Below are positions 1-64,000 of a stretch of DNA of 64,000 nucleotides, in pieces. A program made the translations under genes and the position numbers. Where the stretch lies: contig NC_009523.1 in NCBI RefSeq assembly GCF_000016665.1, positions 4,339,501 through 4,403,500 on the forward strand, read 5' to 3'. This DNA is from Roseiflexus sp. RS-1. GTDB lineage: Bacteria; Chloroflexota; Chloroflexia; Chloroflexales; Roseiflexaceae. How positions within the stretch are numbered: position 1 is the first letter of the stretch; the number at the start of each line of letters is the position of its first letter. The notes under the pieces are model-generated. The model ran no database searches. It was not told the origin of the DNA and saw nothing but the letters and a program-made list of their open reading frames with translations.

Positions 1-427
1 CGGGACAGGTCTCCAACCGGCGGAACTCGATCGTCTTTTCAACGCCGAAGACGGCCTCTTCAAATGAGATCGACAACGTATAGCGCAGATCGGCGCCGCG
101 CTGCGGACCACGCTGCGATCCCCGCATCGTCCCGCCGAAGAAGGTTTCAAAGATCGAACTGAACGGGTCCGCACTGGAGAACGGATCAAACCCCGGCGCC
201 GCCGTAGGACCGGCGTGACCGAAGCGATCATACATGGACCGTTTCTCCGGGTCGGACAGCACCTCATACGCCTCGTTGATCTCCTTGAATTTCGCCTCCG
301 CGTCTGGCGCTTTATTGACATCGGGGTGATACTGGCGCGCCAGACGACGGAACGCCTTCTTGATCTCGTCCTGCGAGGCGTTGCGCTGAACGCCCAACAC
401 TTCATAGTAATCGCGCTTCACTGCCAT
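1..427 (-). CDS. dnaJ: DnaJ chaperone (N-terminal part, runs off the window)
   Basis: Hsp40 co-chaperone that stimulates the DnaK ATPase and hands over unfolded clients. Reading the minus strand from ATG at 427 gives a J domain beginning [18 protein letters not shown], with the HPD motif in [10 protein letters not shown] and the helix IV stretch [19 protein letters not shown] Gly/Phe-rich linker ([20 protein letters not shown]) follows, then the start of the client-binding domain. About 142 codons are present and the rest lies left of base 1. A GAGGCGG ribosome site precedes the start. It is the last gene of the hrcA-grpE-dnaK-dnaJ operon, 38 bases after dnaK. Whether the zinc-finger region is complete cannot be seen. 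Confidence 0.95.
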
Positions 428-465
428 ATGCCGCCTCAGCAACGCTCAAGGGGTGTCCTGAGCGT

Positions 466-2304
466 TCAATGTGCACGACCCGCTTCCTCATCCTGATCGC
501 TGCGCGCAGCAGTCATTTGCGCCAGTTGCTGCAACGCAACCGTAAGTTCCGCCGTTCGATTACGTATCTCGTTCCTGTCGTCACCCTCGATCGCCAGGCG
601 CACCGCTGCAATCCGCTCCTGGATACGGACACGCACCGTCTCATCCGCCGTCTCACCAGCTTCGCGCAGTGCACGCTCGGCATTGTAGACAACGCTATCT
701 GCGGCATTGCGCGCCGCGATCAGGTCACGACGCTGCCGATCCTCTTCGGCGTACTGATCCGCCTCTGCGATCATCCGCTGAATCTCATCCTCTGAAAGAC
801 CAGACGAAGCGGTGATCGTAATATGCTGCGCAACTCCGGTTCGTTTATCAGTTGCTGAGACACTTAAGAGACCGTTCGCATCGATATCGAACGTCACCTC
901 AATCTGTGGTACGCCGCGCGGCGCTGGCGGGATGCCATCGAGCACGAAGCGACCGAGGGATTTATTGGCGCGCGCCTCGGCGCGCTCGCCCTGCAGCACA
1001 TGGATCTCGACGCTGCTCTGATTATCCGAAGCCGTTGAGAAAACCTGGCTCTTGCGAGTTGGAATAGTTGTATTCCGCTCGATCAGCGGCGTCATCACGC
1101 CGCCGAGCGTTTCGATGCCGAGTGTCAGCGGCGTCACATCGAGCAGCACCACGTTTCCGACCTCCCCCGCCAGAACACCCGCCTGAATTGCGGCGCCAAT
1201 CGCCACAACCTCGTCCGGATTCACACCCCGATGCGGCTCCCGGTTGAAGAAACGCCGCACCATCTCCTGCACTGCCGGCATGCGCGTCTGCCCGCCGACC
1301 AGCACCACCGCATCAATGTCGTTTGGGCGCACCCCGGCATCAACAAGCGCCTGACGCATGGGACCGATGGTGCGCTCGATCAGATCACCCGTCAACTGCT
1401 CCAGGCGAGCGCGGGTAAGCGTCAGGTTCAAGTGCCGCGGACCACTGGCGTCGGCGGTGATGAACGGCAGACTGATGTCGGTTTGCAACACCGTCGAGAG
1501 TTCCTGCTTGGCCTTTTCGGCAGCCTCCTTCAGGCGTTGCAGCGCCGTCCGATCGGTACGCAGATCGATACCGGTCTCTTTCTTGAACTCGGTCGCCATC
1601 CAATCCATGATCCGCTGATCGAAATCATCGCCGCCGAGGTGAGTATCGCCATTCGTTGCTCGCACCTCGAAGACGCCGTCACCGAGTTCAAGGATCGAGA
1701 TATCGAACGTCCCGCCGCCGAGATCGTAGACCGCAATCAGATGATTATGCCTGTTCTGATCGAGACCATACGCAAGCGCCGAAGCGGTCGGCTCATTAAT
1801 AATGCGCACCACATCCAGCCCGGCGATCCGACCGGCGTCGCGCGTCGCCTGACGTTGACTATCGTTGAAGTAGGCAGGAACCGTAATAACTGCCTGCGTC
1901 ACCGGTTCGCCGAGGTACGCCTCGGCGTCGGCTTTGAGTTTTTGCAGCACAAACGCCGAGATCTCCTGCGGGCTATAGTCGCGCCCGGCCAGATGCACCC
2001 AGGCATCGCCATTCGGCGCTTCCACCAGGCGATACGGCATCAGCGACCGGCTCTTCTGCACCGCCGGGTCGGACAGTTTGCGCCCGATGAACCGCTTGAC
2101 GGAAAAGATCGTATGCTCCGGGTTGACCACCGCCTGACGCCTGGCAACCTGCCCGACCAGGCGTTCACCCGCCTTATTGATCGCCACCACCGAAGGAGTA
2201 AGGCGGCTCCCCTCGGCATTGGCAATGACCACCGGTTCGCCGCCTTCCATCACCGCGACGACGGAGTTGGTCGTGCCAAGGTCGATGCCAATGATTTTAC
2301 CCAT
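466..2304 (-). CDS. dnaK: Molecular chaperone DnaK (Hsp70)
   Basis: ATP-dependent Hsp70 chaperone, 612 residues. The nucleotide-binding domain starts [18 protein letters not shown] and includes the phosphate loop [13 protein letters not shown] and the adenosine motif [14 protein letters not shown]. The linker [13 protein letters not shown] leads into the substrate-binding domain (about 390-500) and the helical lid. The C-terminus (QDEEAGRAH) is short. Its start overlaps the end of grpE by 8 bases, so the two are probably translationally coupled. With grpE and dnaJ on the same strand it forms the complete chaperone machine, controlled by HrcA through the CIRCE site upstream of hrcA. Confidence 0.98.
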
Positions 2305-2911
2305 GCGGCGTCTCTGAGTCTGACGATTGCTTCTTCCCCTGGCTGACCTTCACCATCGCCGGGCGCAACACGCGGTCGCGCAGCAGATAACCGTGCTGCA
2401 ACTCGGCAATCACCCTGCCATCCTCGCCATCCTCCGACGGCTCATAGATAATTGCCTCGTGCCGGTTTGGATCGAACGGCTCCCCCACCGTCTGCATGCG
2501 GGAAACCCCCTCACTTTCAAGGATCGCCTGCAACTTCTGCGGAATGAGTTTGAACCCGCCATACCAGGGGGTTTCGGCAACCTCGGGCGTCACGCTTGCC
2601 ATCGCACGCTCGAGATCATCCATCACCGGCAACAGTTTAAGGAGCAGCGCAGCGCTGGCGCTGCGGATCAACTCGGCGCGTTCCTGGTCGGTGCGCCGCT
2701 TAAAGTTTTTATAATCCGCCACTGCACGCAACCAGTTGTCGCGCAGTTCGGCATTTTCACGCTCCAGTTCAGCAATCCGCGCCTGTAACGCCTCGACGCT
2801 CAGAGGCGCTGCGCCCTCTTCAACAGGAGCTGCAGGTGTCGTCGCCTCCTGACCGTCAGTCGTTGTTTCAGGCTGTTCTTCGTGCGGTCGTGGTTGCAAT
2901 TGTTCCGACAT
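2297..2911 (-). CDS. grpE: Nucleotide exchange factor GrpE
   Basis: ADP/ATP exchange factor for DnaK, 204 residues. It has an acidic, Gln/Thr-rich N-terminus, then the long dimerising coiled coil ([20 protein letters not shown], about 44-63, continuing through [15 protein letters not shown]). The C-terminal beta domain carries the family signature [12 protein letters not shown] and ends in [27 protein letters not shown] ribosome site lies just before the ATG. It sits 31 bases after hrcA and overlaps dnaK. Confidence 0.97.
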
Positions 2912-2942
2912 GCGGATCGACCTCCCCTCACAGGGTTAATAA

Positions 2943-4022
2943 TCAGGGTTCACTATTCAAGCGGTTTGCGCCCTCGATGCCGTAGAGTTCCGCCAGCAGA
3001 TCACTCATCACTGCCGAGATGTAGCGCACCGCTGAAATGGCGCGCGGGTACGCCATGCGTGTCGGACCGATCACACCGAGCACGCCGACGATCTCGCCGC
3101 CGCCATAGCGCGAGAGCACGACGCTATACTCACGCATTTCATCATAACTATGTTCGCCGCCGATCACCACCTGAACGCCGCTGCTGGAGAGCGCACGCGG
3201 TATCAGCGTCCCAAGCGCCCGACCGCTCTGCAGGATCTCGACCATCCGACGCACCCGCTCGACACGCGAGAACTCAGGCTGGTTCAGGATTTCGATCAAG
3301 CCATCGCTGTGTATATCACTGCTGATATGCTCGTTGAACTGATGCATCGCTTTCACGACCAGATCGAGCACCTGACAGACGAGTGCGTTGCCGCCGGGCG
3401 GTTCTTGCGCCCGTTCCTGCTTCAACACCTCCTCGATCCGCTCGACCGGCGCATCGCAGCAGCGTTCGTTGATCTGCGCAGCGCAGCGACTCAACTCCTC
3501 CTGCGTCATTGCCACATCGAGCGTCAGCGTTTGTTGCCGGATCGTGCCGTCGTGCAACACCAGCACCATAAGCGCCGTTGTCTCGTGGATCGCGATCAGC
3601 TCCAGATGCTTCAGGCGCGCCTGTTGTGCGCGCGGCGGCGTTACGACCGAGGCGTTCTGGGCAGTGCGCGCCAGCACTGCGCCCGCCAGCTGGATCCACT
3701 GATCGAGCTCGCTGCGCACCTGATAGAACTGGTGACGGATCGTGCGTTGCTCCGTCGCCGAAAGCGGCGTGCGATCCATCAGGTTCTCGACAAAATAACG
3801 GTACCCCGCATCGGTCGGCACGCGCCCGGCCGATGTGTGCAGATGCGTCAGATATCCGAGCTCTTCCAGCGCCGCCAGCTCATTTCGCACGGTCGCAGGC
3901 GATACATTGAGCCTGTATTTGCGCACCAGCAGATCCGATGCTACCGGTTGCGAACTCTCAATGAACTCCTGGATCGCCAGTTTCAGGATCAGCCGGCGGC
4001 GATCGGTCAGATCGGTCGTCAT
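2943..4022 (-). CDS. hrcA: Heat-inducible transcription repressor HrcA
   Basis: Repressor of class I heat-shock genes that binds CIRCE and needs GroEL for activity. The N-terminal winged helix reads [20 protein letters not shown], then [19 protein letters not shown] and [20 protein letters not shown], which are family signatures. The C-terminal GAF-like domain ends with [18 protein letters not shown] and [21 protein letters not shown] place the start at ATG 4022, because AGAGGAAC lies 6-8 bases upstream. The in-frame GTG at 4040 is less likely. Its own CIRCE operator about 165 bases upstream implies autoregulation of the whole operon. Confidence 0.97.
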
Positions 4023-4185
4023 AGACTGTTCCTCTGGCACATTCTATGCGGCAGAAGCCACGATGCGCCTTACATGATATCGTCAACGATTTGACGCTCC
4101 TGAGAGCCGCCTCTGACCGCTGCCTCGTGCATCCTTCTGCTCACTCCACGCTTACGTGACGCTTTCTCGCTCCATTGGAGGCATG

Positions 4186-4212
4186 TTAGCACTCTCGACT
4201 ATTGAGTGCTAG
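4186..4212. promoter_or_regulatory. CIRCE operator for HrcA
   Basis: TTAGCACTC (4186-4194), a 9-base spacer, then GAGTGCTAG (4204-4212). This matches the CIRCE consensus inverted repeat with N9 spacing, except for the last base of the right arm. It lies upstream of the minus-strand hrcA-grpE-dnaK-dnaJ operon, where HrcA would bind. Confidence 0.95.
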
Positions 4213-4230
4213 CGCTCCAGGCTAAACGAT

Positions 4231-4250
4231 TGGCGTGCCTTCGCACGCCA
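4231..4250. other. Perfect 8-bp hairpin near CIRCE
   Basis: TGGCGTGC, loop CTTC, then GCACGCCA. It lies 18 bases beyond CIRCE, outside any gene. No U-tract follows on either strand, so it is not a clear terminator. Its role is unknown. Confidence 0.45.
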
Positions 4251-4323
4251 TCGCGTGTTGTATTGTATCATACTTCCTGCTCGCTCTGCAACGATGGATC
4301 AACAGGTAAGTGTTCACATGTCT

Positions 4324-4386
4324 CCTGGGAGCGAGGGCATCTTGCCCTCGCAGGCGCGACGAGGGCGGGACGCCCTCGTTCCCAGG
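4324..4386. repeat. 63-bp palindromic intergenic element
   Basis: Ends are CCTGGGAGCGAGGGC and GCCCTCGTTCCCAGG, a 15-bp terminal inverted repeat with one mismatch. The interior is also partly self-complementary (GAGGGCATCTTGCCCTC). It looks like a REP/MITE-type element inserted between the CIRCE region and the next gene. Confidence 0.6.
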
Positions 4387-4434
4387 CGCGTATGTTACCT
4401 CAGGTGCGAACGGTTACATCAAGGAGAAATACGC

Positions 4435-4575
4435 TTGGAATCGCTCATTATCATTCTCGTCGCCGCAATTGCGGTGTACATCGTCTTCAAGATCGTGGTC
4501 GGCATTCTGCGCTTTATCATCTCACTGGCGATCATCGGCGTCGCTGTCTTTCTGCTGGTGCAGTTTCTTTCCTGA
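4435..4575 (+). CDS. 46-residue hydrophobic membrane protein
   Basis: A very small protein, MESLIIILVAAIAVYIVF through LVQFLS, that is almost entirely two hydrophobic segments (about 3-18 and 21-44) separated by a single Lys. I chose the TTG start because an AAGGAG ribosome site (4421-4426) sits 8 bases upstream. Longer in-frame starts would translate the palindromic repeat. No family is recognised. It resembles the many tiny single- or double-span membrane proteins of unknown role. It ends 16 bases before the promoter of the T-box operon. Confidence 0.55.
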   Translation: MESLIIILVAAIAVYIVFKIVVGILRFIISLAIIGVAVFLLVQFLS

Positions 4576-4591
4576 ACGAACAGCGCCGGAA

Positions 4592-4620
4592 TTGCACGTC
4601 ATCTGCAAGGCTGATATAAT
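4592..4620 (+). promoter_or_regulatory. Sigma-70-type promoter of the T-box/serS operon
   Basis: TTGCAC (4592-4597), 17-base spacer, TATAAT (4615-4620). This is an almost perfect housekeeping promoter. Transcription would start near 4627, exactly where the T-box leader fold begins. Confidence 0.85.
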
Positions 4621-4626
4621 AACGAC

Positions 4627-4846
4627 TGCGATGGAGACGACCCGGAGGAAGCCGGCAATCGGTGAGTCGCCGGTCGGTGCATGGCGATTGCAGCGCACCC
4701 ATTGAATCCCTCCTGAGTCGCACAGGTAAAGGTCGCCTGCCCTGATTGACGCCGGAAGCGCCTGGTATCGCGCGTCGCGGCGAATGAATGAAGGTGGCGC
4801 TACGGGGTGGAGAACTCCTCGTCCTTCGCGGACGCGGGGTTTTTTA
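4627..4846 (+). promoter_or_regulatory. T-box riboswitch leader (predicted tRNA-Ser sensing)
   Basis: The leader between the promoter and the first Nudix gene has T-box hallmarks. A Stem I-like region pairs GCGA (4628-4631) and GGAGG (4644-4648) with CCTCC and TCGC (4710-4720). It encloses a GGTGAG apical element in a CCGGC/GCCGG hairpin (4652-4673). A T-box core, AAGGTGGCGCTACGG, lies at 4791-4805, followed by a terminator hairpin. The TGGC bulge (4795-4798) would pair with GCCA, the acceptor end of a tRNA with discriminator G73, as in tRNA-Ser. serS lies in the same operon. The specifier codon is not settled: TCC near 4711-4713 is one candidate. Uncharged tRNA should favour the antiterminator. 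Confidence 0.82.
4815..4845 (+). terminator. Regulated intrinsic terminator of the T-box leader
   Basis: CTCCTCGTCC (4815-4824) pairs with GGACGCGGGG (4830-4839), with one mismatch and one G-T pair, around a TTCGC loop. Six T residues follow (4840-4845). The layout CTCGTCC...GGACG then T-tract is the classic T-box terminator arm. Confidence 0.85.
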
Positions 4847-4861
4847 TTGAACGACGGTGAT

Positions 4862-5350
4862 ATGCAACAACGCCTGGCAAACGCTGCGCTGACGCTGCTC
4901 TATCGCATCGCCCACGCAGCGCGCGATCTGCTCTGGAGCGTTGCGCGTCCTTCGCTCCTCGGCGTGCGTGCGCTTGTCCTGCGCGACAATGAGGTGCTGC
5001 TCGTGCGCCATCGCGGCGGCGCCACACCCTGGGGATTGCCCGGCGGCGCGGTCGATCCGCATGAGCGGCTGGAAGAGGCGGCACGACGCGAGGTCTATGA
5101 AGAATCGGGCGTGCCTGCCGAGTTTCAGCGCGTGCTCGGCGTGTACGACGCCTTTCGCTTCACCTTCGTCAATTACATTATTGTCTTCGTCTTCAAAGCG
5201 CAGGGCAATCCGACTGCACCGCGTTCAATCGAGATCGCTGACGCGCGCTTTTTTCCGCTCGATGCCCTGCCCGAGGGTATCGACCCCGGATCGCGCCGCC
5301 GGATCGAGGAATATCGGTCGGGCGCAGCCGGGATTTCAGCACTGTGGTAG
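4862..5350 (+). CDS. Nudix hydrolase
   Basis: Hydrolase of a nucleoside diphosphate linked to another moiety; substrate unknown. The Nudix box GX5EX7REUXEEXGU is complete in GAVDPHERLEEAARREVYEE followed by SGV (about residues 61-83). Start ATG 4862 is directly downstream of the T-box terminator. The longer in-frame start at 4784 would put coding sequence through the T-box core, so I reject it. About 162 residues, with a roughly 30-residue helical N-terminal extension. It is the first gene of a three-gene run with a second Nudix gene and serS, so its expression should follow serine-tRNA charging. Confidence 0.88.
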   Translation: MQQRLANAALTLLYRIAHAARDLLWSVARPSLLGVRALVLRDNEVLLVRHRGGATPWGLPGGAVDPHERLEEAARREVYEESGVPAEFQRVLGVYDAFRFTFVNYIIVFVFKAQGNPTAPRSIEIADARFFPLDALPEGIDPGSRRRIEEYRSGAAGISALW

Positions 5351-5386
5351 GATGCGATACGCTGTGGAAACCAATCTGGAGTGATT

Positions 5387-5878
5387 ATGCCTGCATATAC
5401 GCCTATTCTGGCAACGCTTGGCTATGTCATGTCGCCCGATGGTGCATCGGTGCTGATGGTGCACCGCAACGCCCGCCCGGATGATGTCCACTACGGCAAG
5501 TACAACGGTCTGGGCGGGAAACTGCACTCCCACGAGGATGTCGTGAGTGGCATGAAACGCGAGATCCGCGAGGAGGCCGGTATCGAGGCGGACGACCTGG
5601 TGCTGCGCGGCGTTCTCAACTGGCCCGGCTTCGGCAAAAACGAAGAGGATTGGTTTGCCTTCGTCTTCCGCATTGACCGCTGGAGCGGAACGCCGTTCAC
5701 CAGCAATCCCGAAGGCGACCTGGAGTGGGTGCCGGTTGCACGCCTGCACGAACTCAACCTGTGGGACAATGACCGCCTGTGGATCGATATGGTCTTCGCG
5801 CGTGATCATCGGACATTCTTCGGCGTCGCACCCTACAAGAACGGCAAAATGGTGTCGTGGAGCTACGTGCTGCTCTGA
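5387..5878 (+). CDS. MutT-like Nudix hydrolase (8-oxo-dGTPase type)
   Basis: 163-residue Nudix protein of the MutT/MTH1-like group. The Nudix box is GGKLHSHEDVVSGMKREIRE followed by EAGIE. The surrounding GKYNGLGGKL and FAFVFRIDRWSG match 8-oxo-purine nucleotide hydrolases. Start ATG 5387 has GGAG 8 bases upstream; the GTG at 5381 is an alternative. It lies 36 bases after the first Nudix gene and 12 before serS, in the T-box operon. Substrate is inferred from family resemblance only. Confidence 0.85.
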   Translation: MPAYTPILATLGYVMSPDGASVLMVHRNARPDDVHYGKYNGLGGKLHSHEDVVSGMKREIREEAGIEADDLVLRGVLNWPGFGKNEEDWFAFVFRIDRWSGTPFTSNPEGDLEWVPVARLHELNLWDNDRLWIDMVFARDHRTFFGVAPYKNGKMVSWSYVLL

Positions 5879-5890
5879 AAGGAATCGCCA

Positions 5891-7165
5891 ATGCTGGACA
5901 TTCGACTGATCCGTGAGCAACCCGATCTGGTTAAAGCGTCGCTCGGGCGAACCGGCGTCGATCCGGCGCAGGTCGATGCGGTGCTGGCATACGACGAGCA
6001 ACGCCGCGCGCTGCTGCGTGAGGTGGAACAACTCAAAGCGTTGCGGAATGCAGTCTCGAAAGAGATCGGCAAAATGAGCGATGCGGCCGCACGCGACGCG
6101 AAGATCGCCGAAATGCGCGCCGTCGGTGATCGCATTGCCGAACTGGACCGCGAACTTGCAGCGGTCGAAGAACAGCAGTACGCTGCGCTCATGGAACTGC
6201 GCAACCTGCCGCACCCCTCGGTTCCCGACGGACCCGACGAGACGTACAACGTGGTGATTGCGCAGGAAGGCGAACCGCGCACCTTCGATTTCACCCCCAA
6301 ACCGCACTGGGAACTGGGTGAGGCGCTCGACATCATCGACTTCGAGCGGGGCGTCAAACTGTCGGGATCGCGCTTCTACGTGCTCAAAGGACCGGGCGCC
6401 CGCCTGCAACGCGCTCTCATCCAGTGGATGCTCGACCTGCACGGCAAACAGGGATACGACGAGGTCTACACGCCGTTTGTGGTCAAAGAGCAGTGTATGT
6501 GGGGCGCACGTCAACTGCCCAAGTTCCGCGACAACCTCTACCGTGACGTGGAAGATGACCTGTGGCTGGTGCCAACTGCCGAGGTGCCGGTGACCAATCT
6601 GCACCGCGATGAAATCCTGGACGCCGACCAGTTGCCATTGCGCTATTGCGCGTACACCCCCTGCTTCCGTCGTGAGAAGATGAGCGCCGGGCGCGACGTG
6701 CGCGGTATCAAGCGCGGGCATCAGTTCGACAAGGTCGAAATGTACATGTTCGTTCGCCCGGAGACCAGTTACGATGAACTCGAAAAACTGCGCGCCGACG
6801 CCGAGGAAACCTGTCGCCTGCTGGGATTGCCCTTCCGCACCAAGGAACTCTGCACCGGCGACCTGGGGTTTGCCGCCACACGCACCTACGACATCGAAGT
6901 CTGGGCGCCGGGCCAGGGCGAGTGGCTCGAGGTCAGTTCCTGTTCAAACGTCGAAGCCTTTCAGGCGCGTGCAGCGAATATCCGCTACCGTCCGGAACCC
7001 GGCGCGCGCCCCGAGTATGTTCACACGCTGAATGGCTCAGGATTGGGCTTGCCGCGCACCCTCATCGCCATTCTCGAAAACTATCAGCAGGCGGACGGCA
7101 GCGTTGTCATCCCCGAGGTGCTGCGCCCGTACATGGGCGGTATCGAAGTCATTCGCCGGACATGA
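5891..7165 (+). CDS. serS: Seryl-tRNA synthetase
   Basis: Class II synthetase that charges tRNA-Ser, 424 residues. The N-terminal two-helix coiled-coil arm covers about 1-105 ([20 protein letters not shown]). Motif 2 is in [20 protein letters not shown], the serine pocket is in [11 protein letters not shown], and motif 3 is in [20 protein letters not shown]. Length and ending ([12 protein letters not shown]) are normal. An AAAGGAA ribosome site precedes the ATG. It is the third gene of the T-box operon, which provides the logic for a serine-specific T-box. Confidence 0.98.
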
Positions 7166-7629
7166 CAAGAGTTGCCGGATACGAACAGGTGTGCTATTAT
7201 TTTGCATGCGATGACTTCGCTGCAAAAACGCACCGCCGGGGCGCCGGGCGCGCAGAGAATTTCAAACATATGCGCAGCGAAGCATGATGCGTTGGGGGGA
7301 CTCGCTGGGGCATTGTCCGCTGCGAACGCTGCGCCGCTGCGGTGACATGCCCTTTGTGCAGCGGACTCATGCGATGATCTGCCTGATAAGGGTAAAAGAT
7401 GCGGAGATTGCCGGGCATTTCTCTGAGGTGTAACGCGCAACACACCGCCGGGGCGCCGGGAGCGTAGGGCGAAAAGAAACAGATCCACGTCCGCTGCGCC
7501 GCTACGGTGCACCACGCAACACACCACAAATCCCTGCTCTCCACACCTCAGTGGTGAATCCACACGATGCAACGGCATCGTCCCGGGCAGGCTGGACGAA
7601 AGAACGCTGCTGGCAGCAGGAGGATCACA
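7166..7629. repeat. Gene-free stretch with degenerate GC-rich repeats
   Basis: Two copies of an ACCGCCGGGGCGCCGGG block (near 7230 and 7442) and two of CGCTGCGCCGCT followed by ACGGTG or GCGGTG (near 7327 and 7491). A similar block recurs near 28600. No convincing gene; frames here are short and interrupted. These are dispersed intergenic repeats. Confidence 0.6.
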
Positions 7630-8610
7630 GTGACACGTGTCGAAGAAAAGGTGCGACGCGGCTTCGATCTGATACGGCGCGCAGGGGACGACAGCGACCT
7701 GCTCGGTGCGGCGCTCCTGGCATTCCACAGCGCCCTGTCCGATCACCTGGACGCCGAGCTGCGCCGCAGCCCCTTGTTGAGCGATGCCGAGCGCGAGGCG
7801 ATTGACGAAGGAACCCTCGGATGGGCGACGCGCGCCATGCTGGCGCAGCGCGCCGGGCTGCTCACCGAAAAGCAGCGCGAGCGCGTGCTCGAAATCAACC
7901 GGGTGCGCGCCAGTTTCGCCCATGGCGAAGGGTTTGTCGGCAGCGCGCGCAGCGTCGCCGCCTATGGCGAATTCGTCGCCGACCTGTGTGGGCTGACGCA
8001 GCCCCGCACAGCGCCGTCTCAGCGAGCTACTGCGGCGCACCGCACGCCGACCGGCGGATCCGGGGAAGCGAGCGATGCGCCAACACGACCGGTGGCAGCG
8101 CCGACCGGCGCCTCCCGGCAGGCAGGCGATGCGCCAACACGACCGGTAGCAGCATCAGGATTCCGCGCACGCGCGGAAGAGCGAAAGGCACGCCAGGCAG
8201 GATGGTTGCCCGAACGCCAGTCGCTCCGTCTGGCGCTGGCAGCCCTGGCGGTGCTGGCACTCGTCTTCCTGGCGATCAGCGGGTTGCAGCACCTGCTGAC
8301 TCCATCGACCCCCTCAATTGCCGGAGCGCCGCCGACCGCCCTCTCGGCAGCGATCACCCTGCCGCCAACCAACACCCCTACGCCGAAGAAAGCGCGCATC
8401 GTCAACCTGCCGCCCGGCGGACCGGGATGGTTGCGCACGACGCCAAGTTTCCGCGCACCAACCCAACCGGTCCCGTTGAGCGAAGGGTTGGAAGTGACCC
8501 TGCTTGAACGCGCTCCGGTCGATGCGGAGGGAACACGCTGGCGCTTTGTGAGCGTCGGCGGGTACGACGGCTGGTGCCCGGAGCACAACCTGGCAATGGA
8601 TGGCGACTGA
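7630..8610 (+). CDS. Membrane protein with helical N-terminal domain and SH3-like C-terminal domain
   Basis: 326 residues from GTG 7630, chosen for the strong AGGAGG ribosome site 6 bases upstream. The N-terminal helical domain (about 1-125) reads DSDLLGAALLAFHSALSDHL and ends in VLEINRVRASFAHGEGFVGS. It recalls HEPN-like helical bundles, but I cannot assign it. A Thr/Ala/Pro linker contains a repeated segment, DAPTRPVAAPTGASRQAG. One transmembrane helix (LALAALAVLALVFLAISGL, about 203-221) follows, then a bacterial SH3-like domain (WLRTTPSFRAPTQPVPLSEG to WRFVSVGGYDGWCPEHNLA) that is probably outside the cell. It converges on fabF with an 8-base gap. The same SH3/TM design recurs in the secretion cluster kinase. 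Confidence 0.8.
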   Translation: MTRVEEKVRRGFDLIRRAGDDSDLLGAALLAFHSALSDHLDAELRRSPLLSDAEREAIDEGTLGWATRAMLAQRAGLLTEKQRERVLEINRVRASFAHGEGFVGSARSVAAYGEFVADLCGLTQPRTAPSQRATAAHRTPTGGSGEASDAPTRPVAAPTGASRQAGDAPTRPVAASGFRARAEERKARQAGWLPERQSLRLALAALAVLALVFLAISGLQHLLTPSTPSIAGAPPTALSAAITLPPTNTPTPKKARIVNLPPGGPGWLRTTPSFRAPTQPVPLSEGLEVTLLERAPVDAEGTRWRFVSVGGYDGWCPEHNLAMDGD

Positions 8611-8618
8611 CGACCGGC

Positions 8619-9866
8619 TCACCCCTCGAAGCGGCGCATCAGCAGCGCAGAATTGTGACCGCCTAACCCGATCGAGTTTGACAGCGCCACACGCACATTG
8701 GCCGCACGCGCGACATTTGGCACATAGTCCAGATCGCAATCGGGGTCTGGCTCTTCGAGGTTAATCGTCGGCGGCAGGCGACCATCACGAATGACAAGCG
8801 CGCAGATCAGCGCCTCGACTGCGCCAGCCGCGCCCATCATGTGACCCAGCATCGATTTGGTGGAACTGACCGCCAGACGGTACGCATGATCTCCAAAAAC
8901 CGACTTGATCGCGCGGGTTTCGGCAAGATCGTTGAGTGGCGTCCCGGTGCCATGGGCATTGATATAATCGACGGCATCGGGCGGCAAGCCGGATTTGCGC
9001 AATGCCATCGCCATCGCGCGCGCCGCGCCCCGCCCCTGATCGTCGGCGGCGATCATATCGCCTGCATCACAACTGTTGCCATACCCGACAATCTCGGCGA
9101 TGATCGGCGCGCCGCGCGCCAGCGCATGTTCCAGGCTTTCCAGCACCAGTGCACCCGCGCCCTCCGATAGAATGAACCCGTCCCGACGGGCATCGAACGG
9201 CTTACAGGCGCGCTCAGGGTTGAGGTTATCCTCCGCCAGACCGCGCATATTCGAGAACGATGCCACAATCGTCGGATGGATTGGCGCCTCGCTGCCGCCT
9301 GCAATAACCACTGCCGCATCACCCCGGCGGATCAGTTCATACGCTTCACCAACGTTATGTCCACCGGTGGAGCATGCCGCAACGACCGCCATGTTCGGAC
9401 CCTGCGCGCCCAACTGGATCGCAATGTAGCCGCTTGCCGCATCCGGGATCATATTAGCGATCAACGTTGGAGACACGCGCCGGGGACCACGTTCGCGCAG
9501 CACATCATGATTGTCGAAGATCAGATCGAGACCGCCAGCGCCGCTGCCGAACACCACCCCTACCTGCTCCGGATCTTCGCGCGTCATATCGAGGCGCGCA
9601 TCGTGCACCGCTTCGAGCGCCGCATTGAGCGCATACCGCACATTCAGCGGCATGCGGCGCGCCTCACGCGGATCGACGGCAGGATCGAGGGAAAAACCCC
9701 GCACCTCGCCAGCGATCCGAATGGCAAAACCAGAAGCATCGAAGCGCGTAATCGGTCCTATCCCGCTACGCCCGGCAAGGAGCGCCTCCCACATCGAAGG
9801 AACCGACACGCCACAGGGGGTAACCGCCCCCAACCCTGTAATCACAACCCGCTGCGCAGTGCTCAT
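8619..9866 (-). CDS. fabF: Beta-ketoacyl-ACP synthase II
   Basis: Elongating condensing enzyme of type II fatty-acid synthesis, 415 residues. The start MSTAQRVVITGLGAVTPCG is typical. The active-site Cys is in VAACSTGGHNVGEAY, and the two catalytic His are in YINAHGTGTPLNDLAE and STKSMLGHMMGAAGAVE. It lies 86 bases after fabD on the same strand, so they probably form one transcript. No acpP or fabG is next to it. Confidence 0.95.
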   Translation of the reverse strand: MSTAQRVVITGLGAVTPCGVSVPSMWEALLAGRSGIGPITRFDASGFAIRIAGEVRGFSLDPAVDPREARRMPLNVRYALNAALEAVHDARLDMTREDPEQVGVVFGSGAGGLDLIFDNHDVLRERGPRRVSPTLIANMIPDAASGYIAIQLGAQGPNMAVVAACSTGGHNVGEAYELIRRGDAAVVIAGGSEAPIHPTIVASFSNMRGLAEDNLNPERACKPFDARRDGFILSEGAGALVLESLEHALARGAPIIAEIVGYGNSCDAGDMIAADDQGRGAARAMAMALRKSGLPPDAVDYINAHGTGTPLNDLAETRAIKSVFGDHAYRLAVSSTKSMLGHMMGAAGAVEALICALVIRDGRLPPTINLEEPDPDCDLDYVPNVARAANVRVALSNSIGLGGHNSALLMRRFEG

Positions 9867-9952
9867 GAGCCGCGCCTTTCTAACTGCCGGGTGGAGCAGC
9901 GACCGGCGGCAGACATTACCGCCTGGCGATCACTCCCCTTTCTGCAGCAGCA

Positions 9953-10945
9953 TCAAATGCCAGAACCTTCCTCTTCGCTCGTCGTCTGCGCTACCAGCCT
10001 GGCAACTTCGGTATCGGTAAGCGGCACTGGTCTGGCATGCGGCGTAATGCGCTTAATCAACCCCGACAGCACCTGACGCGGACCAACCTCAACGATTGTA
10101 TCGACTCCATGCGACACCATTTCCTGCACCGAGCGCGTCCACTGCACCGGGCGGGTCAACTGCTGCGATAATTCCTGCCGCAACTCTTCGACGGTCGTCA
10201 GCGCGCGACCGCTGATATTGGCGATGAGCGGCACTTCTGGGGGACGCAACTGGAACCGATCAAGCAGTTCGTTGAATCGCGCCGATGCGCTCTGCATCAA
10301 TGGCGAGTGCGCCGCAATGCTCACCTGCAACCGCTGAACCAGCTTCGCACCGCGCGCCTTCGCCAGTTCCATTGCGCGCTGCAACGCACGATGCTCGCCG
10401 GAAAGCACCGTTTGTCCAGGTGAATTCGCATTGGCGACCGAAACGACGCCCTCCGCCTGCGCTTCTTGAACGACCTCCTCAAGCGTCTTGTCGTCGAGAC
10501 CAACGACCGCAGCCATGCCGCCAGGGCGTTGCTCCCCGCTCTCCTTCATCAATCGCCCGCGTTCACGCACCAGTTTGAGCGCATCCTCGAAATCGAGCAC
10601 GCCAGCTGCGACCAGTGCGGTAAACTCACCCAGGCTGTGACCGGCGACGAGCGAGGGCGCCCCCAGATAACCGAAGGGTCCGAAACGCTCCTTCAGCGCT
10701 TCCAGGCACGCAATGCTGACCGTAAGAATCGCCGGTTGGGCGTTGACGGTATCGTCGAGTTCCTCCTGAGGACCTTCGAAGCAGAGTTTCGAGAGTTCGA
10801 AGCCCAGCACCTGATCAGCCTGCTCGAAAATACGACGTGCAGCGGGCGATGCTTCGTACAACTCTTTGCCCATGCCTACATACTGCGAACCCTGCCCTGG
10901 AAAAACCAGCGCGATTCGCTTTTTCATGTCATCAAAGGTATTCAA
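9953..10945 (-). CDS. fabD: Malonyl-CoA:ACP transacylase
   Basis: Loads malonyl groups onto acyl carrier protein for fatty-acid synthesis. It contains the FPGQGSQYVGMGKEL start signature, the nucleophile motif GHSLGEFTALVAAG, and the catalytic His region in SIAAHSPLMQ. The C-terminus EVGPRQVLSGLIKRI is typical. I place the start at TTG 10945, which has AGGAGG 5 bases upstream; ATG 10927 is the fallback. About 330 residues. Upstream of fabF on the same strand. Confidence 0.93.
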   Translation of the reverse strand: MNTFDDMKKRIALVFPGQGSQYVGMGKELYEASPAARRIFEQADQVLGFELSKLCFEGPQEELDDTVNAQPAILTVSIACLEALKERFGPFGYLGAPSLVAGHSLGEFTALVAAGVLDFEDALKLVRERGRLMKESGEQRPGGMAAVVGLDDKTLEEVVQEAQAEGVVSVANANSPGQTVLSGEHRALQRAMELAKARGAKLVQRLQVSIAAHSPLMQSASARFNELLDRFQLRPPEVPLIANISGRALTTVEELRQELSQQLTRPVQWTRSVQEMVSHGVDTIVEVGPRQVLSGLIKRITPHARPVPLTDTEVARLVAQTTSEEEGSGI

Positions 10946-11142
10946 GTGATCCTCCTGACGAAGAGTGAGTGCTCGCGTACCGATCGCTGTACAATGCTTC
11001 GCAACGATGCGACGGGTCCTGCCAAAAACGTGACGGTCTCTTCTCCGTGACCGCACAAAAACGACTCAGGAGTATAGCAATGAGTGCCGCGGTTGTCAAA
11101 CGTTTGCGCATTTCTTCACAATCATGCGGACGTGGATCTATC

Positions 11143-11151
11143 TGGTATAAT
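11143..11151 (+). promoter_or_regulatory. Extended -10 promoter for the cyclic-di-AMP receptor operon
   Basis: TGGTATAAT forms an extended -10 box with no good -35. It lies about 36 bases before the downstream ATG. The same TGGTATAATGCAC string occurs near 27226. Confidence 0.6.
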
Positions 11152-11186
11152 GCACGTTACACTGGTACCCGGCATAAGGAGCGCCC

Positions 11187-11429
11187 ATGAAGTTGCTGAT
11201 CTTCGTTACCGATGATAGTGTCGCTGATGCGACAGTCGATGCGCTGGTCGAGCAAGGGTTTCGCGTGACCCGGCTGGCATCGACCGGCGGTTTTCTCCGC
11301 AAAGGGAGAACGACACTGCTGGTAGGCGTGGAAGACGCCGCTGTCGATCACGCACTGAATCTGGTACGCGGCACAGCGCCTGGTACGCTCTCCATCACGC
11401 TGGATCTCGAACGCTACGAGCGCCTGTGA
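11187..11429 (+). CDS. Cyclic-di-AMP receptor (DarA/PII-like)
   Basis: 80-residue PII-like protein of the DUF970/DarA family, which binds cyclic di-AMP. The diagnostic stretch FRVTRLASTGGFLRKGRTTL, then LVGVED, is intact. It is shorter than the usual 109 residues, as in other phyla where the long loop is reduced. An AAGGAG ribosome site precedes the ATG. The stop overlaps the GTG start of the next glycosyltransferase (GTGA), so the two are translationally coupled, which hints at a cell-envelope link. Confidence 0.8.
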   Translation: MKLLIFVTDDSVADATVDALVEQGFRVTRLASTGGFLRKGRTTLLVGVEDAAVDHALNLVRGTAPGTLSITLDLERYERL

Positions 11430-12598
11430 ATATTCTCTACGTCGCCAGCGGCATTCCAGTCCCCGGTACGCTCGGCGGCTCGGTCCATACCCTCGAAGTT
11501 GCGCGCGGGCTGGCACAGCGCGGGCACACGGTCGATGTGGTTGCCTGCACTCGCCCTGACGTGTTCGATGTTGCCGCGCTGTTGCGCCCGATCTCGTCGC
11601 GCTATGATCGGTTTCGTTTGCACCACATCGATGTGCCCAAAACACTGGCGTTGCTCTCCGCACCCGTGATCATGCGCCTGGCGCGCGCCCTGAAACCGGA
11701 CATCATTATCGAACGGTACTACAATTTCGCCGGCGCCGGTATTCTGGCAGCCCGTCGCCTCGGCGTACCGTCGATCCTCGAAGTCAATGCGTTGATTGTT
11801 GATCCGCCGGTTGTGTTGAAACGGCGTCTCGACGATCTGCTTGGCGGACCGATGCGGCGCTGGGCGGTTGCACAGTGCCGTATGGCAGACCGGATCGTCA
11901 CACCGCTGCACACCACTGTGCCGCCTGACATTCCGCGTTCCCGCATCGTTGAATTGCCCTGGGGCGCCGATGTGGAACGCTTCTGCATTGATCGTTCGCA
12001 GGAAGGCACGACACCTGCCCTGCCAACCGTCGTTTTCCTCGGTTCGTTCCGCGCCTGGCATGGCGTGCTCGATGCGGTGCGCGCAGGAGGTCTCCTGATC
12101 GAACAGGGGCGCGTCTGCCATTTCCTCCTGATTGGCGATGGTCCGCAGCACGCTGCCGCAGTGCGCCTGGCGGCGCGCTGGCAGGGACATTTCACGTTCA
12201 CCGGCGCCGTTCCCTACGACGATGTGCCATCACTCCTGGCGCGGGCATCGATCGCGGTCGCACCGTTCGACACCGCAGCCCATCCGGCGCTGCGCGCTGC
12301 CGGATTTTTCTGGTCGCCGTTGAAGGTCTTCGAGTATATGGCGGCGGCGCTGCCGGTCGTGACCATCGACATCCCGCCGCTCAATCAGATCGTGCGTCAC
12401 GGAAGCGAAGGGTTGCTCTACCCCGAAGGCGACGTTGATGCACTGGCAGGGGCAATCGCATATCTGATCGACCATCCCGACGAAGCGCGCGCTATGGGAG
12501 AGCGCGGGCGGGCGCGCGTCACAGCGCATTTTTCATGGTCGCGGCACTGCGAGGCGCTGGAATGGGTGATGGAGGAGACGTTGAAGGTTGAAGGTTGA
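11426..12598 (+). CDS. Glycosyltransferase, GT4-like
   Basis: Retaining GT-B glycosyltransferase, 390 residues. The N-terminal acceptor domain starts MNILYVASGIPVPGTLGGSV. The C-terminal nucleotide-sugar domain begins near PTVVFLGSFRAWHGV and carries VFEYMAAALPVVTIDIPPLN with GLLYPEGDVDAL. Substrate unknown. It starts at GTG overlapping the cyclic-di-AMP receptor stop. The last codons (LKVEG, stop) lie inside a GTTGAAG repeat array, so the C-terminus has been redefined by the repeat. Confidence 0.88.
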   Translation: MNILYVASGIPVPGTLGGSVHTLEVARGLAQRGHTVDVVACTRPDVFDVAALLRPISSRYDRFRLHHIDVPKTLALLSAPVIMRLARALKPDIIIERYYNFAGAGILAARRLGVPSILEVNALIVDPPVVLKRRLDDLLGGPMRRWAVAQCRMADRIVTPLHTTVPPDIPRSRIVELPWGADVERFCIDRSQEGTTPALPTVVFLGSFRAWHGVLDAVRAGGLLIEQGRVCHFLLIGDGPQHAAAVRLAARWQGHFTFTGAVPYDDVPSLLARASIAVAPFDTAAHPALRAAGFFWSPLKVFEYMAAALPVVTIDIPPLNQIVRHGSEGLLYPEGDVDALAGAIAYLIDHPDEARAMGERGRARVTAHFSWSRHCEALEWVMEETLKVEG

Positions 12599-12694
12599 AG
12601 GTTGCACGTTGCAGGTTGAAGGTTGGAAGGTTGCACGTTGCAGGTTGTTCTTGGTTCTCGGTTCCTGGTTCTCGGTTCCTGGTTCTTGGTTCTT
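12583..12694. repeat. Tandem GTTGAAG / GGTTCTC-type heptamer array
   Basis: A 7-base periodicity: GGTTGAA and GGTTGCA units, then GGTTCTC, GGTTCCT and GGTTCTT units. It begins within the last codons of the preceding glycosyltransferase. Related arrays lie at 13035-13197, 57779-57938 and 58196-58250. Confidence 0.85.
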
Positions 12695-12774
12695 AGAGCC
12701 TATCCGAATAACCCGGCGGCACGCACGGCGATCACGCCACAGGCGAAAAGGTTACAGTTTTTCGGATAGGCTCT
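12695..12774. mobile_element. 80-bp MITE-like element, copy 1
   Basis: Ends AGAGCCTATCCGAA and TTCGGATAGGCTCT are perfect 14-bp inverted repeats. It is two substitutions away from the copy at 12955-13034 and sits within the heptamer arrays. It probably derives from the ends of an IS element. Confidence 0.75.
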
Positions 12775-12954
12775 CAGCACACCGGGTCGCATGACTGTTT
12801 CGAGTGTCGGAACGACGAACCTTGTGCGACAGGGTGTTTCCGCTCGCCGCCTGGCGACTGAAGTCGCGGCTGGCAGGCGGGAAGCCCGCCTGCGCGGGCT
12901 TGAAGGAGCGCATCCCGCTCGCCCGTAGACCAGCCCGTCGGACTTCCACGTCTT

Positions 12955-13034
12955 AGCGCCTATCCGAATAACCCGGCGGCACGCACGGCGATCACGCCGC
13001 AGGCGAAAAGGTTACAGTTTTTCGGATAGGCTCT
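12955..13034. mobile_element. 80-bp MITE-like element, copy 2
   Basis: Same orientation and length as copy 1, with AGCGCCTATCCGAA at the left end. Between the copies (12775-12954) lies DNA rich in GCCCGCCTGCGCGGGC palindromes, with no gene. Two copies flanking 180 bases could reflect a composite insertion. Confidence 0.75.
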
Positions 13035-13197
13035 TAGTTCTTGGTTCTTAGTTCCTGGCTCTCGGTTCTCGGTTCCTGGTTCTCAGTTCCTGGTTCTTGG
13101 TTCTCGGTTCTCGGTTCCTGGCTCTCGGTTCCTGGTTCCTGGTTCCTGGCTCTCGGTTCTTAGTTCCTGGTTCTCGGTTCCTGGTTCTCGGTTCTCA
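13035..13197. repeat. GGTTCTC/GGTTCCT heptamer array
   Basis: About 23 consecutive 7-base units (GGTTCTC, GGTTCCT, GGCTCTC, GGTTCTT and variants). The array runs directly into the ATG of the next gene, so there is no normal ribosome site between them. Confidence 0.88.
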
Positions 13198-14481
13198 ATG
13201 AACATCCTGCTCCCAACAGACGTTTTCCCCCCGCGTTGCGGCGGCGCTGGCTGGAGCGCGCATGCGCTGGCGCTGGCGTTGATTGCACGCGGTCATACGG
13301 TCACCGCGATTGTGCCGCGTGAGGGACAGGAGGGGATACGCACCGGTGACATCCTCGGCGTGCCGACGGTGTTTGCCGGTTATCGTGCGCCGCGCATCCC
13401 GTTCGTGCGCAACTACGCACGCAACGAGCGCTTGTGGCCCCATCTGGCGCAGGTGATTATCGAGACCAGCACATCGCCCCCCTTTCATCATCCGGCAACA
13501 ATCATCCATGCCCAGCACGTCCAGGTGGCGCCATCCGCCGTCATTGCCGGGCGACGCATTGGCGCGCCGGTTGTCATTAGCGTGCGCGATCACTGGCCCT
13601 GGGACTACTTTGCGACCGGATTGCACGGCGACCGCATTCCCTACCCACGTCAAACGTGGGCATCGCTTGCCACCGATCTGCCAGCGCGGTTGGGTCCGCT
13701 GCCCGGCGCGGTTGCGTTGCCCGCCATTCCATACATGCTGGCGCATCTTGCACATCGCCGCGCCGCGCTGCGCCAGGCGGACGCCGTGATCGCCGGCAGT
13801 CGCTACATTGCCGGACGCCTGGCGAACCTGGTGACGTCAGAACGACTGCACATCATTCCAAACATTGTCGATCTGGCGATGATCGACGCTCAAATCGCCG
13901 CGCCGTCGGACCTGATTCCGCCTGATGAGCGATTTGTCCTCTATGTCGGCAAACTCGAACGCAACAAAGGGGCGCATCTGCTGGGCGAGATCGTGCAACA
14001 GGCAGGCGCTGCGCTCCACCGTCACACCCTCGTGATCGCTGGCAGCGGACCGTTGCGCGCCGATCTCGAAGTAGCGATGCGCGTGAGCCGGGTGCGCGCC
14101 CGGTTTCTCGACTGGATCGACCACAACGACGTGCTGCGATTAATGGCGCGATGCGATCTGCTCCTCTTTCCTTCGGCATGGGGGGAGCCGCTGAGTCGCG
14201 TCCTGCTGGAAGCATGCGCCTGTGGCGCACCCATCCTGGCAATGCCCACCGGCGGCACGCCGGACATTATCGTCGACGGCGAAAGCGGCGCGCTGGCGGC
14301 AACAGTGTCCAACTTTGCGCGTCGCCTGGCGGAACTGCTCGAACGACCCGCCGAGCGGCGCGCGCTTGGCGCCGGAGCGCGTCGTCGGGCGGAACAACGT
14401 TTTGCGCCTGATGTGGTCGCCGGGCAGGTGGAGCGTCTGTATCAATCGCTGAGAGAATCGGCGCGACGTGCAGCCCCATAA
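13198..14481 (+). CDS. Glycosyltransferase, GT4-like
   Basis: 427-residue GT-B enzyme. N-terminal domain MNILLPTDVFPPRCGGAGWS; C-terminal donor domain from FVLYVGKLERNKGAHLLGEI, with the EX7E motif in GEPLSRVLLEACACGAPILA and TGGTPDIIVDGESG. Substrate unknown, probably a surface or exported glycan. The ATG abuts a long heptamer array and no Shine-Dalgarno is visible. Either the array supplies the leader or translation starts leaderless or further in. Confidence 0.88.
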   Translation: MNILLPTDVFPPRCGGAGWSAHALALALIARGHTVTAIVPREGQEGIRTGDILGVPTVFAGYRAPRIPFVRNYARNERLWPHLAQVIIETSTSPPFHHPATIIHAQHVQVAPSAVIAGRRIGAPVVISVRDHWPWDYFATGLHGDRIPYPRQTWASLATDLPARLGPLPGAVALPAIPYMLAHLAHRRAALRQADAVIAGSRYIAGRLANLVTSERLHIIPNIVDLAMIDAQIAAPSDLIPPDERFVLYVGKLERNKGAHLLGEIVQQAGAALHRHTLVIAGSGPLRADLEVAMRVSRVRARFLDWIDHNDVLRLMARCDLLLFPSAWGEPLSRVLLEACACGAPILAMPTGGTPDIIVDGESGALAATVSNFARRLAELLERPAERRALGAGARRRAEQRFAPDVVAGQVERLYQSLRESARRAAP

Positions 14482-14815
14482 CTGCTGTTGCAAACGACAT
14501 GAGGGGTACTACCACCTTGTGATACTAATGTCTCATATACCTTTTCCCATTCCCCGGTTAGCATGGAAGATGTGCTGTGCTCCACGATGAGTGCGTTCTT
14601 AACCACGCAGTCCTGTTGACCGGGTTCACGCGGCGGATGCCGGGCAATGAAAAGGAAGAGCGATATGCCCTCCGGGACACGCAGGCCGGCGGCGGTGCAA
14701 TACCGTCGCGCACTCAGGACGTTGCACCGGAAGGCGTGGCAATCTTCCATGTGTGCATCCGCATACACGAAACAATTGCACCTGCGTGGATCTGGCCATC
14801 GAGAGGAGGGAGAAG
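14482..14815. other. Intergenic stretch without a recognisable feature
   Basis: Between the second glycosyltransferase and the STAS protein. Only short, unsupported frames; no promoter, terminator or riboswitch core that I recognise. Confidence 0.5.
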
Positions 14816-16084
14816 GTGATACGCTCTTCGCTGACCGGCAAAGTGACGCTTGCGGCGATGATCATCGTGGCGCTGATCATCGGCGCGGTTGCAGGAACGT
14901 CGTGGGTCGTCAACGGGATCCGCCACTCCATCGAGCACCTCGCCGATCATACGATCAAGCGCATGACACACGCCGATGCAGCCAGCAACTACCTGTCGCG
15001 CGCATTCGCCGAAGCGTATGCCGCTGGCGCCTCTGGTTCCCGCGCCAAAATAGCCGTTGCTCGCTTGTATCTTGCTGCTGCTCGTAATGAATTGAGTCGC
15101 CTGTCAGATCCTGAGACCCACGATATTGCAGACGAGATCCTTGTTGAGCAGGAGATTATTGTACAACACTATATACGTCTGGCGTATGAAGCGGAAACGA
15201 CGCTCCTTTCTCTGGAAAACGCTATCATCGAGAACGATCAGGAAGCGATCTCCGGATACAATGCAGCCATGATCGCACTGGTAATCCAGAGCGGACAACT
15301 GGCTGACGCCATGTCTTCTCTTGGACTGAAAGAATTCCGTGAGACCGAAGAGATGTTGCGTTCTGAGATAAGAACAGCACATCTGGTGTTGAGCAGCGCC
15401 AGCGTCGTATTGGTGCTCACCGCAGTCATGGCGCTCTTCCTGCTGCGCCGGCATATCGTTCACCCGATCGAACAACTGGCAGAGGCAGCGCATACGATGA
15501 GCGAACGGCGCAGTGTGGCGCCGCTGCGGATCACGAGCCGCGACGAAATCGGGCGCCTGCAACGCGCGTTCAACGAGATGACTGAGGCGCTGGCTCAGCA
15601 GACCAGGCGCCTGGAGGAGCAGATCACCATTTCTGAAGCCGCACGCGCCGAGGCTGAAACTGCACGGATGCACCTCCAGGAGCAACTTGCCACCATCGAA
15701 GAGCAGCGCGAAGTCATTCGCTCAATGAGCGTTCCGCTGTTGCCGCTCACCCACACATCGGCGGTTGTGCCATTGATCGGCGCCATTGACAGCGCACGGC
15801 TTGCTATTCTGAGCAACCGGGTCTTGCAATCGGTCGCCGACAGGCGGTTTCGATACATTCTGTTCGATATCACCGGCGTGCCGCTTGTAGATGAGGAGGT
15901 TGCGCGGGGGTTGCTCAGCATCGTTCGCGCGCTCCGACTGCTTGGCGCCGAAGCAGTATTGGTCGGCATTCGCCCTGAAGTCGCTCAGGCACTCGCACCG
16001 CATGGCAATGCGCTCGCTGAGGTAACCACGTACAGCACGCTCGAACAGGGGATGATGAAGGTGCTCAACGGACACGCCAGGTAA
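14816..16084 (+). CDS. Membrane-anchored HAMP-STAS signalling protein
   Basis: 422 residues from GTG 14816 (GGAGGGAGAAG upstream). TM1 at about 9-31 (TLAAMIIVALIIGAVAGTSW), an extracytoplasmic helical sensor region to about 190, TM2 (VVLVLTAVMALFLL), a HAMP domain (HPIEQLAEAAHTMSE to SRDEIGRLQRAFNEM), a coiled coil, and a C-terminal STAS domain (VVPLIGAIDSARL to YILFDITGVPLVDEEVARGL). The STAS part resembles RsbR stressosome proteins (DITGV). The position often bearing a phosphorylatable Thr (VDTxVA) is Glu here (VDEEVA). Related proteins at 18958 and 58240. Probably an input to partner switching; the partners are not in view. Confidence 0.85.
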   Translation: MIRSSLTGKVTLAAMIIVALIIGAVAGTSWVVNGIRHSIEHLADHTIKRMTHADAASNYLSRAFAEAYAAGASGSRAKIAVARLYLAAARNELSRLSDPETHDIADEILVEQEIIVQHYIRLAYEAETTLLSLENAIIENDQEAISGYNAAMIALVIQSGQLADAMSSLGLKEFRETEEMLRSEIRTAHLVLSSASVVLVLTAVMALFLLRRHIVHPIEQLAEAAHTMSERRSVAPLRITSRDEIGRLQRAFNEMTEALAQQTRRLEEQITISEAARAEAETARMHLQEQLATIEEQREVIRSMSVPLLPLTHTSAVVPLIGAIDSARLAILSNRVLQSVADRRFRYILFDITGVPLVDEEVARGLLSIVRALRLLGAEAVLVGIRPEVAQALAPHGNALAEVTTYSTLEQGMMKVLNGHAR

Positions 16085-16152
16085 CCTGATGCCTGCCATC
16101 TGCGCCTGCGCCAGGCGATGCGCCACATCAGCATCCGCCACCCGACACCGTA

Positions 16153-16554
16153 TCACTTGAGATACATCGAAATCCCCGGAACCTGCTTGAGGCGCTCGAA
16201 GTCCATTTCCCACAAACTCACAAAGCGCGCAAAATCAACCTGGCGATAATCACCAGCGTACCAGGCTTCGAGAAAGAAATTGTTCTGCGCGTCGGCGTAA
16301 TAGCGGGAAATCGTGGCAGTGCGGTTCGCCTGGTTAATGAACTCGAGGAACCCGATGCGATCAAGCGCAGCGATTTCTTCACAACTGTAGATCGAGGTGA
16401 ACAATACCCCCTCAGTAAACGCCTGCACTGCAATGTTGGGTTTGGTCGAATGGCGTGCCAGCACCATCTTGCCATCGGTGCTGACCTCGTACCCCAGGAA
16501 CTGGAGATGATGACCGATCTGTGCCCGCGTTTGATCAAGGTTCGCTGATTGCAT
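16153..16554 (-). CDS. YbjN-like (type III chaperone fold) protein
   Basis: 133 residues from ATG 16554, with a strong GGGGAGG ribosome site. The pattern of an alpha/beta domain with FLEFINQANRTATISRYYAD followed by FFLEAWYAGDYRQVDFARF resembles the YbjN/T3SC-like fold found in many bacterial orphan proteins. No catalytic motif. Function unknown; family assignment is by eye. Confidence 0.7.
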   Translation of the reverse strand: MQSANLDQTRAQIGHHLQFLGYEVSTDGKMVLARHSTKPNIAVQAFTEGVLFTSIYSCEEIAALDRIGFLEFINQANRTATISRYYADAQNNFFLEAWYAGDYRQVDFARFVSLWEMDFERLKQVPGISMYLK

Positions 16555-16969
16555 GAGCCACCTCCCCGGATGATGACTCCTGGTTACAAGACGGATCAAC
16601 TCCCGCCGGATACCTGCCAGAAGAGGGCGGCTCAGATCACCGAACGGCGTGCAGGCAATTGCAGACATCACGACATCTTCGCGTGAGACTGACGGAGAAA
16701 GCGCCAATCGAAAGCGAACCTGGCTGACCTCTTGACTGGAGTATATCTTCAGGCATCAGGTCTGTCAATGGAATTGTTTGCCTGTTCTGTCACACTGTCG
16801 TTTGCCTGCAACGGGGAGGGGTTGTTCCGATAAGCCCCCGCATTCCATCTCCCGTTGCGGGCATCAGAACTCCGAACTCCCCTTCTTCCCGGCAGGAGCA
16901 GTTCACGCTGAGCGGAGCCGAAGCAGGGGCAGGCGGGACATGGGCAAGAGCACGTTTGCACACTCTTCC
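16555..16969. other. Intergenic stretch without a recognisable gene
   Basis: Upstream of the YbjN-like gene and downstream of the FAD oxidoreductase. Around 16838-16900 a CCCGTTGCGGGCATCAGAAC string resembles parts of the 22-kb and 33-kb repeat family. Nothing else stands out. Confidence 0.45.
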
Positions 16970-18649
16970 TCAACGCTCGCTCGCCAGGCCTCGCTCAGCA
17001 GACGAACGCCGACGGGCTGCCAGCCACCCGACGCTGCCGGCTGCCAGCGCCGCGCCAGCCCACACCATGCGTTGACGGCGCATATCCCCCAACACGACGT
17101 GCGCAGTGTTGTACCCGCTCGCGGCAAAGACGCCGCCGCCAGGATGCGTACTTGCGCCGGTCAGGTACAACCCGCGGATCGGCGTGCGGTACTTCGCCAG
17201 TTCCGGCAGCGGACGGAAGAAAAACATCTGGTCGAACGACATCTCAACATGCATCACATTACCGCGCAACAAGCCCAGGCGTCGCTCCAGGTCGAGCGGC
17301 GACTGGATGAAGCGGTCGATAATCTTGCCGCGCATATTCGGCGCGTGGCGGTAGAGCACTTCGAGAATGCTATCCGCCACTTCTTCGCGGATGTCGTCCC
17401 AGTGGCGCCCATCGGCAAGTTCATAAGGAAAGTACTGCGACCAGAGAAACACGGTATGCTTCCCCTCCGGCGCGACGGTCGGGTCGATGGCGGAGAAGGT
17501 CATACTGATGACCGCCGGCTCGCGCGACGGCAATCCGCGCTGGTAATCGGCAAAGGCGTTGCGCAGGTACTGAAGCGAAGGGCACAACATCTGCAACCCG
17601 TGATGGCTCCAGTGCGGCTTGCCGCCCGACGGTGCGCCGGGATAGTCGGGCAATGCTTCCGCAGCGCAACGCACCGTCATCCCAAACCCATTGCCGATGC
17701 GAATGTTCCGCACCCGCTCCGCCAGACCCGGCGGCAGATGGTCGGCGCCAACCAGGTCGAGCAGCGTGGTGATGACGTGCGCATTCGATACGACCAGCGG
17801 GGCGCTGATGCGCTCACCGCTCTGCAATTCGACCCCCTGCACACGGTTGTTCTGCACGAGGATCCGTTTCACCGGCGCATCGAGGCGCACCTCGCCGCCA
17901 GCCGCTATCAGCGAACGCGCCATCGCCTGCGTCAACATGCCACTCCCGCCCTTTGGATGCTTGGCGCCGCTAAGGTGCATCATGGCATACCAGCCAAAAT
18001 GGTCGCCAGAACCGATCTCATCCGGCGGTGGACCGGACTGCGCGCCAAGCCACGCCATAAACGCGCGCATTGGCTCGCTCTCGAACTGCTCGATAATCAG
18101 TTGACCGTAGGACGTGAACAGACGCCGCACCGTTTCGAGCGTGCCATCCCACTTACCAGTCCTCAATTGAGCCTTGATCATGCTCCCGAATAACCCGGTC
18201 ACCGTTGGCGGGTTGAGAAACGTCTCGAACACTGCCTCATTGATCGGACGCCAGAAGGCAAGGAAACGCCGGTACGCCTCAGCATCACGCGGCGATACGC
18301 TGGCGATCGACTCGCAGGTTTTATCCACATCACGGTAGAGCGCAATCGCACCGGAGCCATCGGGAACAGGGTAGAACGCAAACGGGTCCATATCGCAGTA
18401 TTCAAGCCCGTAGCGTTCGAGCTCCAGGTCGCGAATGACCGGCGTCAGATGGATCATGATATGCGCCGACGATCCGACATCGATCTTGTAGCCGGGGATG
18501 ACTTCTTCGGTGCAGACCGCACCGCCGACGATGGGGCGACGTTCGAGCACCAGCGTGCGCAACCCGGCGCGCTGGAGATACCCGGCGCAGGTCAGCCCGT
18601 TGTGCCCGCCGCCAACAATAATGGCGTCGTAGTCGTATTTCTGAGGCAT
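16970..18649 (-). CDS. CrtI/CrtO-family FAD-dependent oxidoreductase (probable carotenoid enzyme)
   Basis: 559 residues from ATG 18649 (GGAGGAG upstream). N-terminal FAD-binding Rossmann motif DAIIVGGGHNGLTCAGYLQR, then LVLERRPIVGGAVCTEE. C-terminal FAD motif GLYLTGASTHPGGGVFAASG is typical of phytoene desaturase/CrtO ketolase relatives. The C-terminus adds a hydrophobic segment (WAGAALAAGSVGWLAA) and an Arg-rich end, probably a membrane anchor. CrtO-type beta-carotene ketolases share this MPQKYDYDAIIVGGGHNG start and length, and ketocarotenoids are known from phototrophic Chloroflexota. A desaturase or a PYROXD2-like enzyme cannot be excluded. It stands alone. Confidence 0.8.
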   Translation of the reverse strand: MPQKYDYDAIIVGGGHNGLTCAGYLQRAGLRTLVLERRPIVGGAVCTEEVIPGYKIDVGSSAHIMIHLTPVIRDLELERYGLEYCDMDPFAFYPVPDGSGAIALYRDVDKTCESIASVSPRDAEAYRRFLAFWRPINEAVFETFLNPPTVTGLFGSMIKAQLRTGKWDGTLETVRRLFTSYGQLIIEQFESEPMRAFMAWLGAQSGPPPDEIGSGDHFGWYAMMHLSGAKHPKGGSGMLTQAMARSLIAAGGEVRLDAPVKRILVQNNRVQGVELQSGERISAPLVVSNAHVITTLLDLVGADHLPPGLAERVRNIRIGNGFGMTVRCAAEALPDYPGAPSGGKPHWSHHGLQMLCPSLQYLRNAFADYQRGLPSREPAVISMTFSAIDPTVAPEGKHTVFLWSQYFPYELADGRHWDDIREEVADSILEVLYRHAPNMRGKIIDRFIQSPLDLERRLGLLRGNVMHVEMSFDQMFFFRPLPELAKYRTPIRGLYLTGASTHPGGGVFAASGYNTAHVVLGDMRRQRMVWAGAALAAGSVGWLAARRRSSAERGLASER

Positions 18650-18957
18650 GGTAATCTCCTCCGGATCATACAGGGCAGAAAACAGATCCGAATGTCGAGA
18701 CTGAATGATATAGGCGCACGTCTCTTGCACCCCGACGCGAATTTCTGTATACTCAATCGCACTATTCGCCGGATAAACCGCGACCGTCGGCGAATGATCG
18801 CTCCCCCGTCATTGAGCAATCGACAGCACGTATACCCGGTGCAAAACTCGTCACCGTTCACATATGCACAACATACCGACGTCATGCCCACAATTACTCA
18901 GTATACAACAGAATACCGGCTGTCATACGAAAACGCCTAGTCCAATGGGAGGAAGCG
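18650..18957. other. Divergent intergenic region
   Basis: About 310 bases separating the minus-strand oxidoreductase from the plus-strand STAS gene. Promoters for both must lie here, but no clear -35/-10 pair is seen. Confidence 0.45.
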
Positions 18958-20100
18958 ATGGACGCACGACCCGCGCGCTGGCTGGAACGTCTGCCGTACG
19001 ATTCGCCGCTTGCGTACCGGCAGGCGCTCGTCTTGCAGTATCTTGCGCTGTTCATTGCCGGTGGCGCGGTGGTCGGTATCGGTCTCGCGCCCTTCGCCAA
19101 TCAAACCCTGGAAGGTTTGATCTCCGCTCTTGCGATCTACACCGTCGCACTGCTCGGCGTGCTGAGTGCGATCTGGCTCTTGCGCCGGGGATCTCTGCGC
19201 GCAGCCGGCATCACCATCGTGCTGGTCATTCTGGCTGTGACCGGCGCTGCTATGGCGCTTTACGGGAGGAGCCATATTCAGTTTACCCTGCCTACTCTGG
19301 CGATTCCGGTTGTGCTGGCGGGGATGCTTCTGGGGCGGCGGACGTTGTGGCTCACCGCCGCACTGGCTGTTGCCATCGTTGCAGTCACCTCGCTTGGCAT
19401 GGTCTACGCTCCGCAATGGTTCGGAACATTGCGCGTACCTGAAGCGCATCCGCTGGTGTTCACTGCTGGCTTCGCCCTCGTCATTGTCATTTTAACTCTG
19501 ATCCTCGACCGTTTTAGCGGTCTGTTGCGCCAGGCGCTCGAACAGGCGCACGCGCGCGAAGCGGAACTCGAAGCGTTGCGTGCATCGCTGGAGCGCACCG
19601 TGGCGGAGCGCACTGCTGTCCTCCAGCAGAAAGTCGATGAACTGCGCACAGCGCACGATACGGTGCGTATGCTCAGTGTTCCAGCTCTGCCGGTGTTGCC
19701 CGGCGTGCTGGTATTGCCGCTGATCGGCGCCTTCGATAGCCGCCGGATCGCCGATCTGCGCCATACCGCCCTGAACGCCGTTGAGCAACGCCGCGCAAAG
19801 TCGGTCATTTTCGATGTCACGGGCATTCCATCTATGGATACCCACACGGCGCAGGCGCTGTTGCAGACGGCGGCAGCGGTGCGTCTGCTTGGCGCCCAGC
19901 CGTGGCTGGTCGGGTTGCGGGCGGAAGTGGCGCAAACCATTGTGGAACTTGGGATTGATCTGCGTGCATTTCGCATATCTGCCAGCCTTGAGAGTGCGAT
20001 CAGTACGCTTGCCGGGCACACCGATGCAAGGCAACCAACACCGCGCCCCCACGCGCCAGAGCCGCCCCTGGACGGGAATGGCGCCCGGCAGAGCAACTAA
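18958..20100 (+). CDS. Polytopic membrane protein with C-terminal STAS domain
   Basis: 380 residues, GGGAGGAAGCG ribosome site. About six transmembrane helices (22-185), then a coiled coil (LRQALEQAHAREAELEALRA) and a STAS domain (VLPLIGAFDSRRIADLRHTA to VIFDVTGIPSMDTHTAQALL). The STAS part is clearly paralogous to those at 14816 and 58240, including the RMLSVPALPVLPGVLVLP lead-in. It keeps Thr in the MDTHTA position. Likely a membrane sensor feeding an RsbR-like switch. Its stop overlaps the convergent gatD-like stop by 4 bases. Confidence 0.83.
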   Translation: MDARPARWLERLPYDSPLAYRQALVLQYLALFIAGGAVVGIGLAPFANQTLEGLISALAIYTVALLGVLSAIWLLRRGSLRAAGITIVLVILAVTGAAMALYGRSHIQFTLPTLAIPVVLAGMLLGRRTLWLTAALAVAIVAVTSLGMVYAPQWFGTLRVPEAHPLVFTAGFALVIVILTLILDRFSGLLRQALEQAHAREAELEALRASLERTVAERTAVLQQKVDELRTAHDTVRMLSVPALPVLPGVLVLPLIGAFDSRRIADLRHTALNAVEQRRAKSVIFDVTGIPSMDTHTAQALLQTAAAVRLLGAQPWLVGLRAEVAQTIVELGIDLRAFRISASLESAISTLAGHTDARQPTPRPHAPEPPLDGNGARQSN

Positions 20101-20849
20101 TTGCGAAGCAGCATCCGCTCCGCCATGACCCGCTGCGCTGCCAGTTCCAGCGTGTCGTCGAGGGGAACAAGGGCGGAGACATCGGCATAGCGCCGTTGCA
20201 ACGCCACGGCAATCAGGTGATCGGCGAGTTGCGGGTTCTTCGGCAGCAGCGAGCCGTGCAGATAGCATCCAATCGTGTTGCGGTACACCGCTCCCTCGGT
20301 GCGGTCTTCACCATTGTTGCCATGCCCGACAAGCACTCGACCCAGCGGACGAACACCCGCACCCAGATAGGTGCGCCCGGAATGATTCTCGAACCCGACG
20401 AGTCGCAGTGGTGCACCACACAGCGTCGGTTCCGTCTCGATGACGACATTGCCGATCAGACGCTCTTTTCCGCCGACGGTATGCACATCAAGCGCGCCAA
20501 TGCCGGGTAACCGCTGCCCGGTATGCGTCAGGAAGTACTGCCCCAGCAACTGATACCCGCCGCAGATCGCCAGCATCACCAACCCGTCGTCAATCGCAGC
20601 GCGCAGCGCCGGTCCCTGACGCTCCAGGAAATCTTCCGCAATCAGCGCCTGACCGCTGTCCTGCCCGCCGCCGAAGAAAGCGATGTCGATCGCAGACCAA
20701 TCGACGGTTGTGCCGGGACCAACCGGCAGCACGTCGCAGGCGATGCCGCGCCAGAGGCACCGTTGCTGCAATGCGATGATGTTGCCGCGGTCGCCATAGA
20801 TGTTCATATGGTCGGGGTAGAGATGGGCAATACGGAGCCGCCGGGTCAT
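20097..20849 (-). CDS. GatD/CobQ-like class I glutamine amidotransferase
   Basis: 250 residues from ATG 20849 (GAGGTG upstream). The nucleophile Cys is in MLAICGGYQLLGQYF. HLYPDHMNIYGDRGN near the start and FENHSGRTYLGAG later match GatD, which with MurT amidates D-Glu of lipid II. A catalytic His is in IGCYLHGSLLPKNP. No murT is next to it, upstream or downstream, which is unusual because the two are usually paired. A CobQ-like alternative is less likely given the GDRGN motif. Confidence 0.82.
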   Translation of the reverse strand: MTRRLRIAHLYPDHMNIYGDRGNIIALQQRCLWRGIACDVLPVGPGTTVDWSAIDIAFFGGGQDSGQALIAEDFLERQGPALRAAIDDGLVMLAICGGYQLLGQYFLTHTGQRLPGIGALDVHTVGGKERLIGNVVIETEPTLCGAPLRLVGFENHSGRTYLGAGVRPLGRVLVGHGNNGEDRTEGAVYRNTIGCYLHGSLLPKNPQLADHLIAVALQRRYADVSALVPLDDTLELAAQRVMAERMLLRN

Positions 20850-20872
20850 ACCACACCTCAAGCGCATCTTAC

Positions 20873-20918
20873 ACACATTATCCCAAACATATCCCACATT
20901 ATCCCACATTATCCCACA
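20873..20918. repeat. Short tandem repeat of CATTATCCCA
   Basis: Four imperfect 10-12-base units (ACACATTATCCCA, AACATATCCCA, CATTATCCCA twice) just upstream of the gatD-like start. Confidence 0.75.
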
Positions 20919-21104
20919 GACTTTTCCCACACCGGCGCGCCAGACGCCAGATCATACGTTCTGCCGATTGTCAACCCTTTCACCGCAGGACTGGTAACCA
21001 TTTTTAGCATGTTTGTTCGCATATCTTCCAGATGCAGGTGTGGTATGATTTCCTTCCTTGTCAGAACAATGGGGTTGGCGTGTTTTCAACAAAGGAGACC
21101 GGAT

Positions 21105-21932
21105 ATGACGTCGTGGCAGGCAGGCGATGTTCGTGTTCATGGGTTGCGGATCCACTACACACGCACCGGCGGCGCCAGGTATCCGCTGGTACTGGCGCAC
21201 GGTTTTTCCGACGACGGGCTGTGCTGGACGCCGGTTGCCCGCGCACTGGAAGCAATGTTCGACGTGATCATGGTCGATGCGCGTGGGCATGGTCGTTCCG
21301 ATGCGCCAGAGCACGGGTATGGTCCACTCGAGCATGCGAGTGATCTCGCGGGAGTGATTACCGCGCTCGGTCTGGATCGACCTTTCATCCTGGGGCATTC
21401 GATGGGAGCGATAACGGCGCTGACGCTGGCAGGAATCCATCCCGATCTGGCGGGCGCCATTCTGCTGGAAGACCCGCCCCCGTGGTGGGAAGCCAGCGCC
21501 CTGAGCGCCGCTGCAGCGGACGACGATCGCTGGGCAGGGATGCGCACCTGGGTGTTCGGACTGAAACGTCAGACGCGCGACGAGTTGATCGCAGCCCAGC
21601 GCGCTGCAAACCCGGCATGGTCAGACGACGAACTCGGACCATGGGCAGATGCCAAACATCGCCTGAGCCTCAATGTGATCAATCGTAGCGCACCGACCGA
21701 GGTCGACTGGCAGACCATTCTGCGACGCATAACCTGCCCGACGTTGCTGATCACCGGCGATCCGGTGCGTGGCGCTCTGGTGACGTCGGAAAACGTTCAG
21801 ACATTACGGCAGTTCATCCCGCATCTCCAGGTTGCCCACATCCCCGACACCGGGCACAGCATCCGACGTGATCAGTTCAACCGCTACCTGGCGGCGGTGC
21901 GTGATTTTCTCACGGCGCATGCACTGGAGTAA
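21105..21932 (+). CDS. Alpha/beta hydrolase
   Basis: 275 residues from ATG 21105, AAGGAG ribosome site. Oxyanion loop LVLAHGFSDDGLCW, nucleophile elbow FILGHSMGAITAL, acid in LLITGDPVRG and His in IPDTGHSIRRDQF, so a full Ser-Asp-His triad. Probable esterase or related hydrolase; substrate unknown. Upstream frames to 20523 are open but lack any start context and would cross the tandem repeat. Confidence 0.9.
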   Translation: MTSWQAGDVRVHGLRIHYTRTGGARYPLVLAHGFSDDGLCWTPVARALEAMFDVIMVDARGHGRSDAPEHGYGPLEHASDLAGVITALGLDRPFILGHSMGAITALTLAGIHPDLAGAILLEDPPPWWEASALSAAAADDDRWAGMRTWVFGLKRQTRDELIAAQRAANPAWSDDELGPWADAKHRLSLNVINRSAPTEVDWQTILRRITCPTLLITGDPVRGALVTSENVQTLRQFIPHLQVAHIPDTGHSIRRDQFNRYLAAVRDFLTAHALE

Positions 21933-22017
21933 CGCTTATGCGCCGGGGGCTGGCGTCATTCGCCTAACCCTCTCTGTTGTTTCAACGCCCTGACACCCCT
22001 CATCCCCCCACCTCTCA

Positions 22018-22330
22018 AGTGTAGAGTTTTTGGGAGAGATGAGCGATGTTCTGCATTCCCGCGCACCTTTGCCCCTCATCCCCCCTACCCCCTTCTCCCA
22101 CAAGGGGAGAAGGGGGAGTTTGGGCGTCCTGATGCCTGAAACGGAAGATGGCACGCAGGGGCTTGCCAAAAAATCTACCCCTGTAAGCAACCCCCTTCTC
22201 CCACAAGGGGAGAAGGGGGAGTTTGGGCGTCCTGATGCCTGAAATGGAAGACGGCACGCAGGGGCTTCCCCAAAAACCCACCCCTGTAAGCAAGGGGAGA
22301 AGGGGGTGGTGTGGCATCCTGATGACCAAA
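22018..22330. repeat. Intergenic repeat family: two 103-bp tandem copies plus flanks
   Basis: CCCCCTTCTCCCACAAGGGG opens copy 1 (22088-22190) and copy 2 (22191-22292); a partial third follows. The leading piece (GAGTTTTTGGGAGAGATGAG near 22026) and the TTTGGGCGTCCTGATGCC core recur in inverted orientation at 33290-33500. No gene. Confidence 0.85.
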
Positions 22331-22406
22331 GCAGGAGACGCAAGGGCTTGCCGGAAAAACCTGCCCTGGAAGGTCCTCAACACCCGACACGCGACGGCAT
22401 CAGGCG

Positions 22407-23216
22407 CTACTGCGTCACCGCCAGCGCCACGAAATCGATCGTCAACACCACATCGTCACTGACATTCGCCACAAACGGCACGCTCGGAATCTGGAGATTG
22501 TAATCGCTCCGTTTGACCGTTGTCGTGGCTACGCCCACCAGCCGCTCAGCCGACTCAGCGCGCACCGACGCCTCAAAGACAACCGGACGTGTGATATCGC
22601 GAATCGTCAGGTCACCCCGGATGGTGAACGTGAACGGTTGACCGAGCGCACCGCTGCCGCTCAACCCTTCGATGCCTGTCGGAGTGAAGGTAATAAACTC
22701 ATACTGGTCGGTGTTGAGAATAAAGTTGCGGATCGCGCGATCACGGTTGCTGCTGTCGGTGGTGAACGTGCGGGCATTCACCCGGATCACGCCGATCTGC
22801 GCCGTGCTCAGATCGCTGGGGTTCACCGCGATCTCACCGGCGACCTGGTTCGTTGTGCCGACTGCTTCAATCCGCTGACCGCGCAGGTCCTCAGCAATCC
22901 GGAAACTGACCGTCGATTCGTCAGCGACAATCTGATAGCGGATCACCTCATTCGGCGGCGTTTCTGCTGATGGCGCCGTTGGCGCTTCCGTTGGCGCAAC
23001 GGGCGCCATCGTTGGTTGATCGGTCGCTGCGGGTGTCACAGGCATCGGTTCAGCGGTCGGATCCGGCACACTGGTGGGCTGTGCTGCAACAGGAATAGCG
23101 GTCATCGGACCGCTGGCGGGTTGAGTATCCCCAAGCACGCTGTTGAAAACCCAGAATCCTGCGCCAACAACGAGCAGTGCAGCAACGGCTATGATCACGA
23201 TACGGTTGCGGTTCAT
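22407..23216 (-). CDS. Exported YceI-like protein
   Basis: 269 residues from ATG 23216. One N-terminal hydrophobic helix (IVIIAVAALLVVGAGFWVF) anchors or exports it. A Pro/Thr/Ala-rich linker (about 32-95) leads to a YceI lipocalin-like barrel: IVADESTVSFRIAEDLRGQR, QVAGEIAVNPSDL, RNFILNTDQYEFITF and FTIRGDLTIRDITRPVVFEA, which is the family hallmark. YceI proteins bind isoprenoid-type lipids. Divergent from the GH3 gene. The upstream in-frame extension to 23732 has no start signal. Confidence 0.92.
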   Translation of the reverse strand: MNRNRIVIIAVAALLVVGAGFWVFNSVLGDTQPASGPMTAIPVAAQPTSVPDPTAEPMPVTPAATDQPTMAPVAPTEAPTAPSAETPPNEVIRYQIVADESTVSFRIAEDLRGQRIEAVGTTNQVAGEIAVNPSDLSTAQIGVIRVNARTFTTDSSNRDRAIRNFILNTDQYEFITFTPTGIEGLSGSGALGQPFTFTIRGDLTIRDITRPVVFEASVRAESAERLVGVATTTVKRSDYNLQIPSVPFVANVSDDVVLTIDFVALAVTQ

Positions 23217-23382
23217 AAGGTATGGCGTCTCCTTACTGATTCTGAGAGCATATGCTCGTATCAAAGCATAGGGTATGATATATTCAGAATGTATCAATGA
23301 AAATTGAGAATCTGATGAGAGTCGTGCGGTTGCCGCCCTGCGGCAATCAGCGCCGTGTGCAGCACAGAAGGAGAAACACATC

Positions 23383-26130
23383 ATGACCGACACCGGAGTC
23401 GCTCTCACCAGTGAGCGAGAAAAGCGCATCGACGCGCTCCTGCAACAGATGACGCTGGCGGAGAAAGTCGCGCTGCTGGCGGGATCGAGTATGTGGACCA
23501 CCACCCCCATCGAGCGCCTGGGCATTCCCGCCATCAAAGTCACAGATGGACCGAACGGCGCGCGCGGTGCGGGCGGGTTTGTTGGCGGCGCCGTCACTGC
23601 GGCGTGCTTCCCGGTCGGCATTGCGCTGGCGGCGACATGGAACACCACACTGCTGGAAGCGGTGGGTGAAGCGCTGGCGGAAGAGGCGCAATCCAAAGGT
23701 GCGCATCTCCTGCTGGCGCCAACCGTCAACATTCATCGCTCGCCGCTCAACGGACGCAACTTCGAGTGCTATTCCGAAGACCCCTATCTCTCCGCACGCA
23801 TGGCGGTCGCCTATATTACCGGGCTGCAACGGCGGGGCGTCGGCGCAACGGTCAAGCACTATGTCTGCAACGACTCAGAGTTCGAGCGCAACACCATCAG
23901 TTCCGAGGTCGATGAGCGCACCCTGCGCGAAATCTACCTGCCGCCCTTTCGCGCGGCGGTGCAGGAAGCCGGCACATGGGCGGTTATGGCAGCGTACAAT
24001 CGCGTCAACGGCATCTATGCCAGTGAGCATCCGATGCTCCTGATCGATATCCTCAAGCGAGAGTGGGAGTTCGATGGCATCGTTATGTCCGACTGGTTCG
24101 GTACGAAGAGCGTCGTTGAAGCCGCCGCCAATGGTCTGGACCTCGAAATGCCGGGACCGACGCGCTGGCGTGGTGAACGATTGCTCGCCGCCGTGGAACA
24201 GGGACAGGTAAGCCTGGCAGCCATCGATGAGTCCGCGCGACGGATGTTGCGCACCATTGCCCGCGCAGGCGCCTTTGAGAACCCGGATATTCGCCCCGAA
24301 CAGGCAATCGACCGCCCTGCGCATCGCGCGCTCATCCGTCGCGCCGCCGCCGAGGGGATGGTGCTGCTCAAGAACGAGGGCGGCATCCTGCCGCTCAACC
24401 TTGCCAGCCTCTCGTCCATCGCCATTATCGGACCCAACGCAAAAACGGCGCAGATCATGGGCGGCGGCAGCGCCCAGGTCAATGCACACTATGCGATCTC
24501 GCCATACGACGGCATTGCGGCGCGGGTTGGCAATCGGGCGACTCTGGGATACGAGATCGGGTGCACCAACCACCGACAACTTCCCCGCCTGGATGGAAAA
24601 CTGGTCGAGGCGGGCGACGGCAGCGGACGCGGGTTCACGATTGTCTACTACAACTCGCCAGACCTGACCGGCGATCCGGTTCATCGGGCGACGGTCGAGA
24701 CCGGCGAGCAAGTCTGGCTCGGCGAGGTCGCTCCTGGCGTCGATCCACGCCAGTTCTCGGCGCGCCTTACCGCGCGCTTCACACCGACTGAAAGCGGCGT
24801 CCACACGTTCAGTCTGATCAGCGCCGGCGTGAGCCGCCTGTTTGTAAATGACACCCTGCTGGTGGACAACTGGACGAACCCGGTGCGCGGCGACACCTAT
24901 TTTGGCGCTGGCAGCACCGAAGTCACCGCATCGATCGCACTCGAAGCCGGTCGCACCTGCGATCTGCGTCTGGAATACAGCACCCAGGGCGCAGCCATGC
25001 TTGCCGCAGTGCGTCTGGGATACCTGCCGCCGGTCGCGGAAGATGCAATTGAACGCGCGGCGGCGCTGGCGGCGCGTTCCGATGTTGCGCTCGTCTTCGT
25101 CGGGTTGAACGCTGATTGGGAGAGCGAAGGGCATGATCGCCCCCATATGGATCTGGTCGGCAGGCAGGCTGAACTGATCGAGCGCGTGGCGAACGCCAAC
25201 CCACGCACCGTGGTGGTATTGCAAACCGGCTCACCGGTGACGATGCCCTGGCTGGACAAGGTGGCCGGGGTTATCCAGGCATGGTACCCCGGTCAGGAAT
25301 GCGGCAACGCCATCGCTGATGTCCTGTTTGGCGATGTCAACCCGTCGGGTCGGCTCCCGCAAACCTTCCCGGTGCGGTTGGAAGACAACCCGGCATACAT
25401 CAACTATCCGGGTGAGAATGGGCGGGTGCGCTACGGCGAAGGTATTTTCGTCGGCTACCGCTACTACGAGAAGAAAAAAGTCGCGCCGCTCTTCCCATTC
25501 GGCTTCGGTCTGTCGTATACCACCTTCCGCTATGACAATCTTCGCCTGAGCGCCGACACCCTTGCGCCTGACGAGCGTCTCACCGTTCAGGTGGACGTCA
25601 CCAACACCGGAAACGTTGCCGGGCAGGAGGTCGTCCAGCTCTACGTTCGTGACAGCGCGGCGCGTGTCGCGCGACCGGAGAAGGAACTGAAAGGATTTGC
25701 CAAAGTCGCGCTGCAACCGGGCGAAACGCAAACCGTGACGCTGCACCTCGACCGCGAAGCGCTGGCATACTGGGACGACGCGCAGCATGCCTGGGTGGCG
25801 GAAGCAGGCGAGTTCGAGGTGCTGATCGGCAGTTCCTCGCAGGACATCCGGGCACGCGCAACATTCCGCCTGAGCGAAACGGTGTCCTTCGGCGGACCGG
25901 CAAAACCTCCGGTGAAACTGAGCATCGATTCGCCCGTCAAAGCATTGCTCGAACATGAAGGAGCGCGTCATATACTGGAACGCTATCTGCCGGGATTTGC
26001 CGAACAGGCGGGCGTTGGAGTTATGATGGGGTTGACGCTGGCGCAGATGGCAGGGTTTGCACCGGACAGAATCACGCCGGAACACCTGGCAGCGATCGCC
26101 GCCGATCTGGCGCAACTGCGTGACCAGTAA
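23383..26130 (+). CDS. GH3 beta-glucosidase with PA14 insert
   Basis: 915 residues, AAGGAG ribosome site. Glycoside hydrolase family 3: N-terminal TIM barrel with KVTDGPNGARG and KHYVCNDSEFERN, nucleophile Asp237 in GIVMSDWFGTKS. The alpha/beta sandwich is interrupted by a PA14 carbohydrate-binding module at about 400-560 (RFTPTESGVHTFSLISAGVS to LVDNWTNPVRGD). A C-terminal fibronectin III-like domain (GFGLSYTTFRYDN to GQEVVQLYVRD) is followed by a roughly 80-residue extra tail. No signal peptide, so it is predicted cytoplasmic. Likely hydrolyses beta-linked oligosaccharides. Confidence 0.95.
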   Translation: MTDTGVALTSEREKRIDALLQQMTLAEKVALLAGSSMWTTTPIERLGIPAIKVTDGPNGARGAGGFVGGAVTAACFPVGIALAATWNTTLLEAVGEALAEEAQSKGAHLLLAPTVNIHRSPLNGRNFECYSEDPYLSARMAVAYITGLQRRGVGATVKHYVCNDSEFERNTISSEVDERTLREIYLPPFRAAVQEAGTWAVMAAYNRVNGIYASEHPMLLIDILKREWEFDGIVMSDWFGTKSVVEAAANGLDLEMPGPTRWRGERLLAAVEQGQVSLAAIDESARRMLRTIARAGAFENPDIRPEQAIDRPAHRALIRRAAAEGMVLLKNEGGILPLNLASLSSIAIIGPNAKTAQIMGGGSAQVNAHYAISPYDGIAARVGNRATLGYEIGCTNHRQLPRLDGKLVEAGDGSGRGFTIVYYNSPDLTGDPVHRATVETGEQVWLGEVAPGVDPRQFSARLTARFTPTESGVHTFSLISAGVSRLFVNDTLLVDNWTNPVRGDTYFGAGSTEVTASIALEAGRTCDLRLEYSTQGAAMLAAVRLGYLPPVAEDAIERAAALAARSDVALVFVGLNADWESEGHDRPHMDLVGRQAELIERVANANPRTVVVLQTGSPVTMPWLDKVAGVIQAWYPGQECGNAIADVLFGDVNPSGRLPQTFPVRLEDNPAYINYPGENGRVRYGEGIFVGYRYYEKKKVAPLFPFGFGLSYTTFRYDNLRLSADTLAPDERLTVQVDVTNTGNVAGQEVVQLYVRDSAARVARPEKELKGFAKVALQPGETQTVTLHLDREALAYWDDAQHAWVAEAGEFEVLIGSSSQDIRARATFRLSETVSFGGPAKPPVKLSIDSPVKALLEHEGARHILERYLPGFAEQAGVGVMMGLTLAQMAGFAPDRITPEHLAAIAADLAQLRDQ

Positions 26131-26203
26131 TGCGTCGTCAGGGAGTGGACAGAGGACGTGTCTTTCGCGGCGAAACAAAGGCAGCGCCTCTGTTCACCTG
26201 ACA

Positions 26204-26300
26204 CTATTTCTCAGATACGTTGACCCCAGTCCGAGTCTGCCGTGTCGTGCGAGGCGCCCGCTGCCAGCGGAGTGTAGACCGAAATTATGGAGATTGAGCA
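26204..26300. repeat. Partial copy of the TTATAGCAG element
   Basis: TTTCTCAGATACGTTGACCC through GGAGTGTAGACCGAAATTAT is homologous to the left half of the next element (26301-26472) in direct orientation. Confidence 0.75.
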
Positions 26301-26472
26301 TTATAGCAGCTCTCAGATACGTTGACCCTTGTCCGGGTCTGTCGTGTCGCACAAGACGCCCGCGTCCAGCGGAATGTAGACCGAAACGTATTTCGGTCAC
26401 CGCGTGGGGCGTACAATTCCCAGGAGTGTTCAACCCTGTCCATCAGGTTCAACCTTTGTGAGAACTGCTATA
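26301..26472. mobile_element. 172-bp MITE-like element with TTATAGCAG ends
   Basis: The left end TTATAGCAGCTCTCAGATAC and the right end GTGAGAACTGCTATA are inverted repeats. The interior contains GGAATGTAGACCGAAACG and CGGTCACCGCGTGGGGCG. A second copy is split by an IS at 31771-33284, and similar ends border 57942-58194. No coding capacity. Confidence 0.75.
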
Positions 26473-26539
26473 CATCCGCTCTACCGAACGAGCCGTGGGG
26501 CTGATGGAGATTGAGAATTTATTCCGCTATCCCGCGCTA

Positions 26540-26740
26540 GCCGTGGGGCTGAAGCCCTCGGCTATCCAGGGCAAAGCCCGCCTGCGCGGGCTATACCGGA
26601 TTATTTCTTCAAAGACCATAAGCCCTCGGCTACGGAATGCGAAGCCCGCCTGCGCGGGCTCTGACGGATTATTTCTTCAAAGTCCGTCAGCCCTTGGCTA
26701 TCCAGAGCAACGCCCGCCTGCGCGGGCGAGAGTCGTGCGC
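26540..26740. repeat. Three tandem 70-bp units with GCCCGCCTGCGCGGGC core
   Basis: Units start near 26552, 26622 and 26690. Each has GCCCTCGGCTA, a GCCCGCCTGCGCGGGC palindrome, and GGATTATTTCTTCAAAG. A reverse-orientation unit lies at 31838-31925. Confidence 0.8.
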
Positions 26741-27220
26741 CCTGCTCCAGGAGCGGGAGAGACGTCACCTCAGGTGCGCGCGCCTCCAGCGCGCACCCCG
26801 GCAGAGACGCGCCAGCCCCACAGGGGCTTCCACACGCTCAGGGAGGGCTTCTTTAGCCCGCACGAGCGGAGTCACGCCGACGACTGACGATGTCGGATTG
26901 CTTCTCTCGCAGACCGAAATCCATTTCAGTCGCCGCGAGACGAGCATAATGGTGATTGCAGTCATCCATTGTTCATTCCCCCTCCCCGCGGTTGTCACAG
27001 AGCGAGGGCACCCCGCCCCGTGTGGGGCGATCAAGAGCGTGATCCCTGCCCCCCTACTGCATGCGAGCGAGACGTCCGCGCTCCCAGGCGGTGCAGGGAC
27101 GCGTCCTGTTGTGGCGCGCCAGGAACATGCCAGAACGACCATGGGCTGCCCTGGCAGGCAGGCATCCTGATCGACCAGGATTTGATCTGAACCGCCTGGC
27201 AGACCCGGCTTGCGCAGGAA
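26741..27220. other. Gene-free repeat-like DNA
   Basis: Contains GCCAGCCCCACAGGGGCTTC and AGGGAGGGCTTC (26812-26850), which recur inverted at 57998-58035, and further GC-rich palindromes. Frames through here are not supported as genes. Confidence 0.55.
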
Positions 27221-27225
27221 CTTTG

Positions 27226-27234
27226 TGGTATAAT
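27226..27234 (+). promoter_or_regulatory. Extended -10 promoter
   Basis: TGGTATAAT. Transcription would begin close to the ATG at 27243, so the first mRNA may be almost leaderless. Confidence 0.5.
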
Positions 27235-27242
27235 GCACAATC

Positions 27243-27704
27243 ATGGAGCGTGTCACAGCACAGGCGCAAAGTCTGATCAGCGCACGACCCCGTAGTCCGG
27301 TGCGAACAGAATCGGCGCCGGCGTTAATCCGTATCTTTTTCTCAGCGATGATGGCGCTGATGCTGGGAATCCTCAACCCTGCGCTTTGCGTGCTCCACTG
27401 CACCATCAGTGAGGATCAGACATACCGCCAGGCGAAGCCTGGCGCGGTTCGCTTTGTGTGCCATCTCCACGGAGCGGCGGCTACCCAACCTGACGCACAG
27501 ACCGGCATGCACGACCGGCAAACGACGATGCCGCGCGCCTTTTACGAGGGCGTTGTCACGTTGCTCGTGCTGATCGTCGCGCTTGTGCTGATCGCATTGC
27601 TGCCGCCACATATCCAGTTGCACCGCTACGGCGATGCGCCGCAGCCGCCCATTCCACCCCCCAAATCACTGCATCTTTGCCCATCCTGCGCTTTGTCTCG
27701 TTGA
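27243..27704 (+). CDS. Small membrane protein upstream of the copper chaperone
   Basis: 153 residues, not recognised. Two hydrophobic segments: IFFSAMMALMLGILNPALC (about 31-49) and VVTLLVLIVALVLIALLPPH (about 104-123). Between them are Cys/His groups (LCVLHC and FVCHLHG) that could bind metal, and the end carries another pair (LCPSCA). It lies 118 bases before the PCuAC lipoprotein, so a copper-related role is a guess. The start follows a TATAAT box by 8 bases with no ribosome site, so either translation is leaderless or an internal Met is used. Confidence 0.55.
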   Translation: MERVTAQAQSLISARPRSPVRTESAPALIRIFFSAMMALMLGILNPALCVLHCTISEDQTYRQAKPGAVRFVCHLHGAAATQPDAQTGMHDRQTTMPRAFYEGVVTLLVLIVALVLIALLPPHIQLHRYGDAPQPPIPPPKSLHLCPSCALSR

Positions 27705-27717
27705 TTTCCGCCTTGCG

Positions 27718-27800
27718 GTTCCCGGTTCTGGCTTCTCAGAACACAGTTATCCGCATGTGCAGTTCCCGGTTCTGGCTTCTCAGAACACAATTATTCGCAT
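27718..27800. repeat. 39-bp direct repeat, two copies
   Basis: GTTCCCGGTTCTGGCTTCTC and following bases at 27718-27756 and again at 27762-27800, a few bases apart. It contains the CGGTTCT heptamer motif. Located in the leader of the PCuAC gene. Confidence 0.85.
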
Positions 27801-27822
27801 CGAACAGGAAAAGGAGCACACC

Positions 27823-28434
27823 ATGAACCTGTACCGATATTGTTTCATTCTGGCAGGCGCACTTGCGCTTGCCGCATGCACTGCAACATCACCGACCACG
27901 CCAGCTGCACCGGCGAACACCGGCGCCACCGGCGGCGTGACGATCCAGATCAGTGATCCGTGGGCGCGCGCAATGAAGATGGAAGGCGGCGCGATGGGCA
28001 GCATGGAGCAACCCACGATGGCGCCAGCATCCGGCGGCGGATACGGCGGCATGGAGCCGACCAAAGCGCCGGATCAGGGCATGGCGCACGGCGGTCACGG
28101 CGACATGGAGATGGGCGGCGCAAACAGCGCGGCGTATATGATCATCCGCAACACCGGCAGCGAACCCGACAAACTGATTGCAGCCAGCAGCGATGTCGCC
28201 AAAACCATCGAACTGCATACGGTTATCGAAGAAGGCGGCGTCATGCGCATGCGACAGGTCGAGGGCGGCATCGACATCCCTGCCAACGGACAGGTCGAAC
28301 TGAAGCCGGGCGGCTTCCATGTGATGCTCATCGGGCTGACCCGCGACCTGAATGCTGGTGACAGCGTACAACTGACCCTGACATTCGAGAAGGCGGGACA
28401 GATTCCGGTCACCGCGCAGGTGCGCCAGCCGTAG
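27823..28434 (+). CDS. PCu(A)C copper chaperone lipoprotein
   Basis: 203 residues from ATG 27823 (AAGGAG upstream). Lipoprotein signal with lipobox ALAAC, so membrane-tethered outside the cell. The PCuAC fold is seen in ISDPWARAM, AAYMIIRNTGSEPDKLIAAS, TIELHTVIEEGGVMRMRQV and GGFHVMLIGLTRDLNAGD, giving the H(M)XnHXM-type copper ligands. A Met/His/Gly-rich insert (EGGAMGSMEQP to QGMAHGGHGDMEMGGANS, about 50-100) in the strand 1-2 loop may add copper sites. The family delivers Cu(I) to cytochrome oxidase. Confidence 0.93.
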   Translation: MNLYRYCFILAGALALAACTATSPTTPAAPANTGATGGVTIQISDPWARAMKMEGGAMGSMEQPTMAPASGGGYGGMEPTKAPDQGMAHGGHGDMEMGGANSAAYMIIRNTGSEPDKLIAASSDVAKTIELHTVIEEGGVMRMRQVEGGIDIPANGQVELKPGGFHVMLIGLTRDLNAGDSVQLTLTFEKAGQIPVTAQVRQP

Positions 28435-28444
28435 CGATCTGCAC

Positions 28445-28482
28445 TGCGTCGGAGGGGTTAGAGACAACGCCTCTCCGACGCA
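28445..28482 (+). terminator. Hairpin terminator after the PCuAC gene
   Basis: TGCGTCGGAG (28445-28454) pairs with CTCCGACGCA (28473-28482) in a 10-bp perfect stem, followed by TTCATTATGTT. The T-run is weak. Confidence 0.6.
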
Positions 28483-28697
28483 TTCATTATGTTCTCCCCC
28501 TTTGATCCACCACTCCGCAACCCAAACAATTTCCCCACGCCCTCTTCACAATCTCTGAAGAACTCCTCGCTACGATATACATGACTTCAGTGCCAAAATG
28601 CACTGCCAGGACGCCGGGCGTGCAGCGTTTTCCATCGGCGGTGACACGATCTTTTGGCAGGGACTCATAAATTCAACACTCACCATAGCGAGGTATA

Positions 28698-29228
28698 ATG
28701 ATGAACGTCGATGTTTCGGATGCCCGACGACGCACCGTGCGCAATCTGGCGCTTGATAGCGCACTGTTCGTTGCTTTCCTGATTGCCACGGCGCCACGCT
28801 TCACCGGCATCGCCATTCACGAATGGCTGGGAATCGCGTTCGGTGCAGCAATCGTGACCCATCTCGTTCTTCACTGGTCATGGATTGTCGGGGTGACACG
28901 ACGACTGTTTGATCGGACGACCGGCAGCGCGCGCGTCAACTACGCGCTGAATGTATTGCTCTTCGTTCTTATAACAATCGTTGTGTTTACCGGTCTGATG
29001 ATTTCGGAAACGGCGTTGCCCTGGTTCGGCATCGATATGCGACCGGATCGTGTCTGGCGGCAGATCCATCATCTGGCATCCGACGCAAGCGTATTCCTTG
29101 TCGGGCTGCACATCGCGCTGCACTGGAACTGGATCGTTCGTACAGGGCGTCGCATGCTGGCAGCGTGGTTCCCGCCGTCCATGTCCGCTGAACCGGCGTC
29201 GGTTATGCAACGGGAGGTGCAGCAATGA
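28698..29228 (+). CDS. DUF4405-type cytochrome b-like membrane protein
   Basis: 176 residues with four predicted membrane helices. DUF4405 features: HEWLGIAFGAAIVTHLVLHW, then LLFVLITIVVFTGLMIS, and IHHLASDASVFLVGLHIALH followed by WNWIV. The paired His residues suggest haem or quinone binding as in small b-type cytochromes. Two ATG codons in tandem (28698, 28701); AGCGAGG spacing favours the second. It is first in a tight operon with a small membrane protein, a response regulator and a histidine kinase (ATGA overlaps). Confidence 0.8.
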   Translation: MMNVDVSDARRRTVRNLALDSALFVAFLIATAPRFTGIAIHEWLGIAFGAAIVTHLVLHWSWIVGVTRRLFDRTTGSARVNYALNVLLFVLITIVVFTGLMISETALPWFGIDMRPDRVWRQIHHLASDASVFLVGLHIALHWNWIVRTGRRMLAAWFPPSMSAEPASVMQREVQQ

Positions 29229-29593
29229 ACGTATTCTGGCGTGTGCTTGCGATCCTGGCGGCTGCGCTGGTTGTCGTCGGTGCGCTGATGGCTTTCCAAC
29301 GGACGGAGTTCGCCGAAACACTGCTGGCTTCTCCGGAGCGTATGCGGCTCGAGGCGGGGAGCGACCATGACGGACGTGGACCCGATGCCTTTTTTGCACG
29401 TGGTGAACGGAGCGGGATGTTCCCCGGCAATGCCGGACGCCACGCGCTGGAACATGCGCCGGATCCGCGCGGCATCGTCGAAGTGCTCAAACATCTGATC
29501 GTGATTGGCGTGATTGTTGCGCTGGTTGAGGGAATTCTGCCGTTTACCCGGCGCTTTCTTTCCCGGCGCGCAAAAGCGAAGCCTGCGGTATGA
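29225..29593 (+). CDS. Small two-span membrane protein, unknown
   Basis: 122 residues, ATGA overlap with the gene before and the response regulator after. N-terminal helix (VLAILAAALVVVGALMAF, about 7-24), an extracytoplasmic loop rich in Arg/Asp/His (GSDHDGRGPDAFFARGERSG), second helix (LIVIGVIVALVEGILPF) and a basic C-terminus. No family recognised. Tight coupling suggests an accessory to the DUF4405 protein or to sensing by the downstream kinase. Confidence 0.7.
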   Translation: MNVFWRVLAILAAALVVVGALMAFQRTEFAETLLASPERMRLEAGSDHDGRGPDAFFARGERSGMFPGNAGRHALEHAPDPRGIVEVLKHLIVIGVIVALVEGILPFTRRFLSRRAKAKPAV

Positions 29594-30300
29594 GCACCAT
29601 TCTGGTTGTTGATGATGAGCCGGCGCTCCGCGATATGCTCCGGCTCTATCTCGAACAGGAAGGGTTTCACGTCGTTGAAGCCGGCGACGGACGACGCGCA
29701 TTATACGTCGCGCGCGTCGAAAAACCCGATCTGGTCGTCCTCGACCTGATGATGCCGGAGATGGGCGGGTACGAGTTCCTCCGCGCCTTCGCAAAGGAGT
29801 CGCGCACGCCGGTCATCGTGCTGACCGCGAAGATCGAAGATACGGATAAGATCCTGGGGCTGGAACTCGGCGCGGATGATTATGTCACCAAACCGTTCAA
29901 TGTGCGTGAACTGATCGCCCGCATCCGCGCGGTGCTGCGCCGCACCCAACAGACGCCCCTGGAACCGGATGTGCTGCGCGCCGCTGATATTGTCCTTGAT
30001 CGCACTGGTCGCACTGTGCGCGTCGGTGGGCGTTATGTCGATCTGACACCGTCGGAGTTCGCTATTCTGGCGACGCTCATGGCTGCGCCGGGGCAGGTGT
30101 TCTCCCGTCTGGATCTGCTCGACCGCGTTTCCGGCGATGCATTCGAAGGCTCAGAACGCACCATCGATGTCCATATTCGCAATCTGCGCGCCAAGATCGA
30201 GGCAGATCCGCGCCATCCCCAATATATTGAAACGGTGTACGGCATGGGGTATCGTTTTGCGTTGCCGCGCACATCGAACCCCGCAGCGACAGGCGTTTGA
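29590..30300 (+). CDS. OmpR/PhoB-family response regulator
   Basis: 236 residues. Receiver domain with acidic pocket DDEP (8-11), phosphoacceptor Asp52 in LVVLDLMMPEMGG, Thr in VIVLTAKIEDTDK, and Lys in DYVTKPFNVREL. C-terminal winged helix: LTPSEFAILATLMAAPGQVF, EGSERTIDVHIRNLRAKIEA, YIETVYGMGYRF. Translationally coupled upstream (ATGA) and downstream to its kinase. Targets probably include this operon; no direct repeats identified. Confidence 0.96.
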   Translation: MSTILVVDDEPALRDMLRLYLEQEGFHVVEAGDGRRALYVARVEKPDLVVLDLMMPEMGGYEFLRAFAKESRTPVIVLTAKIEDTDKILGLELGADDYVTKPFNVRELIARIRAVLRRTQQTPLEPDVLRAADIVLDRTGRTVRVGGRYVDLTPSEFAILATLMAAPGQVFSRLDLLDRVSGDAFEGSERTIDVHIRNLRAKIEADPRHPQYIETVYGMGYRFALPRTSNPAATGV

Positions 30301-30302
30301 CG

Positions 30303-31718
30303 ATGCGATCGCTGACCCTCAAACTGACGCTGGCGTTTCTTCTGGTCGGACTGATCGGATCGCTCATGGTGGCGCTGATCGTCGGGCTGCGCACCCGCTC
30401 GGAGGTTGATCTCTTTCTCTCTCTCCGTGATCGGACTATTCTTCTCAATGCGTTGCGCTCGTACTATGAGACGAACGGCGGCTGGCAGGGGGTCGAGCAG
30501 GTGCTGGAACGGACGGCGCCGCTCGATTTTTACAGCCGGAACCTGGTGCTGGCAGACACTAATGGCGTTGTGGTGTATGGACGCAGACCGTACCGACCCG
30601 GACGACAACTGGCGCCGGGGATGATCGCGCGGGCTGAGACGCTGCGCTCGGATGGCGAGGTCATCGGCTACTTCTTCTTCGTCGGTCGTCCCCCGCTCCC
30701 TCTGCTCAGTGATCCACGCTGGGCAGCCGAAGCAGCCCTGCTGCAACGTCTTGCCATGGCAACTGTGCTGAGCGCAATCGCCGCCACCATTGTCGCCCTG
30801 GTGGTCGGCATCGTGCTGGCGCGCACACTGACCCGTCCCATCCGCGAACTGACGGCAGCGACGCGCGCGATGGCACGCGGGCGTTTTGATCAGCGCGTGG
30901 TTGTGCGTTCACGCGACGAGATCGGTGAACTGGCGCAGGCGTTCAATCAGATGAGCGCTGATCTGAGCAGAGCGATCCAGGCGCGACGCCAGATGACTGC
31001 CGACCTTGCGCACGATCTTCGCACACCGCTCAGCATTCTGCGCGGCTACACCGAAGGGTTGCAGGAAGGTCGCATCAGCGGCTCACCGACCATCTATCAG
31101 ATTATGCACGGGGAGGTTGAGCACCTGCAACGCCTGATTGACGACCTGCGCCTGCTCTCGCTGGCAGATGCCGGCGCCCTGTCGCTGAACCGTCGTCCCG
31201 TCGATCCGCGCGCCCTGCTCGAGCGCGCAGCCCTGGCGCATATGGTGCAGGCAGAGCAGCAGGGATTGACCATCCGCGTCGAAGCCTCTGAAACGCTACC
31301 ATCAGTTGCTGTCGATACCGACCGCATGGCGCAGGTGCTGAACAATCTGGTGGCGAATGCGCTGCGCCATACCGCACGCGGCGAGATTGTGCTGACTGCG
31401 CGTGAAGAAGGCGCTCAGCGCGTTATCCTGGAAGTGCGCGATACCGGCAGCGGTATTGCACCGGAGGATCTGCCGCGCATCTTTGATCGTTTCTACCGCG
31501 CCGATCCGTCACGCAGCCGCGAAGGAGGACACCAGAGCGCCGGTTTGGGTCTGGCAATCGCAAAGGCGATCATCGAAGCGCACAACGGCGCCATCAGTGT
31601 GGCATCGCGTGTCGGCGAGGGTACAACCTTTACGATCACGCTCCCCGTTGTTCGGGACCAGAAAAGCAGACCCGCACCCCAGGAAACGTCGGTGACCGTG
31701 AGTACAGGGCAGAGGTAG
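30303..31718 (+). CDS. Sensor histidine kinase
   Basis: 471 residues from ATG 30303; TTG 30297, overlapping the regulator stop, is an alternative. TM1 (LKLTLAFLLVGLIGSLMVAL), a roughly 130-residue extracytoplasmic sensor with no known fold, TM2 (VLSAIAATIVALVVGIVLA, about 155-173), HAMP, HisKA with phospho-His237 in DLAHDLRTPLSILRGY, and HATPase with N-box LNNLVANALRHTA, G1 VRDTGSGIAPED and G2 GLGLAIAKAI. Cognate to the adjacent OmpR-type regulator. Signal unknown. Confidence 0.95.
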   Translation: MRSLTLKLTLAFLLVGLIGSLMVALIVGLRTRSEVDLFLSLRDRTILLNALRSYYETNGGWQGVEQVLERTAPLDFYSRNLVLADTNGVVVYGRRPYRPGRQLAPGMIARAETLRSDGEVIGYFFFVGRPPLPLLSDPRWAAEAALLQRLAMATVLSAIAATIVALVVGIVLARTLTRPIRELTAATRAMARGRFDQRVVVRSRDEIGELAQAFNQMSADLSRAIQARRQMTADLAHDLRTPLSILRGYTEGLQEGRISGSPTIYQIMHGEVEHLQRLIDDLRLLSLADAGALSLNRRPVDPRALLERAALAHMVQAEQQGLTIRVEASETLPSVAVDTDRMAQVLNNLVANALRHTARGEIVLTAREEGAQRVILEVRDTGSGIAPEDLPRIFDRFYRADPSRSREGGHQSAGLGLAIAKAIIEAHNGAISVASRVGEGTTFTITLPVVRDQKSRPAPQETSVTVSTGQR

Positions 31719-31770
31719 GTTTCTCCGGCACACCCTTGTGTTCCACCCGTTTCGGGCATCAGGAAACCTG

Positions 31771-31924
31771 CAGCATTTCTCAAATACGTTGTGTCGCACG
31801 AGACGTCTGTTTCTGGCGGAGTGTAGACCGAAATGATGGACTTTGAATAAATAATCCGCCAGCCCGCGCAGGCGGGCTTCGCCTTGCATAGCCGAGGGCT
31901 TATGGTCTTTGAATAAATAATCCG
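31771..31924. repeat. Left half of a split MITE plus a 70-bp unit
   Basis: GCAGCATTTCTCAAATACGT and GGAGTGTAGACCGAAATGAT match the left half of the 26301-26472 element. A reverse-oriented 70-bp unit (AGCCCGCGCAGGCGGGCTTC) follows. The right half of the element resumes at about 33195-33284 beyond the transposase. Confidence 0.7.
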
Positions 31925-32782
31925 CTATCCGAGACCGACATACTGTAAAAGCTTTGACGAGCCGGTTGCAAACGACGCGAAGAAGGCATCCAGGTGGTTG
32001 CGCAACTGATCGAGATCCGTCGCCCAGCGATGCACGCGGGTGACCTCCTGACGCATCCACCGCCACAGCTTCTCGATCGGGTTACACCACGACGCATACG
32101 TCGGCAACGGCATCAGTTGGATGGGCAGGCGGACATCTCCAGCCCGGCGCACGGCCCGCACACTGGGGGTGGCCGGCCAATTGCCAGGACGGGAAAACGC
32201 CCAGCGGGTTGTTTGCGGCTCGAGCGCCACCAGGACATCCGGATGAAAATGGACCGGCCAATTATCCAGAATGACATCGATGCGCTCAGCCTCAGGATAG
32301 GCAGCGCGCCGGTCCGGGAAGCACGGCGCCAGCGTCGCCAGGCCAATCGTCTTCGCCCGCCGGGTGACCACCTGGCCCGTCACAACGTCCAAACTGCCCA
32401 CGATGCGCAGTTCGCAATCGGTCGCCAGACTCCGTTCCGCCCGCACCTGATCGGCGCCCGCCCGCCCATACCCGTTGGCCAGGGTCGGTTGCCGGGTGAC
32501 CGTGACTTCATCCAGATACACGGTCACCACCTGGTTGGGGTGCGCGCGGGCATCCTCCACCACGTCTGCGATCTCCTGCAGTTTGGCCTGATCGTGGGGA
32601 TCAGGGCGATGCACATGACTGCGGGCGCGCTGCCAGGTGATGCCCAACCGATCCAGAATACGGGCGATCCCGCGCAGCGAGGCGTCGCGCCCCCACGCCA
32701 ACTGGCTGCGGATGGCGTCCAGGGTCCAGCGCGTCTGGGTCAGCCCGCGCTGCCGCGGGTCACGGCGGACCAGATGCTCCAC
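31925..32782 (-). CDS. IS630-type transposase, catalytic part (frame 2)
   Basis: DDE endonuclease domain: first Asp in VVTVYLDEVTVTR, second in IDVILDNWPVHFHPD, Glu in YASWCNPIEKLWRWM. The upstream part (TRWTLDAIRSQLAW, GIARILDRLGITWQ) is the second helix-turn-helix. The frame is open upstream of the nominal start right up to the stop of the first part (reading DRHDPETAATEVEHLV), so this is not a separate gene. It is the +1 continuation of the HTH part. The stop lies at the edge of the flanking repeat. Confidence 0.85.
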   Translation of the reverse strand: MEHLVRRDPRQRGLTQTRWTLDAIRSQLAWGRDASLRGIARILDRLGITWQRARSHVHRPDPHDQAKLQEIADVVEDARAHPNQVVTVYLDEVTVTRQPTLANGYGRAGADQVRAERSLATDCELRIVGSLDVVTGQVVTRRAKTIGLATLAPCFPDRRAAYPEAERIDVILDNWPVHFHPDVLVALEPQTTRWAFSRPGNWPATPSVRAVRRAGDVRLPIQLMPLPTYASWCNPIEKLWRWMRQEVTRVHRWATDLDQLRNHLDAFFASFATGSSKLLQYVGLG

Positions 32783-32813
32783 CTCAGTAGCCGCCGTCTC
32801 AGGGTCATGGCGG

Positions 32814-33089
32814 TCAGGGGGAAAAAGCGGGCGTGCGCCCGCGTCCGTCCCGGATGGGGAGGCTATCGATGCCCTCGGCTTCCCAGCGATTCAGCCAGCG
32901 AGAGACGGTTTCCGGATGGCGCGGACGCAGCAAGCGTTCGCGGGCCACGACGGCAGGCGGTACGCCAGACGCGATGAGCAGTAATGCCGCCGCCCGTTCG
33001 CGCAAATAGGGCTTGGGGGCGTGATCGCGCAGGTCTTCGAGGGCCTCCCGCTCCTCGACGGACAAGTGAAGGGTCCGGCGTGCCGGCAT
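32814..33089 (-). CDS. IS630-type transposase, N-terminal HTH part (frame 1)
   Basis: 91 residues from ATG 33089 (AGGAGG upstream): MPARRTLHLSVEEREALEDL, HTH with AAALLLIASGVPPAVVARER and HPETVSRWLNRWEAEGIDSL, then the linker RDGRGRTPAFSP and a TGA stop. The stop context is CCC TGA C. A +1 slip there gives GAC and joins the catalytic frame without another stop. Either programmed frameshifting or a simple decay mutation. Confidence 0.8.
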   Translation of the reverse strand: MPARRTLHLSVEEREALEDLRDHAPKPYLRERAAALLLIASGVPPAVVARERLLRPRHPETVSRWLNRWEAEGIDSLPIRDGRGRTPAFSP

Positions 33090-33155
33090 CGCAACCTCCT
33101 GAGCAAGGCTTGACACGGATGAATATTAGTATAACGGAATATTTATTCAAAGTCC

Positions 33156-33538
33156 ATCAGCCCGACGGCAAGGGGCGCATAGCGGATTTAATGCTCAATC
33201 TTCATCATTTCGGTCACCGCGTGTGGCGTAAGATATTGGTTGCGGTTATCGGTGGAATGTTCAACTTTTGTGAGAACTGCTATAAACGCCTCCCTTCTCC
33301 CCTCGTGGGAGAAGGGGGGCACTCACAGGGGTAGGTTTTTTGGGAAGCCGCTGCGTACCATTTCCCGTTGCAGGCATCAGGACGCCCAAATCCCCCTTCT
33401 CCCCGTGTGGGAGAAGGGGGCAGGGGGGATGAGGGGCAAAGGCGCACGGGAATGGAGAACATCGCTCATCTCTCCCAAAAACTCTACACTTGAGAGGGCG
33501 GGAGGATGAGGGGCAAAAGCGTACAGGAATACCGATGA
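33156..33538. repeat. Repeat-only intergenic region
   Basis: Right half of the split MITE (ATTTCGGTCACCGCGTGTGG near 33208 to GTGAGAACTGCTATA near 33270-33284). It is followed by an inverted copy of the 22-kb family (CTTCTCCCCTCGTGGGAGAA at 33295, CATCAGGACGCCCAAATCCC at 33377, CATCTCTCCCAAAAACTCTA at 33468). No gene. Confidence 0.8.
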
Positions 33539-34825
33539 TCACCGTTGATCGACCGGCACATAATCACGCCGCGGATGCCCCAGATAGATCTGCCGCGGGC
33601 GCGTAATCTTCTGCTCCGGATCATCGAGCATCTCAAGCCACTGCGCCAGCCATCCCGACGCGCGCGGAATGGCGAAGAGGAAGGGGAAATACTCGATTGG
33701 GAAGCGCAGCGCCTGATAGATCAACCCGCTGTAGAAATCCACATTCGGGTACAGCTTGCGTGAAACGAAATACTCGTCCTCCAGGGCAACCCGTTCCAGC
33801 TCCATCGCCACATCGAGCAGCGGATTCGCCGACGTTGCCTCGAAGACCTCATGAGCAATCTTACGAATGATCTTTGCGCGCGGGTCGTAATTCTTGTACA
33901 CCCGATGCCCGAAACCCATCAGCCGCGTCTCACCCTTCTTCACGCGCTCGATGAACGCCGGCACATTCTTCGGATGCCCGATCTGCTGCAACATGCGCAA
34001 CACTGCTTCATTGGCGCCGCCGTGCAACGGACCGTACAGCGCCGCTGCCGCTGCCGCCAGTGCGTTGTAGGGATCAGCGTGACTTGAACCCACACTTCGC
34101 ATAACCGACGTCGAACAGTTCTGCTCGTGATCGGCGTGCAGGATGAAGAGCACATCCAGCGCTTTGGCTAACACCGGGTTGACCTCATACTCGCGCTGGT
34201 TCATGTAATCCATCATATAGAGCAGGTTCGCCGTGTAACTGAGCGAGCTATCGGGCAGGTTGAACGGTCGCCCAATACGGTGCCGATAGGCGAAGGCGGC
34301 AATCGTTGGGATCTGACCGATAATACGCCAGATCTGCTTCTCACGAACCGCCGGATCGTGAATGTTCTTTGCCTCAGGGTAGAGCGTTGACATCGCCGCT
34401 ACCGAACTGATCAGAATGCCCATCGGATGGGCGTCGTAGCGGAAAGCCTGGATCAATTCGACCAGGCTGTTGTGGAGGAACAGGTGACGGCTGATGCGAT
34501 ACTCCCACCATTCGAGACGTTCTTTCGACGGCAACTCACCATACAGCAGCAGATACGCCACTTCCAGATACGAACTCTGTTCAGCAAGCTGCTCAATCGG
34601 ATACCCGCGATATTCCAGAATGCCCTTGTCGCCATCGATGTACGTAATGCGACTGATGCACGCCGCAGTGTTCATGAACGCCGGGTCATACGACATCAAC
34701 CCGAAATCGTCCGGATCGGTCTTGATCTGACGCAGATCGGTCGCGCGAATCGTGTTGTGTTCGATCGGAATCTCGTAGGTCTTGCCAGTCCGATTGTCGG
34801 TGATTGTGAGGGTGTTTCTGGTCAT
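33539..34825 (-). CDS. gltA: Citrate synthase
   Basis: 428-residue type II-like citrate synthase condensing acetyl-CoA and oxaloacetate. N-terminal beta domain (MTRNTLTITDNRTGKTYEIP). Catalytic His residues in FILHADHEQNCSTS and YGPLHGGANEAVLRML, Asp in NVDFYSGLIYQAL. FGHRVYKNYDPRAK and the arginine-binding end are conserved. Length is normal. It stands alone, without other TCA genes in view. Confidence 0.96.
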   Translation of the reverse strand: MTRNTLTITDNRTGKTYEIPIEHNTIRATDLRQIKTDPDDFGLMSYDPAFMNTAACISRITYIDGDKGILEYRGYPIEQLAEQSSYLEVAYLLLYGELPSKERLEWWEYRISRHLFLHNSLVELIQAFRYDAHPMGILISSVAAMSTLYPEAKNIHDPAVREKQIWRIIGQIPTIAAFAYRHRIGRPFNLPDSSLSYTANLLYMMDYMNQREYEVNPVLAKALDVLFILHADHEQNCSTSVMRSVGSSHADPYNALAAAAAALYGPLHGGANEAVLRMLQQIGHPKNVPAFIERVKKGETRLMGFGHRVYKNYDPRAKIIRKIAHEVFEATSANPLLDVAMELERVALEDEYFVSRKLYPNVDFYSGLIYQALRFPIEYFPFLFAIPRASGWLAQWLEMLDDPEQKITRPRQIYLGHPRRDYVPVDQR

Positions 34826-35221
34826 AGCAGTGCTCTTTCATCATCGATGCAACTGGCAGAATCGCCGGTCGTTCATCTGCCAGCCGTGAGCGAAACGGCG
34901 AGGCGTAATCACTCGCCGACAACTCTGCAACGCCTCGACGCTGAGGCGGAGTTGCGCGACGTTTTCTTGGTCTGTATTGTACCAAAAGTTGTTACATCCG
35001 GCACAGGTTTTTGCATTCACTCGACACGATATTGCCGATTGGAGGCGTCATTATCTCTTCGAGCGCTTTGGCTGGCATTTGACAAAAAACCAACCATATG
35101 GTACCTGAGCGATCACACAGGAACTGCATCAGACAGGATCGAACCGGCGCACCGTACCAATGCGCGCTGGTTTTGTCGTGCACCGAACGACCATGTCTGT
35201 CGTTTCAAAAAGAGGAGCGCC
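34826..35221. other. Divergent intergenic region
   Basis: 396 bases between gltA (minus) and the exported metallopeptidase (plus). Must contain both promoters, but no clear boxes or repeats are seen. Confidence 0.45.
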
Positions 35222-36202
35222 ATGGTGCGTCTCACAACCGGTATTGTGACCCTTGTGCTTCTTGCAGATTCCATTGCCGGATTTGCCGTCCAACCGCCAG
35301 ACGCCCATTTCAGCGAACCCCAGGTGCGTCCGTCCCAGGTGTTCCGCATCGAATCCGTTGCGCCACCTCCGATCCGATCAGCGCCTCAACTGATCCGATT
35401 CCCGGTTGCCACGGTCAGGGCAATTCCCATCCCCGAAGTGACCATCGTTGCTGACACGCCTCCGGCGCCCGAAGCGACCGTTCCGCCACCCTTCATTGCC
35501 GGTGACGGTCCGTGGATGCGCGGCACGCGCGTGGCGCAGACCGGGCGCGTGGATGTGTATGTCGGGCTGCGCACCTTCACGCCGGAGCAGGTAGCGGCAA
35601 TTGCCCCGCGTCTGGAAGAACTCCTGCGCGGCAACGAGGAACGTTTTGGATTCCAGCTGAACCGGCGCGTGTCGCTGGCGTTCTACCGCCCGGCGCTGGC
35701 GCCGTCAAAAGATACGCGCGGCATTGCGTACACCGAAGAAGGGCGCGCTGCGGTTTTTTACCGCCCCCACGAGGACATCGAACGCGCGCTGGTGGTTGCG
35801 TCGCACGAACTTGCTCACCATCTCCAGGCGCAGCGTTACGGAGACGACGTACAAAAGCGAGCCGATATCATTCTTCTGGAAGGGCTTGCGACCTGGATCA
35901 CCGGTCCCCCGTGGCTGGCAAAGTATGGCGTCGAAAACTGGAAGGAACGGGCGCGCCAGATCAGCGACTCAGGCGTGCCGCTGCGTCTTTTGCACGCCCG
36001 ACGCTATGGCGACAACATCGCCTACGAGTTGTGGGCATCATTCGTTGATTTCCTGATCGAGCGCGATGGCATGGAGAAACTGCACGCGCTGTATGTGAGC
36101 GGGCGCGGGCGCGAACCCGGCTCGGCGGATTACCGGGGCGTCTATGGCGCCTCGCTCAATGAACTCGCCGCTGAGTGGCGCGCATGGGTGGAGACAGATT
36201 GA
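35222..36202 (+). CDS. Exported gluzincin-type metallopeptidase
   Basis: 326 residues from ATG 35222 (GAGGAG upstream). Signal peptide (MVRLTTGIVTLVLLADSIAG), a Pro-rich stem to about 95, then a peptidase MA-like domain. Zinc motif HELAHH (HExxH) in LVVASHELAHHLQAQRYG; third ligand probably Glu in LLEGLATWITGP, 20-25 residues on. The C-terminal helical part (WASFVDFLIERDGMEKLHAL, SLNELAAEWRAWVE) fits the family. Probably acts outside the membrane; substrate unknown. In-frame upstream sequence overlaps gltA antisense and is rejected. Confidence 0.86.
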   Translation: MVRLTTGIVTLVLLADSIAGFAVQPPDAHFSEPQVRPSQVFRIESVAPPPIRSAPQLIRFPVATVRAIPIPEVTIVADTPPAPEATVPPPFIAGDGPWMRGTRVAQTGRVDVYVGLRTFTPEQVAAIAPRLEELLRGNEERFGFQLNRRVSLAFYRPALAPSKDTRGIAYTEEGRAAVFYRPHEDIERALVVASHELAHHLQAQRYGDDVQKRADIILLEGLATWITGPPWLAKYGVENWKERARQISDSGVPLRLLHARRYGDNIAYELWASFVDFLIERDGMEKLHALYVSGRGREPGSADYRGVYGASLNELAAEWRAWVETD

Positions 36203-36208
36203 AGGGAA

Positions 36209-36237
36209 GGCGGGGTGAGCGTCGGGATCACCCCGTC
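36209..36237. terminator. Bidirectional hairpin between convergent genes
   Basis: GGCGGGGTGA (36209-36218) pairs with TCACCCCGTC (36228-36237), one G-T pair, 9-base loop. Lies between the stops of the metallopeptidase and the aldehyde dehydrogenase. T-tracts are poor on both sides. Confidence 0.6.
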
Positions 36238-36256
36238 TGGTTGACCATACCAGGGA

Positions 36257-37690
36257 TCAACCGACATTCACCACCAGCAACTTTCGCTCGGTCATCTCCT
36301 CAATCGCATAGCGCAACCCTTCGCGCCCGAAGCCCGACTGTTTGACGCCACCATAGGGCATTGGATCGATCCGCCACGTCGGAACATCATTGATGATAAC
36401 CCCGCCGACTTCCAGTTCCTCATACGCCTGGAAGATTCGCCCGACATCACGGGTGAACACGCCAGCCTGCAAGCCAAACTCGCTGTTGTTGACCGCTGCG
36501 AGCGCCTCCTCGAAGGTGGTGTACGGCTGAACGGTGACCACCGGCGCAAAGATCTCCTGGCAGTTCACCCGCAGTTCCGGCGCAGCGCGCGCGACGATCG
36601 TCGGCGCAACGACCCCGCCTTCCACCATGCCGCCGGTGACGAACTCCGCGCCTGCGCTGCGCGCCTCGTTGAGCCAGGCGGACACACGCACCGCCTCCGA
36701 TGGGTTGATCAGTGCGCTCAGGTCACTCGCCTCATCGAGCGGATGCCCGACCTTCAACGCCTGCACCTGCGGGACAAACAGTTCCATGAACGCATCGTAC
36801 ACCGATGCATGCACAAAAATACGCTGAACGCTGATGCAACTCTGACCGGCGTAGGAGAACCCGCCGACAACGCAGCGTGCTGCTGCAAACGCAAGATCGG
36901 CGTCAGAATGGATGATCACGCCCGCATTGCCGCCAAGTTCCAGGGTCACCCGTTTGCGCCCGGCGCGGCGCTTCATCTCCCATCCGACCACAGGCGAACC
37001 GGTGAACGTCAGCAAGCCGAAGCGCTCATCTTCGACCAGCGGCGCCGCATCGCGGCTGGCGAGCGGCAGGACACTCAGCGCCTCAGGGAGCCACCCGGAC
37101 GAAGCGATGATCTCTGCCAGTTTGAGCGCCACAATTGGGGTCTGCGATGCAGGTTTAAGCACGACGGAACATCCAGCGGCAATCGCCGGAGCAACCTTGT
37201 GCGCCACCAGGTTGAGCGGAAAGTTGAAGGGTGTAATGGCCGCCACCGGTCCGACCGGGAAGCGACGCACAATCGCCTGCCGCCCCTCGCCGCCAGGAGC
37301 GGCGTCAAGGCGCAGCGCTTCGTCGTTCGAGCGCGTCGCCTCATCGGCGGCGGTCGAGAAGGTTACGATGCTACGCGCAACTTCGATACGCGCCTGTTTG
37401 ATCGGTTTTCCCGCTTCGAGCGCAATGGTGCGGGCAAGTTCTTCAGCGCGCGCTTCGATACCTGCGGCGATGGCGCGCAGCGCTGCGGCACGACGATGCA
37501 GCGGCGACCGGCGTGTTGTCCTGAACGCCTCGACCGCTGCCTGGATCGCCTGTTCGAGGTCGGCAGGCGCAGCGCGATGCACCACCGCCACTGGTGATCC
37601 GTCATACGGGCAGGCGACTGTGTAGGGCGCGCCGGTGCGCCACTCGCCTGCCAGGTAGAAACGATACTCCGGCGTGTCGCTGTCTGTCAT
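36257..37690 (-). CDS. NAD(P)-dependent aldehyde dehydrogenase
   Basis: 477 residues from ATG 37690. Oxidises an aldehyde to the acid; substrate not deducible, although the layout is close to GapN/lactaldehyde-type enzymes. Cofactor motif GPVAAITPFNFPLNLVAHKV, general base Glu in VTLELGGNAGVI, catalytic Cys in SYAGQSCISVQRIFV, and C-terminal QEIFAPVVTVQPY and PMPYGGVKQSGFGREG. Complete. Convergent with the metallopeptidase. Confidence 0.94.
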   Translation of the reverse strand: MTDSDTPEYRFYLAGEWRTGAPYTVACPYDGSPVAVVHRAAPADLEQAIQAAVEAFRTTRRSPLHRRAAALRAIAAGIEARAEELARTIALEAGKPIKQARIEVARSIVTFSTAADEATRSNDEALRLDAAPGGEGRQAIVRRFPVGPVAAITPFNFPLNLVAHKVAPAIAAGCSVVLKPASQTPIVALKLAEIIASSGWLPEALSVLPLASRDAAPLVEDERFGLLTFTGSPVVGWEMKRRAGRKRVTLELGGNAGVIIHSDADLAFAAARCVVGGFSYAGQSCISVQRIFVHASVYDAFMELFVPQVQALKVGHPLDEASDLSALINPSEAVRVSAWLNEARSAGAEFVTGGMVEGGVVAPTIVARAAPELRVNCQEIFAPVVTVQPYTTFEEALAAVNNSEFGLQAGVFTRDVGRIFQAYEELEVGGVIINDVPTWRIDPMPYGGVKQSGFGREGLRYAIEEMTERKLLVVNVG

Positions 37691-37964
37691 ACCACACATC
37701 CTCATCCATGCCACAGGCGACCCGGCGATTGTCTGTATTGTGATCCGCACGACCGCACATGCGCACCGACGTTTGATTGCGTCCACACCCGCATGCACAC
37801 CACCCTATATCGACACCTTACACCCTCAGCGGCGCCGATATTGTAGCACATCTGCACAGAAAACACGCTGTATCATCCCCCAATAGCAACATACTGCGCC
37901 AGATATCCGGGCAAATTATGGCAACATTGCCATTGTGGAAGGCGTGCATGAAGTTGTATAAATA

Positions 37965-39086
37965 GTGTTAGCAATAGAGCGCCAGAACGCAATCACAATA
38001 GCGATGCCATCTGTAGAACCCAAATACTCCAGCGACCGGGGCGTTGCGTCGGTCAGGCACGATGAGCATATCGTGCAGACCTGTATTCCGCTGCTTCTGC
38101 ACCCCGATGAACAGGTGCAACGGCAGGCGACGCTTCTCCTGTTGACCCTGTACGGAACCCATGCATTCACATTGCTGCGGCGACGGTTGAGCGACGAAAA
38201 ACCGCAAGTGCGCCGTGAAGCCGAACAGGCGTTACGTGTGCTGGGACGACAGAGCGGGCATCCGGTCGATTTCCGACCCTTCCGCGGCATGCACATTGAA
38301 TGTCTCGGCACACTACGCGTGTATATCGGCAACCAGGAAATCCTCTCCCACGAGTGGGCGCAGTCCAACGTCAGTCGCGCCGGGCGGCGCAAAGTGCAGG
38401 CAGTGCTGGCATATCTCGTGCATCGCGGGCGCGGCGGCGCCTCGGCAGACGAGATCCGGGCTGCGGTCTGGGGAGACGGTGGTGCAACCGGCGCGCTTGG
38501 GCGCACAATGACCGCGCTGCGCCAGACCATTGAGCACTTCGGCGGAACCAGCATGGCGGAGAGCCTCCTGATCTCCAGCAATCAACGCTACATCCTGACA
38601 CCGGATGCCTATACCACTGATGTGCGCTCATTCGAGCATACCATCCGCGTTGCCGAGCAGACCGAACACGACCGCGACCTGGCGGCAGCCGCGCCGGTCT
38701 ACCGCCACGCCTGTGACCTGTATGGCGGACCCTACCTGGCGGGTGTCGATATGCTTGCCGACGAGATCGAAGAACGCCGGACTGAACTCCTCAATGCGTA
38801 TCTGAACGCACTGGAGCGACTGGCGGAATACGCTTATCAACAGGGAGACGACGAGCAATGCCTGGCGCTCTGTCATCGCGGCATTCGCTTCGATCCCACT
38901 GATGAGCGCCTCACGCTCTGGATGCTGCGCTGCTATGCGCGCCAGCGCAACGAGAGCGAGATCGCGCGTGTGTTCCGGCGCTATTTGCGCGCCCTTGCCG
39001 CCCCGCCCGACCAGGGAGATGCAGTGGTGCGCTGGATGCGGCTGCGATCAGGCACACACAACGAAGCCGTAGACATTACGACGTAG
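37965..39086 (+). CDS. SARP/BTAD-type transcription regulator with HEAT-like N-terminus
   Basis: Up to 373 residues (GTG 37965; ATG 38004 possible). The N-terminal helical repeat TCIPLLLHPDEQVQRQATLL is HEAT-like (about 38-90). A winged-helix domain follows: HIECLGTLRVYIGNQEI, RRKVQAVLAYLVHRGRGGAS, GRTMTALRQTIEHFGG, ISSNQRYILTPDAYTTDV. The bacterial transcriptional activation domain (TPR-like) covers about 215-350 (AAAAPVYRHACDLYGGPYLA, ALCHRGIRFDPTDERLTLWM). It lies immediately upstream of the secretion cluster on the same strand, about 480 bases away, so it is a candidate regulator of that cluster. Confidence 0.85.
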   Translation: MLAIERQNAITIAMPSVEPKYSSDRGVASVRHDEHIVQTCIPLLLHPDEQVQRQATLLLLTLYGTHAFTLLRRRLSDEKPQVRREAEQALRVLGRQSGHPVDFRPFRGMHIECLGTLRVYIGNQEILSHEWAQSNVSRAGRRKVQAVLAYLVHRGRGGASADEIRAAVWGDGGATGALGRTMTALRQTIEHFGGTSMAESLLISSNQRYILTPDAYTTDVRSFEHTIRVAEQTEHDRDLAAAAPVYRHACDLYGGPYLAGVDMLADEIEERRTELLNAYLNALERLAEYAYQQGDDEQCLALCHRGIRFDPTDERLTLWMLRCYARQRNESEIARVFRRYLRALAAPPDQGDAVVRWMRLRSGTHNEAVDITT

Positions 39087-39564
39087 CACCTGCCTTCTTT
39101 TGAGAATCACACACCTCATCGGTACGACGCCCCGCGACAAACACCAGACCGGAACGCAGACCCATCGTTCTGATCACTATGCCGGAAGCGCAGGCAAACG
39201 CAAAGACGATTGCAGCGGAGCGCAGGATGAATTTTCAGAAATTCGTCGGGACGGCGTGCACCTCAGGCGGGACTATGAGTTCCAAAATTATATAGTCTTC
39301 ATCAGCCCGCACGAGTCAGGTCAAGCCTGAACGACGGAAGTTGGATTTCATTTCCTCAAGGTTCATCAGGCATCCCGCGATACCATCCTGGTATCTGATG
39401 ATAAGTTCTAAATATCATTATGACAAGTTAACCAAAAAAAACCGAAAACCGGCATGTAGAATAGTGATGGGAGGTTTGCAGGCGCCGGGCAATGTTCTGA
39501 CACGCCCGACCTTCAATGCCGTCACCAGTATCGCATCGTCCTTGCCTGTTGAGGAACATTGCAC
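39087..39564. other. Leader region of the type VII-like cluster
   Basis: 478 bases without a gene. AT-rich patch at 39395-39465 (GACAAGTTAACC, A-tract, TGTAGAAT at 39455-39462), the likeliest promoter zone, though spacing to a -35 is not convincing. Confidence 0.45.
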
Positions 39565-40260
39565 ATGTCCATCGAATTCGACGTATCGTGGGCGCCTTCC
39601 GAGCACAAGACGGTCTCTCGTGAACCTGATAAGACCATTCGTGAGGTCGTCCAGAGTCTGGTTGTGCAACTGAACCTGCCGGAGTACGATCCGCAGGGAC
39701 GACGGATCGTCTACGGGTTATACCGCGAGCACGACGGTGAACGGGAACTTCTCCAGGACGCACGCACGCTGAAAAGTGCGCGCATCCAGGCGCAAACGGT
39801 CTATATTGCGAATGTGGCTGCACCCTGGTGGCAGTCCAACGCTACGCTGCCTGCTCCAAAACCAGGTCCCCGCCCTCCGACAAAGCCACTGCCGCGACGA
39901 CTCGCGTCGCCCTCTTCCTGCCGGCTCAAACTGGCGCCCAGTTGCACTGTTGTGGTTCAGGGCGATTATCTTGAACTCGACCGCGCCTACCTGTCGAGCA
40001 CATTGCCCCAGACGACCATCCTGGCGGAAAAAGCGCATATCTTCAGCGGGTTTGACTCGCGTCTCATGCACGTCAGTCGAAAGAACCACTGCGCCATCAT
40101 TCGCCAGGGTGATCACTGGCTGTTGCGCGCATATAAACCCACCTATGTCAACGGCAAATTACTCAACAATGGTCAGACGGTGACGATTCAGCCGCCAGGA
40201 GCGGAGGTTGTTCTTGGAAACGGCGGATGGCCCATCACCATTGAACTGTTTGAGGCATAG
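39565..40260 (+). CDS. Ubiquitin-like (YukD/EsaB-type) and FHA-like fusion protein
   Basis: 231 residues from ATG 39565 (TTG 39559 possible). N-terminal beta-grasp domain (about 1-88): IREVVQSLVVQLNLPEYDPQ, RIVYGLYREHDGERELLQDA and VYIANVAAPWWQ, resembling EsaB/YukD ubiquitin-like proteins of type VII systems. A Pro-rich linker, then a degenerate FHA domain (about 125-231): SRLMHVSRKNHCAIIRQGDH, KPTYVNGKLLNNGQTV. FHA domains read phospho-Thr, so it may link the cluster's kinase to the ATPase. First gene of the cluster; the N-terminal fold and PWW motif recur in the 50956 protein. Confidence 0.72.
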   Translation: MSIEFDVSWAPSEHKTVSREPDKTIREVVQSLVVQLNLPEYDPQGRRIVYGLYREHDGERELLQDARTLKSARIQAQTVYIANVAAPWWQSNATLPAPKPGPRPPTKPLPRRLASPSSCRLKLAPSCTVVVQGDYLELDRAYLSSTLPQTTILAEKAHIFSGFDSRLMHVSRKNHCAIIRQGDHWLLRAYKPTYVNGKLLNNGQTVTIQPPGAEVVLGNGGWPITIELFEA

Positions 40261-40340
40261 CACCTTCCCTGCGCATATGCGCAATGGTTGTCATACCCAC
40301 AATCACGCGAAGAACCATGTGAAAGGAGGATCAACAACGT

Positions 40341-40619
40341 ATGCCGCCAATCAGTTTAGACCCGCAGCAGGCTCGTGCGACCGCATCGGTGTTCGATGGA
40401 GGCAAAGGTTCCATCGAAGGCGAATTGAGTCGCATGATGAGTTCGGTCAGCGAGGTGACGTCCACCTGGTCTGGTCAAAGCCGACAGCAGTTCGAGTCGC
40501 GCTGGGAAGAGTGGAGTCAGCGACTGCGCACCATGATGGACGAGTTGCAGAATCTGGCGAACGGACTGCGCCGCGAGGCGGAGGAATTTGAGTCTGTCGA
40601 TCGATCATTCAATGCATAA
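40341..40619 (+). CDS. WXG100 protein 1
   Basis: 92-residue ESAT-6-like helical hairpin, the substrate class of type VII secretion. The turn has Trp-Ser-Gly in EVTSTWSGQSRQQFESRW, flanked by two helices of expected length. Near the C-terminus, FESVD in EEFESVDRSF resembles the YxxxD/E export signal with Phe for Tyr. AAAGGAGG ribosome site, so probably highly translated. 42 bases before a close paralogue. Confidence 0.93.
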   Translation: MPPISLDPQQARATASVFDGGKGSIEGELSRMMSSVSEVTSTWSGQSRQQFESRWEEWSQRLRTMMDELQNLANGLRREAEEFESVDRSFNA

Positions 40620-40661
40620 GGACGCCCTGAACAGGAACAGAACCCGAATGAGGAGAATGCC

Positions 40662-40943
40662 ATGCCCATGATCAGTCTTGACACCGATGCGGCGCGCTCG
40701 GCTTCCGCGACGTTAGCCGCAAGCAAAAGTTCGATCGAAGGCGAACTGGGCCGCATGATGAGTTCGGCAAACGAGGTCATGTCGACCTGGTCTGGTACAA
40801 GCCGACAGCAGTTCGAGTCGCAGTGGGAGCAGTGGTGCCAGAAACTGCGAACAATGATGGAAGAATTGCAGAGCCTCTCGAACGGGTTGCGCCGCGAGGC
40901 GGAGGAGTTCGAGGCGGTTGATCGATCATTCCTGGCTGCCTGA
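40662..40943 (+). CDS. WXG100 protein 2
   Basis: 93 residues, paralogous to the previous gene (SSIEGELGRMMSSANEVMST then WSGTSRQQFESQWEQW). FEAVD near the C-terminus again matches an FxxxD-type signal. The pair could form the obligate heterodimer seen for EsxA/EsxB. GAGGAG ribosome site. A strong hairpin separates it from the ATPase gene. Confidence 0.93.
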   Translation: MPMISLDTDAARSASATLAASKSSIEGELGRMMSSANEVMSTWSGTSRQQFESQWEQWCQKLRTMMEELQSLSNGLRREAEEFEAVDRSFLAA

Positions 40944-40955
40944 AGTGTGAATGTC

Positions 40956-40985
40956 AGACCCCGGAGGACGCTGCCTCTGGGGTCT
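40956..40985 (+). promoter_or_regulatory. Strong intergenic stem-loop between WXG100 and ATPase genes
   Basis: AGACCCCGGAGG (40956-40967), loop ACGCTG, CCTCTGGGGTCT (40974-40985). A 12-bp stem with a single G-T pair. What follows is CTTCCTC rather than a T-tract, so partial terminator or mRNA-stabilising processing site. It would keep WXG100 levels above those of the large ATPase. Confidence 0.7.
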
Positions 40986-40999
40986 CTTCCTCAACAACA

Positions 41000-43900
41000 A
41001 TGACAGTGACTGAGACCAATCCGACCGAAGCGCCAGCAATCGATGCGCCGGAGTCGTTCAACCGACCGCCGCGTATCCTGCGCAGGTTGCCGACCGATGA
41101 GATCGAGATTCCGGCGCCGCCCGGCGCTCCAACACTGTCGTTGCCGGCGCGCCTTGGGTTCATCCTGCTTCCGGCGATAACCGGCATCTTCTACCTGATC
41201 GCTCTGATTGCGCGTGGCGGTCAGGGAGGGAGCATCTGGCTGTCGTTGCCGATCGTGCTCATTTCATTCGCCAGCGTTGCGATGGGAATCTGGACCTATA
41301 TCTCGCAACGTCGCGCTCAGGAGCAGGCTCGCCAGGAGTACGAGAATGCCTATGCCGAAACGCTTGAACGGGTTCGCTCCCATCTCCGTTTCCTTGATGC
41401 AGAACAGCGCAACGTGCGCGAGGCGAATGACCCTGAACCGACCACACTGGTGCAGATTGTTGAGGGTGATGGCGACCTGCCTGAACCGCGTCTCTGGGAA
41501 CGACGCTCAAACGACGAGGACTTTCTTCGCCTGCGCATCGGGCGCGGCGATCTGCCCACCAGCGTCACTATCAAGCCGCCACGCGCCAATCAGTTCCAGT
41601 ATACGCCGGAACTGCGGCGGGCGCTTGACCTGGCGCGCGAGTTCGCCATGGTGCGCGATGTTCCGATAACGCTTGCGCTCCGCCAGTGCGGTTCGATCGG
41701 CATTGCCGGCAATGACGCTGCTGTCGTCCAGTTTGTCTATGCGTTTATATGGCAGATCGTCGTTCATCATTCGCCGGACGAGGTGCGCCTGGCGGCGTTC
41801 TGGTCAGCACATTTCGATACAACATGGTCATGGTTGCGATGGCTTCCGCATACGCGCGCCTTTGACGAAGAATCGTACCGTTTACTTGCGCGCTATGACG
41901 GCGATCCCGATCACTTCACCCAGGTTGTTGAAAGTCTCCTGCGCGAACTGCGTCAGCGGATCGAGTATGGCGTCACCAATCGTCCGCATGTTGTCATCGT
42001 GCTCGACAGTTATCCGACATTCGGCGCGCAGCACGACGTCTTTCTCGATCTGATGAGACGCGGGCGCTCGCTGGGCTTCAGCGTGCTGTTTCTTGTTTCC
42101 GAATCGCGGCAGACGCCGGGCGAGTGCGGCGGCTACATCGAACTGACGCCACGCACGTTGCTTGCCCTGGCGGGCGCCGAAGGAGGATACACCCCATTTT
42201 CTCCCGACAGCGTCACGCGCGCTGAGAGCGAACGCCTGGCGCGCACCCTGGCGCGCATCGCAGATGTCTCCCTCGACCAGCAGCGTGAACTGCCGCGCAA
42301 TGTGCGTTTCTCGACCATCCTGGACCTGGGAGAAGTCAAGACCTACGATCCAGAACAGTTCTGGAAAGACCCTTCCGATAGCTGGCATCCGGCGCCTGTT
42401 GGTATGACGGGACCCGACGCTCACCATGATCGCTTTGCGATCAATCTCAACGAAGGTTTTCATGGCGTCCATGGCATCGTCGCCGGAACCACCGGTTCGG
42501 GCAAGAGCGAATTTCTGCTTACCTTCCTGATGTCGCTGGCAGTGCTCCACAGCCCGGATCGCCTGAACCTCATGCTGATCGACTTCAAAGGCGGCGCAAC
42601 GTTCAAAGACCTGGAAGGTCTGCCGCATACGGTCGGTATGGTGACCGATCTGGCAGGGTACGAGGCGGAACGGGCGCTGATTGCGATCAACAGCGAACTC
42701 GACCGGCGCAAACAGCGATTGCAGCGCGCCAATGTCGCCAATATCCGCGAATATCGCCGCAGGATGGCGCGCAATCCATCCCTTGCGCCGTTGCCGAACC
42801 TGATGATCGTGATCGATGAATTCGATGAAATGGTGCGCGACTACCCGGAATTCGTCCCCGAACTGATCCGGGTCGCCAAACAGGGGCGCAGCCTTGGCGT
42901 GCATCTGCTCTTTGCCACTCAGCAGCCATCACAGGTCAAAGAAGGGTTGCTCCGCAACCTGACCTACTGGATAGCCCTCCGGGTTACCTCGACCGAGGAC
43001 AGCAAGACGATGGTCACCATCCCCGACGCGGCATATCTGACGACCGAAACGCCGGGACGCGGCTACTTCCGGGTGAACAAACAGATCGTCGCCTTTCAAT
43101 CGGCGCGTGTGACTGTGCCCTACCAGCCATTTGAACGGAGCGACTCATTCGGCGAGGTCGATGTGACCGGTCGGCGAAAGGTGATCAGCGCCCACGAACT
43201 GGGCATCGAGCGTTTTGTGAATGATGTGCTTCGCCTGTGTGAACAGTATCGCGCTGAACCACGCGCGCTGGAGATCATCACGCCGCAGGCGGCGTACCGG
43301 TACACTTCAGCAGTCGCGCGCCGCGAACTGCCCGCACCGGTCAACCCCGGCGAGCCGCAGGCGATCATCCGTCAGGCGTTGCAACGCTACTTCGAGCAAA
43401 CCGACGAAGACGCAACCGAAGCCGGCAGGCGGGTTATCCGCGATATGGTTGCGCAACTCGAAGGCAAGCGCGACGTCGAGACCGAACTGGCGCTGATTGT
43501 GGAAGCCATGGCGCGGGCGCGCGGACCGCAGTACGCCTCCGCAAAGTATCGGGTGTGGATGCCGCCGTTGCCCGATGCCATCCCGCTGGTCGATCTGCTC
43601 GACAGAGCGCCGCTCGCCCCCGACGCCTGGATGCAGGCGCCGATAGGGTTGCTCGACTACCCGACACGCGCTGAGCAACTCCCGCTGGTTCTCGACCTGG
43701 CAGGCAAACACGGCAATCTGCTGATCGTCGGCGGATCGCGGTCGGGCAAAACCGTGCTGGTGCGCACCCTCATGCTGGCGCTCGCTATGACGCACTCGCC
43801 TGCAGACCTGTGGATGTACACGATTGATGCCGGTGGTCGGGGGTGCGGCATGGCGCTGCCGCCTGTTGCCGATGGCGACGCGAGCGACAGGGTGCTGCCG

Positions 43901-45667
43901 CATCTGGCGGACATGCTGACACCGCAGGACAGCGTGCGCATCGAACGATTGCTGGTCGAACTCGAATCAGCCATTGAAGACCGCCGCAGCCTGCTGCGCA
44001 CCCACGGCGTCGATACCCTCGGCGAGTACCGGCGCCTGCATCAGCGCAACCCATCGTTGCCGCCGCCACCGCCGGGCATCCTGGTGGTGATTGACAACCT
44101 GGCCGATCTGGTCGGCGCACAACCGGAAACAACCATAGAAGCGCTCATGGCGCTGATCCGCGAAGCGCGCCCGTTTGGCATCGTCTTCGTGGTAACGGCT
44201 GGCCTGGCAAAGGATGTGAGCCGCTGGCAGGGGTTGTTCGAGACGCGCATTGTGTTGCGAGTCAATGATGAAAACGACTCGGACACGCTGCTCGGCAAAA
44301 AGGTGGCCGCCCGCATCCGCGCCGATCAACCGGGGCGCGCCTTCCTGCGCACCGGCGAAGGAGCGGTGGAACTGCACGTTGCGTTGCCGATCCTGCGCGA
44401 TCTGCGGCGCCGTGAAGGGCGCGGCGCCGACGATGCGCTGCTGTCCGGCGATATGCAGGGTGAACTCGAATACTCGCTGCGGATCGCTGCGCGCCGCAAT
44501 CGGTTCACCCCCGAACATGCCCGCCCGCATCCGCTGCGCCTGCTGCCGCCACGGATCGACCTGCGCGACCTGCTGGATGAAGTTCCGGCGCCTGGCATCC
44601 CCTTTGCGCGCGATAGCCTGACGCTGCGCCCGGTGACGCTCGACTTCGACAGCGGTATGAGCCATCTGCTGATCGCCGGTGGTCCGGATAGCGGCAAATC
44701 AGAGACGTTGCGCACCATTCTTACCGCGCTGATGCTGCGTTCCACGCCGGACGAGACGCAGTTCGTGCTGGTTGACTACCGCCGCCGCACGTTCCAGGAG
44801 ATACTGGAAACACCTTTCGTGCCTGCCTGGTCGATCCAGGTTCCTCACGATCCCGTCCCGCTGCCATCGTCGTTTGCAAATACCAGACATGACCAGCGTG
44901 ACATCAACCTTGCCGTCACCGAAGGCGAACTGGCAGGGCTATGCATGAGACTGCGCGAGCGGTTGAATGAGCGGGTGTACCTGGGAGTATCCAGACCTCG
45001 ATTGATTCTGGCGGTCAACGACCTCGACCTGATGATCGGCAGAGAACAGGAGTATCTGGCGCAACTGGCGTCGCTGGCGATGCGTGGCAGCGATATTGGC
45101 TTCCACGTCATTCTTACGGCAACCGATTTTTCATCGTGGCAGAGCAGCAATCAACTCATTAAAGCCATCCGCACGGAACGCTGCGGTCTCTTCCTGGGCA
45201 AACCGGCTGAACCCGGCAGTGACACGCCAAACATTGCAGGCGTCGGCGTCCGGTGGTCGAAAACGCTGGCGAAAGCGCAATTTCCGCCAGGACGGGGGCT
45301 GGCGCTGCTGCGCGGTCAGCAGATGCTGGTACAGGTCGCCTATACCGGTTCCGCAATGCTCGACGAGATCCGGCAGCGTTACCGGACAACAGCGCAGATC
45401 GACGGGCAGAACGGCGCTCTCGACGCCGACATCGGGCAGGTCGCCCCGGAGCACAGCGCCGATGCGGAGCAGAACGCCACTGACATCGGGCAGGTCGCCC
45501 CGGAGCGCGGCGCCGATGCGGAGCAGAACGCCGCTGACATCGGGCAGGTCGCCCCGGAGCACAGCGCCGATGCGGAGCAGAACGGCTCTGACCGCGACAC
45601 AGCACCTGTTGCCGTCAATGTATCGGCAAACCCGGTCCACGAGACAACCGGAGGTCGCAATGACTGA
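41000..45667 (+). CDS. EssC/EccC-type FtsK-SpoIIIE ATPase (type VII secretion motor)
   Basis: 1555-residue membrane ATPase, the core of ESX/Ess secretion. Two TM helices (about 52-100: LGFILLPAITGIFYLIALIA, LSLPIVLISFASVAMGIWTY), then a linker ATPase-like domain. Three FtsK-like modules: D1 Walker A GTTGSGKSE (about 496-504) and Walker B MIVIDEFDEM; D2 GGSRSGKTV (about 911) with VVIDNLADLV; D3 GGPDSGKSE (about 1229) with LAVNDLDLMI. Only D1 has the DE catalytic pair. Unlike Firmicute EssC it has no N-terminal FHA domains, which are on separate proteins here. The C-terminus has three 18-residue repeats. No clear ribosome site. Overlaps the next gene by 8 bases. Confidence 0.95.
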   Translation: MTVTETNPTEAPAIDAPESFNRPPRILRRLPTDEIEIPAPPGAPTLSLPARLGFILLPAITGIFYLIALIARGGQGGSIWLSLPIVLISFASVAMGIWTYISQRRAQEQARQEYENAYAETLERVRSHLRFLDAEQRNVREANDPEPTTLVQIVEGDGDLPEPRLWERRSNDEDFLRLRIGRGDLPTSVTIKPPRANQFQYTPELRRALDLAREFAMVRDVPITLALRQCGSIGIAGNDAAVVQFVYAFIWQIVVHHSPDEVRLAAFWSAHFDTTWSWLRWLPHTRAFDEESYRLLARYDGDPDHFTQVVESLLRELRQRIEYGVTNRPHVVIVLDSYPTFGAQHDVFLDLMRRGRSLGFSVLFLVSESRQTPGECGGYIELTPRTLLALAGAEGGYTPFSPDSVTRAESERLARTLARIADVSLDQQRELPRNVRFSTILDLGEVKTYDPEQFWKDPSDSWHPAPVGMTGPDAHHDRFAINLNEGFHGVHGIVAGTTGSGKSEFLLTFLMSLAVLHSPDRLNLMLIDFKGGATFKDLEGLPHTVGMVTDLAGYEAERALIAINSELDRRKQRLQRANVANIREYRRRMARNPSLAPLPNLMIVIDEFDEMVRDYPEFVPELIRVAKQGRSLGVHLLFATQQPSQVKEGLLRNLTYWIALRVTSTEDSKTMVTIPDAAYLTTETPGRGYFRVNKQIVAFQSARVTVPYQPFERSDSFGEVDVTGRRKVISAHELGIERFVNDVLRLCEQYRAEPRALEIITPQAAYRYTSAVARRELPAPVNPGEPQAIIRQALQRYFEQTDEDATEAGRRVIRDMVAQLEGKRDVETELALIVEAMARARGPQYASAKYRVWMPPLPDAIPLVDLLDRAPLAPDAWMQAPIGLLDYPTRAEQLPLVLDLAGKHGNLLIVGGSRSGKTVLVRTLMLALAMTHSPADLWMYTIDAGGRGCGMALPPVADGDASDRVLPHLADMLTPQDSVRIERLLVELESAIEDRRSLLRTHGVDTLGEYRRLHQRNPSLPPPPPGILVVIDNLADLVGAQPETTIEALMALIREARPFGIVFVVTAGLAKDVSRWQGLFETRIVLRVNDENDSDTLLGKKVAARIRADQPGRAFLRTGEGAVELHVALPILRDLRRREGRGADDALLSGDMQGELEYSLRIAARRNRFTPEHARPHPLRLLPPRIDLRDLLDEVPAPGIPFARDSLTLRPVTLDFDSGMSHLLIAGGPDSGKSETLRTILTALMLRSTPDETQFVLVDYRRRTFQEILETPFVPAWSIQVPHDPVPLPSSFANTRHDQRDINLAVTEGELAGLCMRLRERLNERVYLGVSRPRLILAVNDLDLMIGREQEYLAQLASLAMRGSDIGFHVILTATDFSSWQSSNQLIKAIRTERCGLFLGKPAEPGSDTPNIAGVGVRWSKTLAKAQFPPGRGLALLRGQQMLVQVAYTGSAMLDEIRQRYRTTAQIDGQNGALDADIGQVAPEHSADAEQNATDIGQVAPERGADAEQNAADIGQVAPEHSADAEQNGSDRDTAPVAVNVSANPVHETTGGRND
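45428..45589 (+). repeat. Three 54-bp tandem repeats inside the ATPase gene
   Basis: Units at 45428, 45482 and 45536, each encoding DIGQVAPEHSADAEQNAT or a close variant. Acidic, probably disordered tail after the third ATPase module. Confidence 0.92.
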
Positions 45668-46511
45668 GTACGAACTGTGGCGCTACTTCGAGCAGTATGC
45701 TCAAATGAGCAATGCGTGGTGGTATTCGGTTGCCGTACTGCCGGCGACGATCATTTCCGCATGCGCCTACTTCCTGATGTGGCTGGCGCTGCGACGAACC
45801 AGGCAGTTGCCCAAGATGTTTCTCTGGCTCTGCGTTGGCAGCATTCCGGTGATCCTGATCCTGCCATCGTTCTATGTCAGCATCAATCTGACCGACGCTC
45901 TGGCGCGTGTCGGGTTTGTCGCTCCGGCGAACGAGCAGCAGATGAGCCGCGCTGTAGCGCTCCAGATCGGCGCGTACCTGAGTCAGATCGCCACCCTCGG
46001 CATCATCGGGGCATCGCTGGCAGTTGTCATTCTCATCGCAGCCATTCTGATCGGCGGCTATGCACCGCAGCAGATTATGCAAACCGTCCAGTCACTGTCA
46101 CAGAGTTTCTCTAAGGCAATGACGCGCGCCTTCGGACCGCCGCGGACAGCGCGGGTCGCCGCCAGCTCGAAGTACGGCATCATCAAGGTCATGCGCGCTG
46201 GTGCGCAACAGGGCGCGCAGTTCGGCGTGACCAACGGCGCAATCATCGGCAAGAGCGACGCGACAATGGTCATTACTGACGATATCGTGTCACGCCGTCA
46301 CGCGCGTTTTGAAATCCGTAACGACTCGGTCTTTTTGATCGATATGAACAGCACAAATGGAACCTATGTCCGGCGCAACCAGCGCGACGAGGAACTCAAC
46401 GGCGATCCGTTTGAATTGCGCCATGGCGACATCATTTATCTCGGCTCGCCCTCAGAACCGGAATCGGTTGAGTTGCGGTATGAGCGCACCCTATCAGGAG
46501 GACAGTCATGA
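45660..46511 (+). CDS. Membrane FHA-domain protein
   Basis: 283 residues from ATG 45660, with a good GGAGGT site. Three membrane helices: YSVAVLPATIISACAYFLMW, MFLWLCVGSIPVILILPSFY, and TLGIIGASLAVVILIAAILI. C-terminal cytoplasmic FHA domain (about 185-275): GAIIGKSDATMVITDDIVSR, RHARFEIRNDSVFLIDMNST, then NGTYV. This supplies the phospho-Thr reader that EssC carries as an N-terminal fusion in Firmicutes. The gene overlaps the ATPase gene upstream (8 bases) and the vWA gene downstream (ATGA). Confidence 0.9.
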   Translation: MTEYELWRYFEQYAQMSNAWWYSVAVLPATIISACAYFLMWLALRRTRQLPKMFLWLCVGSIPVILILPSFYVSINLTDALARVGFVAPANEQQMSRAVALQIGAYLSQIATLGIIGASLAVVILIAAILIGGYAPQQIMQTVQSLSQSFSKAMTRAFGPPRTARVAASSKYGIIKVMRAGAQQGAQFGVTNGAIIGKSDATMVITDDIVSRRHARFEIRNDSVFLIDMNSTNGTYVRRNQRDEELNGDPFELRHGDIIYLGSPSEPESVELRYERTLSGGQS

Positions 46512-47734
46512 AGCGGATCGGTATCATCACAACCCTTCTCGTTGCCCTGCTCCTGGTTGCTCCGGCACACGCGCAAAGTCCCGCCTGCCAGGGGTTAGAG
46601 GTTCATGCTGCGCAACTCACGTTTCCAACCGTCGCCATTCAGTTCAGCGTCTGTGACGCACAATGGAACCGGATCACCACGCTGGACAGGAGCGCCGTCC
46701 GCATCATTGAAGACGGAACTCCGATCACCAGTTTCACCCTGGAATCGCAGACAGCGCACGACGGACAACCGGTTCAAACCGTGCCCCTGGTGAACGGTGG
46801 CACATTCACGCTGGTGACGACCGGCGCGAGTATCGGGATTGTGTTCGACGCTTCGCAACTGCTCAACGGCACTGGCGCCGGTGCAGGCGATCATCTCGGC
46901 GCGGCACGCGCCGCTATCGAAGCGTTTCTCCTTGAGCCAGGCGATCCGCCGCCGCCGCGCACCCGATCGCCGGGCAATATGGAGCGCGTCGCGCTCTTCA
47001 TTCCGGCGGATCAGCCGGCGCAGGCGTTGCAGCCAGACGGGTTGCCGGGATTCACCCAGGATCGGTATGCGGTGATCAATACCCTGCGTCAGAACCTGCC
47101 GGTCCGTCAGGGGAAAACCAGCCTGAATGCCGCCATTCAGGCCGCCATCGACGCCACTGCTCGCGATGCGCAGGAAAACGGCGGCAAAGCAGTGGTGCTG
47201 GTGGTGAGTGACGGTGGCGACGCGCTAACCGGCGACTCGTTCAATAGTTTGATCAGCCAGGCGTCGCAAAAACAGGTGAAGATTGTGGCGTTCGGCATCG
47301 GAACGGATAAAGCGCTGCAGAATAACGGGTTTCGGCTGAAACAACTCGCCGAAGCGACCGGTGGCATCTATCTTGAACGACCGGATGCGAACAGCGTCGG
47401 CAGCGCTTTCCAGCTCGTGGTGCAATCACAACCGGCTGCGATCTATACCGTGCGCTACGATACCCGGATCATCGACGATGGAAAATCGCACACAGTAGTT
47501 CTAGAAGTGGTTACTCCTTCTGGAACGCTGAGCTATCCGTTTCCGCTCACCGCCAATGTGCCGTCACCCAATATCACGCTCGCGCCGTTGGGAGACGTGC
47601 TGCTGCGGCAGTATTTCATGTTCGCCATTCCAATCGCCGTCATGCTCTCACTGGTTCTGACCCTGATGAGCGGCGTCATTTTCTGGGTAGGCAGCGCTTC
47701 GTCCGGCATAACACGCGGAAAGACACGACACTGA
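46508..47734 (+). CDS. Exported, membrane-anchored vWA-domain protein
   Basis: 408 residues. Signal peptide (MKRIGIITTLLVALLLVAPA HAQ), a beta-rich N-terminal part, a von Willebrand A domain (about 100-315; GIVFDASQLLNG, KTSLNAAIQAAIDATARD, KAVVLVVSDGGDALTG) and a C-terminal TM (YFMFAIPIAVMLSLVLTLMS). The MIDAS loop is DASQL rather than DxSxS, so metal binding may be weakened. A probable extracytoplasmic scaffold of the secretion complex, like vWA proteins found with FHA/PP2C/kinase sets. ATGA-coupled to the FHA gene. Confidence 0.87.
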   Translation: MKRIGIITTLLVALLLVAPAHAQSPACQGLEVHAAQLTFPTVAIQFSVCDAQWNRITTLDRSAVRIIEDGTPITSFTLESQTAHDGQPVQTVPLVNGGTFTLVTTGASIGIVFDASQLLNGTGAGAGDHLGAARAAIEAFLLEPGDPPPPRTRSPGNMERVALFIPADQPAQALQPDGLPGFTQDRYAVINTLRQNLPVRQGKTSLNAAIQAAIDATARDAQENGGKAVVLVVSDGGDALTGDSFNSLISQASQKQVKIVAFGIGTDKALQNNGFRLKQLAEATGGIYLERPDANSVGSAFQLVVQSQPAAIYTVRYDTRIIDDGKSHTVVLEVVTPSGTLSYPFPLTANVPSPNITLAPLGDVLLRQYFMFAIPIAVMLSLVLTLMSGVIFWVGSASSGITRGKTRH

Positions 47735-47750
47735 GCGCCAGAGGTGGATC

Positions 47751-49130
47751 ATGCCCGAAATCCCAATTCCGTCGCGGCTGGGCAATTTTGAGATACTCGA
47801 CCTGATTGGCGTCGGACTGAGCGGCGAGGTCTACAAGGCGCGCTACCACGATGGCACGATGGTGGCGCTCAAGGTGCTTGCCATGCGACATCACAAAAAC
47901 CCGACGGTGTTCGGATACTTCACCAATGAACAACTGTTGCTCCGCGAGGTGGCACAGCACCGACGTCACCCGCACATCGTCGAATATCTCACCAGCAATC
48001 TCAACCGACCACCGTACTACCTGGCGACGCGCCTGGTGGAAGGCGCGCGCGGGTTGGACGCTATGCTCGGCGACCGACCATTGATGCCCGCAAGCGGCAA
48101 GCCGCAACTGGCTTCCTTTGTGGTGCGCGTTGTTTCCCAGATCGCCAGCGCGCTCGATTACCTGCACGCCGGTCATCCGACCTACAGCCCGATCATCCAT
48201 CGCGACGTCAAGCCGTCGAATATCCTGATCGACTCAAATGGCAACGCAGTGCTGATCGACTTCAGCATTGCCAGCCACCCGCACTATGCGCTGGTCGATG
48301 AAAAAAATCTGGGAACTCCCGGCTACATGGCGCCGGAGCAGTACGAAGGTCGGGAAGTGCCAGCATCGGATCAGTTCGCGCTGGCGGTCATTGCACTCCA
48401 TATGCTGACCGGTCGCCGCCCATTACCCAACAGCGCCACCTCGTCGCTCAAACAGATCGAACGCTGGCGGGACACAAAGCATGAGGAGATCGTTCGTCTG
48501 CTGGGAAACCGCACCCATACCGCCGATGTGCTTCGTCGCGCGCTGGCATACGATCCGGCGGCGCGCTACGAAAGTTGTGAGATTTTCGCCGACCAGTTGC
48601 GCCGCGCGCTGGTGCAGGACGGCGAGAATGTATATGCACAACCAGAGCGCATAAGAGGTCAATCTCCCATGCCGCATTCGACCAGACACGTTGCGTTCTC
48701 GCCGTTCATTCTTGGCTGGATCGGCATGGGTATCGTCGTGGCGATTGCGCTGCTGATGCTGATCCTGGCAGTGGCCGCGCCAGCAAGCGGCGAACAGGCC
48801 GTCCCTACAGCACCCGTCGTGTCAGCGGCAACCGCAACCCTGGCGGCAGTGACAGCAAAGCCGACATCCTCCCAGGCAACGCCTGTACCTGCAATTCAGA
48901 GCATCCTCGTTCCGGCGGGGGCGGCAGGGGCAGCGGGATCGGTCACAATCATCAACCGCGAACCGCTCCGTGCTCAACCATCAACCGAAAGCAACATCCT
49001 GGCATGGATGCCGGACGGGGCGCAGGCCAGTCGAACCGGCAACGAACAGCGGAACGGCTCACTGGTATGGTACGAAGTGCAGTACGACGGCAAGATCGGC
49101 TGGTGTCGCAACATCTCCTGCAAACCGTAG
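47751..49130 (+). CDS. Transmembrane Ser/Thr protein kinase with SH3-like ectodomain
   Basis: 459 residues. Kinase domain 11-290: Gly loop IGVGLSGEVYKA, Lys in MVALKVL, HRDVKPSN (about 150), DFS in place of DFG (about 170), MAPEQY and DQFALAVIALHMLTGRRP. All catalytic residues but the DFG Gly are kept, so it is probably active. TM at about 318-340 (GWIGMGIVVAIALLMLILAV), a Thr/Ala/Pro stalk, then an SH3b-like ectodomain (about 398-459, EPLRAQPSTESNILAWMPDG, WYEVQYDGKIGWCRN). In type VIIb systems the EssB component is a pseudokinase with a TM, so this may be its enzymatically live counterpart. AGAGGTGG site. Confidence 0.92.
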   Translation: MPEIPIPSRLGNFEILDLIGVGLSGEVYKARYHDGTMVALKVLAMRHHKNPTVFGYFTNEQLLLREVAQHRRHPHIVEYLTSNLNRPPYYLATRLVEGARGLDAMLGDRPLMPASGKPQLASFVVRVVSQIASALDYLHAGHPTYSPIIHRDVKPSNILIDSNGNAVLIDFSIASHPHYALVDEKNLGTPGYMAPEQYEGREVPASDQFALAVIALHMLTGRRPLPNSATSSLKQIERWRDTKHEEIVRLLGNRTHTADVLRRALAYDPAARYESCEIFADQLRRALVQDGENVYAQPERIRGQSPMPHSTRHVAFSPFILGWIGMGIVVAIALLMLILAVAAPASGEQAVPTAPVVSAATATLAAVTAKPTSSQATPVPAIQSILVPAGAAGAAGSVTIINREPLRAQPSTESNILAWMPDGAQASRTGNEQRNGSLVWYEVQYDGKIGWCRNISCKP

Positions 49131-49154
49131 ACGCAACACATAAGGGGGCGCTGT

Positions 49155-50906
49155 ATGGGCACGAGCACCGCCAGTTTCGATATTGATGCGCGCACCGACC
49201 GCGGGCGCCAGCGCTCGAACAATCAGGATAGCATCGGGCGCGCCGATCGATGGAAAAACCGCGATGGTCAACCGATCGAGCGCAGTCTGAGAGAACGGTA
49301 CGGACGCCTCTACATCGTCGCCGATGGCGTCGGCGGCAATGCCGACGGCGCGGACGCCAGCCGTATGGTTGTCGATGAGGTTATGCAGGCATTTTACTAC
49401 GACACCCGACTGCCCGAAGAACCGGTCGAACGTCTGCGCGCCGCCATCGAGTTCGTCACGAGCGTTATTCACGCTGAAGCGCACCGGCGCCATAACAACA
49501 TGGCATCGACAATCGTCGCTGCGCTCATCCATGACAGCACACTGACCATCGCAAATGTGGGTGACAGTCCGGCGTTGCTCTGCCGTCCGGGACAGACGCC
49601 TAAACTGCTCACCAAGGCGCATGTGCGTCGTGAAGCCGATGGCGGCACATCGCTGGCGCAGGCGATGGGTGATCAGCAGGTCGTTCCATCGATCTTCTCC
49701 ATGCCGCTGGAGGAAGGCGACGCGGTGGTGCTCTGTTCCGACGGATTGACCGACCTGGTGCAACCCGACGAAATCGCCGGGATTGTGTCGACTCGAATGG
49801 CTGGCGACGCCACTCGCACGCTTATTGCGCTGGCGAACCGCCGTGGCGGGCACGATAACATCAGCGCGATTGTGGTACGCAACGCACCGCCGCCAAAAGG
49901 CGTCGCTCCCTTCGCCGGTCGGCGAGTGCTCATGGCAGTGGCAGCCCTGGGAGTGGCCGGGCTGCTCGGAGTGGCGCTACTGGCGCTTCCTTTGCTAAAC
50001 GCTGCTCCAATCTTGCCTCAAGGATCATCGCAACAGTCCGGCACATCGTTCTCAACCCCGCTTTTCGGCAGTGGCAGTCACACGACCATCCCCGGCGGAC
50101 TTCCGACGTCAACCCTCGGCGCGCTGCCAACACCGACCGACACGCCGGTACCGCCAACAGCAACCCGGCGCCCCCCTACCGCTCGCCCGACTGCACAACC
50201 GTCACCGGTCAGCAGCACTCCGGTTCTGTCAACGAGTGAGATTGTTGTTCCGACCAGCACGCCGACTCCTGACGACAGGACGATCATGCCAGACCTGATC
50301 CGCAAGCCGCTGCAGGAGGCGGAGAATATCCTCAAGACGCTGGGCGTGCAATACATCACCGAAGTCGTTCCGGGAAGCGACGATATTCCTCCCGGTCACA
50401 TCGTCGCAACCGATCCACCGGCAGAAGCGAAGATCGTTCCGGGCAACCCCATAAAGATAAAAGTCAGGCAAAACCCGACGCCACCTCCGGCGAATAACCC
50501 GCCGCCACCGGTGAATAACCCGCCACCGGCGAATAACCCGCCACCGGCGAATAACCCGCCGCCACCGGCAAATGACCCGCTGCCGGCAACACCAACACCG
50601 CAGATGTCTGGTCCTGTTGTGCCAACTGCGCCACCGACACCGGAGCCGACCGCGACACCGTTACCAACGTCGACCTCTGAATCCGGCGGTTCCGGCGGTT
50701 CCGGCGGCTCCGGCGGCGGCTCCGGCGGCTCCGGCGGTGGCTCCGGCGGCTCCGGCGGCGGCTCCGGCGGCTCCGGCGGCGGCTCCGACGGCTCCGGCGG
50801 CGGTTCTGGCGGCTCCGGCGGCGGTTCTGGCGGCTCCGGCAGCGGTTCCGACGGCTCCGGCGGTGGTTCTGGCGGCTCCGGCGGCTCCGGTGGAACCAAT
50901 CCTTGA
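49155..50906 (+). CDS. Transmembrane PP2C phosphatase with PASTA ectodomain and GGS tail
   Basis: 583 residues. PP2C domain 5-245 with metal motifs NNQDSIG, YIVADGVGGNADGADASR, ANVGDSPALL, CSDGLTDLV and GGHDNISAIVV. TM (LMAVAALGVAGLLGVALLAL, about 259-278). A Thr/Pro-rich stalk, one PASTA domain (about 377-438; MPDLIRKPLQEAENILKTLG, PPGHIVATDPPAEAKIVPGN), a PPPANN repeat stretch (about 441-478), and a 70-residue Gly/Ser tail. PASTA domains bind muropeptides and normally belong to PknB-type kinases; here the domain is on the phosphatase. Follows the kinase by 24 bases and is likely its antagonist. Confidence 0.92.
   Translation: MGTSTASFDIDARTDRGRQRSNNQDSIGRADRWKNRDGQPIERSLRERYGRLYIVADGVGGNADGADASRMVVDEVMQAFYYDTRLPEEPVERLRAAIEFVTSVIHAEAHRRHNNMASTIVAALIHDSTLTIANVGDSPALLCRPGQTPKLLTKAHVRREADGGTSLAQAMGDQQVVPSIFSMPLEEGDAVVLCSDGLTDLVQPDEIAGIVSTRMAGDATRTLIALANRRGGHDNISAIVVRNAPPPKGVAPFAGRRVLMAVAALGVAGLLGVALLALPLLNAAPILPQGSSQQSGTSFSTPLFGSGSHTTIPGGLPTSTLGALPTPTDTPVPPTATRRPPTARPTAQPSPVSSTPVLSTSEIVVPTSTPTPDDRTIMPDLIRKPLQEAENILKTLGVQYITEVVPGSDDIPPGHIVATDPPAEAKIVPGNPIKIKVRQNPTPPPANNPPPPVNNPPPANNPPPANNPPPPANDPLPATPTPQMSGPVVPTAPPTPEPTATPLPTSTSESGGSGGSGGSGGGSGGSGGGSGGSGGGSGGSGGGSDGSGGGSGGSGGGSGGSGSGSDGSGGGSGGSGGSGGTNP
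50678..50894 (+). repeat. GGS-encoding low-complexity array
   Basis: Repeats of GGCGGCTCCGGC and variants encoding (GGS)n with a few Asp substitutions, at the 3' end of the PP2C gene. Prone to slippage, so length may vary between strains. Confidence 0.92.
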
Positions 50907-50955
50907 GCATAGACGACATCACACCGTTGCGTATGCGCCAGAAGGATAGCAGAGC

Positions 50956-52260
50956 ATGACACTTCATCAACAGACATATCGCCTTTACCTGGGCGCCAAT
51001 CAGGTAACTACCGTTACGCTGCGCACTGATGAACCGCTCTACCGGATCGTCGAGCGCCTGGTGATTGAGCACGGCCTGCCGGTGGTCGATCAGTACGGAC
51101 AACCCATCACCTATGCCCTCTACGCGGGGCAGATCCGCCGGTTGAGCAATGAGATGACGCTGAGGCAGGCAGGCTACGATCAGGGTGGCGACCTCTATCT
51201 GGCGAATATCTATGCGCCGTGGTGGGAAGGCATTCCCGCCGTCACCCGGCGCTTCGGCGACGATCCACCCGCACCAAACGCCCGTCGCATTCCCTATGCG
51301 CTGGTTGGCATCGGCGCTGCCGTTGCGCTGATGGTGGTTATCGGCGGCGTCCTGCTATTTACTATCTTTTCAGGAAGGACGGGGACGGCTGCGCAAACGT
51401 CCGCCCTGGCGCAGCAACCGGCGCAAGGCGCCACGCAACGTTCCAATCCCACGGCAACGCTGGCGCCGGCGCCGACGCGCCAGAACACGCCCCAGTCAGC
51501 GCCTCCGACAGCGACGCTGGCGTCAACGCCACAACCGATGACGGGATTGCCGACTGCGACGCTGGCGTCGATACCGCAACTGACGACGGCATTGCCCACC
51601 GCGACTCTGGCATCGCCAGGAAACACGGTTGCCGTCTTGCTTCCGGCTGGCGCCGAAGAAGCCAGCGTTGCCGGTGTCAAACGCGAGTACCTCAACCGGG
51701 ACAACCGGCTCTTCTTCCAGGGGCGCACCAGCTTCGGCGCATACCTCTGGAGTGACTCCGGTCTACAAACGAAGGCGCCGGCCAGCCGGGGCGACATCGT
51801 CGTCAGCAACGGCGACAGGGTGGCGATTCTGAGTCAGAACAACGGCATTGCGCAGGTGCGCATCATCACCAATGCGCTTGATCCCGCCGATCCGAAAGTT
51901 ATCGGCGCGACCGGCTACCTGCCCGCGTGGCTCATTACCGATCAGAATGTGCCGCCGCCGCCAACTCCGGTTCCAGATGCAGGGAAACTGTGGGTGCGCA
52001 AATTGAACGAGGATGATGAACCAGGATGTATCTCTATGCGCATCACCGGGATCAACACCCGGGGATGGAGTTTCGGCGTCGATGGGATGAACCTGGCCGG
52101 ACGGTTTGACAATGCCGGTAATGCCCGACTGTGCGGGCTGGGTCCCGATCAGGAGGTGACGATCAGCGTGCGCGACCAGCGCGGCAGGGTGGTTCCCGGC
52201 GGCAGAGGCGTGCCTGCTAAAGGACGCGACATTATGCTCGGAACCTGGCAACGGAACTGA
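50956..52260 (+). CDS. Ubiquitin-like domain protein with one TM and SH3-like ectodomain
   Basis: 434 residues. N-terminal beta-grasp (about 1-88) homologous in pattern to the 39565 protein: VTLRTDEPLYRIVERLVIEH, YALYAGQIRRLSNEMTLRQA, LYLANIYAPWWEG. TM at about 113-138 (YALVGIGAAVALMVVIGGVL). The ectodomain has a Thr/Pro stalk with three TATLAS repeats, an SH3b-like region (GDRVAILSQNNGIAQVRIIT, GATGYLPAWLI) and a C-terminal beta domain. A YukD domain tied to membrane helices recalls actinobacterial EccD, but with a single span. Confidence 0.75.
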   Translation: MTLHQQTYRLYLGANQVTTVTLRTDEPLYRIVERLVIEHGLPVVDQYGQPITYALYAGQIRRLSNEMTLRQAGYDQGGDLYLANIYAPWWEGIPAVTRRFGDDPPAPNARRIPYALVGIGAAVALMVVIGGVLLFTIFSGRTGTAAQTSALAQQPAQGATQRSNPTATLAPAPTRQNTPQSAPPTATLASTPQPMTGLPTATLASIPQLTTALPTATLASPGNTVAVLLPAGAEEASVAGVKREYLNRDNRLFFQGRTSFGAYLWSDSGLQTKAPASRGDIVVSNGDRVAILSQNNGIAQVRIITNALDPADPKVIGATGYLPAWLITDQNVPPPPTPVPDAGKLWVRKLNEDDEPGCISMRITGINTRGWSFGVDGMNLAGRFDNAGNARLCGLGPDQEVTISVRDQRGRVVPGGRGVPAKGRDIMLGTWQRN

Positions 52261-52300
52261 CAGGCGACACCCGTTACGTGAAGACTTCTTGAAACAGTGG

Positions 52301-52578
52301 CAGAGGTAACCCGATGAGCCAGATCAAAGCCGACACTGATGCGTTACGCGCAACTATTGCCGCGATGCGGCAGGGAAGCAGCGCCATCGAGAATGCCCTC
52401 CAGCAGGCGGCGCAGGCGATGGCGACGCTCCAGAACAGTCGCTGGTCCGGCAATCACCGGCAGCAGGCGGAAGAGGTGTGGACGCGCCTGCAGGCGCAGT
52501 TTGCGCCCACGATCGAGGCGCTGAACCAGATTGCAGCCCGCACCGAGCGCTTCACCAACGCGCTCGAAGAGGCTGGGC
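52301..52578 (+). repeat. Direct repeat: WXG head, copy 1
   Basis: Includes the ribosome site (CAGAGGTAACC) and about 265 bases of coding sequence. Nearly identical to 53390-53667, 1089 bases downstream, with only scattered single-base changes. Similarity stops abruptly at the end of the WXG head. Confidence 0.92.
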
Positions 52579-53348
52579 GGGTGTTTGGGGATGGAACGGC
52601 GCACCTTCCTCCTCCCCACACACATCCATCTGACGGAGCTACTGCACCATCAAAGGGAACCGAGACCCCTGCGCCCCCGCCACCAAACACAACGCCGCCG
52701 CCGCCTCCGCCCAACCGGTCAGCGATACTGAACCAGAAGGTGCGCTTGAATAACGGCGCCGAAGTTCTGGTTGCACACCTCGACGGGCGAACACCGGTGG
52801 CTGGCATGGATAGCATCTACGGTAAACCTGGACAACTGCCGTTGAACGCAGTGATTACCAGCACGCCGGAAAATCGCGATCCAGACCTCTATGCTGCCGT
52901 TATCCACCAGTTTGGCGTAGAAGGCAACCCGCGCTATGCTCCCGACCAGTATACGTACTGTAACACGTTCGCAGGAGATGTCGTGCGGGCAATGGGAGCG
53001 CCGCTGCCAACCAAATCAGACCTGGGCATAAGCAAGGGTGACCGCGCGACGGTGGGCACGCAGGCGTTGTACCGCTGGTTAACAACCAACGCAGGCGCCC
53101 AGGGATGGCGCGAAGTGAATCCGAACACGCCTGAAGGACTCCGACTATTGCAGGAACATGTCAACGCCGGTAAACCGGCGCTTGCAGCGGATGAAGGTCA
53201 CGTAGCCGTTATCAGACCCGGGCAACAGGCCAATTCGGTTGCAGATTTGCGCATTGCCCAGGCAGGAGCGCGAAATCTGAATAATGTCCGACTGGGTGAT
53301 GCCGGGTTGGGTAGCGCATTCAGACCGCGCTACTTCATTCACGCATAG
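52314..53348 (+). CDS. WXG-headed protein with Cys/His peptidase-like tail (probable effector 1)
   Basis: 344 residues. Residues 1-95 form a WXG100-like helical hairpin (ATLQNSRWSGNHRQQAEEVW, with Trp-Ser-Gly). A Pro/Thr linker (about 96-142, PPPNTTPPPPPPNRS) leads to a C-terminal domain with Cys216 in YTYCNTFAGDVVRAMG and His296 in DEGHVAVIRPG, an arrangement typical of NlpC/P60-like or CHAP-like papain-fold peptidoglycan hydrolases. No signal peptide, so export would depend on the WXG head through the adjacent type VII machine. Family of the tail is inferred from the two motifs. Confidence 0.82.
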   Translation: MSQIKADTDALRATIAAMRQGSSAIENALQQAAQAMATLQNSRWSGNHRQQAEEVWTRLQAQFAPTIEALNQIAARTERFTNALEEAGRVFGDGTAHLPPPHTHPSDGATAPSKGTETPAPPPPNTTPPPPPPNRSAILNQKVRLNNGAEVLVAHLDGRTPVAGMDSIYGKPGQLPLNAVITSTPENRDPDLYAAVIHQFGVEGNPRYAPDQYTYCNTFAGDVVRAMGAPLPTKSDLGISKGDRATVGTQALYRWLTTNAGAQGWREVNPNTPEGLRLLQEHVNAGKPALAADEGHVAVIRPGQQANSVADLRIAQAGARNLNNVRLGDAGLGSAFRPRYFIHA

Positions 53349-53389
53349 CACACGTTCATTCCAGACACGCCTGATTGATAGACAAGAAA

Positions 53390-53667
53390 CAGAGGTAACC
53401 CCATGAGCCAGATCAAAGCCGACACCGATGCGTTACGCGCAACTATTGCCGCAATGCGGCAGGGAAGCAGCGCCATCGAGAACGCCCTCCAGCAGGCGGC
53501 GCAGGCGATGGCGACGCTCCAGAACAGTCGCTGGTCCGGCAATCACCAGCAGCAGGCGGAAGAGGTGTGGACGCGCCTGCAGGCGCAGTTTGCGCCCACC
53601 ATCGAGGCATTGAACCAGATTGCGAACCGCACCGAGCGTTTCACCAACGCACTTGAAGAGGCCGGGC
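53390..53667 (+). repeat. Direct repeat: WXG head, copy 2
   Basis: Second copy of the repeat at 52301-52578; same ribosome site and head domain. Confidence 0.92.
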
Positions 53668-54242
53668 GACAGTTTAACAACGGCGCCAGCATACCGCCTC
53701 CCGGCGCCGAAGCGCCGTCAAAATCTCCTCAACCGCATACTCCATCTCCAGGCAACCCTGATGCAGGTACTGGCGGCTTTCCTCCCCACGCGCCGATTCC
53801 GCCCGGACCGACAACCGTGCCGGGAGTTCTGGCAAACACCGCCGGTTGCACCAATTACGTGCTGCGCAGGCTCAACCTGAACGATATGAAACGCTGGCCC
53901 AACGCACTCGAATGGAACGAGGCGGCGACCAATGCTGGCTACGCGGTCGGCGTCAAACCAAAGAGCGGGTCAGTCATCGTATTTGAGCCAGGAGTGATGG
54001 GGGCAGATAGACAGGCGGGTCACGTGGCGTATGTCGAAGATGTCGTACAGAACCGCGACGGCACATTCAAGGTTACCATCAGCGAAGCCAATGTCGTGTA
54101 TCAAAACGGCGCTGTGGTGTGGGGAACCCACACACCGCCCACCAGACGCGAGATTGTGTTCCGTCAAAACGGTGACGGCACCCTGACCGACAGTCGCGGG
54201 AATCCGGTAAACGTCAGTTTCATCTATGGCAAAAAGGTGTGA
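53403..54242 (+). CDS. WXG-headed protein with CHAP-like tail (probable effector 2)
   Basis: 279 residues. WXG head (1-90) almost identical to that of effector 1. A Pro-rich linker is followed by a different tail matching CHAP amidase/endopeptidases: Cys149 in TAGCTNYVLRRLN, WNEAATNAGYAVGVKPKSGS, His207 in AGHVAYVEDVVQ, and Glu228/Asn230 in VTISEANVVY. CHAP enzymes cut peptide or amide bonds in peptidoglycan. No signal peptide. Likely a secreted wall hydrolase for self-remodelling or attack on neighbours. No separate immunity gene is obvious. Confidence 0.88.
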   Translation: MSQIKADTDALRATIAAMRQGSSAIENALQQAAQAMATLQNSRWSGNHQQQAEEVWTRLQAQFAPTIEALNQIANRTERFTNALEEAGRQFNNGASIPPPGAEAPSKSPQPHTPSPGNPDAGTGGFPPHAPIPPGPTTVPGVLANTAGCTNYVLRRLNLNDMKRWPNALEWNEAATNAGYAVGVKPKSGSVIVFEPGVMGADRQAGHVAYVEDVVQNRDGTFKVTISEANVVYQNGAVVWGTHTPPTRREIVFRQNGDGTLTDSRGNPVNVSFIYGKKV

Positions 54243-54389
54243 GTCACCAGGACAAATGTGTACTGCACATGCGCAGGCAGGTGTCATTCCCTGGCGAAGC
54301 GCAGCATGATTGAACGATGTGCGTACCGGGCGCGCGGGCATACCCGACCGCATGCGCGCCCGGTGTGCGCGATCCCGGCAGTCAACTCC

Positions 54390-54440
54390 AAGGCAACGCT
54401 CCAGAACAGTTGCTGGTCTGATCAGCTCAAGAAGGTGACG
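54390..54440 (+). pseudogene. Fossil of a third WXG head
   Basis: GCAACGCTCCAGAACAGTTG and the next 8 bases differ at only three positions from the head repeats. Translation gives ATLQNSCWSDQLKKV against ATLQNSRWSGNHQQQ. No start or continuing frame. It marks deletion or recombination of a further family member. Confidence 0.75.
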
Positions 54441-54443
54441 CCA

Positions 54444-54701
54444 ATGCAATCTTCTCTCTGTTCATACCTGATGATCAGCGCCATTTTGTTCGCCATTGCG
54501 ACTCAACCTGGCGTGACTCAAGCGCGCACTGGGGAGCGTTGTTTCGCAGAAACCGGGTTCTGCATCAGTGGGCGGATTCGTGAGTTCTGGGAACAGAATG
54601 GCGGCTTGCCTGTCTTTGGCTTTCCTATCACCCCTGTGACGCTGAACTTTGTCGATGGTCGAGAAATCACCGTGCAATGGTTCGAACGCAACCGTACATG
54701 A
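54444..54701 (+). CDS. Truncated exported Chloroflexota repeat protein
   Basis: 85 residues from ATG 54444 with GAAGGTG upstream. Signal peptide (SYLMISAILFAIATQPGVTQ A), then one unit of a repeat common in exported Chloroflexota proteins: RCFAETGFCISGRIREFWEQ, NGGLPVFGFPITPVT, VQWFERNR. In full-length relatives the sequence continues with further repeats; here a TGA follows directly after WFERNRT. Either a natural short form or a degraded gene. Confidence 0.65.
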   Translation: MQSSLCSYLMISAILFAIATQPGVTQARTGERCFAETGFCISGRIREFWEQNGGLPVFGFPITPVTLNFVDGREITVQWFERNRT

Positions 54702-54793
54702 AAGCGCGGCGCCGTGCAATCAACGCGCGGAAATGAGGTGTTAGGAGCCCGACTTAATCGCAAAGTCAACCTGTCTGACGATGGAGATTGCTC

Positions 54794-55789
54794 ATGTTTC
54801 AACACTCACCCATCGCCCGCCTCGGAATCCTTGCCCTGCTGATGGCGCTCCTGCCATCGGCGCACCTCCTCACCCACAAGCCGTGGTTCGATGAACGCAC
54901 CCTGGCAGCGCCGGTCACGCTCTCTGATGGTGAACCGGAGTCGCCCTCAACCGGCGAGCCGCAGCTGCCGGACACCCCGCCTCCTGGCGATGCGTTGCCG
55001 GTGCAGGTCGCCGATACGCCTTCTATTGCCGATGAGCCACTGTCGCAGCGGGTCTTTCTGCCGCTCATCGTTCGTCCAATTCCTCCCCTCCCCGACGACT
55101 GGCTGGGGCGGGTCAATGGGTACCGCGCGCGCGCAGGCGTGCCTCCGGTCACCGAAGACGCGACGCTGAACGACAACTGTTTCCAGCACGCCCGGTATAT
55201 GGCGGAAAACGACCACATCACCCACAATCAAAACCCGTCGCTGCCGTATGCCTCACCCGAAGGGCAGATCTGTGCGCAAAAGGGGAATGCCTGGCTGGGA
55301 TGGGGAGCCGCCTGGCAACCGCGCAATGCGATCGACAGCTGGATGGGGTCGGTCGGGCATCGTCTCTGGCTCCTCTACCCGACAACGCCGACCTTCGGGT
55401 TCGGCTTCTACCAGAACTCTCAGCGCAGCGCCGCCGGTCTGGATGTGCTGTCGCGCGCCAGGTTCTCCGATGATGCCGCATATTCCGGCTGGCCCGTGCG
55501 CTACCCCGCGCCGGATCAAACTGACATTCCGGCGACACGCTACCCGATTACGCTCCTCTGGCCCTATTTCGATCAGAAGCCGAGTCTGACCGGTACAGCA
55601 CTGCGCGTATTGCCGGAGACGACCCTGGCACATACCGCGACAACCGAGCTATCGGTCGGGCACAGAGGCATCGCTATTACCCCCGACCAGAATCTTCCGG
55701 CGAATGCGACGATTGAAGTGACGGTGACCGGCACGTACAAGGGGCAGCCGTTCTCGTTCACCTGGCAGTTCCGAACGGGCGGAAGCTAA
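54794..55789 (+). CDS. Exported CAP-domain (SCP/PR1-like) protein
   Basis: 331 residues from ATG 54794 (GGAG upstream). N-terminal signal or anchor (LGILALLMALLPSAHLL), a Pro-rich stem, and a CAP domain (about 100-215): VNGYRARAGVPPVTEDATLN, CFQHARYMAENDHITH, SWMGSVGHRLWLLYP, FGFGFYQNS. A roughly 100-residue C-terminal beta domain (about 225-331; WPYFDQKPSLTGTALRVLPE) may be Ig-like. Probably wall- or surface-associated. Position after the effectors suggests shared function but does not prove it. Confidence 0.85.
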   Translation: MFQHSPIARLGILALLMALLPSAHLLTHKPWFDERTLAAPVTLSDGEPESPSTGEPQLPDTPPPGDALPVQVADTPSIADEPLSQRVFLPLIVRPIPPLPDDWLGRVNGYRARAGVPPVTEDATLNDNCFQHARYMAENDHITHNQNPSLPYASPEGQICAQKGNAWLGWGAAWQPRNAIDSWMGSVGHRLWLLYPTTPTFGFGFYQNSQRSAAGLDVLSRARFSDDAAYSGWPVRYPAPDQTDIPATRYPITLLWPYFDQKPSLTGTALRVLPETTLAHTATTELSVGHRGIAITPDQNLPANATIEVTVTGTYKGQPFSFTWQFRTGGS

Positions 55790-55844
55790 AGGGGGAAAAG
55801 GGAGCGCAAGAGTAGATGTGACAAACGCGGTTGCTGTCCGACGA

Positions 55845-56192
55845 TCAACGCGTTCCCTGCGCCTCAACGGAGTCCTGACGCACACCACGCTGCACCAGGA
55901 CTCTGTCGCATTCGATGATCGACCGAAATGGAGCGCCTGTCGAAGCCCAATCGACAATATCGACCTTCCAGGGAAGATCGGACTCGGCGAAATCCTCTAC
56001 CAGTGCCGCCAGGACTCGCAGCGGGAGAGGTTCATCGGTCATGATGACGAGATCGAGATCAGAGTACGATCTGGCGCGCCCCTGAGTGCGTGATCCAAAT
56101 GCCCAGACATCGTACTGCGGCACGTGCCGACGCAGAATATCGCGCACAATAGCCAGGTGGTCCGGCTGGATGTCCAGGGTTCGTTCAGACAT
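55845..56192 (-). CDS. MNT-type minimal nucleotidyltransferase (antitoxin)
   Basis: 115 residues from ATG 56192. Nucleotidyltransferase motif GSRTQGRARSYSDLDLVI (GSxxxG with DxD) and a later Asp in WKVDIVDWAS. Pairs with the HEPN gene upstream, overlapping it by 8 bases (ATGTCTGA). In characterised HEPN/MNT pairs the MNT protein AMPylates and neutralises the HEPN ribonuclease. Confidence 0.88.
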   Translation of the reverse strand: MSERTLDIQPDHLAIVRDILRRHVPQYDVWAFGSRTQGRARSYSDLDLVIMTDEPLPLRVLAALVEDFAESDLPWKVDIVDWASTGAPFRSIIECDRVLVQRGVRQDSVEAQGTR

Positions 56193-56610
56193 TGCGCATT
56201 TCCAATGCTCTGAGCACAGCCTGCGCGTCGGTAAGCAAGTCGTGCGCGCGCTGACACACGCTCTGCGCCTTTGCAGCGTCATACGTATGAGCCGTCATGT
56301 TTCGCAACTGGCGATAACCGAACCAGGCGTCCACATCGGCAATCAGTCCCTTTTCCGCTGCTGTGCGCATCATGTCGCGAAAATTGATGAAGTCGATCTC
56401 CGATGGAGAAGCGGCATCGATCTCGAGCCGTCGACGGATCATTTTGATACATAGTTCATAGACGAACTCAAAGTTCTGCACCACTCCAGCAATCAGCGTT
56501 TGTTGCACGTCACTGCGTTGCGCGTCGAACCATGAGCGATCATCCACGACGCGCAGCGCAGCGTCGAGCGATTGAATTGCTTGCGACAGTGACGAAAGAT
56601 CAAGATTCAT
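56185..56610 (-). CDS. HEPN-domain toxin (HI0074/HepT-like)
   Basis: 141-residue helical protein. Family features: WFDAQRSDVQQTLIAGVVQN, FEFVYELCIKMIRRRLE, and the RNxxxH-type active site in YRQLRNMTAHTYD (RNMTAH). Toxin of a type VII toxin-antitoxin module with the overlapping MNT gene. AGGAA ribosome site. Confidence 0.9.
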   Translation of the reverse strand: MNLDLSSLSQAIQSLDAALRVVDDRSWFDAQRSDVQQTLIAGVVQNFEFVYELCIKMIRRRLEIDAASPSEIDFINFRDMMRTAAEKGLIADVDAWFGYRQLRNMTAHTYDAAKAQSVCQRAHDLLTDAQAVLRALEMRNV

Positions 56611-56827
56611 TGTGCGTTCCTGCCCCCTATAGCGACGGGCAGCATGAGTGAACTACGTGCGTCCCAGGTGCGCGGGCGTCCTGCCCGCATGCGCGTCCGC
56701 TGCGATTGTGGTTTCAGTATACCAGAGACATCGCCAGCAGCGTGTGTTTTGCTGTCGGGTCGCTCGCTTGCAGCCCACAAGCGACGATGGTATGATCGGC
56801 GACGTTTTGTGACGGCACGCGGGTTTC

Positions 56828-57862
56828 ATGCAGGCTTCATCGACATCATCCTCCCCGGAACGACGCCCTGCACCCTCGTGGAGCGGCATCGGGATCGCAC
56901 TGCTGGCGCATACCGGCTGGGGCGCGTATCCGGTTCTGGCGCGGTATCTCCAGACGGTGAGCGATCTGCCGGGTATGGCGTTGCTCGGTCTGGGGAATCT
57001 GATCGCACTCCTGGTCTATCTGCCGTTCATCTGGCGTCGCATCGACGGGCGCATCCTGCGTTCCGCGCTCATCTGGGGGTTTGCGCTGGTGGTTGTGCTG
57101 CGTTCGATCACCAATCTGCTGGCGGCGCGCTTCACGCTGGCAATCTACATTCAGACTATCACGCTGATGACGCCGCTGTTCGTGGCGTTGTTGAGTGCAG
57201 GGCTGTTCCGTGAGCCGCTGCCGCCGGGGACATGGACGGCTATCGGTTTGTCGCTTGTCGGGGCGCTGCTGATGATGAGCGGGGAGATCGGCGCGTCTGG
57301 GGTGTCGCTGGCGCTCACAGCATCTGACTGGATCGGGATCGCGCTGGCGGCGGCATCGGCGCTCTGCCTGGCGATCTACATGATCCTGGTGCCGCGGACG
57401 GTCAGGCACGCCGTGCCGGGAGAAGCGGTTCTGCTGATGCAGTTGACGACGCTGACGGTAACGAGCACAGGCATCAGTCTTCTGGTCGGTGACGAATGGG
57501 AGCGTTTCACAACGCTCACGTCAGGCGATTGGGCCGCTTTTGCGGCATTTGTATTCGGGGTGCTGCTCGGCGCAAACCTGGGGCAGATCGTTTCGCTGCG
57601 ACAATTGGGTGCGCCGCTGGTCAGCAGTGTCATGGCGTGGCGTCTGATTGCAACCCTGGCGCTTGCAGCGATCCTGCTCGGTGAACGCCTCGATTCGTGG
57701 TGGCAGGCGCTCGGCGCCGTGATGGTGATGATAACGATTACCGGTTATCTGTGGCGTCAGGCGCGCCCGTTTGTGGGAAGACTGAGAACTGAGAACCAGG
57801 AACTGAGAACCGAGAACCGAGAACCAGGAACCAGGAACCAGGAACTGAGAACCGAGAACTGA
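56828..57862 (+). CDS. EamA/DMT-family transporter
   Basis: 344 residues with about ten predicted membrane helices and two EamA halves (GWGAYPVLARYLQTVSDLPG; GVLLGANLGQIVSLRQLGAP). Probable metabolite exporter, substrate unknown. After helix 10 and GYLWRQARPFVG the frame runs straight into the heptamer array, giving RLRTENQELRTENREPGTRN and a few more residues before a stop. The last 25 residues are repeat-derived. Confidence 0.88.
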   Translation: MQASSTSSSPERRPAPSWSGIGIALLAHTGWGAYPVLARYLQTVSDLPGMALLGLGNLIALLVYLPFIWRRIDGRILRSALIWGFALVVVLRSITNLLAARFTLAIYIQTITLMTPLFVALLSAGLFREPLPPGTWTAIGLSLVGALLMMSGEIGASGVSLALTASDWIGIALAAASALCLAIYMILVPRTVRHAVPGEAVLLMQLTTLTVTSTGISLLVGDEWERFTTLTSGDWAAFAAFVFGVLLGANLGQIVSLRQLGAPLVSSVMAWRLIATLALAAILLGERLDSWWQALGAVMVMITITGYLWRQARPFVGRLRTENQELRTENREPGTRNQELRTEN

Positions 57863-57938
57863 GAACCAGGAACCAGAAACCAGGAACCAGGAACCAGGAA
57901 CCAGGAACCGGGAACCAGGAACCGAGAACAACGTTCAA
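57779..57938. repeat. GAGAACC/AGGAACC heptamer array
   Basis: Reverse-complement orientation of the 13-kb arrays: GAGAACC, AGGAACC, AGGAACT units. The first 84 bases are translated as the C-terminus of the EamA transporter. Confidence 0.88.
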
Positions 57939-57941
57939 CGT

Positions 57942-58194
57942 TTATAGCAGTTCTCATAGAGATTGAACCTCCTCGGACGACCGCAGCGCGTGCGGGCTCA
58001 AGCCCTCCCTGAGCGCGTGGAAGCCCCTGCGGGGCTGGCGCGTCCAATCACCCTTCTTTATGCCGAGGGGTCGCCAGGTTGATCCAGCCCGCAGGGCTTG
58101 TCCGACCTCAGATAGGGCTTCAGCCCGCCGGAGGCGAAGATGGAACGTTCCAGAAATCCAGTCAAGGGTTCAACGTATCTGAGAACTGCTATAA
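57942..58194. mobile_element. 253-bp MITE-like element with TTATAGCAGTTCTCA ends
   Basis: TTATAGCAGTTCTCA (57942-57956) and TGAGAACTGCTATAA (58180-58194) are perfect 15-bp inverted repeats. The interior differs from the 26-kb copy and includes an inverted copy of the 26805-26862 block (GGAAGCCCCTGCGGGGCTGG). Heptamer arrays border it on both sides. Confidence 0.75.
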
Positions 58195-58250
58195 CCTTCA
58201 ACCCTCAACCCTCAACCCTCAACCTTCAACCCCCAACCTTCAACCCTTAA
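58195..58250. repeat. CTTCAAC/CCTCAAC heptamer array
   Basis: Eight units of CCTTCAA/CCCTCAA. It supplies the last codons (GVKG) and the stop of the minus-strand STAS gene. Confidence 0.85.
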
Positions 58251-59319
58251 CCCCATTCGTCACCATCGGAAGATGCGCCAGACGTTCACCGGCGCGCAGG
58301 CGCTGCAAAGCCTCTTCCGGACTACGCACCGTCTCGACGTTGCTCATATCGATCCCGAGATGGGTCAGCGTCAGCGCCACCGTTGCCGAGATGCCGCTGA
58401 CAATCACGTTGCAACCGAGCAACCGCAACGCCTGAATGGTCATCATCAGCGCCTGCGCCACCGAGGTATCGATGGTCGTCACGCCGGTGATATCCAGGAT
58501 CATCAGTTTCGTGCGGTTGACGTGAACGGCTTCCAGCAAGTGCGACCGCAACGTATCGGCGCGGCGCGAGTCGATGTGCCCGACAATCGGCGCAAGCAAG
58601 ATGCCCTCAGCCAGTGAAACAACCGGCGTTTCCAGCGCGCTGACCAGTTTGAGCAGTTCGCGCTCCGAGGCGAGTTGTTGCTGAAGTTGCTCATTCGTGC
58701 GAACCAGCCTGGTTTGCTGGATTTCCATTTCGCGGTTCGCGCTGCGCAGCGATGCCAGCATATCGTTCAACAAGACGCTGAAGTGCCAGAGCAGCACCAT
58801 CACAAACACACCCGTGGCGGCGGCAGCTCCAATCTGAAGCGTCTCGCGGAACCATTCCGGCAGATTGGAAGGCAGCACCCCCTGGGGCAAGAGATGCCCG
58901 ACAATGATCGCAATCAGACTGCACGCCCCGCTGGCGGCGATCAGGCGCTTGAGCGGTTGCAGCGTCAGATACTGCAACCCCAGAATAATCACCAGCAACG
59001 GCGTGAGGGTCAGGGTCGCAAAAAAGAAGGGCTGCACCAGCAGAATGATCAACCCGCCGACCAGCAAACCGACACTTGTGGTCACAACAGCGGACTGGAT
59101 ATTTCCCTGTCGAACGCTATGGAGCGCGTAGAGGAGGATAGCGCCATTCAGTGCGACCGCCGCGCCGCTGATACCCGTCGCCAGGTCACGGAAGACGAGC
59201 GCCAGAACCAGAAACACGATCCCAAAGAGAAACGCGGTCGGCATATAGGCGGATAAAAACTGACGCAGGCGAGTGGTCTGCGCCTGAAGGGTCGTTTCCG
59301 GCATACTATCGGTCGTCAT
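58240..59319 (-). CDS. Polytopic membrane protein with C-terminal STAS domain
   Basis: 359 residues, GAGGACTGG upstream. About six TM helices (25-185; FLFGIVFLVLALVFRDLATG, FATLTLTPLLVIILGLQYLT), a coiled coil (NREMEIQQTRLVRTNEQLQQ), and a STAS domain (ILLAPIVGHIDSRRADTLRS to LMILDITGVTTIDTSVAQAL). It keeps the RsbR-type Thr (IDTSVA). Paralogue of the 14816 and 18958 proteins. The stop lies in the heptamer array. Confidence 0.85.
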   Translation of the reverse strand: MTTDSMPETTLQAQTTRLRQFLSAYMPTAFLFGIVFLVLALVFRDLATGISGAAVALNGAILLYALHSVRQGNIQSAVVTTSVGLLVGGLIILLVQPFFFATLTLTPLLVIILGLQYLTLQPLKRLIAASGACSLIAIIVGHLLPQGVLPSNLPEWFRETLQIGAAAATGVFVMVLLWHFSVLLNDMLASLRSANREMEIQQTRLVRTNEQLQQQLASERELLKLVSALETPVVSLAEGILLAPIVGHIDSRRADTLRSHLLEAVHVNRTKLMILDITGVTTIDTSVAQALMMTIQALRLLGCNVIVSGISATVALTLTHLGIDMSNVETVRSPEEALQRLRAGERLAHLPMVTNGVKG

Positions 59320-59331
59320 ATTCCAGTCCTC

Positions 59332-60330
59332 TCACGAATGTGCAAACCTCGTCCGAAGTACGGGTTCGGTTCCGGACAAAGCATAGCGCATTGCTGTCAA
59401 TGACCAGTCACGGTTGGCGCATATCCAGTACTGTAAACCATCAATATAGCGCTCAAGCGCCATATCAACGGCGGGATTGAAGCGCGGCAGTTGCTTCTGT
59501 GTTTTCATAAACGTGTCCGTCTCCCGGTCGTGGAGCAGAAGCGCCTGCTGCAGCGCCTCACTCAACGAACATTGATATTCCTGCCGGATAGCCAGTACCA
59601 GATTGTGCACATCACCGTGCTGCATCTCTTTGGGGTACGACAACATATCATTGCACCAGCAAATGATATTGTTTGCCGTCCGCTCGAGTTGTTGAACGGC
59701 AGCATGATAACGTGCATAAAAGGGAAGATCGATCCCTGCTGCCAGTTCTATCAGGTCAAAGCAGGCATAGACTGCGCCTGAAAACAGGCGCGCAGCACAA
59801 TAGGTCGCCACGTTTGGAACGATGCTCTGGCATCGGTTTGCCGCTTCCCAGCGATTCGCCGTAAAGTAGAGACGCACGTGCTCTCCGAATCGGCGCAACC
59901 AATCATCGGTTGCGCGCGCGGCCAGCCGACGGCGAATATCGGCGAGAGCGCGGGTCAGATTCCAGTCGCCACTATCAGGTGGGTCTCCTTCGAGCACTGC
60001 GAGGAATCGTTCGTGCAGCGCAGCCAGGCGCTGCGGATCGCGACCAATGCCAGCCTCATCACACTGATCGTCCATGAAAAACAGCCAGGCTATCCAATCG
60101 GCAGCAATTTGCAGCGTATCACGATCTGCCTGTGGATAGGCGCGCGCAGCCAGTACTCCATACTGGAGACGCTGACTTTTCTGGCGCAACCCATCGGTAA
60201 GAAGTCCAGACGCCTCTGCCCAGATAAGTGTTGCCTGATCGACATCGCCAGCATAGGGGCTTATCGCACCGGTAAACGGGTAGACGATCTGTGCGCCATC
60301 GACCCGATCCACAGACGGATCTCCTTTCAT
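59332..60330 (-). CDS. Class I terpene synthase
   Basis: 332 residues from ATG 60330. Ionises and cyclises a prenyl diphosphate. Asp-rich motif DDQCDE at 87-92 (WLFFMDDQCDEAG) and NSE triad N227/S231/E235 in NDMLSYPKE. Length fits bacterial sesquiterpene or 2-methylisoborneol-type synthases. It follows the methyltransferase gene by only 13 bases, so a methylated prenyl substrate (2-MIB-like logic) is plausible; product not deducible. Confidence 0.93.
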   Translation of the reverse strand: MKGDPSVDRVDGAQIVYPFTGAISPYAGDVDQATLIWAEASGLLTDGLRQKSQRLQYGVLAARAYPQADRDTLQIAADWIAWLFFMDDQCDEAGIGRDPQRLAALHERFLAVLEGDPPDSGDWNLTRALADIRRRLAARATDDWLRRFGEHVRLYFTANRWEAANRCQSIVPNVATYCAARLFSGAVYACFDLIELAAGIDLPFYARYHAAVQQLERTANNIICWCNDMLSYPKEMQHGDVHNLVLAIRQEYQCSLSEALQQALLLHDRETDTFMKTQKQLPRFNPAVDMALERYIDGLQYWICANRDWSLTAMRYALSGTEPVLRTRFAHS

Positions 60331-60343
60331 GTCAGCAGAACAC

Positions 60344-61192
60344 TCAAAGTACGCTAGAAAGCGGCTTGTGCGCTGCCAGCACAATGTAGCCGAGATAATC
60401 GCGCTGAATTGTCGCAAGGATTGGCCAGACCTGTTCAAGTGTTGCGAGCAATTCGGCGCCGTACAACGTTCGAATCGTTTCGCGCTTCTCCATCAATGCG
60501 TCACTGACATACTGGAGCGTTCGCTTCGTTTGGGCGCTGATGTCAATGACGTCATCGACAATAAATCCCGTTGCTGTCACCAGCATCGGATAACGTTCGA
60601 TCGTTTCCAGTGAACGCAGTAGAAAACTCCCGTAAAGCAGTGCACGCTGCTCAGCAGAGAGCGGGCGTTCTTCAGTGACATCTGTCAGAATGAACCGCCC
60701 GCCAGGACGTAACACACGCCAGACTTCGCGCAATACATGCGCCCGATCCGGCATATGCAGCAACGACTCGAATGCCCACACTGCATCAAATGACGCATCA
60801 TCGAACGGGAGCGCCATCGCATCGGCGCGCTGAAAACGGACTCGATCTGCAACACCGCTCCGCTCTGCCAGCGCTGTTGCACGCGCTACCTGATCCGCAC
60901 TGACGGTAATGCCAACGACTGCAGCACCGGTTTGCTGGCTCAACCGAACCGCCGGACGACCGACGCCGCATCCGATATCGAGCAATGTCTGTCCTGGAGC
61001 AAGATTGACTTTGTTGATCAGCAGATCGGTCAGACGATCCTGCGCCTCGACATTCGAACTCGTATCGTCAGGTCCCGTCCAGTACCCGACGTGAAAGTTG
61101 TCCCCCCACAACGTGGCGTAGAACGGACCCATCAGATCGTAGTACGCACCGACCTCTTCCGGAGTGGGATGAACCTGCTTATACCCGGTCAT
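60344..61192 (-). CDS. SAM-dependent methyltransferase (terpene-associated)
   Basis: 282 residues from ATG 61192 (GGAGG upstream). SAM motif I LLDIGCGVGRPAVRLSQQ, motif II FDAVWAFESLLHM, motif III RPGGRFILTDVTEE. The N-terminal FHVGYWTGPDDTSSNVEAQD pattern resembles geranyl/farnesyl diphosphate C-methyltransferases and sarcosine/tocopherol-type enzymes. Directly upstream of the terpene synthase in one transcript, so it probably methylates the prenyl diphosphate or the terpene. Confidence 0.88.
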   Translation of the reverse strand: MTGYKQVHPTPEEVGAYYDLMGPFYATLWGDNFHVGYWTGPDDTSSNVEAQDRLTDLLINKVNLAPGQTLLDIGCGVGRPAVRLSQQTGAAVVGITVSADQVARATALAERSGVADRVRFQRADAMALPFDDASFDAVWAFESLLHMPDRAHVLREVWRVLRPGGRFILTDVTEERPLSAEQRALLYGSFLLRSLETIERYPMLVTATGFIVDDVIDISAQTKRTLQYVSDALMEKRETIRTLYGAELLATLEQVWPILATIQRDYLGYIVLAAHKPLSSVL

Positions 61193-61387
61193 CACGATCC
61201 TCCAATGACAATGTGAGTATATCTGCCGCGATACTTTATCGGCGACACAGTATATCGTCAAAATGGTATTAAAATTGCAAACATTGCGGAGATCATGCCC
61301 GGAAGCGCAACGAGAAGGTGACGAGCAGCGCAGCCGGGGATTCTGCGACGTCAGCGGTGTAGGTCCCGATGATGTCGCGCTCGCGCA

Positions 61388-62482
61388 TCAGCGGAGCGAG
61401 GCGACAACCGCCGTCGAGAAGCGCGACCAGCGCGAGGTGTTCCAGGCGTCGAAGAGGGTGCGGTTCGCCAGCATCACGCACACCAGATCGATTTCCGGAT
61501 CCGCCCAGGCAAAGACGCCGGACACTCCGGTGTGACCAAAGGTGTGCGGCGAGGTATATTCGCCGGAGAAGTGGGGGCGTTTGTTACCGCGTAGATCAAA
61601 CCCCAACCCCCAGGCGCAGTCGTCCCACGTCATGAAGCCCTCGATACCGCCCCGCAGTCCGGCGGTATGATTGGTAATCATCAGGCGCGCAGTGGCGGGG
61701 GAAATAACTTGTCGTCCTTCAACGACGCCGTTGTCGAGAAACATCTGGAAGAAGCGCGCAACATCACGCGCCGTAGCGATGACACTCCCCGCCGGATGCG
61801 TCCGCCGCCGCGCATACGTGGAATTGAAACGTTCGGTTGAACTGCCGCGATCAAACGTTCCATCCACACGCACGATACGGGGGAAAAGATGATCCGGCGG
61901 CGCAAGCCAGGTGTCGTCCAGACCGGACGGCGCGAAGACATGCTCACGCATGAATGTGGCACATGGTTGCTGGCTGACCGTTTCAATAATCAAACCGAGC
62001 AGACCATACCCCACATTGCTGTACTCCACTTTGCTACCAGGCGGAACCACTGGCAGCGCGTGGATATACGTGCGCAGTTCGTCGAATGTGCTGACATCGG
62101 GCGGCAACTGACTGAGATCGGGGTCTTGCGGCAAACCGGACGTATGGGTCAGTAACTGACGCACACTGATGGCGTCGCGCCCCGCGCCCCGGAATCCGGG
62201 CAAGATATCGCCAACCGGATCGTCGAGTGCGATGCAACCGGATTCGACCAGGAGCATCACCGCGAGCGCCGTCATCGGTTTCCCAATCGATGCAATATGG
62301 AACAGGCTGCTGCCGTTGACCGCTGGCGCCTCTGGCGCCGGTGAAACAACCCCGCCATAAAACTCACCTGCCACCCGACCATGGTGCAGAACAACCGACG
62401 CCACGGCGGTCACTGTTCCCTCATCAAGCCACCCCTGGAGGATTCGAAAGGCGCGTTGCAGACGTTCTGGATCAATGGTCAT
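61388..62482 (-). CDS. Serine beta-lactamase-like hydrolase
   Basis: 364 residues of the class C/penicillin-binding-like esterase family. SxxK in FHIASIGKPMTALAV, YxN in VEYSNVGYGLLGL, and HTG in FGHTGVSGVFAW replacing KTG. No signal peptide, so probably cytoplasmic esterase or peptidase rather than a resistance enzyme. Confidence 0.92.
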   Translation of the reverse strand: MTIDPERLQRAFRILQGWLDEGTVTAVASVVLHHGRVAGEFYGGVVSPAPEAPAVNGSSLFHIASIGKPMTALAVMLLVESGCIALDDPVGDILPGFRGAGRDAISVRQLLTHTSGLPQDPDLSQLPPDVSTFDELRTYIHALPVVPPGSKVEYSNVGYGLLGLIIETVSQQPCATFMREHVFAPSGLDDTWLAPPDHLFPRIVRVDGTFDRGSSTERFNSTYARRRTHPAGSVIATARDVARFFQMFLDNGVVEGRQVISPATARLMITNHTAGLRGGIEGFMTWDDCAWGLGFDLRGNKRPHFSGEYTSPHTFGHTGVSGVFAWADPEIDLVCVMLANRTLFDAWNTSRWSRFSTAVVASLR

Positions 62483-62644
62483 ACAATGGTCAACTCTCTT
62501 TCACCGCGCCTGAACCGCATACCATCTCCCCAGGCGCACGATCTGTGTCCGGTATCATACCAGAAGATGAACTGAGCCTGGTTGCGCTTCCGGCGAAAGA
62601 CGCAGCCAGGCTCGCTTCTGGGTGCTGACACCCTGATCAGGCGC

Positions 62645-63895
62645 TCATTCGCGCATCAATGTAATGCCTACTGACCCATCCGACGAGGTTGAGAACTGGA
62701 CGGTGACTTTTTGACCACTCTTCGCAAATTCGAGGATATAGCCACTCTGCGCATCGCCCGTCTCATACGTCAGTTGATAGCCCAGTTTTGGATATTCGGT
62801 CTTGAAGAACGCCAGAACCGAGTCCATACTGGCACTGACTTTACCCATCGTTAGATTGCCCATTGCCATATCGACCTGCGTACCAGGCGGCAGCGGCAGA
62901 TCGACGCCTATCGTCTGTGAACTGCACACCGACGGGATCGTAATGGTAGTTTTGTTGATATCTTCGAGCGTCCAGTTATAGGCAATGGTTCCCTCGGAGA
63001 ACGTTGCAACATCGGCGGGTATATTTGCCGGGTTCATCGAGCCGGGCGCCACTTTGATCGTCAGGTCATACTTGACCAGATACCCGCCTTCGCGGGCAAC
63101 CCACAGATCGGCTTTTTCGACAACGGCGCCAAACTGACTCGCCGAGGCCTCGTCGAGCGTATAGCGATCGGTGAGAACACCGTTGATCGTCTCGCCGCGA
63201 TTGACCAGTTTTGCATCACCAGTCCGAAGCGGTGCGGTCATCGCGTCGGTAATGCCACGCAGCATATCCCCCATCCCGGCCATTATGGCGGGCTGGCATG
63301 CCCCACTGGCTTGTTCGTAGATGTACAGTGTATCACCAACGCTGTAGATCTCAGAACGTGTACCCTGCGCGCCCGGTTTGTTTTCGACGACCAGTGTGTA
63401 ACTGGTGTTGCTCGGTCGATGCAGCGCCTGGGTATACGTCGTCTGCTCTTCAACATTCTTGCCGTCTGTCGTTTTGCCCGTGAGCTTCCACGCGATGATG
63501 ACGCGGTAACTCTCAAGTTGCGACAGGTTCGCCTGGCTTCCGGGCACCGATACGTTCTCCCCGCCGCCTGACGCCGGAGGCGCAGGCGCTGGTTGCGTTC
63601 CTCCGCCTGACGGCGTTTGCGGCATGGGCATCGGTTGCGCTCCACCGCCGCCTGACGCTGGAGGCGCAGGCGCTGGCTGCGTTCCTCCGCCTGACGGCGC
63701 GGCGGTCGGTTGCGCGGCGGCAGGCGTTGGCTGTGGCGCCCGTGTCGGAGCAGCGCCGGATGAACCGCCCGACGGCGCCGTTGGTTGTGCTGTCGGTTGC
63801 GCGCTGCCCTGTCCGATGAACGGCAGGTTGCCACAGCCGTTGAGCAGAAGGGCGCCGATAATCAGGACGGTTGGCGGTAAAAGTCGTGATCTCAA
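62645..63895 (-). CDS. Lipoprotein with Pro/Ala/Gly repeats and unknown beta domain
   Basis: 416 residues from TTG 63895 (GGGAGG 5 bases upstream). Lipobox in LLLNGCGNLPF. A linker (about 30-110) has two near-identical SGGGTQPAPAPPASGGG units. The C-terminal domains include an LppX/LprG-like part (SYRVIIAWKLTGKTTDGKNV, TLYIYEQASGACQ, LTDRYTLDEA, VAREGGYLVKYDLTIKV) and a last part (MDSVLAFFKTEYPKLGYQLT). Likely surface lipoprotein; function unknown. Confidence 0.82.
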   Translation of the reverse strand: MRSRLLPPTVLIIGALLLNGCGNLPFIGQGSAQPTAQPTAPSGGSSGAAPTRAPQPTPAAAQPTAAPSGGGTQPAPAPPASGGGGAQPMPMPQTPSGGGTQPAPAPPASGGGENVSVPGSQANLSQLESYRVIIAWKLTGKTTDGKNVEEQTTYTQALHRPSNTSYTLVVENKPGAQGTRSEIYSVGDTLYIYEQASGACQPAIMAGMGDMLRGITDAMTAPLRTGDAKLVNRGETINGVLTDRYTLDEASASQFGAVVEKADLWVAREGGYLVKYDLTIKVAPGSMNPANIPADVATFSEGTIAYNWTLEDINKTTITIPSVCSSQTIGVDLPLPPGTQVDMAMGNLTMGKVSASMDSVLAFFKTEYPKLGYQLTYETGDAQSGYILEFAKSGQKVTVQFSTSSDGSVGITLMRE

Positions 63896-64000
63896 TGGAA
63901 CCTCCCTCGCGTGATAATACGTTTCCTCAACAACAGATGTGGCGCCTTTCACAGACACCATGCAAAAGAACGATGGTCGAAAGAAGAATCGGGCATCGGA

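Follow-up and report, generated by a model that had tools for sequence, protein, structure and literature searches.

A hairpin without a U-tract between WXG100 and ATPase genes in Roseiflexus and its relatives: a candidate RNA 3'-end element of type VII-like secretion operons

Intercistronic stem-loops have been described at the 3' end of highly expressed cistrons in the cip-cel operon of Ruminiclostridium (Clostridium) cellulolyticum, as part of selective RNA processing and stabilisation (SRPS); in this organism a U-run is absent from 28 of 33 such stem-loops, and the transcript ratio correlates with their folding energies (PMC4423207). In Escherichia coli, the structure located between malE and malF protects the malE mRNA (PMC5927463). 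A boundary in a secretion operon of the same broad type as that described below is known in Staphylococcus aureus, whose esxA mRNA is present at about 100 times the level of essC mRNA (PMC4285178) and whose esxA is monocistronic in strain Newman (PMC3313859). The hairpins in the esxB 5' UTR of Mycolicibacterium smegmatis, which were tested and failed to stabilise a reporter message (PMC11728522), concern the other end of the transcript in comparison to the hairpin considered here. WXG100 proteins have been recorded in Chloroflexi (PMC3935865), and a description of hairpins at WXG100-ATPase junctions was not found in the open-licence literature.

The window, which is the whole stretch of 64,000 nucleotides analysed (G000:C1:4339501-4403500), belongs to the single-contig 5.80-Mb genome of Roseiflexus sp. 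RS-1, of the order Chloroflexales. On its + strand two WXG100 genes encoding proteins of 92 aa (40341..40619; PF06013, E 3.9e-20) and 93 aa (40662..40943; PF06013, E 1.1e-16) precede an EssC/FtsK-type ATPase of 1555 aa (41000..45667), in which PF01580 (FtsK_SpoIIIE) is recognised in three stretches (E 1.6e-67); the initial annotation had named these neighbours correctly. The co-directional genes located downstream (45660..54242) encode, in this order, FHA, VWA, kinase, and PP2C-PASTA proteins, one protein without a Pfam match, and two WXG100-fusions. The WXG100 genes adjoin a multi-domain FtsK/SpoIIIE ATPase, as in type VII-like (WXG100/FtsK) secretion operons, and on this basis the locus is classified as such and secretion of the WXG100 proteins is predicted; the run of genes presumably forms a single transcription unit. 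A consensus scan of 39000-46000 found no sigma-70-like promoter on the + strand.

Other features of the locus are recorded here. The two fusion genes (52314-53348 and 53403-54242) share a nearly identical WXG100 N-terminus (PF06013) and have different C-termini, that of the second being a CHAP domain (PF05257); both proteins are likely secreted substrates of the same operon. A gene for a BTAD-domain (PF03704) regulator lies upstream of the operon (38073-39086), and the proteins encoded at 39565-40260 and 50956-52260 have, by eye, a similar N-terminal stretch ending in APWW, which may represent a YukD/EsaB-like domain of the ubiquitin type. The second WXG100 protein is 99% shared with a Roseiflexus MAG (L032).

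The hairpin occupies 40956..40985 of the + strand; 12 nt separate it from the stop codon of the second WXG100 gene, and 14 nt from the ATG of the ATPase. The arms of the inverted repeat (40956-40967 and 40974-40985) flank a 6-nt loop and all 12 positions of the RNA stem are paired, by 11 Watson-Crick pairs and one G.U pair. The folding energy of the 30-nt hairpin is -23.3 kcal/mol (z -5.45) and none of 200 shuffles was equally stable; this excess over shuffles is smaller once the surroundings are folded too (81 nt: z -2.48, 5/200 shuffles; 117 nt: z -1.38, 15/200 shuffles). When the 56-nt gap between the second WXG100 gene and the ATPase was dinucleotide-shuffled 5000 times, a 12/12 stem (G.U allowed, loop 3-8) arose in 5 of the shuffles. 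Such hairpins are uncommon in the genome, yet are found beyond this gap: in 464 kb, on the strand as given, 22 occur in the 98 kb outside called genes and 24 in the 366 kb inside them. No T-tract lies 3' of the stem (3 T among the next 8 nt), and the 14-nt linker (40986..40999) is pyrimidine-/CAA-rich, with neither a T-tract nor a Shine-Dalgarno by its sequence, T count, and anti-SD duplex. The near-perfect 12-bp hairpin without a T-tract described in the initial annotation is therefore real. It falls outside the canonical intrinsic terminator, defined by a GC-rich hairpin plus a U-tract, and is not listed by the terminator scan, while the Rfam 15 covariance models gave no matches up to E 1 in 40300-41200. 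The 42-nt gap between the two WXG100 genes (40620..40661) has no hairpin (best core +0.7 kcal/mol), and among the folded gaps of the run the only other strong hairpin is located behind the last gene (54319..54370, + strand; 20 pairs, -36.5 kcal/mol) and likewise has no T-tract.

Two further candidate properties were rejected. A genome-wide repeat was ruled out, as the hairpin sequence is found at one place only in the 5.80 Mb, with up to 3 mismatches allowed. As for strand preference, the + strand folds better in Roseiflexus sp. RS-1 (-23.3 vs -18.5) but the minus strand is better in several relatives, so there is no consistent strand signal.

The N-terminal 400 residues of the ATPase matched 50 of the 158 genomes of the class at E <= 1e-20, and WXG100 relatives were present in 35 of the 158; among the 60 relatives searched for the ATPase 58 had some match, FtsK-type proteins included. 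A junction was defined as the gap between a classical WXG100 gene and an ATPase gene immediately following it, and 13 were readable: the window itself (G000), G001, G005, G047, G050, G032, G057, G081, G056, G059, G033, G044, and L033. All 13 gaps contain a hairpin, with 11-22 pairs and energies from -18.6 to -31.5 kcal/mol, and in 11 it surpasses its own shuffles at p <= 0.05, the exceptions being G050 (p 0.12) and G033 (p 0.07). None of the 13 is followed by a U-tract, since none reaches 5 T in the next 8 nt. The gap sequences can be aligned beyond 100 shuffles in the G000/G001 and G056/G057 pairs only, so that the 13 junctions correspond to 11 sequence-unrelated hairpins; between G056 and the uncounted G035 a 10-base Shine-Dalgarno stretch is alignable. 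The stems of G056 and G057 differ by one compensatory change, from U-A to C-G. Because the hairpins of relatives share the junction but differ in sequence, it is seemingly the shape that has been retained; the position is kept among related operons in 13/13 cases, the element being weak at the junction G501 outside the class.

The ATPase starts were chosen by the author, and earlier in-frame starts in G047, G033, and G057 would put the hairpin partly inside the ATPase gene. In the G059 gap there are two strong hairpins, and the shuffle test and the whole-gap folding picked different ones. Left out of the 13 were G035, with a hairpin of -27.0 on a contig that ends before the ATPase; G031, aligned only from residue 96 and with its 5' end unplaced; G058 (L012), located at the start of a contig and aligned from residue 670 onwards; G060:C1179; lower ATPase matches without a locus; and the ATPases of L015-L027 and L029-L031 (32-43% identity). 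The G050 ATPase (L011 / L099, G050:C91), which is one of the 13, is read in two frames that overlap, with a single stop in the second, so that the gene may be split or frameshifted or the assembly faulty. L033 (CAKZRZ010000005.1), labelled as uncultured Arenicella, carries a WXG100-ATPase operon resembling the one in the window, with 67% identity in the WXG100 protein, and is probably a mis-binned contig. In the same genus the ATPase N-terminus is patchy: it is present in three of the six genomes G000-G005 (G000, G001, and G005) and was not found in G002-G004, G002 being 82% complete.

The background was evaluated in 862 kb, comprising eight groups from nine genomes, with genes called by the author's own script and a threshold of 10 pairs and -17 kcal/mol for the core hairpin. 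In co-directional gaps such hairpins were found in 11/93 cases at 35-100 nt, a count that includes the gap of the window, in 14/51 at 101-160 nt, and in 22/53 at 161-300 nt; they were found in 11/28 convergent gaps of 35-100 nt and in 0/18 divergent gaps up to 160 nt. Eight of the junction gaps belong to the first length class, four to the second, and one to the third, and multiplying the background rates across the 11 unrelated junctions gives 2.8e-9, a value that is only rough because the threshold was set after the hairpins had been seen, the genes were self-called, and the species share ancestry. By the same criterion, the WXG100-to-WXG100 gaps of the class have a hairpin in 0/10 cases, a weak control because the background predicts only one or two of ten; two of these gaps contain bulged elements (-21.3 and -31.0 kcal/mol) that fail the criterion. 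The initial annotation had placed the structure where expression should step down from substrates to motor: the place is borne out by the 13/13 junctions against 0/10 WXG-WXG gaps, and the expression step-down at this junction is plausible.

Other gaps near WXG100 genes give a varied picture. Outside the class, the sole WXG100-to-ATPase junction read (G501) is weak (-12.6), one of three WXG-WXG gaps is strong (G470 -36.0; G391 -2.1 and G173 -4.6), and the other gaps behind WXG100 genes have values of -24.7 (G268), -18.5 (G331), -23.7 (G480), and -11.6 (G391). A strong hairpin precedes the WXG100 block in one of four such gaps (G047, -23.2). Where no ATPase follows, WXG100 blocks can have a strong hairpin, as the second pair of G081:C185 (-33.8) and G048:C4 (-28.2), or WXG100 genes a weak one, as G056:C117 (-3.5, with gap limits a few bases off) and G033:C30 (-6.2, with a bulged element of -34.0 behind the WXG100 gene). 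A loose control of ATPases without a classical WXG100 gene directly upstream, in which one of seven beats shuffles (G081b), says little because in five of the seven the gap measures at most 25 nt or the genes overlap; three of these five were folded with 60 nt of gene, and four of the seven ATPases have a longer WXG-like gene upstream. At L103 (G081:C19:21500-24700), the 266-nt gap before a divergent ATPase contains a hairpin (-37.1 kcal/mol) whose stem ends are rich in T/A. Hairpins also lie within 90 nt behind small WXG-like genes of a second type (L164, L167, L168, and L169, in G055, G028, G037, and G036), with values of -47.3 (G055), -26.0 (G028), -25.0 (G037), and -16.0 (G036); that of G080 has none, the following gene beginning right at its stop codon, and none was seen in G081 (L166).

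With a probability of about 0.5, the hairpin would be a U-less intercistronic RNA 3'-end element that protects the WXG100 message so that the substrates exceed the motor. In particular, the WXG100 pair and the ATPase would be co-transcribed, the message would be cut or decay downstream, and a 3'-to-5' exonuclease would stall at the hairpin behind the stop codon of the second WXG100 gene; the short WXG100 message would thus be protected while the long ATPase part would be lost, and more of the small substrates than of the motor would be made. Synthesis of the motor may be reduced still more in Roseiflexus by the near-absent Shine-Dalgarno of the ATPase. We infer co-transcription, processing, protection, and the step in expression; the hairpin itself does lie in the gap behind the upstream cistron, as expected of a stabilising stem-loop of the SRPS type. 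Five or more T in the next 8 nt follow 8/46 background co-directional hairpins and 2.9% of random gap octamers, and the mean number of T is 1.9 behind the junction hairpins and 1.82 in random gap octamers; the lack of U-tracts at the 13 junctions argues against canonical termination and for a processed, stem-protected RNA end. Hairpins behind some WXG100 blocks without an ATPase (G081:C185 and G048:C4) are as expected of a WXG100 3'-end element. Genes for PNPase and RNase Y are present in the genome and a gene for RNase E/G was not found in it. The hairpin may also be a common 3'-end element, not special to this operon, because strong hairpins are general at gene ends, as the short convergent gaps indicate.

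In comparison to the described systems, the junction hairpins resemble the cip-cel SRPS in their mostly U-less stem-loops at the 3' end of a cistron, here presumably also the highly expressed one of its operon, with counterparts in relatives, and they share with malE-malF a structure between the upstream cistron and the next one, with protection proposed here. They share with the esxA-esaA boundary of S. aureus a hairpin right after a WXG100 gene (PMC4285178, PMC3313859). In contrast, processing sites and abundance ratios were measured for cip-cel and a large step-down for S. aureus, whereas in Roseiflexus, with other genes and in another phylum than cip-cel, the element is known and the step-down proposed from sequence alone; each lineage has here, unlike malE-malF, a hairpin unrelated in sequence. 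S. aureus has a predicted rho-independent terminator and, in some strains, a downstream promoter, and the next gene is esaA, while here it is the ATPase and no U-tract is present.

The main rival of the 3'-end element is partial termination, by a leaky U-less terminator or attenuator at which most polymerases would stop after the WXG100 pair and some would read through. This reading has the same step-down logic and agrees with the U-less hairpin behind the last gene, with the predicted terminator and strain-dependent read-through at esxA-esaA of S. aureus (PMC4285178), and with the U-less hairpin termination claimed in several bacteria (PMC8355165). Nevertheless, it is rather unlikely, as five or more T follow none of the 13 junction hairpins against 8/46 of the other co-directional ones; moreover, a complete stop is excluded unless a promoter was missed, since the hairpin ends 14 nt before the ATPase and, with no + strand promoter in the 39000-46000 scan, full termination would probably silence the motor. 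The mycobacterial polymerase, as Czyz et al. reportedly found in 2014, needs a U-tract, which is a further point against U-less termination. An ordinary gene-end hairpin without regulatory effect would agree with the occurrence of one in 11/93 short co-directional and 11/28 short convergent gaps, but this is improbable, as all 13 junctions have a hairpin whereas about 12% of the short co-directional gaps and 27% of the medium ones do.

The initial annotation had also noted that the ATPase start lacks a visible ribosome site and had proposed that the hairpin may control its translation; such control would act by blocking ribosomes or coupling to the upstream gene. The remark on the ribosome site is correct: there is no good Shine-Dalgarno, and the anti-SD duplex of the ATPase (-3.2) is the weakest of the ten operon genes tested, the nine others ranging from -4.8 to -10.9, with -10.9 for the first WXG100 gene, whose Shine-Dalgarno is strong, and -8.3 for the second. 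The hairpin edge is 14 nt from the ATG and a GGAGG lies within the 5' arm of the hairpin, but this motif is 32 nt from the ATPase ATG with no in-frame start nearby. The distance from the hairpin end to the ATPase start varies from 14 to 84 nt across the 13 junctions, and translational control is not supported as a shared role because in 9/13 a Shine-Dalgarno (duplex -4.2 or better) lies outside the hairpin. Translational control is thus quite improbable as the explanation of the element; in Roseiflexus, with its hairpin ending 14 nt before an ATG without a Shine-Dalgarno, it may be an additional local effect. The 12-bp inverted repeat could also be read at the DNA level, as the palindromic operator of a dimeric regulator or as a mobile palindromic repeat; this is very improbable, as most species have unrelated sequences here, only one copy of the hairpin occurs in Roseiflexus sp. 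RS-1 and only one of the exact arms in each of G056, G057, and G050, and the element follows a stop codon in a region where no promoter was found.

The kind of element, the intercistronic stabilising stem-loop, is already known, while its setting between WXG100 and ATPase genes was not found described. Beyond the single operon it can be proposed, tentatively and with the odds somewhat against it, that type VII-like operons carry an RNA-encoded setter of the substrate/motor ratio, in which the place and the strength of the hairpin, and not its sequence, would be selected; the hairpin would be renewed independently within the order, and a different device, the terminator, would act at the esxA boundary of S. 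aureus. If the protective 3'-end element is true, the ratio of substrate to motor would be written into the message as a hairpin conserved in place, a directly testable and sequence-independent rule that would offer a route to similar ratio setters in the operons of little-studied phyla.

Follow-up and report, generated by a model that had tools for sequence, protein, structure and literature searches.

In Roseiflexus sp. RS-1, the genes for a serine/threonine kinase and a membrane-bound PP2C phosphatase belong, judged by gene content and profile matches, to a type VII secretion system (T7SS) operon. We consider it probable (roughly 0.6) that the pair acts as a reversible phosphorylation switch of the T7SS, with the SH3b domain of the kinase and the PASTA domain of the phosphatase holding the enzymes at the wall and with PASTA serving for positioning rather than as a required sensor. 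The signals that activate T7SSs are poorly known, and a pair with naturally swapped outside domains offers a comparative set for finding out if the outside domain determines the signal, the location or neither of them.

The window, i.e. the whole stretch of 64,000 nucleotides that was analysed, covers positions 4339501-4403500 of a genome that consists of one contig and measures 5,801,598 bases. The combination by which type VII secretion is recognized, an EccC/EssC ATPase together with WXG100 proteins, was found with both TIGR profiles over their cut-offs and two WXG100 proteins (Table 1). No FHA domain was detected in the window ATPase. In the separate membrane FHA protein, Ser211, His214, Asn233 and Gly234 are unchanged in an alignment across 14 relatives. 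The Pfam FHA match and the EccC profiles thus bear out the preliminary description, which had linked an FHA protein and an ATPase to the enzyme pair. Intergenic gaps are short: the FHA and VWA genes overlap, and 16 bases separate VWA from kinase, 24 kinase from PP2C and 49 PP2C from the next gene. The first protein of Table 1 is conserved 5′ of the WXG100 genes and has homologues in related loci. Immediately 5′ of the operon, a HEAT + BTAD (SARP-like) regulator was noted at 37965-39086.

Table 1. Features of the secretion operon and domains of its kinase and phosphatase (window positions)
Feature	Position	Strand	Evidence
Putative ubiquitin-like (Ub-like) + degenerate FHA protein	39559..40260	+	Weak FHA match, E 0.009; Ub-like part by eye only
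WXG100 protein	40341..40619	+	Pfam E 3.9e-20
WXG100 protein	40662..40943	+	Pfam E 1.1e-16
EccC/EssC FtsK-type ATPase, type VII secretion	41000..45667	+	TIGR03924 522 bits, TIGR03925 373 bits, both above cut-off
Membrane FHA protein, TM segments then FHA	45660..46511	+	Pfam FHA E 3.3e-16
VWA protein, secreted or membrane	46508..47734	+	Pfam VWA E 1.9e-6
Ser/Thr kinase, T7SS-linked, 459 aa	47751..49130	+	ORF exact; domains by Pfam and model
Kinase: Hanks domain, residues 14-280	47790..48590	+	Pfam Pkinase E 1.9e-33
Kinase: TM segment, residues ~324-342	48720..48776	+	Single, strong
Kinase: SH3b, residues 406-453	48966..49109	+	SH3_3 E 8.6e-8, above Pfam cut-off
PP2C phosphatase, membrane-bound, 583 aa	49155..50906	+	ORF exact; domains by Pfam (PP2C_2 E 2.5e-13) and model
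PP2C: catalytic domain, residues 1-242	49155..49880	+	
PP2C: PASTA, residues 377-437	50283..50465	+	PF03793 E 7.6e-11, 42.3 bits vs cut-off 23.2
Putative Ub-like N-domain, TM, proline-rich linker, ectodomain	50956..52260	+	Homologues in related loci; no Pfam domain above cut-off; Ub-like part inferred
Candidate substrate, WXG100-headed	52314..53348	+	Pfam WXG100 E 3.4e-8
Candidate substrate, WXG100-headed, with CHAP (peptidoglycan hydrolase-type)	53403..54242	+	WXG100 E 1.4e-8, CHAP E 3.5e-14

In both enzymes a single strong transmembrane (TM) segment lies between the catalytic domain and the ectodomain, and the SH3_3 and PF03793 matches support the earlier claim of a kinase with SH3b beside a membrane-bound PP2C with PASTA. 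Across relatives, Lys and Arg residues flanking the TM segment number 42 on the catalytic side vs 13 on the other side in the kinases, and 49 vs 18 in the PP2Cs, so that both ectodomains are predicted to lie outside.

The structure model of the kinase contains a kinase fold, a helix at residues 318-342 and a beta domain at residues 396-453, and nearly all catalytic residues are conserved in the alignment. The window kinase reads DFS where DFG is expected; D[FL]S occurs in every main-group cassette kinase, and in the same motif scan the other kinases of these loci read DFG (one DLG), the canonical PASTA kinases being among those with DFG. With 102 bits against a cut-off of 450, the window kinase is not a member of the PknB-type PASTA kinase family NF033483, and Pfam detected no PASTA on it but SH3_3 instead. 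By these sequence comparisons it belongs to a family separate from the canonical PASTA kinases, marked by D[FL]S.

The metal ligands of the phosphatase (Asp25, Asp57-Gly58, Asp137, Asp196 and Asp234), whose presence the preliminary description had presupposed, are all in place and invariant in 20 aligned PP2Cs. In the AlphaFold model, the catalytic domain (pLDDT about 93) leads into a helix (residues 252-281), a disordered linker of ~90 residues and a folded PASTA domain of a helix and beta strands (pLDDT 82-93), which is followed by a Pro-rich stretch and then a Gly/Ser-rich tail. The closest folds to the catalytic domain include tPphA, PstP, Stp1 and the T6SS phosphatase PppA (6jkv). The phosphatase scored 133.5 bits against the Stp1/IreP profile NF033484 (cut-off 230), is not a member of that family, and groups in the tree with T7SS-linked PP2Cs, apart from the Stp1/IreP type. 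The nearest record encoding it is a Roseiflexus sp. MAG (96% identity). As a minor observation, a long Gly/Ser repeat tail ends the PP2C (to 50906) in the window and in genome G078, with Pro-rich repeats instead in G092 and G042.

For residues 377-438, on which the preliminary description had beforehand staked its PASTA assignment, PF03793 was found at 377-437. A chance match was rejected on account of its E value and of matches at the same position in three relatives, and on its own the segment matches best, among solved structures, the PASTA region of Mycobacterium tuberculosis PknB.

A class-wide search located the PP2C and EccC together, and 20 surrounding stretches were examined. The order FHA-VWA-kinase-PP2C was found in about 20 Chloroflexota loci, window included. 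EccC adjoins the cassette in 13 loci, counting G078, where the halves lie at facing ends of two contigs. It is absent from the examined stretch around the cassette in the Herpetosiphon-like genomes G030, G036, G038 and G068, so the EccC link is not universal; for G010, G121 and one G028 locus, the contig or stretch ends or EccC is on another contig. A close PP2C (E <= 2.5e-40) is encoded in 21 of 150 genomes of the class and EccC in 43, all 21 genomes with the PP2C having EccC (hypergeometric p 5e-14, relatedness ignored). Within the genus of the window, three of six genomes have both and three of six neither. The stretch matched by EccC in G050 (L092 3248-7670) contains one in-frame stop and is divided between an ORF of 619 aa and one of 841 aa, which may be a natural split or an assembly error.

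The outside domains vary across these loci while the enzymes stay conserved, and by sequence comparison they are evolutionarily interchangeable. SH3b is present on most cassette kinases, some matches lying under the Pfam cut-off; no SH3 match at E 0.05 was obtained for the G030 kinase and the G028 C16 kinase, the G139 kinase (L096) has an unassigned ectodomain, and the G121 kinase (L095) is the sole cassette kinase with PASTA, of penicillin-binding protein (PBP) type. Proline-rich linkers occur in nearly all relatives. The PP2Cs of the window, G078, G092 and G042 carry PASTA and form one clade. Those of ten genomes (G066, G050, G098, G070, G121, G139, G064, G088, G062 and G010) have only Pro-rich tails, which were judged by reading, with only G050 scanned by Pfam and some running to the contig end. 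Thrombospondin type 3 (TSP3) repeats were found on PP2Cs of Herpetosiphon-like genomes (the G030 match lies under the cut-off) and Calx-beta with TSP3 on the G028 PP2C. G138 and G148 have a related cassette, at most possibly T7SS-linked, with PBP-type PASTA or another domain on the PP2C; the G138 kinase is without TM segment, the G138 PP2C has TM and PASTA, and the G148 kinase was read only as a fragment. Judged from these sequences, most relatives have only Pro-rich tails or other domains, so that PASTA is not a constant part of this phosphatase; the idea that it is a conserved hallmark was rejected because it is confined to four genomes of one clade.

The PP2C tree unites the cassette phosphatases in a single group (100/99). 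PASTA occurs within the four-genome clade (96/92) and, independently, in the separate cassette, which needs two changes even when only starred branches are counted. The G121 kinase, a different protein, gained its PASTA in addition to these. Against Pfam PASTA, the domains of the G121 kinase (E 0.003) and the G138 PP2C (E 0.002) are sub-threshold, but a profile built from PBP1A PASTA domains only matched them with i-Evalues of 6e-19 and 1e-24, respectively. The window PP2C PASTA gave no match to this class A PBP profile, so that at least two PASTA sources are indicated. In a separate observation, Chloroflexota class A PBPs, such as the PASTA-bearing one elsewhere in the same genome (L007 6059-8893), carry PASTA domains of a subtype of their own (about 72-74 residues, insertion included), which is reused on a T7SS-cassette kinase (L095) and on a PP2C (L119).

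In the proposed switch, the kinase would phosphorylate its own threonines or those of secretion components. The FHA protein would read the phosphothreonine mark and govern how the EccC channel assembles or works, and the PP2C would reset the mark; the kinase SH3b and the PP2C PASTA may hold the enzymes to the cell wall or to wall-synthesis sites. Because the outside domains are interchangeable, PASTA most likely positions the phosphatase and is not a strictly required ligand sensor. The switch is suggested by the placement in a secretion operon, the kept catalytic residues, the predicted single-pass topology with outside C-terminal domains and the intact FHA reader residues. Against it stand the Herpetosiphon-like cassettes that are not beside EccC in the examined stretches, and the D[FL]S in place of the kinase DFG.

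The threonine phosphorylation pathway of type VI secretion may serve as a working analogy, since there PpkA phosphorylates Fha, which permits assembly, and PppA resets the system and lets the machine move (PMC6082577). The likeness lies in a secretion-encoded membrane kinase, a PP2C and an FHA protein; the parts list is similar and may work alike, the machine differs (T6SS vs T7SS), and there is no evidence for common descent as a system. We know of no wall domain on PppA.

According to the accessible part of PMC11217815, T7SSc-T7SSj have kinase (TsxD), PPM phosphatase (TsxF), vWA (TscE) and FHA (TsxJ) components, and phospho-control has been suggested for such kinase/phosphatase/FHA T7SSs of Bacillota and Actinomycetota. 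They resemble the window in combining, in varied sets, an EccC/EssC-type ATPase and WXG100 proteins with a membrane kinase with outside C-terminal domain, a PPM phosphatase, vWA and FHA, and the T7SSc ATPase, like the window EccC, is without N-terminal FHA. The differences are that TscF is predicted to be cytoplasmic, whereas the window PP2C has TM and PASTA and departs from T7SSc in this criterion; that TscE has no TM; and that the C-terminal regions of TscD and TsdD are helical, in contrast to SH3b on the window kinase. In that accessible text, T7SSc-T7SSj are described only in Bacillota and Actinomycetota, and the words 'chloroflex' and 'PASTA' are absent. A TM kinase with SH3b has a precedent as well: the accessible part of PMC1262709 describes a Synechocystis kinase with the same kinase-TM-SH3b order and reports no secretion operon for it. 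A PP2C with TM and outside domain, SH3b on a TM kinase, and kinase/phosphatase T7SSs are all already known. A PP2C with PASTA ectodomain was not found in the open-access PMC literature, where the Chloroflexota cassette and the ectodomain turnover between both enzymes are likewise undescribed, absence there being weak evidence.

On the model of the preliminary description, PASTA would instead be a receptor that binds muropeptides or lipid II and thereby turns the phosphatase up or down, so that the wall state is read through dephosphorylation. The PASTA domain of PknB binds mDAP-lipid II and governs where that kinase is located and how active it is (PMC6428115), and in the four genomes the PASTA fold is kept although the more distant ones are only ~40% identical in it. 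Comparing the window with G092 and G042, identity is 80 and 69% in the catalytic domain, 41 and 38% in PASTA, and 39 and 37% in the linker; strong purifying selection on PASTA was unsupported, dN/dS being about 0.34 vs about 0.40 for the linker (window vs G092). Divergence at about linker speed is at least as compatible with a tethering role as with that of a specific receptor, and ligand sensing is possible too. Phylum-wide and plasmid searches gave no further match reaching the PASTA region among the matches listed, a search of genome contig records gave only one, in a near-identical Roseiflexus record, and a G139 match (C23) reaching the region was rejected as a Pro-rich tail. In G138, sensing of the outside could only fall to the phosphatase, which has both TM and PASTA whereas the kinase is without TM, but this cassette has at most a possible link to a T7SS. 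Moreover, a single PASTA joined to the membrane by a disordered linker is a poor build for allosteric transmission, and most orthologues are without PASTA, so that we regard the receptor as unlikely. Doubtful as well is the broader proposal that wall-binding domains hop between T7SS switch enzymes and that, in the Roseiflexus lineage, the phosphatase reads the state of the wall, so that binding of wall precursors by PASTA would control dephosphorylation of FHA-read marks and thereby secretion.

It is improbable that kinase and PP2C are mainly structural parts of the T7SS, similar to the EssB pseudokinase, with catalysis secondary and the outside domains helping to span the wall. The topology is that of EssB-type components, as noted for TscD in the accessible part of PMC11217815, and both the proline-rich linkers and the change of DFG to D[FL]S would fit such a role; however, the conserved metal ligands of the PP2C, nearly all kinase catalytic residues, and the pairing of the kinase with an intact PP2C in the loci examined argue for catalysis.

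The known PknB/Stk1/PrkC and PstP/Stp systems share with the preferred switch a Hanks-type kinase and a PP2C, outside domains of wall-binding type and, for PstP, membrane anchoring, and differ in carrying PASTA repeats on the kinase and not on the phosphatase. The preliminary description called the ectodomains exchanged and the phosphatase of such systems soluble. The latter does not hold generally, since PstP of M. tuberculosis is anchored by a TM helix and carries an extracellular domain of 191 residues (PMC3052367). The former was not upheld: a canonical kinase with three PASTA repeats is retained elsewhere in the genome (L006 7027-8871), PASTA matches outside this PP2C were found in all 24 relatives scanned (some of those proteins were inspected), and the window kinase is of a separate family whose usual ectodomain is SH3b, so that the supposed exchange is rather a second, secretion-dedicated pair. 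A true domain exchange within the housekeeping PknB/Stp pair, with no relation to secretion, agrees with the domain content at first sight but was rejected as very improbable, since the canonical PASTA kinase persists in the same genome, the kinase family and the PP2C clade (100/99) are separate, and the operon is a T7SS.

Elsewhere in the window, two adjoining small ORFs on the minus strand (55845-56610) are nucleotidyltransferase (MNT)/HEPN-like by eye and may form a toxin-antitoxin pair. On the minus strand at 31925-33116, ORFs in two frames resemble a transposase (IS630-like by eye) and lie between unrelated genes.
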